From positions 62,001 through 126,000 of the forward strand of contig NZ_AKIZ01000040.1 of the NCBI RefSeq assembly GCF_000282595.1: a stretch of DNA of 64,000 nucleotides. Direction: 5' to 3'. The DNA is from Phyllobacterium sp. YR531 (lineage in GTDB: Bacteria; Pseudomonadota; Alphaproteobacteria; Rhizobiales; Rhizobiaceae). Both the position numbers and the translations under genes were made by a program. Shown piece after piece: positions 1-64,000 of this stretch. The notes under the pieces were generated by a model. That model was not told where the DNA came from and did no database searches. It was given only the letters and a program-made list of their open reading frames with translations. Positions within the stretch are counted from its first letter, which is position 1. Each line of letters opens with the position of its first letter.

Positions 1-96
1 GCGAAAATCAATCCACGCCGCGAGATCTTCGATTGCAGTGCAGCCAACACAGAGTTTTACGAGATTGAGGGCCATAAGCTAGCATTTACGCTTTAA
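1..96 (+). CDS. 3' end of an unrecognised gene
   Basis: Frame 1 is open from the first base of the window to a TAA at 94-96, giving the last 31 residues of a protein ending in GHKLAFTL. The codons look ordinary for this genome. The piece is too short to assign to a family. It converges on the serine dehydratase gene, whose stop lies 44 bases further on. Confidence 0.6.
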   Translation, partial: AKINPRREIFDCSAANTEFYEIEGHKLAFTL

Positions 97-114
97 GGTT
101 GCGTGGTCAACCTT
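95..114. terminator. Small hairpin between convergent genes
   Basis: AAGGTTG (95-101) pairs with CAACCTT (108-114) around a 6-base loop. It begins at the stop codon of the leftmost gene and lies 27 bases past the end of the serine dehydratase gene. There is no good T run on either side, so a terminator role is only likely by position. Confidence 0.35.
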
Positions 115-140
115 GTGCAGCGGTTTCTCCACAGTAGCAA

Positions 141-1544
141 TCAACACTCAACAACATTGACTGCCAGGCCACCAAGGCTGGTTTCCTTGTAGCGTTCATT
201 CATATCCACGCCCGTCTGGCGCATCGTTTCGATGCAGGCGTCAAGTGGCACGAAATGCGTTCCGTCACCTTTCACAGCCAGCGACGCCGCCGTAACAGCT
301 TTCACTGCGCCCAATGCATTACGCTCGATGCACGGCACCTGCACCAGTCCGGCCACGGGATCGCAGGTCATGCCAAGATGGTGTTCCAGCGCGATTTCTG
401 CCGCATTCTCAATCTGCTCGGGTGTTCCGCCAAGCACCGCCGCAAGACCAGCTGCGGCCATGGCCGAGGCAGAACCCACTTCGCCCTGACAACCCACCTC
501 GGCACCAGAAATTGATGCATTGGTTTTCACGATGCCGCCAATGGCTGCAGAGGTCAGCAGAAAGTCACGAATGCCATCCTGATCGGCATCGTCGTGAAAG
601 TGAAGATAATAACGTAGCACCGCCGGAACGACGCCCGCCGCACCATTTGTAGGTGCTGTCACAACACGCCCGCCCGCAGCGTTCTCTTCATTTACTGCCA
701 TTGCATAGACAGAAAGCCAGTCATTGGCGAGCAATGGATTGATACGGTTTTGCCGCCACTCTTCCTGAAGACGATCATGCAGATAGCGCGCACGGCGTTT
801 GACTTTGAGGCCACCCGGCATAATGCCTTCCTGCTCAAGACCGCGATCAATACATGAGCGCATAGCAGACCAGATTCGATCAAGACCCGCATTCAGATCA
901 ACGCGGCTCATGAACATTTCTTCGTTGCGTCGCTTCATTTCGGCGATGGAAAGGCCACTCTCCTTGGCCATACTCATCATCTGTGCGGCGGTTTTGAATG
1001 GAAACGGCACGGAATGAGTTTCCGCCTTGGGCGCAGTGCGAGTCTTCGCCGATTCCAACTCTTCCTCAGTCACGACGAAACCGCCACCAATTGAGTAGAA
1101 TATGCGGCGTAGCAACAACCGGTCATCAACATCATAGGCCTCAAAGGCCATGCCGTTGGCATGTCCCGGCAGGGCTGTACGGCGGTCCATTATGAGGTCT
1201 ACGGCCGGATCGAAACGATAGGAAGGATGCCCTTCCGGCGTCAACGTCTTGGTCTGCTTTACCTTTTCGAGCAGCGTATCCATCTCGTTCGGATCAACAG
1301 TTGCTGGCAAAAGCCCGCATAGTCCAAGGATTACAGCGCGATCAGTTGCATGTCCAATGCCGGTAAAGGCCAATGAACCATGCAGATGAACGCGCAGCTT
1401 ATAAACCTTCACGCCGGTTGGACGTGGCCACTGACCATTCTTCAATTCATCAAGAAATTGTCCACCGGCGGTCATCGGTCCCATGGTGTGAGAACTCGAA
1501 GGACCAATGCCGATTTTATACAGATCGAAAACCGACAGGAACAT
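141..1544 (-). CDS. sdaA: L-serine ammonia-lyase (iron-sulfur L-serine dehydratase)
   Basis: This 467-residue cytoplasmic enzyme deaminates L-serine to pyruvate and ammonia with an oxygen-sensitive [4Fe-4S] cluster. The N-terminal beta domain carries the [12 protein letters not shown] loop (residues 12-23). The alpha domain carries Cys352 ([10 protein letters not shown]), Cys394 (GMTCDPVAG) and Cys405 (VQVPCIERN), the expected cluster ligands. The very last residue is Cys467; in the Legionella enzyme the C-terminal cysteine is a fourth cluster ligand that must be displaced by substrate, so the same tail arrangement is likely here. The ATG is preceded by a TTGAGG ribosome site. It stands alone, divergent from the gene at 1781. 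Serine made from glycine could feed this enzyme. Confidence 0.95.
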
Positions 1545-1780
1545 CTAGCAACCTCAAAAGGTGGAATCCGGAGTATTCGATAATGGCTGGTTGGTTAAGA
1601 AAGACGCAGCCAGCCACCGACTTTGCCTTGCGTTTATACGACATAGGGCGTGTGAGACGAAAGTCCAAGTGGTATTTGAAACAGCAATTGTTGACACCAA
1701 CCAGAACTGCCCGAATAAAGGACGGAATTATTGTATCTTCCGCCCGACGGAAACGCGTCTGGTTTTTATAGAGTGGTGAA

Positions 1781-2488
1781 ATGGTGACGACCTATTGGCT
1801 GGACCTTCTTGCTCTGATTTACTTTTTCGCAGTCTGGGCACTTTACTCGCACACCACTGCGCATGGTTTTCGCGGACGAAAATCCCTGACCTCTGAAATG
1901 AATCTCGCACGCACGCAATGGATGACAACCATGGCAACGCGCGAGCTGCGCATGATCGATACCAGTATCATGATCGGACTGCAGCAAGGGACCGGCTTTT
2001 TCGCTTCGACCTCAATTCTCGCGATCGGTGGCTGTTTCGGTCTACTGAATTCTTCCGGCCGCGTGTTGACGCTTTTTCACGATCTGCCATTCATCAGCGA
2101 CACAACCGAGCAACTGTTTGAAACGAAAATACTCGGCTTGCTGATTCTGTTTGCCTACGCCTTCTTCAAGTTCGCCTGGTCTTATCGCTTGTTCAATTAC
2201 TGTTCCATTTTGATTGGCAGCGTGCCTATGGCCCGCGACAGAGCACCTGACGATCCTCAAGTGGTTGCAGGCATCAATCGCGCTGCCGGAATCAACATTC
2301 AGGCCGGACAGCATTTCAACAGCGGCCTTCGCGGCATATTCTTTTCCATTGGCTATCTGGGCTGGTTTCTTCACCCGGTGCTTTTCATGGTCACTACAAC
2401 GCTCGTCGCCTTCGTTCTCCTGCGCCGACAGTTCTTCTCGAGGGCTCGTGACGTGCTTATCCGCAACGCGGACACCAGCGGGTCATAG
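1781..2488 (+). CDS. DUF599 family membrane protein
   Basis: A 235-residue integral membrane protein with about four hydrophobic segments (near residues 5-25, 70-95, 110-135 and 185-215). The opening TTYWLDLLALIYFFAVWALY and the central charged loop fit the DUF599 family found in alphaproteobacteria. No function is established for the family and nothing here suggests one. The gene converges on the MFS transporter gene: their stop codons are directly adjacent (TAG at 2486-2488; the opposite-strand TGA at 2483-2485). Confidence 0.8.
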   Translation: MVTTYWLDLLALIYFFAVWALYSHTTAHGFRGRKSLTSEMNLARTQWMTTMATRELRMIDTSIMIGLQQGTGFFASTSILAIGGCFGLLNSSGRVLTLFHDLPFISDTTEQLFETKILGLLILFAYAFFKFAWSYRLFNYCSILIGSVPMARDRAPDDPQVVAGINRAAGINIQAGQHFNSGLRGIFFSIGYLGWFLHPVLFMVTTTLVAFVLLRRQFFSRARDVLIRNADTSGS

Positions 2489-3682
2489 GCGGCGGGGAAG
2501 ATAGCGCCAGACAAACACGGCCGTGAACAGCATAAGCCCTGCCAAAGCGATAAAGATCGATCCGAAGCTGAAAAATGTGAGGATGATTGAATAGAAGAAC
2601 GCGGGCAATATTTCAGAAAAATCGAGATATGTCCGGTATACGGCCGTCATCTGGGCTCGCTCATGCGGATGAACGGCACGAATGAAAGTGGTCGATGCCA
2701 ACGTGTCCAGTGCCACGCAGAAAAATGATCCGGAAAGCAGCATAAGGGCTGCGACCATCGGAAAGCTTTCACCGGCAATACCGGCTCCGACAAGCGCGAC
2801 GGCGAGAAGGATGAAAACGCCGGATATGGTTCGCGTCAGCCCCTGTGCCATTCCAACCTTTCCCCAGAGGATCGATCCGAGAAGAAACAGATTGCCCAAA
2901 GACACAAGCAAGCCACCAGCCAGGGAACCCTGCCCCGTAGCCACCATAAGGATTGGGCCATACACGAAGAATGTGCTCCAATAACACGAACGGGAAAAGG
3001 CAATCAGCCAGGCGAGCCGCAATCTCGGCTGGACAACGAAGCGCCGCACATTGGCAATGGGGTTTGCCGGGCGGCTCGGCCCCTTTTGCAAAGCGGGGTT
3101 GTCGCTGAGGCGGAAATACCAGAACAGCGTCAACAACAACAAGGAAAAGCCGATTGACACCAGAAACGGTGCGATCATCCCGATACGCGTGTAGAGAAAC
3201 ACGCCCAGAAATGGCCCGGCTGTCCAAGCCAGCGTTGCCGTTGCCATGCGTACGGATTCAGCCCTGACCAGCTCGCCCTTTTTTATGTGATCCATGATAT
3301 AGAGGCTGAGCGTTATGGAGAGCGTCCCTGCTCCGAAAGTCCGCAGGAATAGCCCTATTGCCTGTCCCGATATTGTATCAAGCGCAAAGGCAACACATCC
3401 CAGCATCAGGGACACTGAACCGGCGGTGTATACCCAACGTCTCGGAATACGCACAATCAGCAGCGGGATCGACAATGTAGATATCAGTCCTAGCAGTGAC
3501 ATGCAGGTGTAGAGAATGCTGACACTGCGTTCGCTTTGCAGCAAATCATAGGTCTGGATCGGCACCACGCTTGTAATGATGGCGCGGGCCATCGATTCAA
3601 TGCCAAACAGGATCGCGAACACCCGCGCTGTGGGGCGCTTGGCCGTGTTGATCCAGATAGGGTGGCGAACCTGATTTATCAC
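2483..3682 (-). CDS. Major facilitator superfamily transporter
   Basis: A 399-residue protein with about twelve hydrophobic segments and a central basic loop (around residues 190-205), as in MFS permeases. The IPRRWV and RAVHPHERAQ loops fit the loop positions between helices 2-3 and 8-9 or so. The substrate cannot be told. The frame begins with a GTG at 3682 without a strong ribosome site, so the start may lie slightly elsewhere. It is divergent from the DUF1624 gene, with an inverted repeat between them that may bind a regulator. Confidence 0.8.
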   Translation of the reverse strand: MINQVRHPIWINTAKRPTARVFAILFGIESMARAIITSVVPIQTYDLLQSERSVSILYTCMSLLGLISTLSIPLLIVRIPRRWVYTAGSVSLMLGCVAFALDTISGQAIGLFLRTFGAGTLSITLSLYIMDHIKKGELVRAESVRMATATLAWTAGPFLGVFLYTRIGMIAPFLVSIGFSLLLLTLFWYFRLSDNPALQKGPSRPANPIANVRRFVVQPRLRLAWLIAFSRSCYWSTFFVYGPILMVATGQGSLAGGLLVSLGNLFLLGSILWGKVGMAQGLTRTISGVFILLAVALVGAGIAGESFPMVAALMLLSGSFFCVALDTLASTTFIRAVHPHERAQMTAVYRTYLDFSEILPAFFYSIILTFFSFGSIFIALAGLMLFTAVFVWRYLPRRL

Positions 3683-3730
3683 AATGGGACTTTGGGCTTG
3701 ATTCGAACGTCGCAGAAAGCATCGGACGAG

Positions 3731-3783
3731 AATCTATCGATAGCAGTCAATTAGGCGACATGACATGCAACTTTCGATAGATT
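3731..3783. promoter_or_regulatory. Inverted repeat in a divergent intergenic region
   Basis: AATCTATCGA (3731-3740) and TCGATAGATT (3774-3783) are exact reverse complements separated by 33 bases. The left arm also sits in a smaller palindrome, CTATCGATAG (3734-3743). It lies between the divergent MFS and DUF1624 genes. It could be a pair of operator half-sites. The right arm is followed by a T run, so a long-loop hairpin is the alternative. Confidence 0.35.
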
Positions 3784-3888
3784 TTTTACAATTCGCCAAT
3801 GATATTTGGGTGATAGCCGAAACTGCATGGATTTTGAGCATCATCTCCACTAGCTTGCGGCAACTTGTGTAATCCGAGAATCCGCAAA

Positions 3889-4854
3889 ATGAACCAGAAT
3901 GCCGTTTCGAGTCCTCCCGTAAAGGCGCGCCTTGGCAGACTGGACGTGTTGCGCGGTATCGCTCTCATCGCGATGGCAACATACCATACGGGCTGGGATT
4001 TCGAGTTCTTTGGATACCTTGAACCCGGCACCACCGGACACGGCCTCTGGAAACTTTACGCCCGCTGCATCGCATCGACATTTCTGGTTCTGGTCGGCTT
4101 CAGTCTGGTGCTGGCGCATAAGAACGGAGTCAGGTGGCAATCCTTCGGCATAAGACTGGCGCAAATTGTTGCTGCCGCGCTGGCAATCACCATCGCCACC
4201 TATCAGTTCACGCCGGACAGCTTCGTATTCTTTGGCATTTTGCATCAGATTGCCGCTGCCAGCCTTCTGGGGCTGATTTTCCTGCGTCTACCGGCATTGG
4301 TCATCGCGGTCGCTGCGGCTGCAGTCATTGCCGCTCCACACTTTCTGGCATCTTCAACCTTCGATGCGCCATGGCTCTGGCCGCTGGGTCTTTCCGAAAT
4401 CCTGATTCGCTCCAATGATTTTGTGCCGATATTCCCATGGTTCGGAGCGGTGCTGGTCGGAATGGCACTTGCCAAAACATTCCAGCATTTCGATTTGCTG
4501 AAACTGTTTGCCGGCAATATCAGGCCGCGTTGGCTGGACAGCGGCTTACGTTTTATCGGCAGGCACAGCCTCGCCTTCTATCTTATCCACCAGCCAGTGC
4601 TGATTGGTTGTGTATACGTCATTGCCCAGATATTCCCGCCATCCTTAGCCGCCAGTCGCTATGCAAGCGAATGCGTGCAGAGTTGCGAGATAACCTATGA
4701 TAAGGCCCTGTGCGAAAACTTCTGCGGATGTGTCGTAGGCAGGTTTCAGGCAGACGGACTATTTGCCGACGCCCTATCGGGTAAGCGCAATCCGCAGACC
4801 GATCCCCAAATGCAGGAAATCCAGCAGATCTGTCTGAGCGAAACCGGCCAGTAG
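3889..4854 (+). CDS. DUF1624 (heparan-alpha-glucosaminide N-acetyltransferase-like) membrane protein
   Basis: A 321-residue protein from the ATG at 3889; the frame is open back to a TTG at 3865. The start RLDVLRGIALIAMATYH, followed by six or more hydrophobic segments and the late RHSLAFYLIHQPVL motif, is typical of DUF1624 and related acyltransferase-fold membrane proteins. Members are thought to acetylate sugars across the membrane, but the substrate here is unknown. After the last helix there is a soluble tail of about 70 residues with six cysteines (262, 266, 275, 279, 281, 315). The tail is probably either disulfide-bonded or metal-binding. The gene ends four bases before the convergent MerR gene. 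Confidence 0.8.
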   Translation: MNQNAVSSPPVKARLGRLDVLRGIALIAMATYHTGWDFEFFGYLEPGTTGHGLWKLYARCIASTFLVLVGFSLVLAHKNGVRWQSFGIRLAQIVAAALAITIATYQFTPDSFVFFGILHQIAAASLLGLIFLRLPALVIAVAAAAVIAAPHFLASSTFDAPWLWPLGLSEILIRSNDFVPIFPWFGAVLVGMALAKTFQHFDLLKLFAGNIRPRWLDSGLRFIGRHSLAFYLIHQPVLIGCVYVIAQIFPPSLAASRYASECVQSCEITYDKALCENFCGCVVGRFQADGLFADALSGKRNPQTDPQMQEIQQICLSETGQ

Positions 4855-4858
4855 CGCC

Positions 4859-5254
4859 TCAGGTATTGACGCCGAGTTCGGCAAGACGCTCGATGCAGCC
4901 CTCTTCGACCTGATCAAGTTCAGCCAGCGTTTCTTCAATGTCGCGACGCTTCTGGCGCAGCTCGCCGCGTTTCTCTTCAACGCGCTTCATCATCAGGTGA
5001 ATTTGTCCAAGCTCACCCGGAGGCGCCTTGTACATCTGGATGATTTCCTGAATTTCCGAGATGGAGAAGCCAAGTCGCTTGCCGCGAAGTATCTGCTTGA
5101 GCAAATGACGGTCAGACGGGCGAAACAGACGCGTACGGCCACGGCGTACCGGATGGATCAGCCCTTCATCTTCGTAAAAACGTAGTGTGCGGGTCGAAAC
5201 ACCAAATTCCCGTGTCAATTCCGTAATTGAATAATATTCGCGAATGGCAGACAC
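4859..5254 (-). CDS. MerR family regulator, LiuR-like
   Basis: A 131-residue MerR protein. The N-terminal winged helix (residues 6-75) contains YSITELTREFGVSTRTLRFY and EDEGLIHPVRRGRTRLF. A dimerisation coiled coil (about 80-115) follows, with only one cysteine (CIERL), so a metal-sensing role is unlikely. The sequence resembles the LiuR subgroup, which controls branched-chain amino-acid breakdown, but no liu genes are in the window. Translation starts at a GTG after an AGAGAG stretch. It is preceded on its strand by mgtE, with a gap of about 100 bases. Confidence 0.85.
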   Translation of the reverse strand: MSAIREYYSITELTREFGVSTRTLRFYEDEGLIHPVRRGRTRLFRPSDRHLLKQILRGKRLGFSISEIQEIIQMYKAPPGELGQIHLMMKRVEEKRGELRQKRRDIEETLAELDQVEEGCIERLAELGVNT

Positions 5255-5356
5255 AGATCATTCTCTCTTTAACCGATTGAATGTTTTGTTCACGAATTTA
5301 CGTAAAAGTCAATTGAACGATTGTTCTGGCTTGAAAACTTTGGTGCATAACACCTG

Positions 5357-6769
5357 TTAACGGAAGCCGAACCACCAGGTCGCAAGACCAAGAAATGATG
5401 AGAATCCAACGACATCGGTGATTGTTGTAACAAAAACTGCCGAGGCAATTGCGGGATCGGCGCCGAACCTGTGCAGCAGTAGCGGGATTAGAATCCCTCC
5501 AAGAGCAGCAGCCAGCATATTGATGACCATCGCCGAAGCGATGATCCCGCCAAGGTTGACGCTGCTAAACCAGAAGCCGGCAACGAGCCCTATAAGGATC
5601 GCAAATACCACGCCATTGATCAGCCCAACAGATGCCTCGCGTCGGATGATGCGTCCTGCATTGTAGATATCCATGTCGCGTGTCGCGAGCGCGCGCACTG
5701 TAACGGTCATGGTTTGTGTGCCTGCATTGCCGCCCATGGAAGCAACGATCGGCATGAGCACGGCGAGCGCCACCATCTGCTGGATCGTCCCGTCGAAAAG
5801 GCCGATAACCGAAGCAGAGATAAAGGCGGTAAACAGGTTGACAACCAGCCAGGGCGTGCGCGAGCGAGATGTTGAAAGCACGGAGTCGGAAAGCTCTTCG
5901 TCACCGACACCACCGAGGCGCAATATGTCTTCCTCAGCTTCTTCCTGGATAACGTCAACGATGTTTTCAATGGTCAGAACACCGACAAGCCGTTCATTTT
6001 CATCCACCACGGCGGCAGACAAGAGATCGTACTGTTCGAAGATCTGCGCCGCCTCTTCCTGGTCCATCGTGGCCGGAATGGCATGGCGCGTCTCATGCAT
6101 GATCTCTTCGATCTTTGTATCGCGGCGGGTGCGCAAAATGCGATCAAGATCAATCGCTCCAAGCAGTCGGAACATCGGATCAATGACAAAAATCTGCGAG
6201 AAAGACTCCGGCAGATCGGGGTTTTCACGCATGTAGTCGATGGTCTGCCCTACCGTCCAGAACGGTGGCACGGCAACAAATTCGGTCTGCATGCGCCGAC
6301 CGGCCGTCTCTTCCGGATAGCCCAAGGATCTACGCAGACGCACGCGTTCAGTAAACGGCAGCTGAGCCAGAATCTCGTCGCGGTCTTCCTGATCGAGATC
6401 TTCCAGAATGTAGACGGCATCGTCGGAATCAAGGTCCTGAACCGCCTCGGCAATCTGCCGGTTCGGCATTGCATCGACGATTTCGAGGCGGACGGCTTCG
6501 TCCACCTCGGTCAGCGATGCAAAGTCAAACTCATCCCCAAGCAGTTCGATCAGCGCGCGGCGCTGTTCGGTCTGCAGGGCTTCGAGAACGTGACCCAACT
6601 CGGATTGATGCAGCTTGCCGACATGGGAACGCAAAAACAGAACATCGCGGTCGGCAATGGCCGCACCGACGCGAGCAAGATAGGACGAGCGAACAGCACC
6701 GTCTTCGCCATAGATGTCCGCTTCCTCAACCTCTGGAGCGGCATTGTTCAGGCGTTCTGTTTCATCCAT
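5357..6769 (-). CDS. mgtE: Magnesium transporter MgtE
   Basis: A 470-residue inner-membrane Mg2+ channel. It shows the family order: the acidic N domain of helical repeats (residues 35-140, for example LIELLGDEFDFASLTEVDEA), two CBS domains (about 145-265, with the plug helix after them), then five transmembrane helices (about 300-470). The pore signature PIVASMGGNAGTQTMTV is present. In the family the cytosolic domains sense Mg2+ and close the channel. No magnesium riboswitch is visible in the short gap to the upstream gene. Confidence 0.95.
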   Translation of the reverse strand: MDETERLNNAAPEVEEADIYGEDGAVRSSYLARVGAAIADRDVLFLRSHVGKLHQSELGHVLEALQTEQRRALIELLGDEFDFASLTEVDEAVRLEIVDAMPNRQIAEAVQDLDSDDAVYILEDLDQEDRDEILAQLPFTERVRLRRSLGYPEETAGRRMQTEFVAVPPFWTVGQTIDYMRENPDLPESFSQIFVIDPMFRLLGAIDLDRILRTRRDTKIEEIMHETRHAIPATMDQEEAAQIFEQYDLLSAAVVDENERLVGVLTIENIVDVIQEEAEEDILRLGGVGDEELSDSVLSTSRSRTPWLVVNLFTAFISASVIGLFDGTIQQMVALAVLMPIVASMGGNAGTQTMTVTVRALATRDMDIYNAGRIIRREASVGLINGVVFAILIGLVAGFWFSSVNLGGIIASAMVINMLAAALGGILIPLLLHRFGADPAIASAVFVTTITDVVGFSSFLGLATWWFGFR

Positions 6770-6819
6770 TCTGTCCGCACCCGTCTGGCTGGCATCAATC
6801 GGAATTCAGTCAGTGTGGC

Positions 6820-8268
6820 CTAGGCCGCGCTGTCTTCCCAACCACTTATGGCTTTGACCTCGAGAAAATCTTCGAGACCCCAATGACCGCCCTCGCGGCC
6901 TATGCCAGACTGTTTATAGCCACCGAAAGGTGCATCCGCCGCATGGCTTGCGCCATTGATGCGCACCATCCCTGCCCGTAGCTGTTTCGAAACCCGCTTG
7001 ATCCGCTCAACATCGCCGGACTGCACATAGGCTGCCAGACCGTAGGGCGTGTCATTGGCGATTTCGACAGCTTCTTCTTCCGTATCAAACGGAATCATCG
7101 CCAGAACCGGGCCGAAAATCTCTTCGCGGGCGATTACCATGTCATTGTTCACGTCCGCAAAAACAGTCGGCCGCACATAATAGCCGCGGTTGAAACCCTC
7201 AGGCCGACCAGTGCCACCAGCGATGAGCCGCGCACCTTCCTTGATGCCCTGCTCTATCAGGCCCTGAACCTTGTTGAACTGAAGCTCAGACACCAGCGGG
7301 CCCATATGATCGCCATCCTGCGCCGGATCACCAACCTTCGTCGCCTTGGCTGTCGCAGCGGCAACTTCAGTCGCCTTGTCGTAGACCGAACGTTCCACCA
7401 GCATACGTGTGGGCGCATTGCAGGATTGTCCCGTATTATTGAAAACGTGGGAAACACCGCGCTTTACTGCCGCTTCAACATCCGTGTCCGCAAAAACGAT
7501 GTTCGGGGACTTGCCGCCAAGTTCGAGCGATACGCGCTTGACCGTATCGGCAGCGGCTTTCGTCACGGCAATACCGGCCCTTGTGGAACCAGTGAATGAC
7601 ATCATATCGATGCCGGGGTGGCGCGACATGGCCTCGCCCACTGTCGGACCATCGCCATTGATGAGATTGAACACACCAGCAGGCAAGCCAGAGGCGTCAA
7701 CAATTTCTGCGAACAGCATTGAGGACATCGGCGCAATTTCCGATGGCTTCAGGATAACCGTGCAACCGGCAGCAACAGCAGGCACCACTTTCAGAACCAC
7801 CTGATTCATCGGCCAGTTCCAAGGTGTTATCAATCCGCAGACACCTATTGGCTCGTAAGCGATACGTACATTCTTGTTATGCGCATCAAGCGGACGCTCA
7901 AACTCGAAATTCTTCAAAGCGCGTTGGAATGCCTTCAGGTGGCCCATGCCGGAAGCTGCCTGCTCTTCCAGCGCCATCGTCATCGGCGCGCCCATTTCGG
8001 CGGAAATTGCCTTGGCCATATCAGACAAGCGTGACTCATAAACGGCAATCAGGCGATCCAGCCAGGCGACACGCTCTTCGCGGCTGCTGACACTCCAGCT
8101 TGTGAAAGCTTTGCGTGCTGCAGCAACGGCCTTGTCCACATCAGCAGCAGAACCGATGGATATGGTTGCGAAAGCCTGTTCGTCAGCAGGATTGATCACT
8201 TCAAGCTCTTTAGCGGCAACCGGAGCTATCCATTTTCCATCAATATAGAAATCGGTCTTGCGAAGCAT
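6820..8268 (-). CDS. NAD(P)-dependent aldehyde dehydrogenase
   Basis: A 482-residue aldehyde dehydrogenase. The ATG at 8268 is chosen because AGGAG lies just upstream (gap of seven bases); the frame is open a little further. The catalytic general base Glu249 (SLELGGKSPNIVF) and nucleophile Cys283 (NNTGQSCNAP) are present, as is the cofactor loop FTGSTRAG. Substrate is unknown. It is clearly paralogous to the enzyme at 59998-61422, sharing the unusual APTRMLV sequence after the catalytic cysteine. It ends 50 bases before mgtE and may be cotranscribed with it, though no functional link is apparent. Confidence 0.9.
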   Translation of the reverse strand: MLRKTDFYIDGKWIAPVAAKELEVINPADEQAFATISIGSAADVDKAVAAARKAFTSWSVSSREERVAWLDRLIAVYESRLSDMAKAISAEMGAPMTMALEEQAASGMGHLKAFQRALKNFEFERPLDAHNKNVRIAYEPIGVCGLITPWNWPMNQVVLKVVPAVAAGCTVILKPSEIAPMSSMLFAEIVDASGLPAGVFNLINGDGPTVGEAMSRHPGIDMMSFTGSTRAGIAVTKAAADTVKRVSLELGGKSPNIVFADTDVEAAVKRGVSHVFNNTGQSCNAPTRMLVERSVYDKATEVAAATAKATKVGDPAQDGDHMGPLVSELQFNKVQGLIEQGIKEGARLIAGGTGRPEGFNRGYYVRPTVFADVNNDMVIAREEIFGPVLAMIPFDTEEEAVEIANDTPYGLAAYVQSGDVERIKRVSKQLRAGMVRINGASHAADAPFGGYKQSGIGREGGHWGLEDFLEVKAISGWEDSAA

Positions 8269-8400
8269 GATCTGTCTCCTGCTGATTTGTTTTAGAAGGG
8301 GCAATTTTAACAAGCCGCCTATGATCGGCTGTTACTGTAATGTGTGTGTAGCGAGGAACGTTGCAGCGGCCAACAGGAATATCGAACAATGAGGCGAAAA

Positions 8401-9003
8401 TTACGGCGCAACCTTCATTTGTTCTCTGTTGAATTGTCGCGCCAGCCGCAGGAAATTTCCCAAAATGGCGTGACCATATTCCGTCAGCACAGATTCCGGG
8501 TGAAACTGAACACCATGTGTTGGATGGCTGGTGTGGGCCAACCCCATGATTTCACCGGAACCTGACCGCGCAGTAATCAATAAAGGCCCTTCCTGCTCGT
8601 CATGTTCGACAATCAGGGAGTGATAACGGCCCGCTTTGAAAGGACTGGGCAGACCCTTGAAAACGCCTGTGCCATCATGCTCGATTGCCGAGGAGCGCCC
8701 ATGCATCGGCTCGCGTGCACGCACCACCTGCCCGCCAAACACTTCACCGATACATTGATGGCCAAGGCATATGCCAAGAATGGGAATTTCCCCGCTCAAC
8801 TGCTCGATAATGGGCAATGATTGTCCTGCTTCATGTGGTCCGCAGGGTCCGGGCGACAGGATGATTGCTTCCGGTGCCAATTGCCTCACTTCGTCCACTG
8901 TGATGGCATCATTGCGAACAACTTTCGTTACCGCACCAAGCTCCGCGACGTAACGTCCAACAGTAAAGACAAAAGAATCGTAATTATCGATAATCAGGAT
9001 CAT
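8401..9003 (-). CDS. pabA: Aminodeoxychorismate synthase, glutamine amidotransferase subunit
   Basis: A 200-residue class I glutamine amidotransferase. The triad is Cys79 (LGICLGHQ), His168 and Glu170 (QFHPESV). It supplies ammonia to PabB for making 4-amino-4-deoxychorismate on the way to folate. Its ATG overlaps the stop codon of pabB by four bases (ATGA), so the two are translationally coupled. TrpG proteins have the same fold; the assignment to PabA rests on the partner. Confidence 0.88.
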   Translation of the reverse strand: MILIIDNYDSFVFTVGRYVAELGAVTKVVRNDAITVDEVRQLAPEAIILSPGPCGPHEAGQSLPIIEQLSGEIPILGICLGHQCIGEVFGGQVVRAREPMHGRSSAIEHDGTGVFKGLPSPFKAGRYHSLIVEHDEQEGPLLITARSGSGEIMGLAHTSHPTHGVQFHPESVLTEYGHAILGNFLRLARQFNREQMKVAP

Positions 9004-10394
9004 GGCGCATCGCTTTCAAAAACATTGAAGATGCGCGCGGCCTTATCAAGAGTTTCCTGATACTCGGCTGCCGGGTCTGACAAGGCTGTAATACCGCCTC
9101 CAGCCTGAAAAACTGCCTTTCCGCCCTGAAACAGCACTGTCCGAATCCCGATATTGCTTCCCATATTGCCGTTGAACGCCAGATAGCCGATTGAACCGCA
9201 ATAGATGCCCCGCGCCTGCCGCTCAATTTCGGTAATAATTTCCATGGCCCGCAGCTTTGGCGCTCCGGTTATCGATCCTCCCGGAAACGACGCACCTATC
9301 AGATCGAGCAAGGATTTATCTGCAGCCAACTCGCCGGTTACAACCGAAACCAGATGATGAACGCTGGCATAGCTCTCCAAGCCGCAAAGGACAGGGGTCA
9401 GCACAGAATGCGGACGACAGACGCGCGAAAGATCGTTGCGCATAAGATCGACAATCATAAGATTTTCGGCACGATCCTTTTCTGACTCCAGAAGTATATC
9501 TGCGAGGCGTTTATCTTCCACTGGATCGGCAGATCGGGGCATCGTGCCTTTGATCGGCCGCGTCTCCACGCGCTTGCCCGTCACGTTGAGAAACCGCTCC
9601 GGGGAACTCGACGCTATAACAATATCCTCATGCTCGATAAATGCAGCAAACGTCGCTGCATTACGCTGGCGCAATCGCTTGTAGAATTGCCATGGCGCGT
9701 AATTTTCTGGAAGATCAGCACTGAAACACTGGGCTATGTTCGCCTGAAAAATATCGCCGTCCAGAATATACTCAACAACTTGTGCCACGGCCTGCATGTA
9801 GCTTTCACGGTCGAAATTGGAGCGCCAGGCATCATGTTTGATTGCCGGTGCCTGACCCAGATCACCTTCTTCCCCGGCGGCAATTCGGCTCAAAAACAAA
9901 GCGGCGCGCTCTCCACTGCGTTTCGCGCGGGACGCTTCGTCTACTTCCGGAAACCCGGTCGAAATCAGCCAAACCTTCTGTTTCGTATGGTCGAATGCCA
10001 GCACAACATCATAAAAATTCCATACGGCGTCAGGCATGGTGCCTTGCGTCGGCGCTTCCGGTTGCGGCAGCCGTTCGAGCAAGCGTCCAAATTCATAAGA
10101 AAAATAGCCTATGGCGCCTGCCTGAAATGGCGGCAACCCGGGTTGGGCTTCTGTGCGGTACAATTGCAGATAATGCGAGATGGCGTCCGGCACGGACATA
10201 TTTACCGGTTCATCATTCCATTTGACCATGCCTTCACTAGCAACAAGTCGGCCAAACGGATCCGCTGCTACATAGGAATATCGCCCAAGCGTATCGTGAC
10301 GCATCGCACTGTCAAGAAAGCTCAATCCCCCGAGTGACCGCAAGCATCCGGCAGCATCAACAGGCTCCAGCCAGGGAATTTCACGAATATGCAA
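9000..10394 (-). CDS. pabB: Aminodeoxychorismate synthase component I
   Basis: A 464-residue chorismate-binding enzyme. The motif PIKGT (residues 280-284) carries Lys282, the residue that separates aminodeoxychorismate synthases from anthranilate synthases, which have PIAGT. GGSITGAPK and the terminal FQAGGGITALSDP region are also as in PabB. It converts chorismate plus ammonia to 4-amino-4-deoxychorismate in the cytoplasm. No lyase (pabC) gene is adjacent. In rhizobial relatives anthranilate synthase is a fused TrpE(G), which also argues against a Trp role. Confidence 0.9.
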   Translation of the reverse strand: MHIREIPWLEPVDAAGCLRSLGGLSFLDSAMRHDTLGRYSYVAADPFGRLVASEGMVKWNDEPVNMSVPDAISHYLQLYRTEAQPGLPPFQAGAIGYFSYEFGRLLERLPQPEAPTQGTMPDAVWNFYDVVLAFDHTKQKVWLISTGFPEVDEASRAKRSGERAALFLSRIAAGEEGDLGQAPAIKHDAWRSNFDRESYMQAVAQVVEYILDGDIFQANIAQCFSADLPENYAPWQFYKRLRQRNAATFAAFIEHEDIVIASSSPERFLNVTGKRVETRPIKGTMPRSADPVEDKRLADILLESEKDRAENLMIVDLMRNDLSRVCRPHSVLTPVLCGLESYASVHHLVSVVTGELAADKSLLDLIGASFPGGSITGAPKLRAMEIITEIERQARGIYCGSIGYLAFNGNMGSNIGIRTVLFQGGKAVFQAGGGITALSDPAAEYQETLDKAARIFNVFESDAP

Positions 10395-10435
10395 ATGGCT
10401 CTCCTGTGGGTCTCAATTTAAGAATAGCAGTTGTG

Positions 10436-10595
10436 CTGTGCGTGGTTCGCCCTTCGACAAGCTCAGGAGGGCTCACCATGAGGAAGGTTGATGGGCTTCA
10501 GTCTCAAGAACACCCGGTGTACAGAACTACTTTACAGTCCCCACCTTCCTCATGGTGAGCCCTCCTGAGCTTGTCGAAGGGCGAACCACGCACAG
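10436..10595. repeat. Perfect 53-bp inverted repeat (REP/MITE-like palindrome)
   Basis: Bases 10436-10488 are the exact reverse complement of 10543-10595, with a 54-base spacer. The core TGAGCTTGTCGAAGGGCG is a widespread extragenic repeat motif in proteobacteria (from memory, not searched). It sits in the gap between the start of pabB and the end of lrp. Transcribed, it would form a very stable hairpin and could insulate the two genes. No open frame for a transposase is in it, so if mobile it must be moved in trans. Confidence 0.9.
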
Positions 10596-10639
10596 ACTTA
10601 CTGTAATAGCCAAAGATTGAACACTGAGCCCAAAATCAC

Positions 10640-11062
10640 TCAACTCTTACGCGTTGCCAGCAGGATACTTGTCTCAGTCGAGGTGATTCCGTCAATGTGG
10701 CGAATGTCACGCAATGTTCTGTCAAAGGCTTCCAGTGTCTCAACCTCGATTTCCGCGACAATATCCCAACGGCCATTGGTGGTATGCATCGCCCGAATTT
10801 CCGGGAAACCCTGCAGGCGACGGATCACCTTTTCACCCCCCTGCCCGGCAACTTCAATCATCGCGATGGCGCGCACACCATAGACACCTGCACCGGCCTT
10901 CAGTGTGATTGTGAAGCCCTGTATTGTCCCGTCATTGGTCATCTTGTCGATGCGGGTACGGACTGTAGCGCGCGAGATGCCCAGAATCGTCGCCATTGAT
11001 GAAACCGGCAGGCGACAATCATCTCTCATCAATGACAAAAGTCTGCGATCAACGTCATCCAT
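10640..11062 (-). CDS. Lrp/AsnC family regulator
   Basis: A 140-residue Lrp-type protein: an N-terminal helix-turn-helix (residues 3-60, ISRATVRTRIDKM as recognition helix) and a C-terminal RAM ligand-binding domain (65-140). It is divergent from rocF, with 134 bases between them. In related bacteria an Lrp-type activator beside arginase responds to arginine or ornithine, so it is the likely regulator of rocF-rocD. That is inferred from position. Confidence 0.9.
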   Translation of the reverse strand: MDDVDRRLLSLMRDDCRLPVSSMATILGISRATVRTRIDKMTNDGTIQGFTITLKAGAGVYGVRAIAMIEVAGQGGEKVIRRLQGFPEIRAMHTTNGRWDIVAEIEVETLEAFDRTLRDIRHIDGITSTETSILLATRKS

Positions 11063-11154
11063 GACTTATCAAACCGATCAATTCAATTTAGCAAAATGCA
11101 CATTAAGTTGCGCATTTCTATCAAGATGCTGGCTTTTTGTCACCACGGAAAAAT

Positions 11155-11196
11155 GCGACGATTGTTCTATTCCAATTTCCGAAATGGCGACGATTG
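11155..11196 (+). promoter_or_regulatory. Direct repeat just upstream of rocF
   Basis: GCGACGATTG occurs at 11155-11164 and again at 11187-11196, exactly 32 bases (about three helical turns) apart. The second copy ends immediately before the rocF ATG. The spacing on one face of the helix suits an oligomeric regulator such as the divergent Lrp protein. A binding role is inference only. Confidence 0.3.
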
Positions 11197-12186
11197 ATGA
11201 ATATGCACGGCAATTTTGAAGACACCCAAAAACAAAATCTGACTATCATCGGCGCGCCTATCGAAGAAGGTGCAGGCCGGCTTGGCGCCCTGATGGGTCC
11301 GGCAGCATTGCGCACGGCAGGTCTCGTGCGAACCCTTGAAGAACTTGGTCATGGGGCGACAGATCGCGGTGACTTGCGCTTGCCTGAAACATTGCCGATT
11401 GTACCGCCGGTCAATGGCCTTGCCCATTACATTGAAGAAATTGCCGCGTGGTCGCGCATGCTCGCCGTCGAGACTTACGACGCAATGAAATCCGGATCGT
11501 TCCCGATCATTCTGGGTGGTGACCATAGCCTTTCCATTGGCTCGGTCGGCGGCGTCGCGCGCTATTGCGAAGAGCAGAACCGCGAGCTTTTCGTGCTCTG
11601 GCTTGATGCGCATTCCGATTTCAACACGCCTGCCACATCCCCTTCGGGAAACATGCACGGCATGCCTCTGGCCCTGCTGTGCCGTGAGCCTGGTCTTGAG
11701 GGTGTGTTCGGGGATGAGCCGCATGGTTTCATCAAACCTGAAAATCTCCATCTCTTCGGCATCCGCTCGATTGACAGCACTGAACGTGTGCTTCTGCGCG
11801 AGCGTGGCATTGATGTCGTCGATATGCGCCAGATAGACGAGTTCGGCGTTGCGCCGCTCCTTCGCCGCATCATTGAGCGTGTCCAGAAAGCCAATGGCGT
11901 ACTTCATGTCAGTTTCGATGTAGACTTTATCGATCCATCAATTGCACCGGGCGTTGGCACCACGGTTCCGGGCGGCGCAACATACCGGGAAGCGCATCTT
12001 GTCATGGAAATGCTTCATGATTCAGGTGTCGTCTGCTCGCTTGATGTCGTCGAGCTAAATCCATTTCTCGACGAGCGCGGCAAGAGTGCTCTGCTGCTCG
12101 TTGATCTTGTGGCCAGTCTTTTTGGCCGTTCAGTTTTCGGAAAACCAAACCGCGTTGACCAGAGCATAACCGCCAGCAACGCTTGA
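11197..12186 (+). CDS. rocF: Arginase
   Basis: A 329-residue enzyme that hydrolyses L-arginine to ornithine and urea. All binuclear manganese ligands are visible: His110 (GGDHSLSIG), Asp137, His139 and Asp141 (DAHSDF), and Asp241 and Asp243 (SFDVDFIDP). The substrate-binding segment following DAHSDFNTP and the conserved [10 protein letters not shown] are also present, which fits arginase rather than agmatinase. The ATG at 11197 or 11203 is the start; the frame is open to a TTG at 11137, but that would add non-conserved residues. rocD follows after 21 bases in the same operon. Confidence 0.95.
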
Positions 12187-12207
12187 ATACGGCAATAGGA
12201 GGATATT

Positions 12208-13419
12208 TTGCTGCACACAGCCGCCGATCTCATTTCCACGGAATCCCGTCTAGGGGCACATAACTACAAGCCCCTTGATGTGGTGCTGGAGCGCGGTGAA
12301 GGCGTGCATGTCTGGGACATTGAGGGCAACCGCTACCTCGATTGTCTTTCAGCCTATTCCGCAGTCAATCAGGGCCATTGCCACCCGAAAATTCTCAAGG
12401 CAATGACAGAACAGGCAAGCAAGCTGACGCTTACCTCCCGCGCCTTCCGCAATGACCAACTTGCCCTGTTCTATGAAGAGCTGGCAGCACTGACCGGCTC
12501 ACATAAAATCCTGCCGATGAACAGCGGCGCGGAAGCAGTGGAAACTGCTATCAAGGCCGTGCGGAAGTGGGGTTATGAGGTAAAGGGCGTTCCGGAAAAT
12601 CAGGCCGAGATTATCGTCTGCTCGGACAATTTCCATGGCCGGACCATGGGTATTGTGGGTTTCAGTACCGATCCTTCAGCGCGCGAGAATTTCGGTCCGT
12701 TTGCTCCCGGCTTCAAGGTTGTGCCTTTCGGCGATATTGACGCCTTCAGTGCCGCGCTCACTCCAAACACCGTAGCCTTTCTTGTGGAACCTATTCAGGG
12801 TGAAGCTGGCGTGATCATTCCGCCGACAGGCTATTTCACCAAAGTGCGCGAACTTTGCACCAGCAACAATGTCACGCTTATACTTGACGAAATCCAGACT
12901 GGACTTGGCCGCACCGGAGCACTTCTTGCCGAAGAGCATGAAGGCATTGAAGCCGATGTTACCTTGATTGGCAAAGCGCTCTCCGGCGGATTCTATCCGG
13001 TGTCTGCGGTCCTATCCAACAGCGATGTTCTCGGCGTTCTCAAGCCCGGTCAGCATGGCAGCACTTTTGGCGGAAACCCGCTGGCCTGCGCCATTGCCAG
13101 AGCGGCCCTGCGCGTTTTGACCGAAGAGGGTATGATTGAGAATTCCCGGGTGGAAGGCCAGTATTTCCTTGAACAACTGAAAGGCATCCGCAGCAATATC
13201 GTACGCGAGGTGCGTGGACGCGGTTTGATGCTTGCCGTCGAATTGCACCCTGAAGCTGGCGGGGCAAACCGCTTCTGCTATGAATTGAAAGCCCGCGGTA
13301 TTCTCGCCAAGGATACGCATGGCGATACGATCCGCATTGCTCCACCTCTGGTCATCAAACGGGATCAGATCGATTGGGCGCTGGAACAGTTCGACGACGT
13401 GCTTACACGTCTAAACTGA
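12208..13419 (+). CDS. rocD: Ornithine aminotransferase
   Basis: A 403-residue class III PLP enzyme that converts ornithine and 2-oxoglutarate to glutamate-5-semialdehyde and glutamate. The PLP aspartate is Asp227 ([14 protein letters not shown]) and the Schiff-base lysine is Lys256 ([10 protein letters not shown]). Translation starts at TTG, chosen because a full AGGAGG lies six bases upstream and the family N-terminus begins here. With rocF it forms the arginase route from arginine to glutamate. A strong hairpin follows the stop codon. Confidence 0.95.
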
Positions 13420-13435
13420 TACGTGGGCGGAAACC

Positions 13436-13470
13436 TGCTCTGCGCGACCGATTGCGCAGAGCATTTCTTT
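13436..13470 (+). terminator. Terminator after rocD
   Basis: A 10-bp perfect stem (TGCTCTGCGC at 13436-13445 with GCGCAGAGCA at 13454-13463) and an 8-base loop, followed by TTTCTTT. It separates rocD from the convergent exporter gene. Confidence 0.8.
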
Positions 13471-13476
13471 GAAGTT

Positions 13477-14115
13477 TTAGATAGCTGGTTTGTAAGTGGC
13501 CAGCTTCAAGCCGAAACCGATAAACACAACGCCCGTCACACCTTTGAGCCACCGCTGGAATTTCCCTTGCCGTGTGAAAGCCGTCAGCTTCGAGAACAGC
13601 ATGACAATTGCGCCAAACCAGACGATGTTGATCATCGAATGCAGAAATACGAGCAGAAATGCCGACGCTACCGGATGAGCATTCAACGGAATGAACTGCG
13701 GAAAAACTGCCAGATAGAACATTGACACTTTAGGGTTCAAGCCGTTTGTCAGCAGTCCTTCAAAGAATGCTTTAATGAGAGTGCGCTGGCGTTTGGCTGG
13801 TGCAATTTTCGGTGCGGTTTCGACGCCCCTGAACGCGGCAATCAGCGCCTTTATTCCAATCCAGCATAAATAGGCCACACCAATATATTTGACGATCATG
13901 AATGCCGTTGCAGATTTCATGACGATGATGGAAATGCCTAAAATCGACAGAGCACCGTGAATGTAAAAAGCGGCAAAGAATCCTGCGATATTGGCAAACC
14001 CTGCCGCCCGTCCCGAAGTGGGAACCGTCTTGGCAATCAGCATCCCATTCGGACCGGGCGAGGTCACCAATAGTGTTGCCGTCACCATGAATGCGAAAAT
14101 TACCGACCAGCTCAT
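13477..14115 (-). CDS. LysE/RhtB family amino-acid exporter
   Basis: A 212-residue membrane protein with five to six hydrophobic segments. The SPGPNGMLIAK motif near residue 18 is the LysE signature, and the GLLTNGLNPKVSMFYLAVFPQF segment is also typical. It exports small amino acids or their analogues; the substrate is unknown, although a position beside arginine catabolism suggests a basic amino acid. The start at 14115 is chosen because it is preceded by GGAAGG and places the first helix at the N-terminus. Confidence 0.88.
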   Translation of the reverse strand: MSWSVIFAFMVTATLLVTSPGPNGMLIAKTVPTSGRAAGFANIAGFFAAFYIHGALSILGISIIVMKSATAFMIVKYIGVAYLCWIGIKALIAAFRGVETAPKIAPAKRQRTLIKAFFEGLLTNGLNPKVSMFYLAVFPQFIPLNAHPVASAFLLVFLHSMINIVWFGAIVMLFSKLTAFTRQGKFQRWLKGVTGVVFIGFGLKLATYKPAI

Positions 14116-14527
14116 TTTGCAATGCCTTCCCGCAGTTCGCTCTTTCACACCAATAAGTAGTATCTTTCCGTCAACATAGTTCCGACGCGACAGACGGAGC
14201 ATCTTGCCATGTCTGGCAAAAGAACTGCGATGAGTCATCAGCGAAACTTGTCACCATGCCATGTTCGACAAGGGGTCGTGCGTAATTTGACGCTGTTGCT
14301 GGACTATTGGAGAGAGTTCTATGCCTGTGCGGGAATTCTTGCCGAAAAGGGGAGTGAAAACCTTCAAAAGGTGAGCAAAATTGTAACCTGAGCGTGAAAT
14401 TTTGGTGTAGCGGGTAGAGTTGGCTTTCCAGTATCCTTTTGGTGCCTCGGACACTGAAACGTGCGTTCTTCACAAGGCAGACCACTAGGCTTACCTAAGC
14501 CACAGTGAGAAATTGAAGAGCAAAATC
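14116..14527. other. Intergenic stretch, no gene seen
   Basis: These 412 bases separate the divergent exporter and luciferase-like genes. Only short frames without convincing ribosome sites or conserved sequence are present. It must hold the two promoters, but I cannot place them with confidence. Confidence 0.6.
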
Positions 14528-15565
14528 ATGGAACTTGGTCTTTATACATTTGCCGGCATGAGCCCTGATCCGGCGACGGGTGTTGCTATTGATGCCCATC
14601 AAAGAATGAAGAATCTGCTTGAAGAAATGGAATTGGCTGATCAGGTCGGTCTGGATGTATTCGGCATTGGCGAGCATCATCGTCCGGACTTTGTCATCTC
14701 CACACCCGCCGTTGCCTTGGCGGCTGGCGCCGCTCGAACAAAGAATATCCGGCTTACCAGTGCCGTCACCGTGCTCAGTTCAGAAGATCCTGTCCGCGTG
14801 TTTCAGGAATATGCGACACTCGATCTGATCTCGTCGGGACGTGCCGAAATCATGGCTGGTCGAGGCTCTTTTATCGAATCTTTTCCGCTATTTGGCTATG
14901 ATTTGCATGATTACGACGAGCTCTTTACGCAGAAGCTCGACCTGCTGTTAAAGCTACGGGAAAGCGAACGTGTTACCTGGAATGGAACGCTCCGCGCGCC
15001 TCTTCATAACCTTGGCGTCTATCCTCGTCCGGTGCAAAATCCCCTGCCAGTTTGGATTGCCGTTGGCGGAACACCGGAGTCGGTTGTCAGGGCCGGAACC
15101 CTTGGATTGCCGCTAGCCGTTGCGATTATCGGTGGCGAACCACATCGGTTTGCGCCCTTGGTTGAGCTTTATCGTGAAGCCGGAGCAAAGGCAGGGCACG
15201 CCCCAGAAACGCTTAAAGTCAGCATCAATTCCCATGGTTACGTGGCCGATAGCTCGCAGGCCGCCTCTGATGAGTACTGGCCGTCCTATGAGGTTGTCAT
15301 GAACAAGATCGGTCGCGAGCGCGGCTGGCCGCCAAGCAACCGCGCTCAATATGAAGCGGGCCGCACGCCCCGCGGTGCCCTTCTCGTTGGCTCTCCGCAA
15401 GAGGTAATCGATAAAATCATGATTCAACAAACTTATTTTAAACATGACCGCTTTATGCTGCAGATCGATCTTGGCAGCCTGCCGCATAAAAATACGCTGA
15501 AAGCGATTGAACTCTATGGCACCAAAGTTGCACCGGTCATCCGGAAAGAGGTGGCTACGGTCTAG
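14528..15565 (+). CDS. LLM class flavin-dependent oxidoreductase
   Basis: A 345-residue luciferase-like (TIM-barrel) monooxygenase that would use reduced FMN supplied by a separate reductase. The start [11 protein letters not shown], the [17 protein letters not shown] segment and the [17 protein letters not shown] segment are typical of the LLM group. The substrate is unknown. The ATG at 14528 is preferred to a TTG five codons earlier. Its 3' end overlaps the convergent murI gene by four bases. Confidence 0.85.
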
Positions 15566-16365
15566 ATTGTATCCAGCCCGAACCCTTGCAACAAACGCCT
15601 TGTTGGAAAGTCCGGAGTGCCGGAGGTGAACACGGCGATATCGTCGCCGTGTTCGGGCTCGATACCGTCCGGATTGGGTTTGAGCAACGAAACGGCACGG
15701 CGGGCGATAGCTTCAGCTGGATCAAGCCAGTCTACCGGCCATGGAGCAAGGCGCCGGAATACATTGACCAGAAACGGATAGTGCGTACAGGCCAGTACCA
15801 CTATGTCAGTGCGCTTGCCGTTTTTCTCGTAGAAGCAAGGCAGGATTTCATCCAAAAGTACCGCATCGTCCAGTTTTTCACCACGCATATGCGCCTCAGC
15901 CATGCGGGCCAGTGTCTGACTACCGACAAGTCTCACATGACATTTCGTGGCAAAAGACTGGATAAGATCGCGCGTATATGCGCGTTTCACGGTGCCCGGG
16001 GTAGCCAATACGCTTATCAGGCCCGAGGAGGTTCTCTCCGCAGCAGGTTTTATTGCAGGAACTGTGCCAACGAAAGGCACTTCAGGAAATGCGCTACGCA
16101 AATCATCAAGAACGAGTGTCGATGCAGTATTGCAGGGAATAATGACGATCTCAGGATCATAGGTTTTGATAAAACCGTCGAAAAGCCTAACAATACGTTG
16201 TTTTAGAGCTTCTTCTTCCCAATCTCCATAGGGAAAACCGGCATCGTCAGCGATGTAAACAAAGCGCCGATCCGGGATGAGCACCCTCGCCTCGCGCAAG
16301 ACCGTGAGACCGCCAATACCACTGTCAAAAGCAATAATTGGCCTGTCGCCCGTCACATTATTCAT
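15562..16365 (-). CDS. murI: Glutamate racemase
   Basis: A 267-residue cofactor-independent racemase that makes D-glutamate for peptidoglycan. The two catalytic cysteines are Cys78 (PCNTAST) and Cys193 (ACTHYPF), and [10 protein letters not shown] is at residues 13-22. The ATG at 16365 lies inside the end of the upstream trmJ gene: the two overlap by eight bases (ATGAATAA), which fixes the start and implies coupling. Confidence 0.95.
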
Positions 16366-17224
16366 CGCTGGATGAGTCCTCGTCCAAAACTTGCGGTTCA
16401 TTTTCTGCCAACAGCGGTTTTTCACGTTTGCGACCTTCGGGCGCTCCTGAACCGCGCGGAGTTTTAGGGCTGAAGTAATCCAGCGAAACAATAACCCCGC
16501 GTAGCAGCCTCAACTCGGATTCCGAAAATCCCGCTCTTGTCAGAACGCCGCGCAGATTATTCACCATGATCTCCTTGCGGGCCATGGGACGAAAATAACC
16601 GCGGGCCTGAAGCGCATCTTCCAAATGGTTGAAAAAGCCCTGTAACTGCTCCTTGGGGGCAGGTTCAAGCTCAGGACCGCGAAATGCCGTATCGGTTTCC
16701 TTCGCCAGACCTGACTTCATCCATTCATAAGACATGAGGAGCACTGCCTGAGCGATATTCAACGATGAGAAGGCCGGGTTAACCGGAAATGTCACCAGCT
16801 CATCAGCAAGACTGATTTCGTCATTGTTGAGGCCGAAACGTTCACGCCCAAACAGAATTCCGGTTTTCTCATCATTGTTGAATCGCTGCCGCAATATATG
16901 ACCCGCTTCTACCGGCCCGCGCACCTGTTTGAAGGCATCGCGTTCACGCGCCGTTGTCGCATAAACAAAGTGCAAATCCTTGATGGCAGAGGCCAGATCA
17001 TCAAAAACCCGCGCATTGTCGATAATGTGATCGGCACGACTGGCGGCGGAGCGCGCTTTTTCGTTTGGAAAAGCTTCACGCGGCTTGACCAATCTCAATT
17101 CCGCCAGACCGAAATTTGCCATCGCTCGCGCCACCATGCCGATGTTTTCAGGCAGTTGCGGTTCCACGAGAATAATCGCCGGGCCTTCTGCAATAAGGGT
17201 GCGCTGTCTGTCAGTTCCGGCCAT
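16358..17224 (-). CDS. trmJ: tRNA (cytidine/uridine-2'-O-)-methyltransferase, TrmJ type
   Basis: A 288-residue SPOUT-class methyltransferase expected to methylate the ribose at position 32 of certain tRNAs, using S-adenosylmethionine. All three SpoU motifs are present: [18 protein letters not shown] (near 24), [16 protein letters not shown] (near 125) and [17 protein letters not shown] (near 153). A C-terminal helical extension with an acidic end (DEDSSSDE) follows. The ATG at 17224 is preferred to a TTG two codons upstream because AAGGA lies eight bases before it. It is the first gene of a two-gene operon with murI and is divergent from icd. Confidence 0.88.
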
Positions 17225-17313
17225 TTTCAATCCTTGCGTTTATCGCGCCGTAATAGCTCGCGTTTTTTTGATGAGCAATCCAACTGTTTGCGCGAAACCG
17301 CGTATGATCGCCT

Positions 17314-17341
17314 TTGCGTATCGGTTTTCCAGTGCTATAGG
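17314..17341 (+). promoter_or_regulatory. Possible promoter of icd
   Basis: TTGCGT (17314-17319) and TATAGG (17336-17341) are 16 bases apart and the -10 element is preceded by TGC. The position, about 65 bases before the icd ATG, is reasonable. No other support. Confidence 0.35.
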
Positions 17342-17406
17342 GGCGCGAACCCTCAATCAAACCAAGGCTGGCATCCCAAACCCAGCACAAAAGAGGCCCA
17401 ATATTC

Positions 17407-18621
17407 ATGGCAAAGATCAAGGTTGCAAATCCGGTTGTCGAACTCGATGGCGATGAGATGACCCGCATCATCTGGCAATATATCAAGGAAAAGCTGATCC
17501 ATCCTTACCTCGATATCGATCTGAAATATTATGATCTGGGCATGGAACACCGCGATGCAACTGACGATCAGGTAACGATTGATGCTGCAAATGCAATCAA
17601 GGAATATGGTGTAGGCGTAAAATGCGCCACAATCACCCCGGACGAACAGCGCGTTGAAGAATTTGGTCTCAAGAAAATGTGGAAATCGCCCAACGGCACG
17701 ATCCGCAATATTCTTGGCGGCGTTATTTTCCGCGAACCAATCATTGCAAAGAACGTGCCTCGCCTGGTTCCAGGTTGGACACAGCCAATCATCGTTGGCC
17801 GCCATGCATTTGGTGATCAGTACCGCGCAACAGATTTCAAATTCCCCGGCAAGGGCAAGCTCTCGATCAAATTCGTTGGTGAAGATGGCCAGACTATCGA
17901 ACATGATGTCTACGACGCTCCAAGCGCAGGCGTCGCCATGGCCATGTACAATCTTGACGACTCTATTCGCGACTTTGCCCGTGCATCGCTGAACTATGCC
18001 TACAACCGCGGCGTTCCTTGCTATCTTTCGACCAAAAACACAATTCTCAAAGCTTATGACGGCCGGTTCAAGGATATTTTTCAGGAAGTCTTTGACACTG
18101 AGTTCAAAGAAAAATTTGCTGAAAAGAAGATTGGTTACGAGCATCGCCTGATTGACGACATGGTTGCATCGGCCCTTAAATGGTCCGGTGGATATGTATG
18201 GGCGTGCAAGAACTATGACGGCGACGTTCAGTCCGACATCGTTGCGCAAGGCTTCGGCTCGCTCGGCCTGATGACATCTGTCCTGATGACTCCGGATGGT
18301 CAGACAGTAGAAGCAGAGGCTGCCCACGGCACAGTGACCCGTCACTACCGCCAGCATCAAAAGGGCCAGGAAACTTCGACGAACTCCATTGCATCGATCT
18401 TTGCGTGGACGCGTGGCCTTGCACATCGCGCAAAGCTGGATGGCAATGCTGAATTGGATCGCTTTGCCAATACGCTTGAAAAAGTCTGCGTTGACACTGT
18501 TGAGTCGGGTTACATGACCAAGGATCTGGCGCTTCTTATCGGCCCTGATCAGCCTTGGCTTTCAACAACAGGCTTCCTCGACAAAATCAGCGAGAACCTT
18601 ACAAAGGCAATGGCTGCCTGA
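17407..18621 (+). CDS. icd: Isocitrate dehydrogenase (NADP)
   Basis: A 404-residue TCA-cycle enzyme of the type-II, homodimeric eukaryote-like class that is usual in alphaproteobacteria. Substrate-binding [14 protein letters not shown] (near residues 95-108) and the metal-binding [19 protein letters not shown] region (near 270-288) are intact. Start ATG follows the T-rich leader; the N-terminal [20 protein letters not shown] is the standard family start. A strong terminator follows. Confidence 0.96.
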
Positions 18622-18641
18622 TAGCGTCAGCCCGAAGAATG

Positions 18642-18668
18642 AAAACCCCGGCAATGTCGGGGTTTTTT
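18642..18668 (+). terminator. Intrinsic terminator of icd
   Basis: AAAACCCCG (18642-18650) pairs with CGGGGTTTT (18658-18666) around a 7-base loop, with the T run continuing. A textbook intrinsic terminator 20 bases after the icd stop codon. Confidence 0.9.
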
Positions 18669-18771
18669 GCGTTTTGGATATATCAAATTCGCAGCCAAAC
18701 AAATATAAGACAGCATTATTGACATATTATGCGTTTTGCAGTCGAGTGCCTGCAAAAATGTGGAGGAATAA

Positions 18772-19995
18772 ATGAGCGATCGCAACGACCGGTATTCAAC
18801 CCGGATCAGCAATATGCGTGCGTCCGAAGTTCGCGAGTTGCTCAAATTGCTTGACCAGCCAGGCATTATCTCCTTTGCCGGTGGAATACCTGATCCGGCA
18901 TTGTTTCCCACAGATGCGATCCAACAAGCCTACAACGATATTCTGAGCGAGAATGCCGGTGCGGCACTCCAATATTCTGTCAGCGAAGGTTACCGCCCGC
19001 TACGTGAATGGCTGGCGCAGCACATGGCGTCACTGGGTGTCGATTGCACAATCGACAACATTATCATCACGACCGGCTCACAGCAGGCGCTGGATTATAT
19101 CGGAAAACTGTTCATCTCTCCCGGGGATACCATACTCACCACCTGGCCGACCTATCTCGGTGCGCTTCAAGCATTCAATGCGTACGAACCAAATTATGAT
19201 CGCCTGACGCCGGATGGGGGAAATACAACACCTGATGAATACAAAAAACATGCAGAGCAAGCTGGTGGTCAGGTAAAGCTCGCCTATCTTACCGCTGACT
19301 TCTCCAATCCCACCGGGGAAACCATTGGATTAGCTGAGCGATCAAAACTCATTGAACTTGCTCACGATCTAGACATCCCGCTTATTGAGGATGCTGCATA
19401 TCGCTCGCTTCGTTTCGATGGCGAGAATGCGCCTTCAATGCTGGCGCTTGACATCAAGCGTCAGGGAGACATCGACAAGACGCGTGTAATCTATTCGGGC
19501 AGCTTTTCAAAAACCCTGACTCCCGGGCTTCGTGTCGGTTGGGTATGTGCGGCAAAGCCCATCATTTCAAAGCTGGTTCTCATAAAACAGGCTGCCGATC
19601 TGCATAGCCCGACAATCAACCAGATGGTCATCCACCATGTGGCAGAGCGTCATTTTGACCAGCAGGTTGAAAAGGCCCGCGCCAGTTACCGGCAGCGCCG
19701 CGACTACATGTTGCAAGCCCTGCAGCGCTATATGCCGGATGGCGTGACATGGACAAAACCGGAAGGTGGCATGTTTGTTTGGATGACCCTGCCCGAACAC
19801 ATGAATGGCGCGGAACTTCTGGCAAAATCCATCAAAGAGATTCAGGTTGCGTTCGTACCGGGAGGCGCTTTTCACGCAGATGGCACAGGCAAAAATACGA
19901 TAAGGCTGAATTATTCCTTGCCGGACGCGGAAGCTATCGACACCGGCATGTCTCGTCTCGGCAAGCTAATCAAACTTGAGATGACAGCCGCTTAG
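18772..19995 (+). CDS. PLP-dependent aminotransferase (2-aminoadipate aminotransferase-like)
   Basis: A 407-residue fold-type I class I/II aminotransferase. DFSNPTGETIG (near residue 180) and SGSFSKTLTPGLRVGW, containing the Schiff-base lysine, are clear. The short N-terminus (YSTRISNMRASEVRELL) and the IISFAGGIPDPALFP stretch resemble LysN-type and aromatic/2-aminoadipate aminotransferases. The physiological substrate cannot be given. ATG is preceded by GGAGG. Single gene, bracketed by terminators on both sides. Confidence 0.85.
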   Translation: MSDRNDRYSTRISNMRASEVRELLKLLDQPGIISFAGGIPDPALFPTDAIQQAYNDILSENAGAALQYSVSEGYRPLREWLAQHMASLGVDCTIDNIIITTGSQQALDYIGKLFISPGDTILTTWPTYLGALQAFNAYEPNYDRLTPDGGNTTPDEYKKHAEQAGGQVKLAYLTADFSNPTGETIGLAERSKLIELAHDLDIPLIEDAAYRSLRFDGENAPSMLALDIKRQGDIDKTRVIYSGSFSKTLTPGLRVGWVCAAKPIISKLVLIKQAADLHSPTINQMVIHHVAERHFDQQVEKARASYRQRRDYMLQALQRYMPDGVTWTKPEGGMFVWMTLPEHMNGAELLAKSIKEIQVAFVPGGAFHADGTGKNTIRLNYSLPDAEAIDTGMSRLGKLIKLEMTAA

Positions 19996-20032
19996 ATCGA
20001 CTTTGATGGTTACATCACGCGGCGATACCCAT

Positions 20033-20073
20033 TAAATCATTCCGATGGCACGATATGCGATCGGAATGATTTA
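20033..20073. terminator. Bidirectional hairpin between convergent genes
   Basis: TAAATCATTCCGAT (20033-20046) is the exact reverse complement of ATCGGAATGATTTA (20060-20073), with a 13-base loop. It sits between the aminotransferase and alaS ends. Neither side has a long T run. It may instead be a copy of a genomic palindromic repeat. Confidence 0.6.
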
Positions 20074-20087
20074 GCTCTAGAACGCGC

Positions 20088-22745
20088 CTATCCTTCCAGT
20101 GCGTTGCGCACTGCTGAAACGGCCTCTTCAGCCTTTGACCCATCAGGACCGCCTGCTTGAGCCATGTCAGGGCGGCCACCTCCACCGGCTCCGCCCAAGG
20201 CTGCCGATGCTATACGAACAAGCTCAACAGCACTGAACTTGCCAATCAGATCATCCGTGACGCCAACAACCGCGCTGGCCTTGCCGTCGTCAGAAACGCC
20301 GACAAAAGCAACCACACCGGAACCTACGGTCTTCTTAGCATCATCCGCCAATGGCTTCAGATCACGAGGATTGACGCCGGAGACCACCTTGCCAATGAAA
20401 CCAACACCATTAATGGTCTCTGATTTTGCGCCGCCGGATGCAGTTCCACCCAAAGCGAGCTGCTTGCGCGCTTCGGTAAGCTCCCGCTCCAGCTTGCGGC
20501 GCTCATCAATGAGTGCCGTTACGCGAGATAAAGCATCTGCAGGTGATGATTTAAGCGCACCAGCAATTGCCTTTACGCGTTCATCCTGTTCTTCCAGATA
20601 ACGGCGAGCTGCCTCGCCCGTCAAAGCCTCAAGACGGCGAACACCCGCTGCAACAGCACTCTCTGAGACAACGCGAATAAGCCCGATGTCGCCTGTCGCA
20701 CGCACATGCGTTCCACCACAAAGCTCAGTGGAATAGCTTTTTCCGGTCTTGTCCCCATGCAGCGCGGTGCCCATGGATACCACGCGAACCTCATCGCCGT
20801 ATTTCTCACCAAACAATGCCATCGCACCTTCGGCAATTGCATCATCGACAGCCATCAATCGTGTTGAAACCGGCGCGTTCTGCAGGACAATCTCGTTGGC
20901 AATATTTTCAATCGCCGCAAGTTCCTTGTCCGAAATGGGCTTCGGGTGTGAAAAATCGAACCGCAGGCGATCCGGAGCAACGAGCGAGCCCTTTTGCGCC
21001 ACATGTGTTCCCAAAGTTTCACGCAAAGCTTCATGCAGCAAATGCGTTGCTGAATGATTGGAGCGAATACGCGTGCGGCGAACACTGTCCACCGCCAGCT
21101 CAACAGCTGCGCCCACTTTCACTGTGCCCTTGGTTACGGTGCCAACATGAACAAAGACGCCATCATTCTTCTTCAAGGTATCACTGATGGCAACGCTGAA
21201 GCCTTCGCCGGAAATGACACCTGTGTCTCCCTGCTGTCCGCCTGATTCACCGTAGAAAGGAGTCTGATTGACAACGATGGATATGGCCTGCCCTTCGCCA
21301 GCACTTTCAACTGTTGCGCCGTTTTGCACCAATGCAGTCACGACACCTTCAGCCTTCTCGGTCTCGTAGCCAAGAAACTCTGTCGAGCCGACCTTGTCGC
21401 GAACCGAGAACCAGACAGTCTCAGTTGCAGCATCCCCGGAGCCGGACCAATGGGCACGAGCCTCGGCTTTCTGACGCTCCATCGCTGCGGAAAATCCATC
21501 CGTATCGACATTGATCCCACGCTGCCGCAATGCATCTTGCGTCAGGTCAAGCGGAAACCCGAATGTGTCGTACAATTTGAAGGCTGTCTCGCCATCGAGA
21601 CTATCGCCTTCACCCAAAGACTCCGTCGCATCGCCCAAGAGACCAAGGCCGCGTTCGAGCGTCTTGCGGAACCGTGTTTCTTCAAGCTTGAGCGTCTCGG
21701 AAATAAGTGCCTCCGCACGGATAAGCTCCGGATAAGCCTGTCCCATCTCGCGTACCAGAGCTGGAAGCAAACGCCACATAAGCGGATCGCGTGCACCGAG
21801 CAATTGGGCGTGGCGCATGGCGCGGCGCATGATACGGCGCAGGACATAGCCGCGGCCTTCATTGGAAGGAAGAACACCATCAGCAATGAGGAAGCTGGCG
21901 GAACGCAGATGGTCGGCAATCACGCGGTGACTTGCGCGGAACTTCCCCTCGGCCTTCACACCCGTTGCATCTTCAGATGCGCGGATCAAAGCCTTGAACA
22001 GGTCGATGTCATAATTGTCATGCTCGCCCTGCAGAACGGCTGCAAGACGTTCCAGTCCCATCCCCGTATCAATGGACGGACGTGGCAATTCAATGCGCTC
22101 TTCCTTCGTCAACTGCTCAAACTGCATGAAAACGAGATTCCATATCTCGATAAATCGGTCCCCGTCCTCATCCGCGCTGCCGGGAGGACCACCCCAAATA
22201 TCATCGCCGTGATCGTAGAATATTTCCGAACAAGGTCCGCACGGACCCGTATCGCCCATAGCCCAAAAATTGTCGCTCGTGGCAATTCGAATGATGCGGT
22301 CATCGGAAAGTCCGGCGATCTTCTTCCAATATTCCGCAGCGGCATCATCCGTGTGGTAAACGGTGACCAACAGCTTGTCTTTGGCCAGACCGAATTCCTT
22401 GGTGATCAAATTCCAGGCAAGCGAAATCGCCTCTTCCTTGAAATAATCACCAAAAGAGAAGTTACCGAGCATTTCAAAGAAGGTATGGTGGCGTGCCGTA
22501 TAGCCCACATTGTCCAAATCATTATGCTTGCCACCAGCGCGTACGCATTTCTGCGAAGTTGTCGCGCGATTGTAAGGACGCTGCTCAATACCTGTAAAGA
22601 CGTTCTTGAACTGGACCATACCGGCGTTCGTAAACATCAGCGTTGGATCATTTCGCGGTACAAGCGGGCTCGACGCGACAATCTCGTGGCCGTTCTTCTT
22701 AAAATAGTTCAGAAATGTCGACCGTATCTCGTTGACGCCACTCAT
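20088..22745 (-). CDS. alaS: Alanyl-tRNA synthetase
   Basis: An 885-residue class II synthetase with the full domain order: catalytic core (residues 1-240), tRNA recognition domain, editing domain with [11 protein letters not shown] and CGGTHV zinc ligands, a coiled coil (near 725-755) and a glycine-rich C-Ala/DHHA1 domain (ending [16 protein letters not shown]). Normal bacterial length. It lies downstream of recA on the same strand, but a terminator separates them, so it probably has its own promoter. The recA-alaS order is normal for this group. Confidence 0.97.
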
Positions 22746-22878
22746 AATTCTCAGCCTCTAATCTAGTATATCCAACGCAGATTCGTCCCTCTTGAACATG
22801 AAGGGACAGAACGCAACGCTTGTAACGATGCGTTCCGCTGCTGTCCAGAAAATCCCTGTAAGCGCAAAGATAGAAAGC

Positions 22879-22914
22879 AAAAAACCCGCAGCCAATCATG
22901 ACAAGCGGGTTTTT
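22879..22914 (-). terminator. Intrinsic terminator of recA
   Basis: On the minus strand AAAAACCCGC pairs with GCGGGTTTTTT around a loop of about 15 bases, with a T run. It begins about 30 bases past the recA stop and lies upstream of alaS. Confidence 0.85.
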
Positions 22915-22945
22915 AAGGGCGTTCAGTCAAATTTTACCTTAGGAA

Positions 22946-24040
22946 TCAACCTTCAGCAGCATCCAGAGGATCATCATCCTCACTATCATTCGGACCCTTA
23001 TCCAGCATCTGCTCGGAAATCAGACCGGCATTCTGGCGGATTGCAAGCTCAATCTCGTTTGCCAGATCAGGATTTTCCTTCAAGAACAGCTTGGCGTTAT
23101 CACGCCCCTGCCCAAGACGCTGCGAATTATAGGAGAACCATGAGCCGGATTTTTCAACCAGACCTGCCTTAACACCAAGGTCAACAAGCTCACCGGTCTT
23201 CGAAACACCTTCACCATACATGATGTCGAATTCGACCTGCTTGAAGGGTGGAGCCAGCTTGTTCTTTACAACCTTGACTCGTGTCTGATTGCCTACAACC
23301 TCATCACGTTCTTTCAGTGAACCAATGCGGCGGATATCCAAACGCACCGAAGCATAGAACTTGAGAGCATTACCACCAGTCGTAGTTTCCGGCGAACCGA
23401 ACATCACACCGATCTTCATGCGTATCTGGTTGATAAAAATAACCATGCAATTGGAACGTGAAATCGAAGCCGTCAGCTTACGCAATGCCTGACTCATCAG
23501 GCGAGCCTGAAGACCCGGCAGGCTATCGCCCATCTCACCTTCAATTTCGGCACGAGGCGTCAGCGCAGCAACAGAGTCGATAACCAGCACGTCGATTGCA
23601 CCGGAACGAACAAGCGTGTCCGTAATTTCAAGCGCCTGTTCTCCAGTATCCGGCTGGGAGATCAGCAGGTTTTCCAGATCAACACCAAGTTTACGTGCAT
23701 ATACCGGATCAAGCGCATGCTCGGCGTCGACAAACGCACAGATGCCGCCCTTCTTCTGGGCTTCGGCAATTGTGTGCAGCGCAAGCGTGGTTTTACCCGA
23801 ACTTTCAGGCCCGTAGATTTCTACGATACGTCCTTTAGGGAGACCACCAACACCAAGCGCGATATCCAGTGACAGTGAACCGGTCGGAACTGTTTCAATT
23901 TCAACGACCTGCTCATTGCGTCCCAGCCGCATAATTGATCCCTTACCAAAGGATCTTTCAATCTGCGACAATGCCGCATCAAGCGCTTTAGTTTTATCCA
24001 CCGAATTACCCTCAACCAACCGCAAAGAATTTTGAGCCAT
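22946..24040 (-). CDS. recA: RecA recombinase
   Basis: A 364-residue DNA-dependent ATPase for homologous recombination and SOS induction. Walker A GPESSGKT (near residue 76), the Walker [10 protein letters not shown] and the L2 region ([22 protein letters not shown]) are intact. The acidic C-terminal tail ([12 protein letters not shown]) is as expected. An alphaproteobacterial SOS box lies about 125 bases upstream. Confidence 0.98.
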
Positions 24041-24163
24041 GTTACACTACCCCTGTGATATGCATGAAGTCCGGATGTTCCTGTTTGTGAACTTATTTGT
24101 ATCTGTTTTGTTCTCATTTTGCAATAGCGCTATATGACTGAAATTGCTATATAAAACAAAATT

Positions 24164-24178
24164 GTTCTTATAATGTTC
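24164..24178 (-). promoter_or_regulatory. LexA (SOS) box upstream of recA
   Basis: GTTC (24164-24167), seven bases, GTTC (24175-24178), read on the minus strand as GAAC-N7-GAAC, is the LexA site known in alphaproteobacteria. It is in the 308-base gap between recA and psuK, which otherwise holds only A/T-rich promoter-like sequence. Confidence 0.85.
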
Positions 24179-24348
24179 TGCATACGAAGCGTGAATGCTG
24201 TCCACACATTGTTTCGCCATATGTGAAAAGGCATCGGGAACAAGCCATCGAATCGCTGCCATCATTGCGCCAAGCGATTCTGCGGTCTAGAGAAAGACAG
24301 ATGCGGCCTCTCCGCAATCTCCAGTTTTATTCGGGCAAGTTTTCAATC

Positions 24349-25299
24349 ATGGCCAAATCCATCAAACCGCTGCTCTTTGCCGTAGGGGGCGCTCATCTCG
24401 ACCGGCGTGGACAAAGTTTAGTGCCTTTTGTCCCCGGAGCGTCAAATCCGGGAATTATGCGCGAGGAACCCGGCGGCGGTGTTTTCAACACTCTCAGGCT
24501 TGTCACGCAGCGCGGAATCCAGGCCGAGATTCTTTCTGTTCGTGGAGCCGATTCCGCCGGCGATATGGTGGCATCGGCAATTGAGGCAGCGGGCATCAAG
24601 GATAGTTCTGTCGTGTTTATGGATCGCCCCACACCAAGCTACACGGCGATCCTCGACGAACGCGGTGATGTGGTGGCGGCAATTGCAGATATGGCGCTTT
24701 ATGAACTTGCTCTGCCGAAACAGTTGCGCCGACGTAAAGTGCGCGATGCCATTGCATCCGCAAGCGCGATTTTCTGCGATGCCAATTTACCGCCCGAAGG
24801 GTTGAAGCGCGTCGCCGATCTTGCGGGCGATCTGCCAGTGTTTGCATTGGCGATTTCCCCAGCCAAGGCAGTGCGTTTGCGCTCCGTTTTCCCCAATCTG
24901 GCCTGTCTGTTCATGAACCGTCGCGAGGCCTTGGCTCTTACAGAACTGGAGCAGAACGCCTCGCTTCCTGAAATACTTGCCGCCTTGCGTAATCGAGGCC
25001 TTCGCGGCGGCACTATCACCAATGGTGAAGGACCCATTCTCGCATTTTACGGTGAGAGTGCTTTCACCATTCAACCGCCAAGCGTTCCCGGCATTGCCGA
25101 TGTAACCGGCGCCGGGGATGCCATGGCTGGCGGTGTTATTGCCGCCTTGATGCGCGGAGAGACATTTCAGCAGGCGTGCCGGGAAGGAATGGCGGCAGCC
25201 TTGCTGACGCTGCAAATCCACTCGGCCAGTCCGCAATTTTCAACACGAGAATTCGAACAGGCGCTTGCGCATATTCCCGCTGCAAGCCCGCTCGCATAA
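24349..25299 (+). CDS. psuK: PfkB family kinase, probable pseudouridine kinase
   Basis: A 316-residue ribokinase-fold enzyme. GGGVFNTLRL near residue 40 and the C-terminal GIADVTGAGDAMAGG motif with the catalytic aspartate are clear. The neighbour psuG makes pseudouridine the likely substrate (to the 5'-phosphate). The frame is open back to 24223, but the family start matches MAKSIKPLLFAVGGAHLD at 24349. Confidence 0.88.
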   Translation: MAKSIKPLLFAVGGAHLDRRGQSLVPFVPGASNPGIMREEPGGGVFNTLRLVTQRGIQAEILSVRGADSAGDMVASAIEAAGIKDSSVVFMDRPTPSYTAILDERGDVVAAIADMALYELALPKQLRRRKVRDAIASASAIFCDANLPPEGLKRVADLAGDLPVFALAISPAKAVRLRSVFPNLACLFMNRREALALTELEQNASLPEILAALRNRGLRGGTITNGEGPILAFYGESAFTIQPPSVPGIADVTGAGDAMAGGVIAALMRGETFQQACREGMAAALLTLQIHSASPQFSTREFEQALAHIPAASPLA

Positions 25300-25309
25300 G
25301 GAAATAATC

Positions 25310-26233
25310 ATGACACTCAATCTGAACCAATACACCGATGTATCCACCGATGTGCAAAACGCCCTTTCGGCTGGAAAACCCATCGTTGCGCTTGAAAGCA
25401 CGATCATTACGCATGGCATGCCCTATCCCGACAACAGCCGTATGGCTGCGGATGTGGAAGCTATAATTACCCAAGAAGGCGCTGTTCCTGCCACAATCGC
25501 CATCGTCGATGGGCGCTTAAAGATCGGTCTTTCTGTCGAAGAGCGGGAGGCACTTGCGCAGGTCAAAGGAGCAATGAAACTTTCCCGTGCTGATCTGGCA
25601 TTTGCCCTGTCTCAAGGACGTACTGGCGGAACGACTGTAGCCGCAACGATGCTGGCAGCCAATCTCGCTGACATCAAGGTTTTCGCCACAGGTGGTATTG
25701 GTGGCGTTCACAAGGGGGCAGAAACCAGTTTCGACATCTCCGCCGATCTGGAAGAGCTGGGCAGAACACCTGTCATCGTGGTTTCAGCAGGTGCCAAAGC
25801 GATTCTGGATATAGAAAAGACGCTGGAAGTACTTGAAACAAAAGGCGTACCGGTCGTTGTCTATGGCTCGGATACGATGCCGGCATTCTGGTCGCGGCAG
25901 TCACCGCTCAAGGCCCCCTTGCGTCTCGATACTGCCGAAAATATTGCTCATTTTCAGAAGGCGCGAGAAGCTATCGGGGTTATTGGCGGCATGTTGATCG
26001 CAAATCCAATTCCGGAAGCCAGCGAAATTCCATCACAAATCATGGCAGGTTATATCGGCGAAGCAATTTCCCGCGCTACAAGAAATGGCATTACCGGCAA
26101 AGCGGTAACGCCATTCCTGTTGTCTGAAATACTTAATATAACCAATGGCGAGAGCCTTGTGGCAAACATTGCCCTTGTGGAAAACAATGCTCGCCTCGCG
26201 GCAAAAATCGCGGTAGCGCTTGCTACTCAGTAA
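25310..26233 (+). CDS. psuG: Pseudouridine-5'-phosphate glycosidase
   Basis: A 307-residue enzyme that cleaves the C-C bond of pseudouridine 5'-phosphate to uracil and ribose 5-phosphate. VALESTIITHGMPYP (near residue 22), GRTGGTTVAATM and the FATGGIGGVHKGAETSFDIS segment are family hallmarks. AAGGAAAT lies before the ATG, 10 bases after psuK ends. With psuK it recycles pseudouridine from RNA turnover. Its end overlaps the convergent lipoprotein gene by 11 bases. Confidence 0.93.
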   Translation: MTLNLNQYTDVSTDVQNALSAGKPIVALESTIITHGMPYPDNSRMAADVEAIITQEGAVPATIAIVDGRLKIGLSVEEREALAQVKGAMKLSRADLAFALSQGRTGGTTVAATMLAANLADIKVFATGGIGGVHKGAETSFDISADLEELGRTPVIVVSAGAKAILDIEKTLEVLETKGVPVVVYGSDTMPAFWSRQSPLKAPLRLDTAENIAHFQKAREAIGVIGGMLIANPIPEASEIPSQIMAGYIGEAISRATRNGITGKAVTPFLLSEILNITNGESLVANIALVENNARLAAKIAVALATQ

Positions 26234-26885
26234 GCGGCGAAATTTGAATTTCTACGCGGCGGTTTTGAGCCCGGCCGGATTCGTTGGCGTTGCTGGCGAC
26301 CGGTTCGGTCGGGCCATAACCACGAACGTCAAAGCGGCGATTGTCGATGCCCTGCTGAGTCAGGTAATTGGCGACAGATAACGCACGCCGCTCGGATAGC
26401 AGCTGATTGTGTTCCATGCTGCCAGTCGAATCTGTATGGCCTGCAACGTCTACAATTGTTCGATCAAACTTGCGCAGAACGACAGCGACAGATGCAAGCG
26501 TTGAGAAGAATTCAGGCTTTACCTGGTCGCGGTCGATATTGAATGTGATGGCGGATGGCATGTTCAGGATGATGCGGTCGCCATTTCGGGTAACGGAAAC
26601 GCCAGTGCCTTGCAGCTGAGCACGCAATTCCGATTCCTGACGATCCATATAGTTGCCAATGGCACCGCCGCCGAGTGCACCTAGACCCGCACCGATAAGA
26701 ACGGCGTTCCGCTGCGCTCTGCCACTGCCACCTACTGCCAGACCGGCAAGAGCGCCCGCTGCCGTACCGATCAAAGCGCCACCAGCAGTGTTAGACATTT
26801 TCTGCTCACCCGTATAGGGATCGGTCGTGGTGCACCCCGCCAAAAACGTTGCCGCAAGGCAGGCGATGGCAAATTTCTTGATCAT
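26223..26885 (-). CDS. OmpA family outer-membrane lipoprotein
   Basis: A 220-residue lipoprotein. The signal peptide ends in the lipobox LAGC (Cys18). A glycine-rich stretch (residues 35-75, GGALIGTAAGALAGLAVGG) forms a predicted glycine-zipper segment, followed by an OmpA/MotB-type peptidoglycan-binding domain (about 105-218) with VDVAGHTDSTGS and NRRVEIQI. This matches the Pal/YiaD-like group that ties the outer membrane to the wall. The start at 26885 is chosen because it places the signal peptide first; the open frame upstream is not conserved. Confidence 0.9.
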   Translation of the reverse strand: MIKKFAIACLAATFLAGCTTTDPYTGEQKMSNTAGGALIGTAAGALAGLAVGGSGRAQRNAVLIGAGLGALGGGAIGNYMDRQESELRAQLQGTGVSVTRNGDRIILNMPSAITFNIDRDQVKPEFFSTLASVAVVLRKFDRTIVDVAGHTDSTGSMEHNQLLSERRALSVANYLTQQGIDNRRFDVRGYGPTEPVASNANESGRAQNRRVEIQISPLTE

Positions 26886-27056
26886 GGAATCAGTCCCCGT
26901 TGAATATGGCAGGGAATATACATTGGATTTGGGCGAAAGATGGGTGAGAAATGCAAAATATGGATGCCGAATAGCGCCGCAATATAGCTCGCAATCAGTA
27001 CAATCCGATGGCATCAAGCCCGACTTGATACATTACAAACCCTGATACCTGCCGGA

Positions 27057-27752
27057 TCACATTAAAGACAGGTCCACACCCAATGTCTCGCGCAATTGTC
27101 TTTGGCCATTGGGAGTTACCGAAACAGCGCGTGTACCTTCCACCCTCCTGATCCATCCTGAATCGAAACAATGGATGTAAAGCGCAGCACCAATTGCGCC
27201 CGCAAGATGTGGACGGCGCTCACTCCAGTCCAGGCAGGGCCTGCAAAGAATGCGGCTGCTTTTTGAAGATTTGATGCTGATGCGAGCATTCTCAAAAAGC
27301 GCAATTCCGCTCGGCGTTATCTCGCCCGCATCAATCCCGAGTTCGAGATGACCAGCGCTGACCAATGCATCTGCGATCGAAACACCCAAATGCCCCGCCA
27401 GATGATCGTAACAGGTGCGTCCCGCCCTTAATGCCGCATCGCGCGGGCCCGTCCGGACAGGTTTGCTTTCCAGTGCAGGTGCCGCGAGCCGCATAATACT
27501 CTCAATCATCTGTGCTACTGCGGGAGAAGCAAGCCGATGATACCGGTGACGGCCCTGCTTTTCCACTTGCAGCAACCCTGCATCTGTCATTCGCGTCAGA
27601 TGGCTGCTAGCAGTTTGCGCGGTGATACCCGCCAGTTGCGCTAGCTCAGATGCGGTCAAAGCGCGGCCATCCATCAGCCCGTTCAGCATGCTTGCCCGCC
27701 CGGGATCGCCCGCAAGAGCCGCTATTTCCGCAAATCGTGCATTGTTGGACAT
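27057..27752 (-). CDS. ArsR-like winged-helix regulator
   Basis: A 231-residue protein with an N-terminal winged helix of ArsR type (residues 2-85: ALTASELAQLAGITAQTASS recognition segment, then LQVEKQGRHRYHRL wing). No metal-binding cysteine motif (no CxC) is seen near the recognition helix. The long C-terminal region of about 140 residues is not recognised; it has three cysteines. Start at 27752 or 27773 is uncertain. It is divergent from the NIPSNAP operon with a palindrome between them, so it probably represses it. Confidence 0.8.
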   Translation of the reverse strand: MSNNARFAEIAALAGDPGRASMLNGLMDGRALTASELAQLAGITAQTASSHLTRMTDAGLLQVEKQGRHRYHRLASPAVAQMIESIMRLAAPALESKPVRTGPRDAALRAGRTCYDHLAGHLGVSIADALVSAGHLELGIDAGEITPSGIALFENARISIKSSKSSRILCRPCLDWSERRPHLAGAIGAALYIHCFDSGWIRRVEGTRAVSVTPNGQRQLRETLGVDLSLM

Positions 27753-27878
27753 GGTGCTGTTCCGTGTTGTCATCTGCCAGATACTGCCCGAAGCCGAACA
27801 ATTTTGCTTCGGAATCGGTCGAACTATCAAGGGTTCACTCAAAGTCTCCTGACAGCTTGCAGATCATCATAGTTCGGT

Positions 27879-27893
27879 AATGCTCGAAGCATT
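27879..27893. promoter_or_regulatory. Candidate operator between the ArsR-like gene and the NIPSNAP operon
   Basis: AATGCT-CGA-AGCATT is a perfect inverted repeat with 6-base arms. It lies about 50 bases upstream of the NIPSNAP ATG and in the shared regulatory gap. A site for the divergent ArsR-like protein is the simplest reading. Confidence 0.5.
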
Positions 27894-27941
27894 GTCCGTC
27901 TTGGTCACGTAAAACCTGGGGCACAACAAAGGAGCAACGCC

Positions 27942-28271
27942 ATGAGCATTACCTGTTTCATCCAATACGAAATAGACCCGTATCAGAAAGGTGCATTCGA
28001 GGAATATGCCCGCAACTGGAATGAAGCCATTCCTCGCTGTGGGGCGGAGCTAATCGGCTATTATGCGCCTCACGAAGGTTCAGCGACATTGGCCTATGCG
28101 GCTTACAATATTGAGAGTTTGGCCGCATATGAAGAGTATCGTGCCCGGCTTGCAACTGATCCGGTTGGTCAAGCGAATTATTCATTTGCAAGGGAAAAGC
28201 GCTTTATCAGGCGTGAGGACCGGACATTCCTGCGTCTTGTTACAGGCACTAACGGAGGGTTGATCAAATGA
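27942..28271 (+). CDS. NIPSNAP family protein
   Basis: A 109-residue dimeric alpha+beta barrel (ferredoxin-like) protein of the NIPSNAP family; the YEIDPYQKGAFEEYARNW and YEEYRARLATDPVGQANY segments are typical. Function unknown for the bacterial family. AAAGGAGC lies just before the ATG. Its stop overlaps the next gene by four bases (ATGA). Confidence 0.88.
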   Translation: MSITCFIQYEIDPYQKGAFEEYARNWNEAIPRCGAELIGYYAPHEGSATLAYAAYNIESLAAYEEYRARLATDPVGQANYSFAREKRFIRREDRTFLRLVTGTNGGLIK

Positions 28272-28615
28272 TCGCGGTTATTTTTGAGGTAGAACCCGCA
28301 GATGGTCGAAGCAAAGACTATTTCGACCGGGCCGCAAACTTGCGGCCACTATTGGAAACCATGGACGGGTTCATCTCGGTTGAGCGGTTTCGCAGTCTGA
28401 CTGATGAAAACCGCTATCTGTCGCTCTCGTTCTGGCGCGACGAGGCATCAGTTGCGGCTTGGCGCAACACCGAAGAACATCGAATGGCCCAAAGTGATGG
28501 CCGTTCCGGAATCTTTGCTGATTACCGGCTGAGGATCGCGTCCGTTATACGCGATTATGGATTGCGAGCCCGTGATGAGGCTCCGCTTGATGCGCGGATT
28601 TATCATCACGCCTGA
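28268..28615 (+). CDS. Antibiotic biosynthesis monooxygenase (ABM) domain protein
   Basis: A 115-residue protein with a single ABM fold (IAVIFEVEPADGR, then SVERFRSLTDENRYLSLSFW and EASVAAWRNTEEHRMAQ). Such proteins act on quinone-like or heme-like aromatic compounds, or are structural. It is translationally coupled to the NIPSNAP gene, a sister fold, so the two may form a mixed complex. The convergent small gene overlaps its last ten bases. Confidence 0.85.
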   Translation: MIAVIFEVEPADGRSKDYFDRAANLRPLLETMDGFISVERFRSLTDENRYLSLSFWRDEASVAAWRNTEEHRMAQSDGRSGIFADYRLRIASVIRDYGLRARDEAPLDARIYHHA

Positions 28616-28770
28616 ACGCGCGGCTGGCTGCGCTGTGCGCAAGCAGGTCCTGGACCACGCATATAGTGGCGCTCGGGGCGGTAGCTTGGAACAACAAATT
28701 CACGGACGATACGAAGCGTATCGCGCAACTGGAAAATCATGGTCATGGTCGTGTGCCTTGGTTCATACAT
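28606..28770 (-). CDS. Small hypothetical protein (54 residues)
   Basis: An open frame of 54 codons starts at the ATG at 28770, with a complete GGAGG nine bases upstream, and ends with TGA at 28606-28608. The protein begins MYEPRHTTMTMIFQL, is basic overall and has 8 arginines after residue 15. Codon choice looks like that of real genes here. No signal peptide or membrane segment. The family is not recognised. Confidence 0.6.
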   Translation of the reverse strand: MYEPRHTTMTMIFQLRDTLRIVREFVVPSYRPERHYMRGPGPACAQRSQPRVQA

Positions 28771-28912
28771 ACCGGATAACCTCCGATAGTGATCAATTAG
28801 CTAAAACTTAACTTAAAAGTATGAACGCCTCCTGAACGTCTTTGGTTAAAATCAGCTGAATTCATGAAAAATTAGCTTTAACCAGTAAGGCAAACCACTG
28901 GCGGAAAGCGTC

Positions 28913-28937
28913 AAAACGAGATCAAAGATCCCGTTTT
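28913..28937 (-). terminator. Hairpin after the demethylase operon
   Basis: On the minus strand AAAACGGGATC-TTT-GATCTCGTTTT forms an 11-bp stem with one mismatch. It is about 75 bases past the end of the last gene of the operon. The T run is the arm itself. Likely terminator. Confidence 0.6.
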
Positions 28938-29012
28938 ACTGGGTTTTGGTGCTAAAACAATCAATCGCGGGTTTAACTTTTATGCGGCTTGGGCTGCGGG
29001 CAATTCGTTAAT

Positions 29013-31457
29013 TCACATTCGTACCCGCTCTGCCTTTGGATCATACATTGAAGTCAACGAAGCCTCCGCTTTGATACGTTCTCCGGCAATTTCAATCGAA
29101 TAATCTGACGATAATACTTGCTCAACACTTTCGCCTTTTGCAGGAACGTAACCCAGACCAATTGCACCGCCGAGATGATGGCCATAATTGCCGGAGGTAA
29201 TCGTCCCAACAATCTTTCCGTCGCGAACAATTGCCTCATTATGAAACAATAATGGTTCAGGATCGCTCAGGCGGAACTGTACCAATCGGCGATCAAGTCC
29301 GGCCTCTTTCTTTCTCAATACGGCATCGCGACCGATAAAATTGCCCTTTTCCGGCTTAACAGCGAAACCCAGACCCGCTTCCAACACATGATCTTCGTCG
29401 GTGATATCGTGGCCGAAATGGCGGAAAGCTTTTTCTATGCGGCAGGAATCAAGCGTGTGCAGGCCACAAAGCTTTAGGTCAAATTCACTTCCCGCTACTT
29501 CAATTGCCTCAAACACATGAGCCGTCTGATCCGTTGAAACATAAAGCTCCCAACCAAGCTCTCCTACGTAAGTAACACGGTGCGCACGTGCCAATCCCAT
29601 ACCGATTTCGATCTCGCGCGCTGTGCCGAATGGATTGGCATCATTGGAAAAATCGTTCGGGCTGATTTTCTGGATCAGTTCGCGGGACTTTGGCCCCATC
29701 AGGCAGAGCACCGATTCGGCAGCAGTGATATCCGTGATGACGACAAACTCATCACTGAGGTGCTTGCGCATCCATGCCAGATCACGTTGAAGGGTTGCTC
29801 CGGGTACGACCGCCAGAAATGCCGTTTCAGAAAGACGCGTAATCGTCAGATCGCTTTCGATCCCGCCATTGTTATTGAGCATCTGGGTGTAGACGATGCG
29901 ACCCGACTCAACATCCAGTTGGTTGGCACAAAGCTTTTGCAAGAATCCCAGAGCGTCCCGGCCTTCAATACGGATCTTGCCGAAAGAGGTCATGTCGAAC
30001 AAGCCGACACTATTGCGCACTGCCAAATGCTCTTCTCGCTGGTTGTCGAACCAGTTTTGCCGTTTCCACGAGTAGCGATATTCCCGCTCCTGCCCTTCTT
30101 TGGCAAACCAGTTTGCACGTTCCCAGCCTGCAACCTCGCCAAAGACCGCTCCACGCGCCTTGAGGTGCTCATGGATGGGCGATCGTCGGATATTCCGCGA
30201 TGTGGCCATTTGGCGGTAAGGAAAATGATCCGCGTAAAGCAGACCAAGCGTTTCGGAAACGCGCTCTTTCAGATAGCGACGATTCTTTTGAAACGGCTGG
30301 GCGCGACGGATATCTACTTCCCATAAATCAAAGGGCGCTTCGCCATCATTTATCCATTGCGCCAGCGCCATGCCAGCTCCACCTGAGGATACAATTCCAA
30401 TGGAATTATAGCCGGCCGCCACCCAATAACCGCCAAGCTCGGGTGCTTCGCCAAGATAATAGCGGTCATCCGGCGTAAAACTTTCCGGACCGTTGAAGAA
30501 TGTGTGAATGCCAGCTGTACCCAGCATGGGCATACGATTGACGCCCATTTCGAGAATGGGTTCGAAGTGCTCAAAGTCCTCCGGCAGTTGGTCGAAGCAG
30601 AAATCCTCGGAAATGCCATTCATGCCCCAAGGCTTGGCAACCGGCTCGAAAGCGCCAAGCATCATTTTGCCCGCATCTTCCTTGTAATATGCGCACTCAT
30701 CAGGCACCCGAAGAACAGGCAGTCGCCCCAACCCTTCGATAGGTTCGGAAACCAGATAGAAATGTTCGCAGGCGTGCAGTGGCACTGTAACGCCGGAGCT
30801 TGCAGCAAGATCCCGCGCCCACATGCCTGCGCAGTTGATGACTACATCTGTTTCGATCGTTCCCTGTTCTTCGCCTTTGCTCCAGGAAACACCTGTCACA
30901 CGTCCATTCTTTTTCAGAACCTCGGTTACCTTGACGTTCTCAACGATTCTCGCACCACGCTGGCGCGCACCTTTTGCCAATGCCATGGCAATGTTGCCCG
31001 GATCGCATTGACCATCCAGCGGCAGGTGTACCGCCCCCACTACGTCCGCAATATTAAGATGCGGGTACATCTCTTTGACTTCGCTGGGAGATATTTCACG
31101 AACGTCTACATCAAAAGCCCGCGCCAGAGAGGCCTGCCGGTAGATTTCATGCTTGCGCTCTTCGGTCAGCGCAACAGTGATTGAACCGACTTGCCGCATA
31201 CCAGTGGCAACTTCGGTTTCTGCTTCAAGCTTGACATAAAGGTCAGCAGAATATTTCGCGAGCCTGGTCATATTCTGGGAAGCGCGTAGCTGCCCGATCA
31301 ACCCTGCGGCGTGCCACGTGGTACCCGAGGTCAACTGCTTGCGCTCAAGCAATACAATATCGGTCCAGCCGAGCTTTGCCAGATGATAGGCTACGGAACA
31401 GCCGGAAATACCGCCGCCAATAATGACAGCCCGAGCCTTTGCCGGAAGAGAACTCAT
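29013..31457 (-). CDS. FAD-dependent dehydrogenase with GcvT domain, sarcosine dehydrogenase-like
   Basis: An 814-residue two-domain enzyme. Residues 10-380 are a DAO-type FAD domain (VIIGGGISGCSVAYHLAKLG; the TSGTTWHAAGLIG stretch holds the histidine that carries FAD covalently in mammalian homologues). Residues 440-800 are a GcvT-like tetrahydrofolate domain. It should N-demethylate a glycine derivative and hand the one-carbon unit to folate. The segment after the histidine (LIGQLRAS) resembles sarcosine dehydrogenases more than dimethylglycine dehydrogenases, so sarcosine to glycine is my tentative choice. The ATG overlaps the stop of the upstream paralogue (ATGA). It is the last gene of the operon. 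Confidence 0.82.
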   Translation of the reverse strand: MSSLPAKARAVIIGGGISGCSVAYHLAKLGWTDIVLLERKQLTSGTTWHAAGLIGQLRASQNMTRLAKYSADLYVKLEAETEVATGMRQVGSITVALTEERKHEIYRQASLARAFDVDVREISPSEVKEMYPHLNIADVVGAVHLPLDGQCDPGNIAMALAKGARQRGARIVENVKVTEVLKKNGRVTGVSWSKGEEQGTIETDVVINCAGMWARDLAASSGVTVPLHACEHFYLVSEPIEGLGRLPVLRVPDECAYYKEDAGKMMLGAFEPVAKPWGMNGISEDFCFDQLPEDFEHFEPILEMGVNRMPMLGTAGIHTFFNGPESFTPDDRYYLGEAPELGGYWVAAGYNSIGIVSSGGAGMALAQWINDGEAPFDLWEVDIRRAQPFQKNRRYLKERVSETLGLLYADHFPYRQMATSRNIRRSPIHEHLKARGAVFGEVAGWERANWFAKEGQEREYRYSWKRQNWFDNQREEHLAVRNSVGLFDMTSFGKIRIEGRDALGFLQKLCANQLDVESGRIVYTQMLNNNGGIESDLTITRLSETAFLAVVPGATLQRDLAWMRKHLSDEFVVITDITAAESVLCLMGPKSRELIQKISPNDFSNDANPFGTAREIEIGMGLARAHRVTYVGELGWELYVSTDQTAHVFEAIEVAGSEFDLKLCGLHTLDSCRIEKAFRHFGHDITDEDHVLEAGLGFAVKPEKGNFIGRDAVLRKKEAGLDRRLVQFRLSDPEPLLFHNEAIVRDGKIVGTITSGNYGHHLGGAIGLGYVPAKGESVEQVLSSDYSIEIAGERIKAEASLTSMYDPKAERVRM

Positions 31458-33901
31458 GCGCGGATTCTTTCGTTTTTCGGGTCCCAAAGAGGTTCGTCGG
31501 GATGAACTGTGGCTTTGTAGCGCTCGCCGAAGATTTCCACTTCGACCTCTGTTCCGGGGTCTGTCAGCTCAGTCTTCAACATGCCAAGCGCTATGGATTT
31601 GTCTATGCGATGCCCCCAGCCACCGGATGTTGTTTCTCCCACAATGTTACCATTGTGCCAAAGCGTCGACATGTAAGGCGCGTCGCAATCGTCCGCATCA
31701 ACCGTAAGCGTTACAAAGCGTTTCTTCACGCCCTGCTGTTTTTCGCTTTCAAGCGCTGCCTTGCCGAGGAACTCCGGCTTTTCCCATTTGATGAAACGCT
31801 CAAGCCCGCTTTGTAGCGGCGTGTAATCTGTCGATAGATCACCCTTCCAGGCGCGGTAACCCTTCTCCAGACGCAACGAATCAAGTGCGAACATGCCGAA
31901 TGGTTTGATTCCGTATTTTTGGCCAGCGGCCCATACCGCATCGAAAATCGCGATTGTATCAGCTGTCTTCGTATGCACTTCCCACCCAAGCTCACCTGCA
32001 AAAGAGACACGTACCAACTGGCAATAACGACCTGCGATCTGCGTCGTTTGATGAGACAACCATGATTTTTCGAGATCGGCATCGCAAATATCACTGAAAA
32101 GATCACGCGCCTTTGGCCCGGTGACTATCTGGCAGGAAAAATCTTCAGTGACATTGCTGATTGTAATAGCAGTTGCTTGTGGCAAGTGATTGATCAGCCA
32201 ATCACGGTCATGCCATTCTGCAACGCCAGCGGTTATGAGGAAAAACACGTCTTCCTCAATGGCCATGATCGACATTTCAGTGACCACACGGCCTTTTTCG
32301 TCAGAGAAATAGCCAAGCCCGATACGTCCGGGTTTGGGAACGATTCCGGTAATCAACGTCGTCAGCCAGGCGCGTGCACCCTCGCCGCTGACCTTGAAAC
32401 GTGAAAACCCCGGCAGATCAAGAATGCCGACAGCATCGCGAACGGCGTGGCATTCTTCGCGAATACGCTGCTGCCAAGGCCCTTTGCGTTTGAAGGTCTG
32501 GGTTGCTTCTTCGGAAATATCATCGCCCGGCTGCGCATACCAATTGGCTCGTTCCCAGCCATTATAAGCGCCGAACTGCGCGCCAAGCGCCTCAACACGA
32601 TCATGGATGGGCGAAAGCTTCTTGTTTCGGCCAGCTGGCCAGGTATGTCGTGGGAAGTGGATGGCATATTCGTGCCCATAGACCTCCACGCCCTTGGCTA
32701 CGCAATAATCCTTGTCGGTAAACGCCGTAAAGCGCCGCGGATCGCAAGACCACATATCCCATTCCGTCGCACCTTCAGTCACCCACTCCGCTAGGACCTT
32801 GCCTGCACCGCCTGCCTGCGCAATGCCAAAGGTAAACACGCACGCTTCAAACGCATTCGGTACGCCGGGCATCGGTCCGATCAGCGGATTTCCATCCGGT
32901 GCGTAAGGAATGGGTCCGTTTATGATTTTCGAAAGTCCCGCTGTACCCAAAATCGGGACACGTGCAATTGCATCATTGAGATACCATTCGAGCCGCTCCA
33001 GATCATCGGGGAAAAGCTGGAACGAGAAATCATCCGGCATCGGATCATCAGCCGTTGCCCAATGTGCACGGCAGTTGCGCTCATAGGGACCAAGATTCAT
33101 GCCGTTCTTTTCCTGCCTCAGGTAATAGGAGGAATCGACATCGCGTAGCAGTGGCAGCTTTTGACCATGTTCGCGGGACCACGCAGCAATTTCAGGAATT
33201 TCGTCGAACAGCAAATATTGATGGCTCATCACCATCATCGGCACATTGCGCCCGAATAGTCTGCCGATTTCCTGCGCTCGATAACCCGCGGCATTGACCA
33301 CATATTCGCAGCGAATTTCACCTTGTGGGGTGGTTATAATCCACTCTTCATTTTCACGCCGCGCACCAGTAACAGGACAGAACCGGATAATCTTTGCGCC
33401 AAGATCGCGAGCCCCTTTTGCTAGGGCCTGCGTCAACTGCGCAGGATCAATGTCACCATCGTTTGGATCGTAGAGCGCACCTGCAAGCTCGTGGGTCGCT
33501 ATAAACGGATAGTGGCCATTAATCTCATCAGCTCCAAGGACGTCTATATCCATACCCTGATAGCGGCCCATGCTTTTGACGCGCTGGAATTCGCGCATGC
33601 GCTCTTTGCCATGGGCAAGACGCAGCGACCCGGTCACATGATAATTCATTGGATAATCAACTTCTGCCGCCAACCCGCGATAAAGCTCTGCTGAATATCG
33701 CTGCATGTTCATCACGGACCACGAAGCCGAAAAAGTTGGCACATTGCCTGCAGCATGCCACGTGGAGCCTGACGTCAACTCGTTCTTTTCCAGAAGCACG
33801 CAATCTGTCCAGCCGGCTTTTGCGAGGTGGTAAAGCGACGATACGCCAACCGCTCCGCCACCAATGATGACGACACGCGCCGACGTTGGAAAATCAGACA
33901 T
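31454..33901 (-). CDS. FAD-dependent dehydrogenase with GcvT domain, dimethylglycine dehydrogenase-like
   Basis: An 815-residue paralogue of the next gene, with the same order: FAD domain (VIIGGGAVGVSSLYHLAKAG, TSGSTWHAAGNV) and C-terminal GcvT and GcvT_C domains. The LYDPNDGDIDPAQLTQALA segment is closer to mammalian dimethylglycine dehydrogenase. Predicted reaction: N,N-dimethylglycine to sarcosine with one-carbon transfer to tetrahydrofolate. It starts 31 bases after the Rieske protein stops. The two paralogues may be swapped in role; only assays would tell. Confidence 0.82.
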   Translation of the reverse strand: MSDFPTSARVVIIGGGAVGVSSLYHLAKAGWTDCVLLEKNELTSGSTWHAAGNVPTFSASWSVMNMQRYSAELYRGLAAEVDYPMNYHVTGSLRLAHGKERMREFQRVKSMGRYQGMDIDVLGADEINGHYPFIATHELAGALYDPNDGDIDPAQLTQALAKGARDLGAKIIRFCPVTGARRENEEWIITTPQGEIRCEYVVNAAGYRAQEIGRLFGRNVPMMVMSHQYLLFDEIPEIAAWSREHGQKLPLLRDVDSSYYLRQEKNGMNLGPYERNCRAHWATADDPMPDDFSFQLFPDDLERLEWYLNDAIARVPILGTAGLSKIINGPIPYAPDGNPLIGPMPGVPNAFEACVFTFGIAQAGGAGKVLAEWVTEGATEWDMWSCDPRRFTAFTDKDYCVAKGVEVYGHEYAIHFPRHTWPAGRNKKLSPIHDRVEALGAQFGAYNGWERANWYAQPGDDISEEATQTFKRKGPWQQRIREECHAVRDAVGILDLPGFSRFKVSGEGARAWLTTLITGIVPKPGRIGLGYFSDEKGRVVTEMSIMAIEEDVFFLITAGVAEWHDRDWLINHLPQATAITISNVTEDFSCQIVTGPKARDLFSDICDADLEKSWLSHQTTQIAGRYCQLVRVSFAGELGWEVHTKTADTIAIFDAVWAAGQKYGIKPFGMFALDSLRLEKGYRAWKGDLSTDYTPLQSGLERFIKWEKPEFLGKAALESEKQQGVKKRFVTLTVDADDCDAPYMSTLWHNGNIVGETTSGGWGHRIDKSIALGMLKTELTDPGTEVEVEIFGERYKATVHPDEPLWDPKNERIRA

Positions 33902-33932
33902 AGAAAGTCTCCCGTAGTGTCATGCTGTTGGC

Positions 33933-35165
33933 TTACGCCCGTGCGATTTCATCGAGGTACCACTGGATGTACCGCAGCTCGTTATATTCCATTGGTGCGA
34001 TTGGTCCCGGCACGAAGTAGTGCGAACGCACCCCTCGGGCCGTATGCTCGATGATTGTCTTGTCTTCGGCAGTGGTCACTTTCCAAAGCCAGGTGAGCTT
34101 TTCGAGGTCGTAGTCCTTGCCCTCTTCCGCATCACCGCGGACCAGCCAGATCAGTTCCATCTCGCATGTATCAACGGTTTTAGGGATAAACCGATAGATC
34201 ATGCCGTGGTCGGGATAACATACAAGGAAGCTCGTGCCGCCAAGATGAATGGAGGTTACACCACCATCGAACTCTGTAAATCGGCCCATAAGAGGCCCGA
34301 CAGGCGCGCCATCCTCGCTACCACTCGAAACACCATCGTAAAGGGCATAGCGGAAGGTGTGGATCGTCTCCTGCCCCTGTGCTGAACTTTGCCAATGATC
34401 GCCCGTCGCAATGTCAATCCCAAGAGCGCAAGTGCGCTGTTCCATACGGGCATTGAGTTCAACGATTTTTTCCGCGGGCTGCTCAAGCGCATGGGTTTGC
34501 GAATATTCCGGATGTGCCGGACCGCAATGGTAGCACTCCACATAATTCTCGACTGCGAGTTTCCAATTGGCATCAACCGGATAGGTTTCACGATGAGCAA
34601 CCTTGGCGTCTGCCCAGCCATATTGCCCGCAAGTCGTTCGCAATGATTGCTCAATAATTGAAAAATCCAGCGGTTCGTCGGCGAAGCAGATGAAAATCAG
34701 GCCTTCCACAACACGTACATGCAGCTTCTTCAAACCGTGGGCAGTGCGGTCAAAATCCCTTGGCATAAGCCTTGCTGCCCGCAGGCTTCCATCATTGGTG
34801 TACGTCCAAGCGTGATAGGGACACACGAAAAAGCGGGCATTACCCTTGGGCTTCGTACACACCTCGGCCCCGCGATGACGGCAAACATTGAGGAAGGCGT
34901 GGATGGAACCATCTTCGGTCCTTGAAACAATCACCGCCTCGCTATCAATCTTGAAGAGCTCGAAATCACCGGCATCGGGAATAATGCTGGCATGGCCGAT
35001 ACAATGCCAGTGACGCCGGAAAACACGCTCCATATCCCGGGCATAGATATCCGGATCGAGATAAAACGAACGAACCAGACCATGACCTGCCTTGTGCTCA
35101 GCAATCAGCCGGTCAATCTTGTCCAGAGACGGCACAATTTCTGCAAATGCCTGTTCCGCACCCAT
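33933..35165 (-). CDS. gbcA: Rieske oxygenase, glycine betaine monooxygenase-like
   Basis: A 410-residue ring-hydroxylating-type oxygenase alpha subunit. The Rieske centre is Cys95-His97 and Cys115-His118. The mononuclear iron motif is N207-x2-E210-x2-H213-x4-H218. This architecture and the neighbours match GbcA, which demethylates glycine betaine to dimethylglycine and formaldehyde. A carnitine or choline oxygenase is the alternative. The ATG at 35165 has CGGAG before it; an in-frame ATG at 35183 is possible. The reductase partner (GbcB) is not in the window. Confidence 0.8.
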   Translation of the reverse strand: MGAEQAFAEIVPSLDKIDRLIAEHKAGHGLVRSFYLDPDIYARDMERVFRRHWHCIGHASIIPDAGDFELFKIDSEAVIVSRTEDGSIHAFLNVCRHRGAEVCTKPKGNARFFVCPYHAWTYTNDGSLRAARLMPRDFDRTAHGLKKLHVRVVEGLIFICFADEPLDFSIIEQSLRTTCGQYGWADAKVAHRETYPVDANWKLAVENYVECYHCGPAHPEYSQTHALEQPAEKIVELNARMEQRTCALGIDIATGDHWQSSAQGQETIHTFRYALYDGVSSGSEDGAPVGPLMGRFTEFDGGVTSIHLGGTSFLVCYPDHGMIYRFIPKTVDTCEMELIWLVRGDAEEGKDYDLEKLTWLWKVTTAEDKTIIEHTARGVRSHYFVPGPIAPMEYNELRYIQWYLDEIARA

Positions 35166-35316
35166 TTTATTCTCCGAAATCATTGTTCTCGGACGCTTGT
35201 TTTCTCTGAGATAGCGTCGCAGTTTAGAATGATTCCGCATTGCGCAGCATTCAAGCGATGGTTACTCATAAAGACATGAATTATTCTCACCCGTCTCCAT
35301 TTGAAGGTTTTCTCGC

Positions 35317-36222
35317 ATGATGTCGAAGCCTCGGATACCGCCACTGGGTTCGCTGCGAGCCTTTGAAGCATCCGCGAGGCTTTTGAGTTTTCGCCTGGCC
35401 GGAGATGAGCTTGGCGTAACACAGTCGGCAATCAGCCACCGCATTGCCGAACTGGAGGCCATCCTTGGAGTGAAACTGTTCGAGCGGCTTCCACGAGGTG
35501 TTTCGCTCACTGATGCCGGAACGCTCTACTACCCCTATATGCGCGATGCTTTTGAGAAGATTGCGCGAGGAACGGCTCTGATAAACCGTATCGGAACAAC
35601 AGACGATCTGGCCATAGAAACCTACGCAACTTTCGCTATTCGCTGGCTCATACCGCGCCTGACTGATTTTCGTAAGGTAAACCCAAACCTCGCCATTCGT
35701 ATCGGCACAAGCCAATTGGATTGGGAGTTGAACATCGACAGCTCCGACATCGGAATTATACATACGACACGTCCCGAGCGGATGAACCTGCATTACAGGC
35801 AATTGGTAAAAGCGCAGATGCAACCTGTCTGCAGTCCGCAGTTGGCGGCACGTATTACAGATGATGCAGGGCTGAAGGCCTTGAGCAAGGTGCCGCGTCT
35901 TGCGCTCTACACCGCACCTGAGGATTGGGGCACTTGGCTCGACGCTGCTGGTATCGCCGACACGACCAGCGCAGTTACATTGAAGTTCGACACCTATCTT
36001 GCTGCACTTCAGTCCGCACTTGATGGTCAGGGGATCGCTGTTGCACCAGACTTTCTGGTCGATCAGGATATTAAAGCGGGAAGGCTCGTCGCACCGTTCC
36101 CGCTAAAGGTTCCGCAACCCGGCGCGTGGTATATGATCTGCCGCAAAGAGCGTGTTGGCGAGGCCCGTATAAAGCAGTTTGAAAATTGGCTGGTCGATCA
36201 GTTTAGTGCTATTTCTTCTTGA
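35317..36222 (+). CDS. LysR family regulator, GcvA-like
   Basis: A 301-residue LysR protein: winged helix at residues 8-66 (AFEASARLLSFRLAGDELGV, TQSAISHRIAELEAILG) and a periplasmic-binding-like effector domain to the end. The PPLGSLRAFEASARLLSF start is of the GcvA/AmpR subgroup. Divergent from the demethylase operon, with a 151-base gap containing a small GAATG/CATTC inverted repeat (35227-35252). It probably controls that operon, in response to a glycine derivative. Its end overlaps the convergent thioesterase by 14 bases. Confidence 0.88.
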   Translation: MMSKPRIPPLGSLRAFEASARLLSFRLAGDELGVTQSAISHRIAELEAILGVKLFERLPRGVSLTDAGTLYYPYMRDAFEKIARGTALINRIGTTDDLAIETYATFAIRWLIPRLTDFRKVNPNLAIRIGTSQLDWELNIDSSDIGIIHTTRPERMNLHYRQLVKAQMQPVCSPQLAARITDDAGLKALSKVPRLALYTAPEDWGTWLDAAGIADTTSAVTLKFDTYLAALQSALDGQGIAVAPDFLVDQDIKAGRLVAPFPLKVPQPGAWYMICRKERVGEARIKQFENWLVDQFSAISS

Positions 36223-36700
36223 TCCCAATGGCCCTTCCAGCCCGCTCTGGCGCTGGCAGCTTCGAATGTGCCTGTTTATAAAACTCAAGCTTTGGCAAAA
36301 CATCGTAAGGAAAAGGGACAACCTTCGGTCCATTCATATCCACATGCAACGAAAGTACTTCTGAGGTTGCAGCCACCCAGCCGTCCACATGAACGATCTC
36401 GTTATAGGTGTGAAGTCGCTTGCCATCGAAATCGATGAGCTGACTTGTAACGGTAACGATATGATCGAGATGAATTTCCTGCACGTAGCAGATATGCACT
36501 TCCGCAGTGTAGATCGTCAGCTTGCGTTCGGCGGCGTATTTCGGGCCAAAACCCAGCTCTGCCAGAAATTCGTCACCTCCACGGTCGAACACCACGTTGT
36601 AATAGGCCATGTTCAGATGGCCATTATAATCGATCCATTCCTTCTCCATGGAGATGGGTGCGGATCGGTATAGTTCCCCGGCTTGGTGACTGATTGTCAT
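36209..36700 (-). CDS. cdhB: Hot-dog thioesterase, probable betainyl-CoA thioesterase
   Basis: A 163-residue 4HBT-type acyl-CoA thioesterase with the catalytic-site motif WIDYNGHLNMAYYN (near residues 23-36). A GGAGC site precedes the ATG. In Pseudomonas and rhizobia a thioesterase of this family is encoded with, or fused to, L-carnitine dehydrogenase and releases betaine from betainyl-CoA. Here it is a separate gene, on the opposite strand from the dehydrogenase. The symbol follows the Pseudomonas usage I remember. Confidence 0.78.
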   Translation of the reverse strand: MTISHQAGELYRSAPISMEKEWIDYNGHLNMAYYNVVFDRGGDEFLAELGFGPKYAAERKLTIYTAEVHICYVQEIHLDHIVTVTSQLIDFDGKRLHTYNEIVHVDGWVAATSEVLSLHVDMNGPKVVPFPYDVLPKLEFYKQAHSKLPAPERAGRAIGIKKK

Positions 36701-36751
36701 TTCTTGCTCCTGAGCGATATCGTGTTGGCATTTGAAACATGCATGCGCACT

Positions 36752-37756
36752 TCATCGCTTTGCCAAAAGCGACTCTCGATGAACAGGCCGGAAGGCGCTA
36801 GGTGGCTTTCCTTCAAAACTGCGGAATGTGCGTGTAAACGCAGCTGCTGACGAAAATCCTGTGCGTGCAGCAATGTCAGCAAGTGGTGACCTTGTATCGG
36901 TAACCAGTCTACGCGCTACCTTCAGACGAAGCCGCAAATAATAACGCCCCGGCCCTTCACCCACGGCTTTGGCAAATATTTTTTCAAGGCTTCTTGCGCT
37001 GAGACCGCAACGTTTCGCAATCGCGCCAATGGTAAGCGGCTGCTCGATATGACTTTCCATAAGTCGCACTGCAACCGCAAGCATGGGATGTACGTCATCC
37101 AGACGGCCAAGCGAAACGAGTGGCTGAGCATCGTTTGAGGCATGCGCCTCGTCGTAAATGAACACACTCGCTACATCGAGCGCAACGGACATGCCATAGC
37201 GTGAACGGATCAAATGCAGCATCAGATCAAAAGTCGGGGAAGCCCCGCCACTGGTAAACACCGGACCATCAATGACGTACCGATCCGGCCTGATGTCCGC
37301 TTCGGGAAACTCGGCGGTAAACTCCTCCATGTCTTCCCAATGCGTCGTTGCCTTGCGCCCGGACAGTAATCCTGCACGCCCGAGCAGCCACGAACCAGCC
37401 TCAATGCCACCTATCATCTGGTAGTTATGGACAGCACGCCGCAAATTCGCGGTGAACGTTGTGCGTGCGATATCAGCAGTACCAAAACCACCGACCACTA
37501 GCAGCATATCGCCTTTTTCCCTGGCATTGAACGACCCGGAAACCGCAATTGGCAGCCCGCATGTTGTCATTGTCGGCCGTCCGTCAAGCGAAACGATCTG
37601 CCATTTGAACAATGCAGAACCCGAAACCCGGTTCGCCGCACGCATCGGATCTATCGTCGAGGCCACACACATAAGCGAAGCACCGCTGAAGACCAGAACA
37701 GTCACGCTCAACGTTTCGGTGTTGGGTAAAAAGAGTGGCGATATTTCGCTATTCAT
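36752..37756 (-). CDS. cdhR: GlxA/CdhR-type AraC family regulator
   Basis: A 334-residue regulator with an N-terminal DJ-1/PfpI-like effector domain (residues 12-200) and a C-terminal double helix-turn-helix of AraC type (225-325, with [19 protein letters not shown]). This architecture is that of CdhR and GbdR, which sense carnitine and betaine. It is divergent from the carnitine operon, with a 78-base gap, and lies 51 bases upstream of the thioesterase gene. It is the likely activator of both. Confidence 0.82.
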
Positions 37757-37834
37757 CAATTCTGTTTCGTATATCGCAAAGCATCGCTTGGCAATGGGGG
37801 CATGATCGGGTCAATAAATAATGGGAGCAGACGA

Positions 37835-38740
37835 ATGGGACTAACTCCAAATCGCGATGTATTCATCACTTGCGCAGTTACCGGCTCTGGCGACACTACA
37901 GGCCGGTCCGATAAAGTGCCGGTCACTCCACGCCAGATCGCCGACGAATGCATTGCAGCTGCAAATGCAGGCGCAGCCATTGCACATATCCACGTGCGTG
38001 ATCCCAAGACCGGCAAAGGTTCTCGTGACATTACGCTCTACACGGAGGTCGTCGAGCACATAAAGGCTTCGGGCGTCGACATGGTGTTGAACCTGACAGC
38101 AGGTATGGGCGGTGATCTGACGCTTGGCAGTGTAGAACAACCAATGCCACCTTCCGCTGACGGAACGGACATGGCCGGTGCGACAGAGCGACTGGAGCAT
38201 GTTGCCAAGCTTCGCCCCGAAATCTGCACACTTGATTGCGGCACGATGAATTTTGGCGAAGGCGACTACGTCATGACCAATACACCCGCCATGCTCAAGG
38301 CAATGGCCGCGCAGATTCAGGCGCTAGGTGTGCGGCCGGAAGTCGAAATTTTCGATACAGGCCACCTGCTGCTGGCAAAATGGCTTTACGATCAGAAGCT
38401 GCTCGATGACCCCGTCATGGTTCAGCTCTGCATGGGTATTCCATGGGGAGCACCCGACGATATCAATACACTGTTGGCCTTGACCAATAATCTGCCAGCC
38501 AATTGGACATTCTCTGCTTTCTCCATAGGGCGCAATCAGATGCCTTATGCTGCAATGGCAATGCTCGCAGGCGGCAATATTCGCGTTGGCCTTGAGGACA
38601 ATATCTGGCTCGACAAGGGCGTTCTGGCCACGAATGGTCCTTTGGTTGAACGTGCTGTGAAAGTCGCTGAGGGGATCGGTGCTCGTATTCTCGGACCTCA
38701 GGAAGTTCGTGAACGCATGAAATTGACAAAGGGCTGGTAA
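37835..38740 (+). CDS. cdhC: Beta-keto acid cleavage enzyme (dehydrocarnitine cleavage)
   Basis: A 301-residue TIM-barrel enzyme of the BKACE (DUF849) family. The zinc ligands His51 and His53 sit in [12 protein letters not shown]. In the family these enzymes exchange the acyl group of acetyl-CoA with a beta-keto acid. In carnitine operons the reaction is 3-dehydrocarnitine plus acetyl-CoA to betainyl-CoA plus acetoacetate. The start at 37835 is favoured by GGGAGC seven bases before it; an ATG at 37802 is in frame. The carnitine dehydrogenase follows four bases after its stop. Confidence 0.85.
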
Positions 38741-38744
38741 GATC

Positions 38745-39809
38745 ATGGCAAGCATTCGCAAAGCAGCAGCTGTCGGTGGCGGTGTCATCGGTGCAGGCTG
38801 GGTCGCCCGCCTGCTTCTCAATGGCATAGATGTTTCAATTTTCGACCCCGATCCGGAAGCGGAACGCAAGGTCAGCGAAGTCATGAAGAATTCGCGACGG
38901 GCATATAAGACGATGTTGCCCGATGGCCTGCCCAAGGAAGGCAAACTGACCTTTGCCAAGTCGATTGAGGAAGCTGTAGCTGGCGCGAATTTCATCCAGG
39001 AGAGCGTGCCGGAGCGGCTGGACGTTAAGCACAAGGTCTTGGCGGAAATCGACAAACATGCCGATGTTGATGCCATTATCGGTTCTTCAACTTCCGGCAT
39101 CCTGCCTTCAGACATGCAGACTTCGATGAAGTATCCGGAACGGCTGGTTGTGGGCCATCCATACAATCCTGTTTATCTGCTACCGCTTGTGGAAATCGTG
39201 GGCGGCAAGCTGACTTCGCCAGAATCCGTTGAAAAAGCGCGCGAACTCTATGCTTCGATAGGTATGAAACCTGTCGTCATCCGCAAGGAGATTGAAGCAT
39301 TCGTTGGTGATCGCCTGCTTGAGGCTGTGTGGCGTGAGTCCCTTTGGCTGATCAAGGACGATATTACGACTGTCGAGGAACTTGACGATATCATGCGCTA
39401 TTCGTTCGGCATTCGCTGGGCGCAGATGGGCATGTTTCAGGTCTATCGCGTCGCTGGCGGCGAGGCTGGCATGCGTCACTTCATTGCGCAGTTCGGCCCT
39501 TGCCTGTCATGGCCATGGACCAAACTCATGGACGTGCCAGAACTTACCGAAGAGCTGGTAGACAAGATTGCCAATCAGTCTGATGAGCAGGCGCACGGGC
39601 TTTCTATCCGCGAGCTTGAGCGCATACGCGATGACAACCTCGTTGCAATCATGGATGCTTTGTCAAAGCAGAACAAAGGCAAAGGTTGGGGTGCTGGTGC
39701 GCTCTACAAAGACTACACCAAGCGTCTTTCCAAGCTCGCACAGAAACCTGCTCTCTCCAAAGCGGCAGCCAAGGCTGTGACAAGCAAGCCTAAAAAGAAG
39801 AAGGGCTGA
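38745..39809 (+). CDS. cdhA: L-carnitine dehydrogenase
   Basis: A 354-residue NAD-dependent enzyme of the 3-hydroxyacyl-CoA dehydrogenase superfamily (also named lcdH). The Rossmann motif GGGVIGAGW is at residues 11-19 and the conserved VVGHPYNPVYLLPLVEIVGG region near 135. It oxidises L-carnitine to 3-dehydrocarnitine. It is about 30 residues longer than the Pseudomonas enzyme as I remember it. The extra part is a Lys/Ala-rich C-terminal tail ending KPKKKKG. In rhizobial homologues a thioesterase is fused at this end; here there is none. Confidence 0.88.
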   Translation: MASIRKAAAVGGGVIGAGWVARLLLNGIDVSIFDPDPEAERKVSEVMKNSRRAYKTMLPDGLPKEGKLTFAKSIEEAVAGANFIQESVPERLDVKHKVLAEIDKHADVDAIIGSSTSGILPSDMQTSMKYPERLVVGHPYNPVYLLPLVEIVGGKLTSPESVEKARELYASIGMKPVVIRKEIEAFVGDRLLEAVWRESLWLIKDDITTVEELDDIMRYSFGIRWAQMGMFQVYRVAGGEAGMRHFIAQFGPCLSWPWTKLMDVPELTEELVDKIANQSDEQAHGLSIRELERIRDDNLVAIMDALSKQNKGKGWGAGALYKDYTKRLSKLAQKPALSKAAAKAVTSKPKKKKG

Positions 39810-39813
39810 AACG

Positions 39814-40977
39814 ATGGATTTTGGTCTTTCAGAAGAACAAAGGCTGATCGTCGATACAACCCGAGCCTTCGTTGAAAATGAGCTTTATCCGCACGAGGCA
39901 GAAGTCGAACGTACCGGCGTTTTGCGCAAGGAACTTGCCGAGGAGTTGAAGCAAAAAGCTATAGAAGCTGGCCTTTATGCAGCCAATATGCCCGAATCCG
40001 TTGGCGGTGCCGGTCTCGATACGGTTACCTGGCTGCTATATGAAAAAGAATTGGGCCGCGCGAACTACGCGCTGCACTGGACCTGTGTCGGGCGTCCATC
40101 CAACATATTGCTGGCCGGAACCGATGCGCAGAAGGAAAAATATCTTTACCCCTGCATTCGCGGCGAAAAGTCTGACTGTCTGGCAATGACGGAACCCGGT
40201 GCTGGTTCTGATCTACGCGGCATGAAGGCGACCGCCGTCGAAAAAAATGGCGACTGGGTTGTCAATGGAACAAAGCACTTCATAAGCCATGCACTTGAAG
40301 CCGACTTCGTCATTCTCTTTGTAGCTTCCGGCGAGGAAGACACACCACGTGGCAAAAAAAAGAAGATCACTGCATTCTTCGTCGATAAAGACCACCCCGG
40401 CATGACCATCCGCGAAGGCTATCGCAACGTTTCTCATCGCGGCTACAGCAATGCGATTGTAGAATTCGACGACTGCCGCTTGCCGCAAGAAGCCATCCTT
40501 GGCGAAGTTCATAAGGGCTTCGAAGTTGCCAATACATGGTTGGGTGCCACACGCCTGCAGGTCGCCGCTACCTGTCTCGGCCGTGCAGAACGGGCGCTGG
40601 GTCATGCTATCGAATATGCTGCCCAACGTCAGCAGTTCGGTCAGCAGATCGGCAAGTTCCAGGGTGTCTCCTTCAAGCTCGCGGATATGGCAACCGAGTT
40701 GAAAGCAGCGGACCTTTTGACCTTCGAGGCCGGCTGGAAATTTGATCAGGGTACTGTCACGGATCAGGACATGGCCATGGCCAAACTCAAGGCCACGGAA
40801 ATGCTGGCATTTGTAGCTGACGAAGCCATCCAGATTCATGGCGGCATGGGCCTGATGGATGATCTGCCACTTGAAAGGATCTGGCGCGACGCTCGCGTTG
40901 AGCGCATCTGGGAAGGCACTTCCGAGATACAGCGGCATATCATATCGCGTGCCCTGCTCCGCCCTCACGGTGCATGA
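39814..40977 (+). CDS. Acyl-CoA dehydrogenase, candidate gamma-butyrobetainyl-CoA dehydrogenase
   Basis: A 387-residue flavoprotein with the three acyl-CoA dehydrogenase domains. TEPGAGSDLRGMKATA (near 130), QIHGGMGLMDD (near 345) and the catalytic Glu367 (RIWEGTSEIQR) are present. It would introduce the 2,3-double bond into an acyl-CoA. Lying between the carnitine dehydrogenase and a CoA synthetase and CaiD homologue, it probably acts on gamma-butyrobetainyl-CoA, giving crotonobetainyl-CoA, as CaiA does in reverse. Its stop overlaps the start of the next gene. Confidence 0.82.
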   Translation: MDFGLSEEQRLIVDTTRAFVENELYPHEAEVERTGVLRKELAEELKQKAIEAGLYAANMPESVGGAGLDTVTWLLYEKELGRANYALHWTCVGRPSNILLAGTDAQKEKYLYPCIRGEKSDCLAMTEPGAGSDLRGMKATAVEKNGDWVVNGTKHFISHALEADFVILFVASGEEDTPRGKKKKITAFFVDKDHPGMTIREGYRNVSHRGYSNAIVEFDDCRLPQEAILGEVHKGFEVANTWLGATRLQVAATCLGRAERALGHAIEYAAQRQQFGQQIGKFQGVSFKLADMATELKAADLLTFEAGWKFDQGTVTDQDMAMAKLKATEMLAFVADEAIQIHGGMGLMDDLPLERIWRDARVERIWEGTSEIQRHIISRALLRPHGA

Positions 40978-43049
40978 TGGCACATAAACTGGATCGTTTG
41001 CTTCGACCCAAGACCATTGCTGTTTTTGGCGGCCTTCAGGCTGCTGAAGTTATCAAGCAATCACAAAAAATGGGGTTTTCCGGCGAAATATGGCCTGTTC
41101 ACCCTAAACATGATGAAATATGCGGACTAAAGGTATATCGCTCTGTCGCTGATTTACCAGCAGGTCCTGATGCCGCATTCATAGGCGTCAATCGCTTTCT
41201 CACATTGGATATTGTCCGCGAATTGCGCGAGATAGGCACTGGCGTTGCTGTCTGCTACGCATCAGGCTTCCTTGAAGCAGGCGCGGATGATGCTGATGGC
41301 GCAAGGTTGCAGCAAGAACTGGTTGAAGCTGCCGGCGAAATGCCGATCATCGGCCCCAATTGCTACGGCCTGATCAACTATTGCGATGGCGCTTTGCTTT
41401 GGCCCGATCAACATGGCGGCAGGCGGTTAGAGCAGAATGAGCGCGGCGTTGCCATCATCACGCAATCGTCCAATATCGCAATCAATATGACAATGCAGAC
41501 GCGCGGCCTGCCGATTGCTCATGTTATGACCGCGGGCAATCAGGCCCAGACTGGCCTGCCCGATATGGCGATTGCGCTCCTTGAGGACGAACGGGTTACG
41601 GCTCTCGGCCTGCACATCGAAGCATTTCAATCTGCGCCAAAGTTCGAATTGCTGGCAAAACGCGCCCGTGAACTGCGTAAGCCTATTGTTGCCATGAAGG
41701 TGGGGCGCTCTGAGCAGGCACGTGCTGCGACAGTATCCCATACTGCCTCACTTGCTGGTTCCGACGCTGCTTCAGGCGCTTTTCTGAAAAGACTGGGCAT
41801 TGCCCGGGTCAATTCAATTGCCTCGTTCCTTGAAACCCTCAAATTACTGCACGTACATGGACCGCTAGAGGGCAATACACTCTGCTCAATGAGTTGTTCC
41901 GGTGGTGAAGCATCTGTCATGGCGGACAGCGCCGAGGGGCGTTTGGTCCACTTTCCGCCTTTGACAATGGAGCATCGCGCCAAAGTAAAATCGACGCTTG
42001 GGCCTTTGGTGGCGGTAGCCAATCCACTCGATTACCACACCTTCATCTGGAACAATGAACCGGCATTGACCGATACTTTTACAGCGATGGTCTCTGGCGG
42101 TTTCTCCTTAAGCTGTCTCGTTCTCGACTTCCCGCGCAAGGATCGTTGCTCAGATGTTGACTGGTGGTCGACTGTTCGAGGCTTCGAAAGTGCCTTGACG
42201 ACAAATAAAGCCAAAGGGGCAATCGTTGCCTCGCTGCCGGAGAACATTCCCGAGGAATACATGACCGGGCTGATGGCAAAAGGCATCGCCCCACTTTGCG
42301 GAATTACTGAAGCTTTCGACGCTGCCGAAGCCGCAGCTTTCATTGGCAAAGCTTGGAAAGCTCCAATTGGTTTGCCCGTTGCCGTTCCAAAGAATTGCAT
42401 CGAACAAACAGCAACACCGGATGAAGCTCAGGGAAAGGCGATTTTGAAATCTGCTGATCTACCGGTTCCAAATGGTCAACGCTGTGTAACATCTGACGAA
42501 GCAATAGCGATCGCCAACAGGCTGACATACCCGGTTGCTCTCAAAGCCTTGGGCATTGCCCACAAGTCTGAACAGAATGCCGTCCGGCTCAACTTGAAGG
42601 ACGCTGGCGCTGTCAAAGAAGCCGCTGACGATCTGGCTGGTCTTGGATCAGGTATCTATATCGAGCGCATGGTGACCGGAACAGTTGCTGAGCTTATCGT
42701 CGGAATCATCGACGACCCGCAGTTTGGTCCTGTCATGACCTTGGGCACTGGCGGCATTCTGGTGGAACTGCTCCAGGATAGTGTTACTTTGCTGCTACCG
42801 TCGAGCCGCGAGGACATCGAAGCGGCCTTACGCGCATTGCGTATGTTTCCGCTACTTGATGGTTATCGTGGCAAACCGCAGGCCGATCTCGATGCAGCTC
42901 TGGATGCAATCGTTGGTATTGCTGCATTTGCCGTGAGAAATACCGGAAAAATTGCTGAACTCGATATTAATCCGCTACTGGTTTGTGGCTTGGGACAAGG
43001 CGCTTGGATCGCCGATGCATTGCTGGTGACAAAGGGAGAACTGTCATGA
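40974..43049 (+). CDS. ADP-forming acyl-CoA synthetase, candidate betaine/carnitine CoA ligase
   Basis: A 691-residue fused protein of the NDP-forming acetyl-CoA synthetase family: CoA-binding domain (10-140), succinyl-CoA ligase-like flavodoxin domain with the phosphorylated His256 (TVSHTASLAGSD), and an ATP-grasp domain (from about 480). It would activate a carboxylate with ATP and CoA through phosphohistidine. Linkage to the acyl-CoA dehydrogenase and CaiD homologue makes gamma-butyrobetaine, crotonobetaine or carnitine likely substrates, replacing the CaiC ligase and CaiB transferase of enterics. ATG at 40974 or 40977; overlaps the previous stop by four bases. Confidence 0.82.
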   Translation: MMAHKLDRLLRPKTIAVFGGLQAAEVIKQSQKMGFSGEIWPVHPKHDEICGLKVYRSVADLPAGPDAAFIGVNRFLTLDIVRELREIGTGVAVCYASGFLEAGADDADGARLQQELVEAAGEMPIIGPNCYGLINYCDGALLWPDQHGGRRLEQNERGVAIITQSSNIAINMTMQTRGLPIAHVMTAGNQAQTGLPDMAIALLEDERVTALGLHIEAFQSAPKFELLAKRARELRKPIVAMKVGRSEQARAATVSHTASLAGSDAASGAFLKRLGIARVNSIASFLETLKLLHVHGPLEGNTLCSMSCSGGEASVMADSAEGRLVHFPPLTMEHRAKVKSTLGPLVAVANPLDYHTFIWNNEPALTDTFTAMVSGGFSLSCLVLDFPRKDRCSDVDWWSTVRGFESALTTNKAKGAIVASLPENIPEEYMTGLMAKGIAPLCGITEAFDAAEAAAFIGKAWKAPIGLPVAVPKNCIEQTATPDEAQGKAILKSADLPVPNGQRCVTSDEAIAIANRLTYPVALKALGIAHKSEQNAVRLNLKDAGAVKEAADDLAGLGSGIYIERMVTGTVAELIVGIIDDPQFGPVMTLGTGGILVELLQDSVTLLLPSSREDIEAALRALRMFPLLDGYRGKPQADLDAALDAIVGIAAFAVRNTGKIAELDINPLLVCGLGQGAWIADALLVTKGELS

Positions 43050-43828
43050 ACGAAGTCGTCAGAACACGTCGCGAAGGCGGCATTCTCGAAGTCACTCTTG
43101 ACCGGCCAAAGGCTAATGCAATTGATCTCACCACCAGCAGGCTACTCGGTGAAACGTTCAAGAAATTCAGGGATGATCCGGAATTACGTGTTGCCATAGT
43201 GCAGACTGAAGGCGACAAATTCTTCTGTGCCGGATGGGACTTGAAAGCTGCGGCTGGCGGCGATGCTGTTGATGGTGATTATGGCGTCGGCGGTTTTGGC
43301 GGTTTACAGGAACTGCTTGACCTCAACAAACCTGTCATTGCTGCCGTCAATGGCATGGCTGTAGGTGGCGGTTTCGAACTTGCCCTCTCCTGTGACCTGA
43401 TCTACGCGTCCGATCATTCAAGCTTTGCACTGCCGGAAATCCGGGCCGGAACCTTGGCAGACGCCGCAACGGTAAAACTGCCCAAGCGTATTCCTTATCA
43501 TGTTGCGATGGATTTGCTTCTGACTGGCCGCTGGATGGATGTTGCTGAGGCGCATCGGTGGGGTCTCGTCAACGAGGTTCTACCCAAAGACGATCTTATG
43601 GCACGCGTGTGGGAAATTGCGCGCATGCTTGAAAGCGGCCCGCCTCTGGTCTTCGCCGCAATCAAAGAAGTTGCTCGGGAAGCGGAAAACATGGGTTTCC
43701 AAGAAGCCATGAACTGGATTACCAAGCGCAAATTCCGTACGGTGGACACACTTTACGCCTCCGAGGACGGCCAGGAAGGCTTTAAGGCATTTGCTGAAAA
43801 GCGCGATCCCGTATGGAAAGGTAAATGA
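43046..43828 (+). CDS. caiD: CaiD-like carnitinyl-CoA dehydratase
   Basis: A 260-residue crotonase. It resembles E. coli CaiD along its whole length in my memory: LDRPKANAID, FFCAGWDLKAAA, CDLIYASDHSSFALPE, and the end EKRDPVWKGK. The catalytic glutamates are Glu111 and Glu131, the same positions as in E. coli CaiD. Predicted reaction: crotonobetainyl-CoA plus water to L-carnitinyl-CoA. ATG overlaps the previous stop (ATGA). Confidence 0.85.
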   Translation: MNEVVRTRREGGILEVTLDRPKANAIDLTTSRLLGETFKKFRDDPELRVAIVQTEGDKFFCAGWDLKAAAGGDAVDGDYGVGGFGGLQELLDLNKPVIAAVNGMAVGGGFELALSCDLIYASDHSSFALPEIRAGTLADAATVKLPKRIPYHVAMDLLLTGRWMDVAEAHRWGLVNEVLPKDDLMARVWEIARMLESGPPLVFAAIKEVAREAENMGFQEAMNWITKRKFRTVDTLYASEDGQEGFKAFAEKRDPVWKGK

Positions 43829-44775
43829 CGGCAGATTATTCGATACTTATCGACGAGCAGACCTGGGCCTTCATCGAACGGACCAACAGCTTCTATCCGC
43901 CAGATTCAATAGACTATTCTGTCGCCCGGCAACGTGAAGTTTACGACACCATGTGCCGGGCATTCTTCGCTGAATACCCGGAGGCGGTTTCTTCCGCAAA
44001 TCGCTTCATCGAAGCTCGCAATCACCGCATACCAATCCGCATTTACGAAAAGGCCGGGAGCGATCCGGAAGCGGTTTGTCTTTATTTTCACGGTGGTGGC
44101 TTCGTTGTTGGTGGCCTCGAAAGTCACGACGACGTTTGCGCGGAACTGTGTGATGCAACCGGCTTTCGGATAGTCTCGGTAGACTACCGCCTTGCACCCG
44201 AACATCTGCATCCCGCTGCATTCCGTGATTGCCTCGCAGCCTTTGAGCATGTTGCATCAACGTCTGAACTTCACATCATTCTCTGCGGTGACAGCGCAGG
44301 CGGTAACCTTGTTGCAGCCGTTACACACCATGTACGACACCACCAGCGTGCACCGATAGGTCAGGTTTTAATCTATCCCGGGCTTGGCGGGGCAACAGAT
44401 CAGGGTTCGTACCTTGAGCATGCGGATGCACCGATGCTGACAACGCGAGACACGCTCTATTACGCAGACATTCGCGGCGGTGGGTTCAATTGGTCAACCG
44501 ATCCGCGCTTTGCGCCCCTGAACGACCCGGATTTTACAGAACTGCCTGACACGATTGTTATTTCGGCTGAATGCGATCCGCTATCAGATGATGGCCGCAA
44601 TTATTGCGACAAGATCAGCGCTGCTGGCGGAAAGGCCATCTGGAACAACGAGCCCGGGCTGGTTCACGGATATCTGCGTGCGCGCCACGGTGTTGATCGT
44701 GCACGGGCAAGCTTCCGGCGGATTACCACCGCCGTTCACCTGCTTGGCCAGCGTCGCTGGCCCGGGCAACTCTAG
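43825..44775 (+). CDS. Alpha/beta hydrolase (HSL family), candidate acylcarnitine esterase
   Basis: A 316-residue hormone-sensitive-lipase-type hydrolase. The oxyanion motif HGGGF starts at residue 89, the nucleophile is Ser157 (GDSAGG), and Asp251 (SAECDPLSDD) and His281 (LVHGYLR) complete the triad. It is the last gene of the carnitine operon and overlaps caiD by four bases. In Pseudomonas a hydrolase in the carnitine locus (HocS) cleaves short-chain O-acylcarnitines. The same role is proposed here from context. Its stop abuts the convergent ABC gene with no gap. Confidence 0.82.
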   Translation: MTADYSILIDEQTWAFIERTNSFYPPDSIDYSVARQREVYDTMCRAFFAEYPEAVSSANRFIEARNHRIPIRIYEKAGSDPEAVCLYFHGGGFVVGGLESHDDVCAELCDATGFRIVSVDYRLAPEHLHPAAFRDCLAAFEHVASTSELHIILCGDSAGGNLVAAVTHHVRHHQRAPIGQVLIYPGLGGATDQGSYLEHADAPMLTTRDTLYYADIRGGGFNWSTDPRFAPLNDPDFTELPDTIVISAECDPLSDDGRNYCDKISAAGGKAIWNNEPGLVHGYLRARHGVDRARASFRRITTAVHLLGQRRWPGQL

Positions 44776-46437
44776 CTAATTGCCAGCACTGGTCATACGT
44801 CTTGTCTTCATAGCTGTTTCCAACCAACCGAGTTCCATCTCGGGCACCGAAGACAAGAGCAAATCTGTATAATCGTCGAAAGGCGGCTTCAACACTTCAG
44901 ACTTGGGTCCATAACGAACCATTTCACCGCGATACATGACAGCAATGGAGTCCGAAATGGATTTCACCGTAGCCAGATCGTGGGTGATGAAAAGGTAAGC
45001 GACGTTTTCATCCTTCTGCAAATCCAGAAGCAGCTTCAAAATTCCATCCGCTACCAGTGGGTCGAGTGCACTTGTCACCTCATCGCAGATGATGAGCTTC
45101 GGCTTTGCCGCCAAGGCACGAGCAATACAGACACGCTGTTTTTGCCCCCCGGAAAGCTCAGCAGGGTAACGATCTGCAAAGCCCTTACCCATTTCGATTT
45201 TTTCAAGCAGCTCGGCAACGCGCTTGTCCCGCTCCTTGCCTCGCATCCCGAAATAAAACTCCAGCGGACGACCAATGATGGTTCCGACCGTTTGACGCGG
45301 ATTCATCGCTGTATCAGCCATCTGATAAATCATCTGCAACTCACGCAGATCATCTCGCGTGCGGTTGGCAAGTCGCGCAGAAAGCGTCCGCCCTTCAAAG
45401 GTGATTGTACCTTCCATTGGCGGCAACAGCCCTGTGATGGCACGCGCTAGGGTGGATTTGCCTGATCCGGATTCACCTACGACAGCCAATGTCTGCCCAA
45501 GATGAATATCAACTGACACTTGCTTGAGCACTTTAACGACACCGCCACCGTAAGCAGCAGTGACATTCTTCACCGAAAGAATAGGTTTGCCGGTGGAATT
45601 CTTCTGTTCGTGGGGAATGTGATGTACTGACACAAGCTGGTTCGTATATTGCTGGCGCGGTTCCTTGATAATCTGACGCGTGTCGCCATACTCAACAAGC
45701 TTTCCGTGGCGCAAAACGATGATGTCATCTGCCACTTGCGCAACCACTGCAAGATCATGGGTAATATAAAGCGCAGCGACATTTGTGTCCCGGATCGCGT
45801 CTTTAATAGACGCCAGAACATCAATCTGCGTGGTAACATCAAGCGCTGTTGTTGGTTCGTCGAATACAATCAGGTCCGGCTCAGAGCAGAGCGCCATGGC
45901 AGTCATCGCACGCTGCAACTGCCCCCCGGATACCTGATGCGGGAACCGCTGTCCGAATGTTTCAGGATTAGGCAACCCCAACTTCTTGAACAGACCCACT
46001 GCACGTTTTTCCGCCTCTGCCTTCGAACAGATTTTGTGCAGCAATGCAGCTTCGATGACCTGATCCATCAGCTTGCGGGCAGGATTGAAAGCTGCTGCGG
46101 CCGATTGCGCGACGTAACAAACTTCGCGGCCGCGGATCTGCCGCAAAACCTTGGCGCCGCCTTTCAATATGTCACGACCGTTCAGTAAGACTTCGCCGCC
46201 AGTGATACGCACACCGCCACGACCAAAGCCCATGCTTGAAAGCCCGATTGTCGATTTACCTGCACCGGACTCGCCAATCAATCCCAGCACTTTCCCACGC
46301 TCAACTTTAACCGAAACATCGTCGACTATAACGATATTCTTCGGCGGTTCGCCGGGAGGATAACTTGTTGCTTCGATACGCAGATTGCGAATGTCGAGAA
46401 GAAGGCCGCTTTTGTCTTTCAATGGAGCTTTCGCCAT
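44776..46437 (-). CDS. Peptide-type ABC transporter, fused double ATPase
   Basis: A 553-residue protein with two ABC domains in tandem (DppD-like then DppF-like). Each has Walker A (GLIGESGAGKST near 39; AVVGESGSGKST near 318) and a signature (VSGGQLQRAM; LSGGQKQRVC). It powers the importer made by the next three genes upstream on this strand. ATG overlaps the previous TAA by one base (TAATG). Fused pairs are common in rhizobia. Confidence 0.9.
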   Translation of the reverse strand: MAKAPLKDKSGLLLDIRNLRIEATSYPPGEPPKNIVIVDDVSVKVERGKVLGLIGESGAGKSTIGLSSMGFGRGGVRITGGEVLLNGRDILKGGAKVLRQIRGREVCYVAQSAAAAFNPARKLMDQVIEAALLHKICSKAEAEKRAVGLFKKLGLPNPETFGQRFPHQVSGGQLQRAMTAMALCSEPDLIVFDEPTTALDVTTQIDVLASIKDAIRDTNVAALYITHDLAVVAQVADDIIVLRHGKLVEYGDTRQIIKEPRQQYTNQLVSVHHIPHEQKNSTGKPILSVKNVTAAYGGGVVKVLKQVSVDIHLGQTLAVVGESGSGKSTLARAITGLLPPMEGTITFEGRTLSARLANRTRDDLRELQMIYQMADTAMNPRQTVGTIIGRPLEFYFGMRGKERDKRVAELLEKIEMGKGFADRYPAELSGGQKQRVCIARALAAKPKLIICDEVTSALDPLVADGILKLLLDLQKDENVAYLFITHDLATVKSISDSIAVMYRGEMVRYGPKSEVLKPPFDDYTDLLLSSVPEMELGWLETAMKTRRMTSAGN

Positions 46438-47261
46438 TATCCGCGCCCTCCCTTCAGACTGGTGGTTCGGTTCAATATCCAGTCAGCCACAAGATTGACC
46501 GAGATGGCGAGAACAGCGATTGCCGCAGCTGGAATGAGTGCTGCCGGTATGCCGAAGACGATACCTTCCTTGTTCTCCTTCACCATTCCACCCCAATCGG
46601 CATCCGGCGGTTGAACACCAAGTCCGAGGAAGGAAAGCGCCGAAAGAAAAAGCACTGCAAATATGAACCTCAGTCCTAATTCTGCAATCAAGGGTGTCAG
46701 AGCATTGGGCAGTATCTCGCGGAAGATAATCCAGATACGCCCTTCGCCGCGCAGCTTTGCAGCTTCAACGAAGTCCATCACATTGATATCGACTGCGACA
46801 GCTCGCGCCAGACGATATACGCGGGTAGCGTCCAGCAGTCCCATCACAAGAATGAGCGTAAGAACGTTTGCCGGCAGAACCGAAAGCACCACAAGTGCAA
46901 AGATCAGTGTCGGTATCGCCATGATCAGATCGACGAATCGCGACATGAGCTGATCGAACCAGCCTCCGATAACCGCAGCAGCAAAACCAAGAACCGAGCC
47001 CAGGATGAACGAGAGCGCTGTTGCCATGGCAGCAATAAAAATGGTGATGCGTGCACCAAAAATCATACGCGACAACAGATCCCTGCCCAGATTGTCAGTG
47101 CCAAGCAGGTATTTGGCCGACATGGGTTCCCACACATCGCCTACAGTCTCGCCAACGGGATACGGTGCAACCCAGGGCGCAAAGACTGCCGCAAAGATGA
47201 AGACTGCGGTGACGATAAGTCCGATCCACGCGCTGATTGGAATATTCTTTACGTTCAACAT
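46437..47261 (-). CDS. Peptide-type ABC transporter permease (DppC-like)
   Basis: A 274-residue permease with about six helices and the EAA loop (VEAAKLRGEGRIWIIFREILPN). The SAKYLLGTDNLGRDLLSR segment near residue 50 is characteristic of DppC/OppC. The start at 47261 is chosen because GAGG precedes it and the upstream permease stops at 47272; the open frame extends further upstream in the other gene. Confidence 0.9.
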   Translation of the reverse strand: MLNVKNIPISAWIGLIVTAVFIFAAVFAPWVAPYPVGETVGDVWEPMSAKYLLGTDNLGRDLLSRMIFGARITIFIAAMATALSFILGSVLGFAAAVIGGWFDQLMSRFVDLIMAIPTLIFALVVLSVLPANVLTLILVMGLLDATRVYRLARAVAVDINVMDFVEAAKLRGEGRIWIIFREILPNALTPLIAELGLRFIFAVLFLSALSFLGLGVQPPDADWGGMVKENKEGIVFGIPAALIPAAAIAVLAISVNLVADWILNRTTSLKGGRG

Positions 47262-47271
47262 TGCGCGAGCC

Positions 47272-48231
47272 TCACTTGGGATGCCTGAGGCGGGGATTGG
47301 AAACAATCGCCACGATATCAGCAATGATATTCAGGCTGACATAGACAGCCGCGAAAATAAGCCCGCATGCCTGAACAACCGGCACATCGCGCTTGGCCAC
47401 ATGATCCACCAGATACTGACCCATACCGGGGTATACGAAGATCACCTCAACAACCACGACACCCACGACCAGAAATGCCAGATTGAGCATGACTACGTTG
47501 ACGATTGGCGCAATGGCATTCGGGAAAGCGTGACGGGTGATGATCTGCAACGGTGAAAGCCCCTTCAGCTCCGCTGTTTCGACATAGGCGGACTGCATGA
47601 CGTTGAGAATGGCCGCGCGGGTCATGCGCATCATATGTGCCAAAACGACGAGCGTCAGAACAGTGACGGGTAGAGCGATGGCGCTGAGCCTTTCACCCAG
47701 CGACATGCCTTCATAAACCGTAGAAACACTTGGAAACCATTGCAGACGAACGGCAACGAAATAGATCAACAGGTAGCCGGTAAAAAACTCCGGCAGCGAT
47801 GTTGAAGCCAGACCAAGACCGGAGATGAGTTTGTCCACGAAACCGTTGCGATAGCGAACTGCCAGCAATCCAAGGCCAATGGCCAGCGGGATGGAAACAA
47901 TTGCCGCCCAGAACGCCAGGAACAGGGTGTTCCAAAGCCTTCCTTTCAACGAGCTTGCTATATCCTGCCCGCTCGATAGAGCCGTTCCCAGATCGCCAGT
48001 CAATATGCCGCCAAGCCAATGAAGGTAGCGGATGTAGGCTGGATCATTCAGCCCCATGTCGCGCCGCAGGTTTTCAAGTGCCTGCGGTGTGGCGGACTGC
48101 CCTAGGATGGATTGCGCAACGTCTCCCGGCAGAATCTGCGTGCCGGCGAAAATCAGCACGGAAACTGCAAGGAGGAGAAGGATGCCCATCGCAATGCGTT
48201 GGGCAACCAGTTTAAGGACAGGCGTACTCAT
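47272..48231 (-). CDS. Peptide-type ABC transporter permease (DppB-like)
   Basis: A 319-residue permease with an N-terminal helix, a long periplasmic loop (with LPGDVAQSILGQSATPQ and LHWLGGILTGDLGTAL) and five further helices. EAA-like loop ETAELKGLSPLQIITRHAFPN is present. Pairs with the DppC-like protein and starts 13 bases after the binding protein stops. Confidence 0.9.
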   Translation of the reverse strand: MSTPVLKLVAQRIAMGILLLLAVSVLIFAGTQILPGDVAQSILGQSATPQALENLRRDMGLNDPAYIRYLHWLGGILTGDLGTALSSGQDIASSLKGRLWNTLFLAFWAAIVSIPLAIGLGLLAVRYRNGFVDKLISGLGLASTSLPEFFTGYLLIYFVAVRLQWFPSVSTVYEGMSLGERLSAIALPVTVLTLVVLAHMMRMTRAAILNVMQSAYVETAELKGLSPLQIITRHAFPNAIAPIVNVVMLNLAFLVVGVVVVEVIFVYPGMGQYLVDHVAKRDVPVVQACGLIFAAVYVSLNIIADIVAIVSNPRLRHPK

Positions 48232-48244
48232 CTGCCGGGCCCTA

Positions 48245-49834
48245 TCAGGCGTTCAGCCAGCAACGCGAAAGCGCGTAACCGCCACTCATCTCCTGATTGC
48301 CGTCCGCTACCCAACCACCAACCTTTGCACTCGTTGCATCAATGAAGTCGTTGAACATTGGAACAATAACACCGCCCTCGTCGCGAACGATGACAGACAT
48401 ATTGCGGTACATTGCCTTGCGCTTGGCCTCATCCAGTTCACCTCGTGCCGTGATCAGCAGCTTGTCGAACTTCTCGTTGAAGAACCGGGTATCATTCCAG
48501 TCGGCTGTCGACAGATAGGCTGTAGAATACATCTGGTCCTGTGTCGGACGACCGCCCCAATAGGATTCGGAGAATGGTTGCTTGTTCCACACCTCTGACC
48601 AGTATCCATCGCCCGGCTCGCGCTTGACCTCAATCGTAATGCCAGCCTTTGCTGCACTTTGCTGATAAAGCTGAGCTGCATCGACAGCGCCCGGAAAAGC
48701 GACGTCCGAGGTGCGAAGCAGTACCGGACCGTCGTGGCCAGACTTTTTGAAGTGGAAGGCGGCCTTGTCCGGATCATATGCACGCTGTTCGATATCGTCT
48801 GAGAACAGCGGATATGCCTTGTTGATCGGGAAATCGTTACCGACCGATCCATAGCCGCGCAGGATTTTCTGCACCATGTCTTCGCGGTTCATGGCGTATT
48901 TCAGCGCAAGCCGCAGGTCTACATTGTCAAATGGCGCCGTGTTGCAGTGAGCGATGAAGACATAATGTCCCTTACCTGCAACGTTTTGAATTGTAACGCC
49001 AGGTACGCGTTTGACCAGATCGACGATCTTTGGCTCAACACGGTTGATCATGTGCACCTGCCCTGACTGCAGGGCAGATGTACGGGCAGTCGCATCATTA
49101 ATAACGATAATCTCAATCTGCTCGGCATGGCCGCGCTTGTCGCCATTCCAGTAATTTGCGAACTTCGTACCAATATGACGAACACCTGGCTCATCGGTAA
49201 CGACCTTGTAGGGTCCGGTACCAATACCGGCCGTTGGTTTGTCTTTGCCACCGTTTGGCTGGATCATCAGGTGGTAATCATCCATCAGGAATGGCAAATC
49301 GGCATTCGCCTCCTTGAGTGTGAAAACAACCGTATCACCATCCTTCTTGACGCTGGCGATACCGCCCATCACGCCCAAGGCTCCGGACTTTGAATTCGCA
49401 TCGGAATGGCGTTCCATGGTCGCCACAACGTCGTCCGGCGTCATGTCCTTGCCATCATGAAACTGAACGCCCTTGCGGATCTTGAATGTCCAGACCTTGG
49501 CATCGTCAGACGAGCCCCACTCCTCGGCTAGCTTTGGCTGTAATGTACCGTCCGGCTGGATTTCAACAAGCTGTTCGCCCCATTGGCGCCCGAATTTGTA
49601 TGGAACCTGGCTTTGCCAAGTTGCGGGATCAAGACTGTCCGTAGAGGCGCCGCCCTGCATACCTGCTTTAAGCGTGCCACCCTTGACCGGACCTTCAGCC
49701 AAAGCTGCGCTGGTCAGAAGTGAATTGGCAAAAACTGTCGTAACGCCGAGAGCGGCAGCGCGGCCGAGAAAATCACGGCGAGAAAGCTTCCCGAGTGCGA
49801 CCCTGCGGCTGAGATAGTCGAGTTCATTAGACAT
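48245..49834 (-). CDS. Peptide-type ABC transporter substrate-binding protein
   Basis: A 529-residue SBP of family 5. The N-terminal signal contains the twin-arginine motif LSRRDFLGRAA, so it is probably exported folded by Tat. It carries no lipobox. First gene of the importer operon, which converges on the carnitine operon. The ligand may be a peptide, but neighbours suggest a carnitine ester or another betaine-like compound; that is a guess. Confidence 0.88.
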   Translation of the reverse strand: MSNELDYLSRRVALGKLSRRDFLGRAAALGVTTVFANSLLTSAALAEGPVKGGTLKAGMQGGASTDSLDPATWQSQVPYKFGRQWGEQLVEIQPDGTLQPKLAEEWGSSDDAKVWTFKIRKGVQFHDGKDMTPDDVVATMERHSDANSKSGALGVMGGIASVKKDGDTVVFTLKEANADLPFLMDDYHLMIQPNGGKDKPTAGIGTGPYKVVTDEPGVRHIGTKFANYWNGDKRGHAEQIEIIVINDATARTSALQSGQVHMINRVEPKIVDLVKRVPGVTIQNVAGKGHYVFIAHCNTAPFDNVDLRLALKYAMNREDMVQKILRGYGSVGNDFPINKAYPLFSDDIEQRAYDPDKAAFHFKKSGHDGPVLLRTSDVAFPGAVDAAQLYQQSAAKAGITIEVKREPGDGYWSEVWNKQPFSESYWGGRPTQDQMYSTAYLSTADWNDTRFFNEKFDKLLITARGELDEAKRKAMYRNMSVIVRDEGGVIVPMFNDFIDATSAKVGGWVADGNQEMSGGYALSRCWLNA

Positions 49835-49955
49835 TTGAATTCCCCTTCTTGTTATCTGGGACGCTTTGCGTCCTTCGGTTTTCTCTAATTATGCGACCTG
49901 ATATTGAAAAATTACAACCTTTAGATGCACTCTCCGATGAAGATGCTGAGCAAAT

Positions 49956-51959
49956 TCATATGAATTTCCGATCAATCGTTTCAGCAAAATCACGCTCGAA
50001 TACGACATTGTCGTTCTCATATGCTTCGATACGGCCCGTGAGATAAAACTTGTGCTTGTCCGAATGCATGCTTGTGAACGTCTCCGTTCTGATACGCCAA
50101 TTGTCACGCCCCGAAATCTCTGTCCAATGGGTTTCACCCCGCGCAGACAATGGATCATCCGCCTCGATCTCCCAGCGCTCGCGCGCCACACCGCCATGTA
50201 TCAGGCCATGCTCCTTGTCACACGCCTCGCCAAAATCATCTTCAATCAGCAGCGTAACTTTGCCGGTAACCTGATCGTGAAGAATCGAGCGGCTGTTGGC
50301 GCTTTTGCGCAAGGTTTCCAGTTGCCAAGGCGAAGCCGCTTCGGGCTCGGCGAATGTCCATTCGTCACCAACCGCCAATGCCCGTGAAGGAATAGCTATT
50401 TTCCCCGCTTGAACAATCAGGTGTACATGCTCTGGAGACGGCCAGACCATCGGCCAGTAGGAGGACGATATGGCAACACGCAGAGTATGCCCTTCAGGTA
50501 TGCGGTAGGCGATGTCGTCAAGCTTAAAGGTTACTTCATAGCTCCTGCCCGGTTCCAACGCTTCCGGATCGGCATGACTGTTGCGATGGCAAAGATTGAA
50601 CACACCGTAGGTGATGCGAGTAGACGCACCGTCCGGGTGTACATCGCAAAGTCGCACGGCGACCATTGCCACAGGTTTGTCGCTGGTCACAGAGAGCGTA
50701 ATTTCAGGTGCACCGACAATATCGACAGTCTTTTCGAGAACGGTGTCATAGCATATGGAAAGCGCATCATCTCTGCGCTGATCACCGGGCATTTCAGGCC
50801 CAAGCCAGATCGCGCAATACTCACCGCTCATCATCCCGCAATCCTGCGGCGAAGAAACAAGATGCGAAAACGCATCCGCAGGCTGTGCAGACAGGCTTTT
50901 ATCGGCTCGCAGATAAAAATGCTCGGCTCCAATGGTTTGTGAAGGCCATTCGCCTTCTGCAATCCACCTGCCAGCCCGTTCCGTGTACCAGCTTTTGGGC
51001 CGCACAGAATCCATCAAATAAGCTCGATATGCAGGATCGTCTTCAACGCCAGTATCAACGCCCTTCAGCCATTGATCCCACCAGCGAAGCGCTTCCTGAA
51101 GAAAACCGATACGTGGTCCGGGAACGGCAAAATGCGGATACTTATGCACCCACGGCCCAACAATTCCTTTTACCGGCGCTGTAATTCCCGTCATCAGTCT
51201 GGAGACCGCATTCTTGTAAGCGTCACCCCATCCACCGATGGCGAGCGTCGCAGCTTTGATTTTCGAAAAATCCTCGCATACAGAACCGCGCTGCCAATAG
51301 GCATCGCGTGTTTGGTGGCTGAGCCATATCGCAGGCAAAAATGGCTCGCTATCGAGACGGTCAAGCCACATGTCGCGCCATTTGCCGCCGACCAATGCGG
51401 GATCAGGAGCGCGCGACGAATATGAAAGCATTGTTGCGCCCCAGCCCAAATTCTCATTGAGCAACAACCCGCCCTTATAGTGAATATCGTCGGCGTAACG
51501 ATCATCGGTCGAGCAGAGCGTAATAATTGCCTTGAGCGCATCAGGCTGCATTGCGGCCACTTGTAGCGAGTTAAAACCGCCCCACGATATGCCCATCATG
51601 CCAACTTTTCCGGTCGACCATGATTGTGCAGCGATCCAATTGATCACGTCGCAAGCATCTTGCAATTCCTGCTCGGAATACTCGTCTTCCATCAGACCTT
51701 CGGAATCGCCATTGCCACGCATATCGACACGCAGACAGGCATAGCCGTGTCCGGCAAAGTACGGATGGGTCAGATTATCGCGTGCCGTGGTGCCATCGCG
51801 CTTGCGATAGGGTAAAAACTCAAGAATGGCTGGTACGGGATTTTCATTTGCATTCTCGGGCATCCAGACACGCGCCGAAAGGCGGCAGCCGTCAGGCATG
51901 ACAACGCCCATATCGGCTTGCTCTGTGATCTTATGCGGGAAAGTTTCGACCGTTCGCAT
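49956..51959 (-). CDS. CocE/NonD family hydrolase
   Basis: A 667-residue hydrolase of the X-Pro dipeptidyl-peptidase (S15)/cocaine esterase family. The nucleophile is Ser125 (GISWGG), followed by a helical cap region and a C-terminal jelly-roll (about 400-560). The catalytic histidine is probably in VHKYPHFAVPG. Cytoplasmic, no signal. It would cleave an ester or amide of an amino acid. It is the last gene of the operon encoding a polar amino-acid importer, although a gap of about 195 bases precedes it. ATG at 51959 is favoured by AAAGGTGG before it. Confidence 0.85.
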   Translation of the reverse strand: MRTVETFPHKITEQADMGVVMPDGCRLSARVWMPENANENPVPAILEFLPYRKRDGTTARDNLTHPYFAGHGYACLRVDMRGNGDSEGLMEDEYSEQELQDACDVINWIAAQSWSTGKVGMMGISWGGFNSLQVAAMQPDALKAIITLCSTDDRYADDIHYKGGLLLNENLGWGATMLSYSSRAPDPALVGGKWRDMWLDRLDSEPFLPAIWLSHQTRDAYWQRGSVCEDFSKIKAATLAIGGWGDAYKNAVSRLMTGITAPVKGIVGPWVHKYPHFAVPGPRIGFLQEALRWWDQWLKGVDTGVEDDPAYRAYLMDSVRPKSWYTERAGRWIAEGEWPSQTIGAEHFYLRADKSLSAQPADAFSHLVSSPQDCGMMSGEYCAIWLGPEMPGDQRRDDALSICYDTVLEKTVDIVGAPEITLSVTSDKPVAMVAVRLCDVHPDGASTRITYGVFNLCHRNSHADPEALEPGRSYEVTFKLDDIAYRIPEGHTLRVAISSSYWPMVWPSPEHVHLIVQAGKIAIPSRALAVGDEWTFAEPEAASPWQLETLRKSANSRSILHDQVTGKVTLLIEDDFGEACDKEHGLIHGGVARERWEIEADDPLSARGETHWTEISGRDNWRIRTETFTSMHSDKHKFYLTGRIEAYENDNVVFERDFAETIDRKFI

Positions 51960-52154
51960 TACCACCTTTCGCCCTCACATGGAGACGAAAACGGGTGATG
52001 CACGCCGGACCGAGAGCCAACGAAAATTACAATCCCATTTTCTCGTCTTTGCGAGGCGTTTTCTTATGCCCGCACTATGCGCATTTGCCCGTCGCAACAG
52101 AGCAAACACTTGCGACAAAATTCCCGCCATTTGCGCCAAACGCTATTATGCACA

Positions 52155-53006
52155 TCAACCCAAGCGAGAAGGGATCAATTTCTCTACACGCCTGAAGAGA
52201 AAGACAATTATCCCGGTGATAATGAGATAGCCGGCAGCCAGCAGCAACAAGGGTTCATAGGTGATGAACGTATCTTGCCGAACCCTCGAAGCTACCGAAT
52301 AAAGATCGACCACAGTGATAGTTGCCACAAGCGGCGTCGACTTGAGCTGCAGTACCGCTTCACCTGCCAGTGTCGGCAGGGCGCGATGAATGGCTTGAGG
52401 AAGCCAGATGCGCCGCAGGATCGTGAAACGCCGCATTCCAAAGGCACGCGCTGACTCCAGTTGACCTTTGGGCACACCAGCAAATGCACCACGCATGACT
52501 TCGCCTTCATAACCGGCATAAGACAACGTTAATGCAAGCACCGCATAGGGCCATGCCTGCCGCAGATATGGCCAAAGTTCTGATCCGCGTATCCACGGAT
52601 ATTGCGGAAAAAGTGAACCAAGCCCGTAGTAAAGCAGCCAAAGCTGCAGGAGCAGTGGCGTTCCCCGAATAATTGTACAGAACCAGCGTGCCGGAACAGC
52701 GAGAATGGCTGGACCCGCAGCTTGTGCCAGCCCGAGAGGAACCGCCAATAGAAAACCGAGAAAGACGGTTATGCAGAGAATCCAGATTGTTCGCCAAAGC
52801 CCCTGTAGAATAAGCCCGCTATAATTGGGCAACCAATCCCAGCGCAGGAAAAATATCGCCGATGCGACAAGCGCCACCCCTATCAACATCAAGATAATGC
52901 GATGTGGCTGCGTCCACTCATTCTTCCGGTCTGGATCAGCATCCTTATGGATAGGAAACGTTTCAAGCGGTACTTCGATTTCAGTATCAGCGATGAGGTT
53001 TGACAC
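52155..53006 (-). CDS. Polar amino-acid ABC transporter permease
   Basis: A 283-residue HisM/ArtM-type permease. A hydrophilic N-terminus of about 40 residues precedes the first helix; a helix-rich core and the EAA loop follow (ESARAFGMRRFTILRRIWLPQA). A GTG at 53006 is the start: the stop of the upstream permease is TAG, immediately overlapping (TAGTG), and GGGAGG lies seven bases before it. Confidence 0.88.
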   Translation of the reverse strand: MSNLIADTEIEVPLETFPIHKDADPDRKNEWTQPHRIILMLIGVALVASAIFFLRWDWLPNYSGLILQGLWRTIWILCITVFLGFLLAVPLGLAQAAGPAILAVPARWFCTIIRGTPLLLQLWLLYYGLGSLFPQYPWIRGSELWPYLRQAWPYAVLALTLSYAGYEGEVMRGAFAGVPKGQLESARAFGMRRFTILRRIWLPQAIHRALPTLAGEAVLQLKSTPLVATITVVDLYSVASRVRQDTFITYEPLLLLAAGYLIITGIIVFLFRRVEKLIPSRLG

Positions 53007-53758
53007 TATCTCGCCTCCCTGACGGACGGCATACCTCGCCTCGCCCACTTCTCAATTCGCCCCACAATGACGTTGGAGAAAAGCGTAATGAGTAAATAGA
53101 GCAAACCAGCTGCCATAAAAAACAGGAAATAAGCTTTGGTTGTTCCCGCCGCTTGTCGCGTTTCCAGCGTCAATTCGCTGAACCCCACAACTGCCAGCAA
53201 CGCTGTATCCTTCGTCGCAATCAACCAAAGATTGGCAAGCCCAGGCAATGCGTAAGGTAGCATGGAGGGAAGCGTTATTCGCCGCATCATTAATGTTGGG
53301 GACATGCCATAGGCGCGCGCCGCTTCCACCTCACCTTGCGGAATTGCTTTGATGGCACCGCGCAAGACTTCTGTAGCATAGGCGCCTTGCACAAAACCGA
53401 GGACGACAATGCCTGCAACCAGACCGCTAATATCGATACGCTGATATCCTGAAGCCTCCAGAATGCGATTGATCAAATCTGTACCTGCATAATAGAGCAG
53501 CAGGATCAAGACGAGTTCCGGTACGGCCCGCACAATCGTCGTATAAATACCGGCCAAATCTCGCACGAGGGGAGAGCCATAAAGCTTGCCATAGGCACCC
53601 AGTGTCCCGATGATCAAACCCATACCGAAAGCACCCAGTGCGATCTGCAAGGAATGCATGAGACCACGCAGCAGATTGCCACCCCAGCCAGGCGGGCTTG
53701 GCGACAGCAAGACCAGCATCTGCGATAGTGCTTCAGGGATAATCGATCCGTCGGCCAA
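53006..53758 (-). CDS. Polar amino-acid ABC transporter permease
   Basis: A 250-residue HisQ/ArtQ-type permease with five helices and an EAA loop (EAARAYGMSPTLMMRRITLPS). The likely start is TTG at 53758, preceded by GAGG; the next ATG is twelve codons in. It forms a heterodimer with the following permease. Arginine, lysine, histidine or opine-like ligands are usual for this type. Confidence 0.88.
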   Translation of the reverse strand: MADGSIIPEALSQMLVLLSPSPPGWGGNLLRGLMHSLQIALGAFGMGLIIGTLGAYGKLYGSPLVRDLAGIYTTIVRAVPELVLILLLYYAGTDLINRILEASGYQRIDISGLVAGIVVLGFVQGAYATEVLRGAIKAIPQGEVEAARAYGMSPTLMMRRITLPSMLPYALPGLANLWLIATKDTALLAVVGFSELTLETRQAAGTTKAYFLFFMAAGLLYLLITLFSNVIVGRIEKWARRGMPSVREAR

Positions 53759-53849
53759 GCCGTCCTCGATTCAGCGCTGTCGCGCAATTTTTGTAAGAAG
53801 GAAATCCCGGGCGGATTAAGCGGATTAAACCGCCCGGAAAATTGCGTCG

Positions 53850-54629
53850 TTAGCCGCCATACATATCGAAGTTGAAATATTTCTTTGAAATTTCGTCATA
53901 CTTGCCGTTGGCACGAATACCCTTGATTGCGGCATTCATTTTATCCTTGAGGCCGGTATCACCTTTACGCAGACCAACACCAACGCCCGGCCCCAACACC
54001 TCAAGGTCGTCCGCAACTTTGCCTTTGATCTCGCAACACGCTTTGCCTGCATCGGTTGCGGCAAAAGTTTCGAGTGCCAAAGCATCGGCTTGCGTGGCGT
54101 CAATGCGTCCGGCTGCAAGATCCTGATTAGCCTCGTCCTGAGTCTGGTATTCCTTGATCTCAGCTGCCGTGCCGGCGAAATGCTTTTTCACATAGACCTG
54201 GTGTACAGTCGAAACCTGTACGCCGATAATTTTGCCCTTCAATCCTTCCGGCGTTGGCTCCATCTTGACGTCTTTGGAGCCAAGAATGACTGTTGGTGTG
54301 TTGTAATATTTGTCGGAGAAATCGATCGTCTTTTCGCGCTCTGCTGTAATGGACATGGAAGCAGTGATTATATCGATCTTCTTTGTGGTCAGTGCCGGGA
54401 TAATTCCATCCCAAGACACCGGCGTGATGACGCAATCAAGCTTGGCTTCTGCACAAAGCGCCATGGCAATATCGACCTCCCAGCCTTGCCATTTGCCCGA
54501 TGCATCAGGAGAGGCAAAAGGCGGATAAGGTTCTGCTGCAATCCCAACTTTGATTGTCTCGGCGTTCGCCATGCCGAGTCCGGCCAGCACTACAAAAGCT
54601 GCGACCGTTGATTTCAGTAATGTCTTCAT
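53850..54629 (-). CDS. Polar amino-acid ABC transporter substrate-binding protein
   Basis: A 259-residue periplasmic protein with a Sec signal peptide (cleaved after MANA, near residue 23) and the SBP family 3 fold of HisJ/ArgT: KVGIAAEPYPPFAS, GWEVDIAMALC, DIITASMSITAEREKTIDFS. These acidic residues near the ligand suit cationic amino acids. The last of three adjacent ATGs follows GGAG and is chosen as the start. Divergent with the next operon through the ATPase gene. Confidence 0.9.
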   Translation of the reverse strand: MKTLLKSTVAAFVVLAGLGMANAETIKVGIAAEPYPPFASPDASGKWQGWEVDIAMALCAEAKLDCVITPVSWDGIIPALTTKKIDIITASMSITAEREKTIDFSDKYYNTPTVILGSKDVKMEPTPEGLKGKIIGVQVSTVHQVYVKKHFAGTAAEIKEYQTQDEANQDLAAGRIDATQADALALETFAATDAGKACCEIKGKVADDLEVLGPGVGVGLRKGDTGLKDKMNAAIKGIRANGKYDEISKKYFNFDMYGG

Positions 54630-54684
54630 CATCATCTCCACTCTTGCTGTTCCCCGGGATTATTTCCCGTATTATTTATTCCGT

Positions 54685-55503
54685 TTATGAAACTGTTCGG
54701 ATAAACTGTTTTAAACGTTCAGATTTTGGCGACCCGAACAATTCCTCTGGCGGACCTTCCTCTTCAACGATACCGTTGTGCAGGTACATCACATGACTTG
54801 CCACTTCGCGTGCAAACTTCATCTCATGCGTCACAAGCAGCATGGTTCGACCTTCTTTCGCCAGGTCGGCAATGACCTTCAAAACCTCTCCCACCAGTTC
54901 AGGATCAAGCGCTGAGGTTGGCTCGTCGAACAACATCACGCGCGGCTGTATCGCCAATGCGCGAGCGATGGCACCGCGCTGCTGTTGTCCACCGGAAAGA
55001 TAGGCCGGATAAACGTCACGCTTGGCAGATAGACCTACGCGCTCAAGAAGTTGTTCGCCAATAGCAATTGCTGCATCCCGTTTCATACCCAGCACATGCA
55101 CGGGAACTTCAATGACATTCTGCAGCAGGGTCATATGCTGCCAGAGATTGAAATTCTGAAAAACCATACCGAGACGGCTACGTATACGTTCAATCTGGCG
55201 GCGATTGGCTGGATATTGCCCACCAGCACCATCGCTCACCATTTCAATGTCTTCGCCATTGATACGAATGACACCGCTGGTCGGGTTTTCAAGAAAATTT
55301 ATGCAACGCAGGAAGGTGGACTTGCCGGAACCGCTGCCACCGATAAGGGCAACAACATCACCATCTCTGGCAGTCAGAGACACACCTTTCAGGACTTCAA
55401 GCGCACCAAAGCGCTTATGTAAATTCCACACATGGATGGCTTCAGCCTGTTCGGCCGTCTGCGGTTGGAGCGGGTTAATTGAAACCGCATCGCTCCCCAT
55501 CAT
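54685..55503 (-). CDS. Polar amino-acid ABC transporter ATPase
   Basis: A 272-residue HisP/GlnQ-type ATPase: Walker [11 protein letters not shown] (near residue 57), Q loop VFQNFNLW, signature [16 protein letters not shown], Walker [15 protein letters not shown]. First gene of the importer operon. Its start is uncertain: a GTG at 55509 is in frame. Divergent from the dimethylargininase-like gene. Confidence 0.9.
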
Positions 55504-55611
55504 ACGCACATTCCCATTCGTCCAAGCTGTGCACGATTACTCATGACAATTCTGATCCGCCTCTTTTGTCAGCACAGGTCTCATTTGCCTGAATTAACCG
55601 CATCACACCAC

Positions 55612-55639
55612 TTGCGCTCTAATTATGCAAGCGTATAAA
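55612..55639 (+). promoter_or_regulatory. Possible promoter and operator of the dimethylargininase-like operon
   Basis: TTGCGC (55612-55617) and TATAAA (55634-55639) are 16 bases apart, about 35 bases before the start codon at 55675. An inverted repeat, CTTGC (55611-55615) and GCAAG (55627-55631), lies over the spacer, which would suit the TetR-type repressor in the same operon. Both are weak single-copy signals. Confidence 0.4.
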
Positions 55640-55674
55640 TACTTGCAGTAGCAATTTTTTGAGAGCATTCCGCG

Positions 55675-56547
55675 ATGAGCGCATTCGGTTCCCAATCCAT
55701 GGCCCTCCCTCTGAAGCGCGTCATCATGCGCATGCCTGATCGCGTCATGGCTGGCGCAGAGCGTGATGTATGGCACTATGGTCCTCAATTCGATCCGCGC
55801 AAGGCGTCTGAACAGCATAGTGTGTTTGCTGATCTCGTTGCAAAATCAGGTGCCGATATCACCTGGATACGCGATGGCAATGATGGCCTTTCAGACTCGA
55901 TATTCACCCATGACCCGTCACTCGTAACTGATAAAGGCGCGGTCCTCCTGCGCATGGGTAAAAGTCTCCGGCTTGATGAGCCCGATCTGCATGAGGAAAC
56001 CTATCGTGAGATGGATGTGCCGATTCTTGGCCGTATTGAAGCGCCCGGTACTGTAGAAGGCGGCGACTGTGTATGGGTAGATAGCAAAACGCTGGCCGTT
56101 GGACGCGGCGTTCGCACCAATCAGTCCGGCATTGAGCAGTTGGGCGCAATCCTTAGCCCCCTCGGCATCACAGTTCTCGGTTTCGATCTGCCACTCTGGC
56201 AAGGCGAAGAGGCTTGCCTGCACTTGATGTCTATTATTTCGCCGCTCGCCGAAGACCTCGCGCTTGTTCACCTACCGCTTTTGCCTGCGGCCTTCTATCA
56301 ACTTTTGAAAGAACGTGGTGTCAGGCTGGTTGTAGCTCCGGAAGAAGAGTTTGCTTCGAGTAACGGCCTTAATCTCAATGTTCTACCAACAGCACCTTAT
56401 GAAGTGATCGCTGTTGCCGGTTTCGAAAAAACCAAAGCGGCCATGGAAGCTGCGGGTTGCACGGTTACAACATTCGATGCCGATGCCCTATGCATCGCCT
56501 GCGAAGGTGGCCCAACCTGCCTTACCCGACCTGTCTGGCGCCAATGA
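55675..56547 (+). CDS. Dimethylargininase (DDAH)-like amidinohydrolase
   Basis: A 290-residue enzyme of the guanidino-modifying superfamily. FTHDPS (residues 77-82), VEGGD (127-131), His183 (CLHLMSI) and the nucleophile Cys282 (GGPTCLTRP) make up the active site. DDAH hydrolyses asymmetric dimethylarginine or monomethylarginine to citrulline and (di)methylamine. The family also includes ornithine- and agmatine-type hydrolases, so the substrate could be arginine-related but different. First gene of an operon in which each gene overlaps the next by four bases. Confidence 0.82.
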   Translation: MSAFGSQSMALPLKRVIMRMPDRVMAGAERDVWHYGPQFDPRKASEQHSVFADLVAKSGADITWIRDGNDGLSDSIFTHDPSLVTDKGAVLLRMGKSLRLDEPDLHEETYREMDVPILGRIEAPGTVEGGDCVWVDSKTLAVGRGVRTNQSGIEQLGAILSPLGITVLGFDLPLWQGEEACLHLMSIISPLAEDLALVHLPLLPAAFYQLLKERGVRLVVAPEEEFASSNGLNLNVLPTAPYEVIAVAGFEKTKAAMEAAGCTVTTFDADALCIACEGGPTCLTRPVWRQ

Positions 56548-57200
56548 AAACACAAACCGCCACCCGTAAGAGCTTTCGCCGCGAAGGTGAAGACAAGCGC
56601 CGTGAAGATTTAATCGCGGCAACTCTTCAATGTGTGGCGGAACGTGGTCTTGCCGGGGCAACGGTACGCGAAATTGCATTGCGCGCTGACGTCACTCCGG
56701 GTCTGATACGTTATTATTTCCCCGCCAAGGATGATTTGATTGGAGCCGCTTATCGTGCCGTCATGAACCGCATGACAGTTCAGGCAAGCGACGCGCTGGA
56801 GAATGCTGATTCTGATCCTCGTGCCCGTCTCAGTGCTTTTGTCACCGCCAATCTTGGCGCGCCCATTATGGACCCGCATAATCTTTCGCTTTGGGCTGGT
56901 TTCATAGGTCTCGTACATGCGGACCCCTCAATGGCAGCGGCACACCGTGACGGCTATCTGGGGTTCCGCGATGAACTCGAAGCTTTAATCCGTGACGCTT
57001 TGCTAGCTGCTTTCAAGCCCGCCGAAAAATCTGTCACCCGCCGTCATGCTATAGCCATCAACGCCATTATCGATGGATTGTGGCTGGAAGGCTGCTTGGC
57101 CGGTGATATTTTTGCTGATGGGGAGTTGGCTGAAACGGGCATTGCCGCTATCGAGGCGGTTCTTGGAGTTTCTCTTGCAATTGAAGGAGGCGCGAAATGA
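56544..57200 (+). CDS. TetR family regulator, BetI-like
   Basis: A 218-residue TetR protein. Helix-turn-helix at residues 15-65 (VAERGLAGATVREIALRADV, TPGLIRYYFPAKDDL). The C-terminal domain resembles BetI. It starts inside the end of the upstream gene (ATGA overlap) and overlaps the next gene, so it is part of the operon it presumably represses. Confidence 0.88.
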   Translation: MKTQTATRKSFRREGEDKRREDLIAATLQCVAERGLAGATVREIALRADVTPGLIRYYFPAKDDLIGAAYRAVMNRMTVQASDALENADSDPRARLSAFVTANLGAPIMDPHNLSLWAGFIGLVHADPSMAAAHRDGYLGFRDELEALIRDALLAAFKPAEKSVTRRHAIAINAIIDGLWLEGCLAGDIFADGELAETGIAAIEAVLGVSLAIEGGAK

Positions 57201-58387
57201 TGCGCTTTGCGTCTGTTACCGAACGTTTGGCCGGACTGGGCTCCGATAAATGGGCTGTACATATTCGTGCCCGTGAAATGAAACGCGCCGGTAACGAAAT
57301 CATCGAACTGACCATCGGCGAGCCTGACATCCCTACCCCTACGGATATGATGGATGTTGCGGAAAATGCAATGCGCTCGGGCCGTACCGGCTATTCCAAT
57401 GGTCGCGGCGAGCCTGCCGTCCTTGCGGAATTGTCGAAAAAATACACTGCCCGCACGGGCAGGCAGATCGATCCGGATAACATCATGTGCTTTCCAGGCA
57501 CACAGACAGCTCTATCACTGGTCATGCTGGGTCTGGCCGAGGAAGGTGATGAGATTATTACTGGCGACCCGCTTTATGCTACCTATGATGGTGTTGTGCG
57601 TGCAACTGGCGCAACCCGTGTCTCGGTGCCGCTTCGCCCTGAGAAGGGTTTCCGCATGCAGGCGGCTGATCTTGAAAAAGTCATAACACCCAACGCCAAG
57701 GTGCTTCTTCTCAATACACCACACAACCCAACCGGCGCTGTGTTGAGCGAAAATGAAGTTGCGGAAATTGGCGAAGTCTGCCGTAAACATAATCTTTGGA
57801 TCGTTTCCGACGAGGTCTATGAACTGCTGATTTTCGACGGCAAGTTTGCATCACCGCTTGATCGGCCCGAATTGGCAGATAGCACGATAGCTGTTGCCTC
57901 AATCTCAAAATCACATGCCGCTCCCGGTTTCCGCAGCGGTTGGTGTGTCGGTCCAAAGGAATTTACGCAAAAACTGTTGCCCTTATCAGAGTCAATATTG
58001 TTTGGCGTCCAACCCTTTATTGCCGATATGACCGCCTATGCATTAAGCCAGCCTGCCGCCGCCGCAGCGACTATGAAGGCAAACTTCCTGCGGCGCGCTC
58101 AAATGATTTCCGAACGGCTGGACGGCATTGCAGGAATCTCTGCCAAGCCGCCGCAAGCTGGCATGTTCATTCTGGTGGATATTCGCGCAACCGGCCTTTC
58201 CGGGCAGGATTTTGCCATGCGCTTGCTGGAAGAAGAACTTGTGGCTGTCATGCCCGGTGAATCCTTCGGCAAAAACCTTTCTGGTTACCTACGGCTCAGC
58301 CTGAGCGTTGCTGAAGACAAGATTGATGCCGCGTGCGCGGGCATTGTCCGCCTCGCTTCCCGCTTGCAACAACGGAAATCCGCATGA
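57197..58387 (+). CDS. aruH: Aminotransferase, candidate arginine:pyruvate transaminase
   Basis: A 396-residue class I aminotransferase: NTPHNPTG near residue 173 and the Schiff-base Lys238 (SISKSHAAPG). Length and neighbour (AruI-like decarboxylase) match Pseudomonas AruH, which moves the amino group of L-arginine to pyruvate, making 2-ketoarginine. Aspartate/aromatic specificity cannot be ruled out by motifs alone. Linked by ATGA overlaps on both sides. Confidence 0.78.
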   Translation: MMRFASVTERLAGLGSDKWAVHIRAREMKRAGNEIIELTIGEPDIPTPTDMMDVAENAMRSGRTGYSNGRGEPAVLAELSKKYTARTGRQIDPDNIMCFPGTQTALSLVMLGLAEEGDEIITGDPLYATYDGVVRATGATRVSVPLRPEKGFRMQAADLEKVITPNAKVLLLNTPHNPTGAVLSENEVAEIGEVCRKHNLWIVSDEVYELLIFDGKFASPLDRPELADSTIAVASISKSHAAPGFRSGWCVGPKEFTQKLLPLSESILFGVQPFIADMTAYALSQPAAAAATMKANFLRRAQMISERLDGIAGISAKPPQAGMFILVDIRATGLSGQDFAMRLLEEELVAVMPGESFGKNLSGYLRLSLSVAEDKIDAACAGIVRLASRLQQRKSA

Positions 58388-59970
58388 CCACTGTCGGTGA
58401 AGCTCTCGTCCAATTGCTTGAATCTTATGATGTCGATACGGTTTTCGGCATTCCGGGCGTCCATACAATCGAACTTTACCGAGGCCTTGCAGGCTCCAAA
58501 ATCCGTCATATCACTCCGCGCCATGAACAAGGTGCCGGGTTTATGGCCGATGGTTATGCTCGCGCAACAGGAAAGCCAGGCGTAGCTTTTGTCATCACCG
58601 GCCCCGGCATTACCAACACCATTACAGCGATGGGACAGGCTCGTGCGGACTCCATTCCAATGCTGGTTATTTCCGGCGTCAACCAGCGGGAATCATTAGG
58701 CAAAGGCATGGGCTTTCTGCACGAATTGCCAAATCAGCGTGCCATGCTGCAAACAGTCGCCATGTTCTCACATCGCATCGAAAAGCCGGATGAGCTACCG
58801 ATTGTTCTGGCGCGCGCTTTCGCTCTGTTTGCATCACGCCGACCCGGTCCTGTACACATCGAAATTCCTCTCGATATAATGGCACTGCCCCTCGACAACG
58901 CTACACGTCTGGTCTCGGATGCTCCGATACCGCAAGCATCGGCAGAAACAATGGCAGAGCTAATGCGTCTCTGCCTCAATGCTCAACGGCCAGTGCTGAT
59001 GATTGGTGGTGGAGCGAAAGCCGCAGCTAATGGTTTGAAAACACTTTCCGAAAGGCTTGATGCTCCGGTTATCGCAACAACCAACGCACGCGGCATCATG
59101 CATGATCATCCTCTGCTGGTTCCTGCCAGCCCCAGCCTGAAAGCCGTGCGCGAGCTCATCGCAGAAAGCGACCTTGTCATCGCTATTGGTACGGAAATGG
59201 GCCCTACCGATTATGATATGTATGGTGATGGCGGTTTTCCCGAGCTAAAACGCTTCGTCCGCATCGATATTGATGCAAGTCAGCTGGACCGCTGGCCGGC
59301 ATTCTTGCCCATTGAGGCTTCAGCCAAAGAAACCGTTGAGAAATTGGCTGCAGCGCTGCCGGAACGTCGCAATGCGCAAACGGGTGAGGATCGTGCCCGC
59401 AAGGCCCGCGAAACTGCGTGGGCTGACATTGGCGCCCGGACTCAAGGTCAGATAAAATTCCTCAATACATTGCGCGATACATTGCCAAATTCGTTGATAG
59501 TGGGTGATTCCACACAGACCATCTATTCCGGCAACATGTATTACGATCATGATCGCGTGGGCGGATGGTTCAATGCAGCAACCGGTTTTGGTGCACTGGG
59601 TTTCGGGCCACCAGCGGCCATTGGCGCATCGCTCGGCAAGCCGGACACCACGACCATATGCATTGTCGGCGATGGCGGGTTTCAGTTTGTCTTGGGTGAA
59701 CTCGGTGCGGCAATCGACGAGAAGGTGCCGGTCATCTTTATCGTATGGAACAATCAGGGTTATCAGGAAATCGAACGGGCAATGGTTGAGGTAGATATCA
59801 ACCCTGTTGGTGTCCGTCCTTCTGCTCCTGACTATATCAAGATTGCCGATGCCTATGGCCTACCCTCAAAGCGGTTGGCCAATATTGATGAACTCCCTGA
59901 AGCGCTGTTAGCGGCCAAGGCAAGCAGAAAGCCATATCTTATTGAAATAGATGAAAAATTGGTTGGCTGA
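58384..59970 (+). CDS. aruI: Thiamine-diphosphate enzyme, candidate 2-ketoarginine decarboxylase
   Basis: A 528-residue enzyme of the acetolactate synthase fold. The catalytic glutamate is Glu48 (RHEQGAGF), and the GDG...NN ThDP motif is in GDGGFQFVLGE and WNNQGYQEI. The N-terminus (GEALVQLLESYDVDTVFGIP) matches the 5-guanidino-2-oxopentanoate decarboxylase group as I remember it. Predicted product: 4-guanidinobutyraldehyde. ATG overlaps the aminotransferase stop. Other 2-keto acids are possible substrates. Confidence 0.8.
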   Translation: MTTVGEALVQLLESYDVDTVFGIPGVHTIELYRGLAGSKIRHITPRHEQGAGFMADGYARATGKPGVAFVITGPGITNTITAMGQARADSIPMLVISGVNQRESLGKGMGFLHELPNQRAMLQTVAMFSHRIEKPDELPIVLARAFALFASRRPGPVHIEIPLDIMALPLDNATRLVSDAPIPQASAETMAELMRLCLNAQRPVLMIGGGAKAAANGLKTLSERLDAPVIATTNARGIMHDHPLLVPASPSLKAVRELIAESDLVIAIGTEMGPTDYDMYGDGGFPELKRFVRIDIDASQLDRWPAFLPIEASAKETVEKLAAALPERRNAQTGEDRARKARETAWADIGARTQGQIKFLNTLRDTLPNSLIVGDSTQTIYSGNMYYDHDRVGGWFNAATGFGALGFGPPAAIGASLGKPDTTTICIVGDGGFQFVLGELGAAIDEKVPVIFIVWNNQGYQEIERAMVEVDINPVGVRPSAPDYIKIADAYGLPSKRLANIDELPEALLAAKASRKPYLIEIDEKLVG

Positions 59971-59992
59971 TAAACTTTCATCAGCCAACCAA
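59959..59992. terminator. Bidirectional terminator between convergent genes
   Basis: A 13-bp perfect stem (TTGGTTGGCTGAT at 59959-59971, complementary to 59980-59992) with an 8-base loop. The stop codon of the decarboxylase (59968-59970) is inside the stem. On the minus strand it is followed by ATTTTTC, so it should work best for the aldehyde dehydrogenase. Confidence 0.85.
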
Positions 59993-59997
59993 TCAAT

Positions 59998-61422
59998 TTA
60001 CGGTCGATGGATTGTTTTGACTTCGAGGAAGTCTTCAAGGCCGAATTTTCCGCCCTCACGCCCATTACCGGATTGCTTGTAACCACCAAACGGGCTGCCG
60101 TAGCGATGCGGCCCGCCATTAATGTGCACCATACCTGCTTTTAGGCGTGAAGCGACACGTTCGGCCCGTTTTGCATCTCCGGTCTGCACATAGGCGGCAA
60201 GGCCATATGGCGTATCATTGGCAATCGCGATTGCCTCTTCTTCGGTATCAAATGGAATAAGTGCCAGAACCGGCCCGAACACCTCTTCCTTCGCAATGCG
60301 CATATTGTTGTTCACATCGGCGAAGATCGTAGGCTGCACGAAATAGCCGGTCTCGAAACCCTTTGGCTTTCCGGCACCGCCAACAAGAACACGTGCCCCC
60401 TCTGAAATGCCCGCCTCAATCAGATTCTGCACCCGGCCATACTGGATATCGCTGATAAGCGGTCCGATATGATCACCCTCTTCCTCCGGGTTACCAACAC
60501 GGGCCTGTTTGCCGGTTTCTTCAGCTATCCTGACAGCCTTGTCGTAAACAGAGCGTTGCACGAGCATGCGTGTCGGCGCATCGCAGGATTGGCCGCTATT
60601 GTTGAAACACTCGAGCACGCTTCCTGCAACGCGATCCTCAAGGTCGGCATCCTCGAATACGATATTGGGAGATTTGCCGCCCAACTCCAGAGTGACACGT
60701 TTTACTGTATCAGCCGCATCCTTGCTGACTGCGATGCCTGCCCGGGTCGAGCCGGTAAACGACATCATATCGACGTCTTTGTGCTTTGACAGTGCAGCGC
60801 CAACTGATGGCCCATCGCCATTGACAAGATTGAAAGTGCCGGCAGGGAAACCTGCCTCATGTACCATTTCCGCGTAGAGCATTGCATTAAGGGGCGTGAA
60901 TTCACTTGGCTTCAACACACAGGTGCTGCCCGTCGCCAAAGCTGGAATGACTTTAAGGGCAATCTGGTTGACCGGCCAGTTCCATGGCGTGATCAAGCCG
61001 CAGACACCAATCGGCTCGCGCACAAGAAGATCACCGTTAGGCAGGTCTTCGCGCATATCGAGGTTTCTCAATCCATCGATAAATCCTTGGAGGTGACCTA
61101 CCCCCACATCCGCCTGTTGCTGCGTACTCATCGTAATCGGAGCGCCCAGTTCCAACGTGATGGTTCGAGCCATCTCGCCATAACGGCGCTTGTAAATTGC
61201 CAGAAGATTTTCCAGCAGCTCCAACCGCTCTTCAACCGAAGTCCGGCTGTAACTTTCGAACGCCTTTTTTGCGGCAGCGACAGCGCGATCAACATCCGTA
61301 GCGCTTCCCATTGAAATAACCGCGATGGGCTTTTCCGTTGCCGGATTCAGCACTTCTAGATCATTTGCCTGCAGCGGATCAACCCACTCACCATTGATAT
61401 AGAACTTGCGTTTGTCGAGCAT
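59998..61422 (-). CDS. Aldehyde dehydrogenase, candidate 4-guanidinobutyraldehyde dehydrogenase
   Basis: A 474-residue aldehyde dehydrogenase: catalytic Glu246 (TLELGGKSP) and Cys280 (NNSGQSCDAP), FTGSTRAG cofactor loop. The ATG at 61422 follows AGGAGG at the right distance; the frame is open further. Convergent with the decarboxylase, it would oxidise the aldehyde it makes, as KauB does in Pseudomonas. Paralogue of the enzyme at 6820-8268. A different aldehyde (for example from betaine metabolism) is possible. Confidence 0.88.
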   Translation of the reverse strand: MLDKRKFYINGEWVDPLQANDLEVLNPATEKPIAVISMGSATDVDRAVAAAKKAFESYSRTSVEERLELLENLLAIYKRRYGEMARTITLELGAPITMSTQQQADVGVGHLQGFIDGLRNLDMREDLPNGDLLVREPIGVCGLITPWNWPVNQIALKVIPALATGSTCVLKPSEFTPLNAMLYAEMVHEAGFPAGTFNLVNGDGPSVGAALSKHKDVDMMSFTGSTRAGIAVSKDAADTVKRVTLELGGKSPNIVFEDADLEDRVAGSVLECFNNSGQSCDAPTRMLVQRSVYDKAVRIAEETGKQARVGNPEEEGDHIGPLISDIQYGRVQNLIEAGISEGARVLVGGAGKPKGFETGYFVQPTIFADVNNNMRIAKEEVFGPVLALIPFDTEEEAIAIANDTPYGLAAYVQTGDAKRAERVASRLKAGMVHINGGPHRYGSPFGGYKQSGNGREGGKFGLEDFLEVKTIHRP

Positions 61423-61699
61423 AACATCCTCCTGCCAGCCAAGCTTTTCTTCTATTCTGACCATCAATCGGACGAAGGCAAGGCCCGTTACAACTGAATA
61501 CAACCTATGTCGCGGACAACACATGACTTGCCGCATACTGGCTTCTTGAAGGTGTGGACCGGTACTATCCTCAACCAATGGTTCATTCCTGTTTTGAGCT
61601 TATGCATTTGCAACCGCGCGCCTTTCACGGCACCCGGGCGAGCACGAACGACCATTATTTCCAGACCAAAATTCAAATAAAAAACAAAGGGGTACTTTG

Positions 61700-62701
61700 A
61701 TGAAATCACTCTTATTGAGCAGCGTAATGGGATTGGCCTTGCTTGGCACAATCGGCAATGCATCGTCAGCGGAATGCGGCGACGTCACCATCGCCAGCAT
61801 GAATTGGCAGTCGGCAGAGGTTCTTGCCAATCTCGACAAGATCATCCTGAACGCAGGTTATGGTTGCAATGCCGAAGTCGTACAGGGCGACACGATTCCA
61901 ACCCTCACGTCGATGACTGAAAAAGGGCAACCTGATATTGCTCCGGAAGGTTGGATCGACTTCATGCGCGATATCATGGACAAGGCTGTCGCCGACGGGA
62001 AACTCGTTTACTCATCCAAGTCTTTGTCGGATGGCGGCGTACAGGGTTGGTGGATTCCCAAATATCTTGCGGACGCTAATCCTGATATCAAGACAATTGA
62101 CGATGCCCTCAAGCATCCTGAACTTTTCCCTGCCCCTGAAGACAAGTCCAAAGGTGCAGTATTCAATGGACCTCCCGGCTGGGGTGGCACTGTGGCGACT
62201 GCCCAGTTCTTCAAGGCATATGACGCTGAAAAACAAGGTTTCACCCTTGTCGATACTGGTTCAGCAGCCGGTTTGGATGGATCACTCGCCAAAGCATATG
62301 AGCGCAAGGAAGGCTGGCTCGGATATTACTGGGAACCAACCGCCATTCTCGGCAAGTATGAAATGGTCAAGCTGGACCACGGGACGAAATTTGATGCTGC
62401 TGAATGGAAGCGCTGCAATACAGTTGCCGATTGCCCCGATCCGAAGAAAAACGACTGGGAAATCGCGGAAGTCGACACTGTCGTAACCAAGAAGTTCAGC
62501 GACAATGCCGGTCCTATCATGGACTATCTGAAAGCCCGGTCATGGGACAATAAAACCGTCAATGAACTGCTTGCCTGGATGACTGACAATCAGGCAACTG
62601 GCGAAGATGGCGCAAAACATTTTCTCAAGAACAATGAAGCAATATGGACCAAATGGGTCAGTGCTGAAGTTGCTGAAAAGGTCAAAGCCGAGGTTAACTG
62701 A
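61700..62701 (+). CDS. Glycine/proline betaine-type ABC transporter substrate-binding protein
   Basis: A 333-residue periplasmic protein of the OpuAC/ProX fold. A signal peptide ends at about residue 23 (NASSA-EC). Tryptophans expected in the quaternary-amine cage are in GWIDFMRD, VQGWWIPKYL, GPPGWGG and GYYWEPTA. No cognate permease or ATPase is adjacent on the left; genes to the right are outside the window. AAGGGG precedes the ATG at 61700. Expected to deliver betaine-type compounds. Confidence 0.88.
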   Translation: MKSLLLSSVMGLALLGTIGNASSAECGDVTIASMNWQSAEVLANLDKIILNAGYGCNAEVVQGDTIPTLTSMTEKGQPDIAPEGWIDFMRDIMDKAVADGKLVYSSKSLSDGGVQGWWIPKYLADANPDIKTIDDALKHPELFPAPEDKSKGAVFNGPPGWGGTVATAQFFKAYDAEKQGFTLVDTGSAAGLDGSLAKAYERKEGWLGYYWEPTAILGKYEMVKLDHGTKFDAAEWKRCNTVADCPDPKKNDWEIAEVDTVVTKKFSDNAGPIMDYLKARSWDNKTVNELLAWMTDNQATGEDGAKHFLKNNEAIWTKWVSAEVAEKVKAEVN

Positions 62702-62711
62702 TGAGAAAACG

Positions 62712-62740
62712 GGGGCAGCTATTTCGCTGCCCCTATTCTT
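62712..62740 (+). terminator. Terminator after the betaine-binding protein gene
   Basis: GGGGCAGC (62712-62719) pairs with GCTGCCCC (62726-62733) around a 6-base loop, followed by TATTCTTT. It lies between convergent genes. Confidence 0.8.
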
Positions 62741-64000
62741 TCAAAAACGCGTTGCATAACGCAAGCCATCATAGATTGCTGCATGAATGTTACGGGCGTG
62801 AACAGCGTCGCCAATGCGCAAAAGATCGAATTTACCTTCCGAGCGGATCGGAAAAATTGCACCGCCATTGACTAGTCTATCGTAATCAATCGCACCGCCA
62901 TTACGCGAAAGCGGTTTCAACTCACGATAAAGATCGTCAATTGGCAAGGTACCATGTTCCACCACCACCTGATCAACCAAACGCTCCTCCCTGTAGTCCG
63001 GCGCGTAGTCTGATCCCAATGTTGCAACAAGCTGGTTGCCGTTGCGCGCGACTGACAAAAGCCGCGTGTTGATCGTCACACGCACACCCTGCTGTTGAAA
63101 CGCCCGCATATAAGGAACGTGATTCATGCCACCCATTTCAGGTGCGAAAAAGCGTTCTGGACTCAACAGTTCCAGCTTGGAGCCGCTTCGCGCAATCATC
63201 TCGGCAGCACTCATGCCCTGATGCCCACCATTGTCATCATAAAGCAGAACGTTTTCGCCGGGCTTGATCGATCCCGCCAGAATATCCCAGCTTGACGTGA
63301 CCAGATCATCGCCCCCACTAAGCGGTGGGTTTTGCGGCAATCCACCCGTTGCCACAACCACAATGTCGGGCTCAAGCGTCACAACATCATTGGCTTCGGC
63401 CCAAATATTATAGCGCAACGGCACTCCCAGACGTTCAAGCTCCGCCAGGCGCCAATCAACAATGCCAATCATTTCCTTGCGACGGGGATTTTTTGAAGCA
63501 AGCATTACCTGTCCACCTGCCTGATCCGATGCCTCCAATATTTCGACCTTGTGACCAGCCTCTGCAGCAACTCTGGCGACCTCGAGCCCGGCGGGTCCAG
63601 CCCCTACGACCACAACAGACTTGGAACGGTCCGCTTTGGAAATCACATGCGGCATGGCAAGCTCACGCCCGGTTGCCGCATTGTGAATGCATAATGCCTC
63701 ACCGCCCTCGTAAATGCGGTCGAGACAGTAAGTGGCCCCAACGCATGGCCTTATCCTGTGCTCTTCTCCTGCAATGATTTTGCGAACTATATGAGGGTCG
63801 GCAATATGGGCCCGCGTCATTCCCACCATATCCAGCTTGCCTTCAGCCACCGCATGCCGGGCAGTCGCTACATCGGCAATACGTGCCGCATGAAACACCG
63901 GAAACTTTGTCGCCTGACGAACATCTCCGGCAAAATCCAGATGCGGTGAAGAGCGCATTCCCTGTATCGGAATGACCTCATTCAAAGCGGCGTCCGTATC
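62741..64000 (-). CDS. TMADH/DgcA-type NADH:flavin oxidoreductase, 5' end beyond the window
   Basis: The frame is open to the right edge of the window, so the 419 residues seen are only the C-terminal part of a protein that is normally about 680 residues. It has the end of the Old Yellow Enzyme-type barrel, then the iron-sulfur region, then an FAD/NAD Rossmann domain (VVVVGAGPAGLEVARVAAEAG). This is the arrangement of trimethylamine dehydrogenase, dimethylglycine demethylase DgcA and stachydrine demethylases. The cluster region reads CVGATYCLDR then ALCIHN: one of the four cysteines of the family (second) is alanine. The neighbouring betaine-binding protein supports a demethylase role. Confidence 0.82.
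   Translation of the reverse strand, partial: DTDAALNEVIPIQGMRSSPHLDFAGDVRQATKFPVFHAARIADVATARHAVAEGKLDMVGMTRAHIADPHIVRKIIAGEEHRIRPCVGATYCLDRIYEGGEALCIHNAATGRELAMPHVISKADRSKSVVVVGAGPAGLEVARVAAEAGHKVEILEASDQAGGQVMLASKNPRRKEMIGIVDWRLAELERLGVPLRYNIWAEANDVVTLEPDIVVVATGGLPQNPPLSGGDDLVTSSWDILAGSIKPGENVLLYDDNGGHQGMSAAEMIARSGSKLELLSPERFFAPEMGGMNHVPYMRAFQQQGVRVTINTRLLSVARNGNQLVATLGSDYAPDYREERLVDQVVVEHGTLPIDDLYRELKPLSRNGGAIDYDRLVNGGAIFPIRSEGKFDLLRIGDAVHARNIHAAIYDGLRYATRF

Follow-up and report, generated by a model that had tools for sequence, protein, structure and literature searches.

A probable Phyllobacterium counterpart of the rhizobial operon converting gamma-butyrobetaine to carnitine through CoA esters

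The genome of Phyllobacterium sp. YR531 comprises 5.0 Mb in 41 contigs, and the window analysed here is a single stretch of 64,000 nucleotides from it. Three overlapping genes at 39814-43828 encode an acyl-CoA dehydrogenase (ACAD), an NDP-forming acyl-CoA synthetase (ACS) and a homologue of the crotonobetainyl-CoA hydratase CaiD. A sequence-only reading had placed them within a carnitine operon, and their coordinates and domains are confirmed. The genes of the region are as follows.

29013..33901, minus strand: two tandem FAD/GcvT oxidoreductases of the dimethylglycine/sarcosine dehydrogenase type (DAO, FAO_M and GCV_T)
33933..35240, minus strand: Rieske oxygenase, GbcA-like glycine betaine monooxygenase (NF058607, 278 bits, below the cut-off of 670)
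36209..36700, minus strand: stand-alone 4HBT thioesterase (PF13279; matches NF005716 at profile positions 351-494 of 495)
36752..37759, minus strand: GlxA/AraC-type regulator, divergent from the operon (DJ-1_PfpI and HTH_18; best NCBIfam match GbdR)
37802..38740, plus strand: BKACE (PF05853, E=2e-95), the first operon gene in 104/110 relatives
38745..39809, plus strand: stand-alone L-carnitine 3-dehydrogenase (CDH), 354 aa (NF005716)
39814..40977, plus strand: ACAD, 387 aa (PF00441/PF02770/PF02771, Acyl-CoA_dh N/M/C)
40974..43049, plus strand: NDP-forming ACS, 691 aa (PF13380, PF13607, PF13549)
43046..43828, plus strand: CaiD-like crotonobetainyl-CoA hydratase, 260 aa (ECH_1; best family NF002936)
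43825..44775, plus strand: alpha/beta-hydrolase of the HSL type, candidate (thio)esterase (PF07859, E=4e-55)
44776..49834, minus strand: peptide-type ABC transporter (ATPase, two permeases, binding protein), with orthologues adjoining the Rhizobium and Sinorhizobium versions of this operon

Gaps of 4 nt separate BKACE from CDH and CDH from ACAD, and the ACAD, synthetase and caiD genes lie downstream in one operon. Overlaps of 4 nt (ATGA) join ACAD to the synthetase and the synthetase to caiD; the alpha/beta-hydrolase gene overlaps caiD likewise and is the sixth gene of the operon. For caiD the likely start is the ATG at 43046, which lies within the ATGA of the synthetase stop; the TTG at 42983 given in the list of open reading frames was rejected as too early. 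The adjoining ABC transporter is a probable carnitine/betaine uptake system. As the sequence-only reading had stated, CaiB and CaiC are missing: a domain search of the window returned no gene of the CoA_transf_3 (CaiB) or AMP-binding (CaiC) families, though both families are encoded elsewhere in the genome. No gamma-butyrobetaine hydroxylase-type gene was found in the genome, the single TauD-family match being weak (28.7 bits). By eye, the open frame of this match looks clavaminate-synthase-like.

In a scan of GTDB genomes and plasmids, this synthetase was found at 110 loci, with some species represented repeatedly, and the proteins of the window were mapped onto these loci in order to read their gene order. 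The order BKACE-CDH-ACAD-ACS-CaiD recurs in 104 of them, Sinorhizobium meliloti included. The genera among the loci are Rhizobium, Sinorhizobium, Shinella, Neorhizobium, Mesorhizobium, Phyllobacterium and Sulfitobacter. Three of the other loci lie too near a contig end for the order to show (L028, L040, L057) and one is without a CaiD match (L127). On a Ruegeria plasmid (L121), ACAD-ACS-CaiD stand alone beside a GlxA gene, with neither BKACE nor CDH nearby; on an S. numidicum plasmid (L001), ACS-CaiD are accompanied by two other ACADs which bear little resemblance to that of the window. All 18 congeneric regions fetched in full show BKACE-CDH-ACAD-ACS-CaiD-hydrolase, flanked by GlxA, thioesterase, LysR, Rieske and dimethylglycine-dehydrogenase-type genes, and the operon proteins of one congeneric genome are up to 96% identical to those of the window. 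Ligase, dehydrogenase and hydratase are thus conserved together as a unit in both Hyphomicrobiales and Roseobacteraceae.

The synthetase, present in a single copy in the genome, combines CoA_binding_2, Succ_CoA_lig and ATP-grasp_5 domains. Its phosphohistidine site (SHTASLAG, His256) is invariant in the 110 relatives, and His256 is kept in paralogues as well as in the lyase DddX. The three domains and the phosphohistidine assign the enzyme to the NDP-forming acyl-CoA synthetase (ACD) superfamily, in agreement with the sequence-only reading, and the predicted fold is clear from the sequence. In a FastTree tree, the synthetase of the window falls in one clade with the other operon synthetases (support 1.0 with L127 and 0.96 without it), and DddX and other paralogues fall outside. 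W143, Y354 and W359 are invariant in 110/110 operon-type synthetases, H355 is found in 108/110 and W397 in 109/110, and most of these positions differ in paralogues. It is a reasonable reading that the clade-specific aromatics could form a pocket suiting a trimethylammonium group. Membership of the same clade, the single copy and an identity of about 56% to the S. meliloti protein argue for an orthologue of BcoAB, hence a putative gamma-butyrobetaine:CoA ligase. The database label ‘acetate--CoA ligase family protein’ would then mask a betaine ligase, which the conserved residues allow to be recognised.

The hydratase and the dehydrogenase both match NCBIfam families below the equivalog cut-offs. 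The CaiD homologue scores 316 bits against the crotonobetainyl-CoA hydratase family, 100 bits above the next family and below the cut-off of 500. Both catalytic glutamates of the crotonase family, already pointed out in the sequence-only reading, are recognised by eye (GGGFEL and LPEI). The acyl-CoA dehydrogenase base is likewise present by eye in the ACAD (WEGTSEIQ), for which we propose a role as gamma-butyrobetainyl-CoA dehydrogenase.

The closest described counterpart is the bco/carnitine operon of S. meliloti. In strain Ak57 (L130) the succession of GlxA, BKACE, a CDH-thioesterase fusion, ACAD, synthetase and CaiD matches that of the window, and the two systems share five genes, a divergent GlxA-type regulator and a related ABC transporter. 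Protein identities across the five genes range from about 56 to 73%: 65% for BKACE, 65% for CDH, 66% for ACAD and 73% for CaiD. For the synthetase, whose frame is interrupted once in the Ak57 record, identity is 60% over 468 residues and 48% over 207, about 56% overall. Phyllobacterium departs from S. meliloti in having its thioesterase in a gene of its own on the other strand, an alpha/beta-hydrolase gene after caiD and the transporter on the opposite strand. S. meliloti BcoAB has been described as a gamma-butyrobetaine:CoA ligase which, supplied with ATP, Mg and CoA, turned gamma-butyrobetaine into gamma-butyrobetainyl-CoA, as confirmed by mass spectrometry; the plasmid was supplied by A. 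Perret (PMC8364193). According to a passage of PMC12482172 citing Bazire et al. 2019, the S. meliloti protein SM2011_c01638 catalyses both carnitine oxidation and the conversion of betainyl-CoA to glycine betaine. The cited article is listed there as J Bacteriol 201:e00772-18; its last author is Perret. The published BcoAB would be the synthetase of the S. meliloti L130 operon, a link made by operon position and enzyme kind and not by accession.

Gene content, gene order, orthology and conserved catalytic residues are established here. Together with the S. meliloti precedent they make it very probable that Phyllobacterium possesses, in these three genes, orthologues of the Sinorhizobium/Agrobacterium-type pathway from gamma-butyrobetaine to carnitine via CoA esters, and the characterised rhizobial route would thereby extend to Phyllobacterium. 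The synthetase would use ATP to phosphorylate its own His256 and then form gamma-butyrobetainyl-CoA, a reaction attributed to the Phyllobacterium enzyme by orthology with the S. meliloti protein, in which it was demonstrated (PMC8364193). The FAD dehydrogenase would convert this thioester to crotonobetainyl-CoA, and the CaiD-like hydratase would add water to yield L-carnitinyl-CoA. After release of CoA, L-carnitine would be oxidised by CDH, and BKACE would cleave the product to betainyl-CoA. The separate thioesterase would then liberate glycine betaine, to be demethylated by the neighbouring Rieske and dimethylglycine-dehydrogenase-type enzymes.

The sequence-only reading is therefore partly supported, being right in its chemistry and wrong in its novelty. 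Activation of gamma-butyrobetaine to a CoA ester, dehydrogenation and hydration, in the direction opposite to the enteric cai system, are well supported by S. meliloti orthology and synteny. The activation had been presented as unusual; since S. meliloti BcoAB, from an operon of the same order, is a published gamma-butyrobetaine:CoA ligase, NDP-forming activation of this substrate was already known. The pathway has been worked out in S. meliloti and the Phyllobacterium copy is an ordinary one, not a discovery.

Other readings of the triad have to be weighed against this pathway. Among solved structures, DddX (7cm9) scores best by sequence (E=1e-60); it belongs to the same NDP-forming superfamily, uses a phosphohistidine and acts on an onium acid (PMC8163506). 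A synthetase of the DddX type would be an ATP-dependent DMSP lyase forming DMSP-CoA and splitting it into DMS and acryloyl-CoA, an identity we regard as very improbable. The dehydrogenase, as acryloyl-CoA reductase, and the hydratase would then process the acryloyl-CoA; among NCBIfam families the ACAD does match acryloyl-CoA reductase best, though far below its cut-off. Key residues reported for DddX are H292, W391, F435 and E432 (PMC8163506), and of these the histidine alone is kept. His355 stands in place of W391; at the lyase base E432 the synthetase has Asp and its rhizobial orthologues have Ala, Gly or Thr; and the column of F435 is gapped in the alignment, with a Trp beside it. DddX furthermore occupies a separate branch outside the operon clade, and the synthetase gene lies among carnitine genes in 104/110 loci. 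On the strength of residue alignment and tree, the DMSP-lyase reading was rejected.

The substrate of the triad might instead be a different betaine, or a short-chain or branched acid of a general kind, with mere co-regulation behind the link to the carnitine genes. NDP-forming synthetases are often broad in specificity, and the Ruegeria plasmid triad, with BKACE and CDH not nearby, points the same way. This reading is nevertheless very unlikely in view of the similarity of CaiD to crotonobetainyl-CoA hydratase, the close coupling of the triad to the CDH and BKACE genes and the published use of gamma-butyrobetaine by the S. meliloti orthologue (PMC8364193). By analogy with this orthologue, about 56% identical, the possibility that the synthetase ignores betaine acids appears contradicted (PMC8364193). 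The least probable alternative is operation in the enteric direction, with crotonobetaine reduced to gamma-butyrobetaine. Enzymes of the acyl-CoA dehydrogenase and hydratase types can work in both directions, and CaiA and CaiD homologues are present; against this, a look through the list of open reading frames around the operon turned up no dedicated fixABCX-like genes, and the linkage of the triad to a carnitine-degrading operon that includes a Rieske oxygenase gives it an aerobic context.

Comparison with further systems places the gamma-butyrobetaine to carnitine pathway among known routes. The Rhizobium-like strain HK4, used in industrial carnitine production, converts gamma-butyrobetaine to L-carnitine via CoA esters (reviewed in PMC2131755 and PMC3546705). 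It is a different organism, likened here by its described route: CoA thioesterification, dehydrogenation and hydration, followed by a carnitine dehydrogenase. The cai operon of Escherichia coli encodes homologues of the dehydrogenase (CaiA) and of the hydratase (CaiD), whose substrates are the same CoA esters, but it works anaerobically in the reductive direction and relies on the CoA transferase CaiB and the AMP-forming CaiC in place of the NDP-forming ligase; the enteric combination of CaiB and CaiC with CaiA and CaiD does not occur in the window. The bbu cluster of Emergencia timonensis also activates gamma-butyrobetaine as a CoA thioester, but by class III CoA transferases, and includes a flavoenzyme eliminating trimethylamine (PMC8364193).

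Carnitinyl-CoA release could be carried out by the thioesterase, the alpha/beta-hydrolase or the ligase in reverse. Rhizobial CDH proteins with a C-terminal thioesterase measure ~496 aa. That of the window exceeds the cut-off of the carnitine 3-dehydrogenase family NF005716 (597.6 against 592 bits), over profile positions 1-341 of 495 only, and ends in a Lys-rich tail where rhizobia carry the fused domain. At 354 aa, with a separate and divergent thioesterase, it is not a fusion protein. Judged by sequence, the separate 4HBT thioesterase is the putative equivalent of the C-terminal domain. We treat the fusion as a trait of the rhizobial lineage, outside the definition of the ligase/dehydrogenase/hydratase triad. 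An alpha/beta-hydrolase gene directly after caiD occurs in Phyllobacterium, Mesorhizobium and one further genome of the same family, and not in Rhizobium/Sinorhizobium operons. It is not a simple replacement of the thioesterase, because it is present in the same-family genome (L119) with a fused CDH. Literature searches returned nothing on carnitinyl-CoA release in rhizobia and nothing linking Phyllobacterium with butyrobetaine.

ADP-forming ligases are reversible, which makes the reverse ligase reaction an attractive release step. We tentatively consider, as a possibility with the odds against it, that the ligase also runs backwards on L-carnitinyl-CoA, forming ATP from ADP and Pi without a thioesterase. 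Conversion of gamma-butyrobetaine to carnitine would then carry no net ATP cost, and the reverse ligase would do what CaiB does by CoA transfer. Mesorhizobium CDH proteins mostly measure about 357-370 aa, a domain search found no thioesterase-domain match in the loci examined, and the alpha/beta-hydrolase follows caiD wherever the locus extends far enough. If the ligase is reversed in this way, release in Mesorhizobium might fall to it or to the extra alpha/beta-hydrolase. In at least two Mesorhizobium loci an HD-domain protein is encoded between BKACE and CDH.

In the Sinorhizobium numidicum plasmid locus L001 (10007-12863), the acyl-CoA synthetase and the CaiD homologue are paired without the L-carnitine 3-dehydrogenase (CDH). 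This pair closely resembles the Mesorhizobium type and is accompanied by two other acyl-CoA dehydrogenases. In the synthetase itself, glutamine replaces H355 and the W397 region is changed, which suggests that its substrate differs. On a Ruegeria plasmid (L121, 1666-10796), the acyl-CoA dehydrogenase, synthetase and CaiD triad stands on its own; BKACE and CDH are not nearby, and the genes beside it code for GlxA, an FAD oxidoreductase and a protein of the MTTB family. The synthetase frame is broken and carries no annotation in the S. meliloti Ak57 record CP090106.1 (L130). Although titled pSymB, this record spans 3.72 Mb, a length closer to that of the S. meliloti chromosome.

In at least two Mesorhizobium loci, a gene lies between BKACE and CDH:

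L083 5072-5701, HD-domain protein of 209 aa
L086 5029-5658, HD-domain protein of 209 aa

In Rhizobium and Sinorhizobium, the carnitine dehydrogenase and the thioesterase are fused in one protein, whereas Phyllobacterium encodes them separately (window 38745-39809 and 36209-36700, respectively); the Phyllobacterium CDH retains a lysine-rich tail.

Beside the window operon, at 29013-35240, two FAD/GcvT oxidoreductases are encoded in tandem, along with a Rieske oxygenase of the GbcA-like type; together they are likely a glycine betaine demethylation branch, and in several Neorhizobium-type loci they adjoin the operon too. Upstream of the ABC binding-protein gene, a CocE/NonD-family hydrolase (window 49956-51965) is possibly an acyl ester or amide hydrolase.
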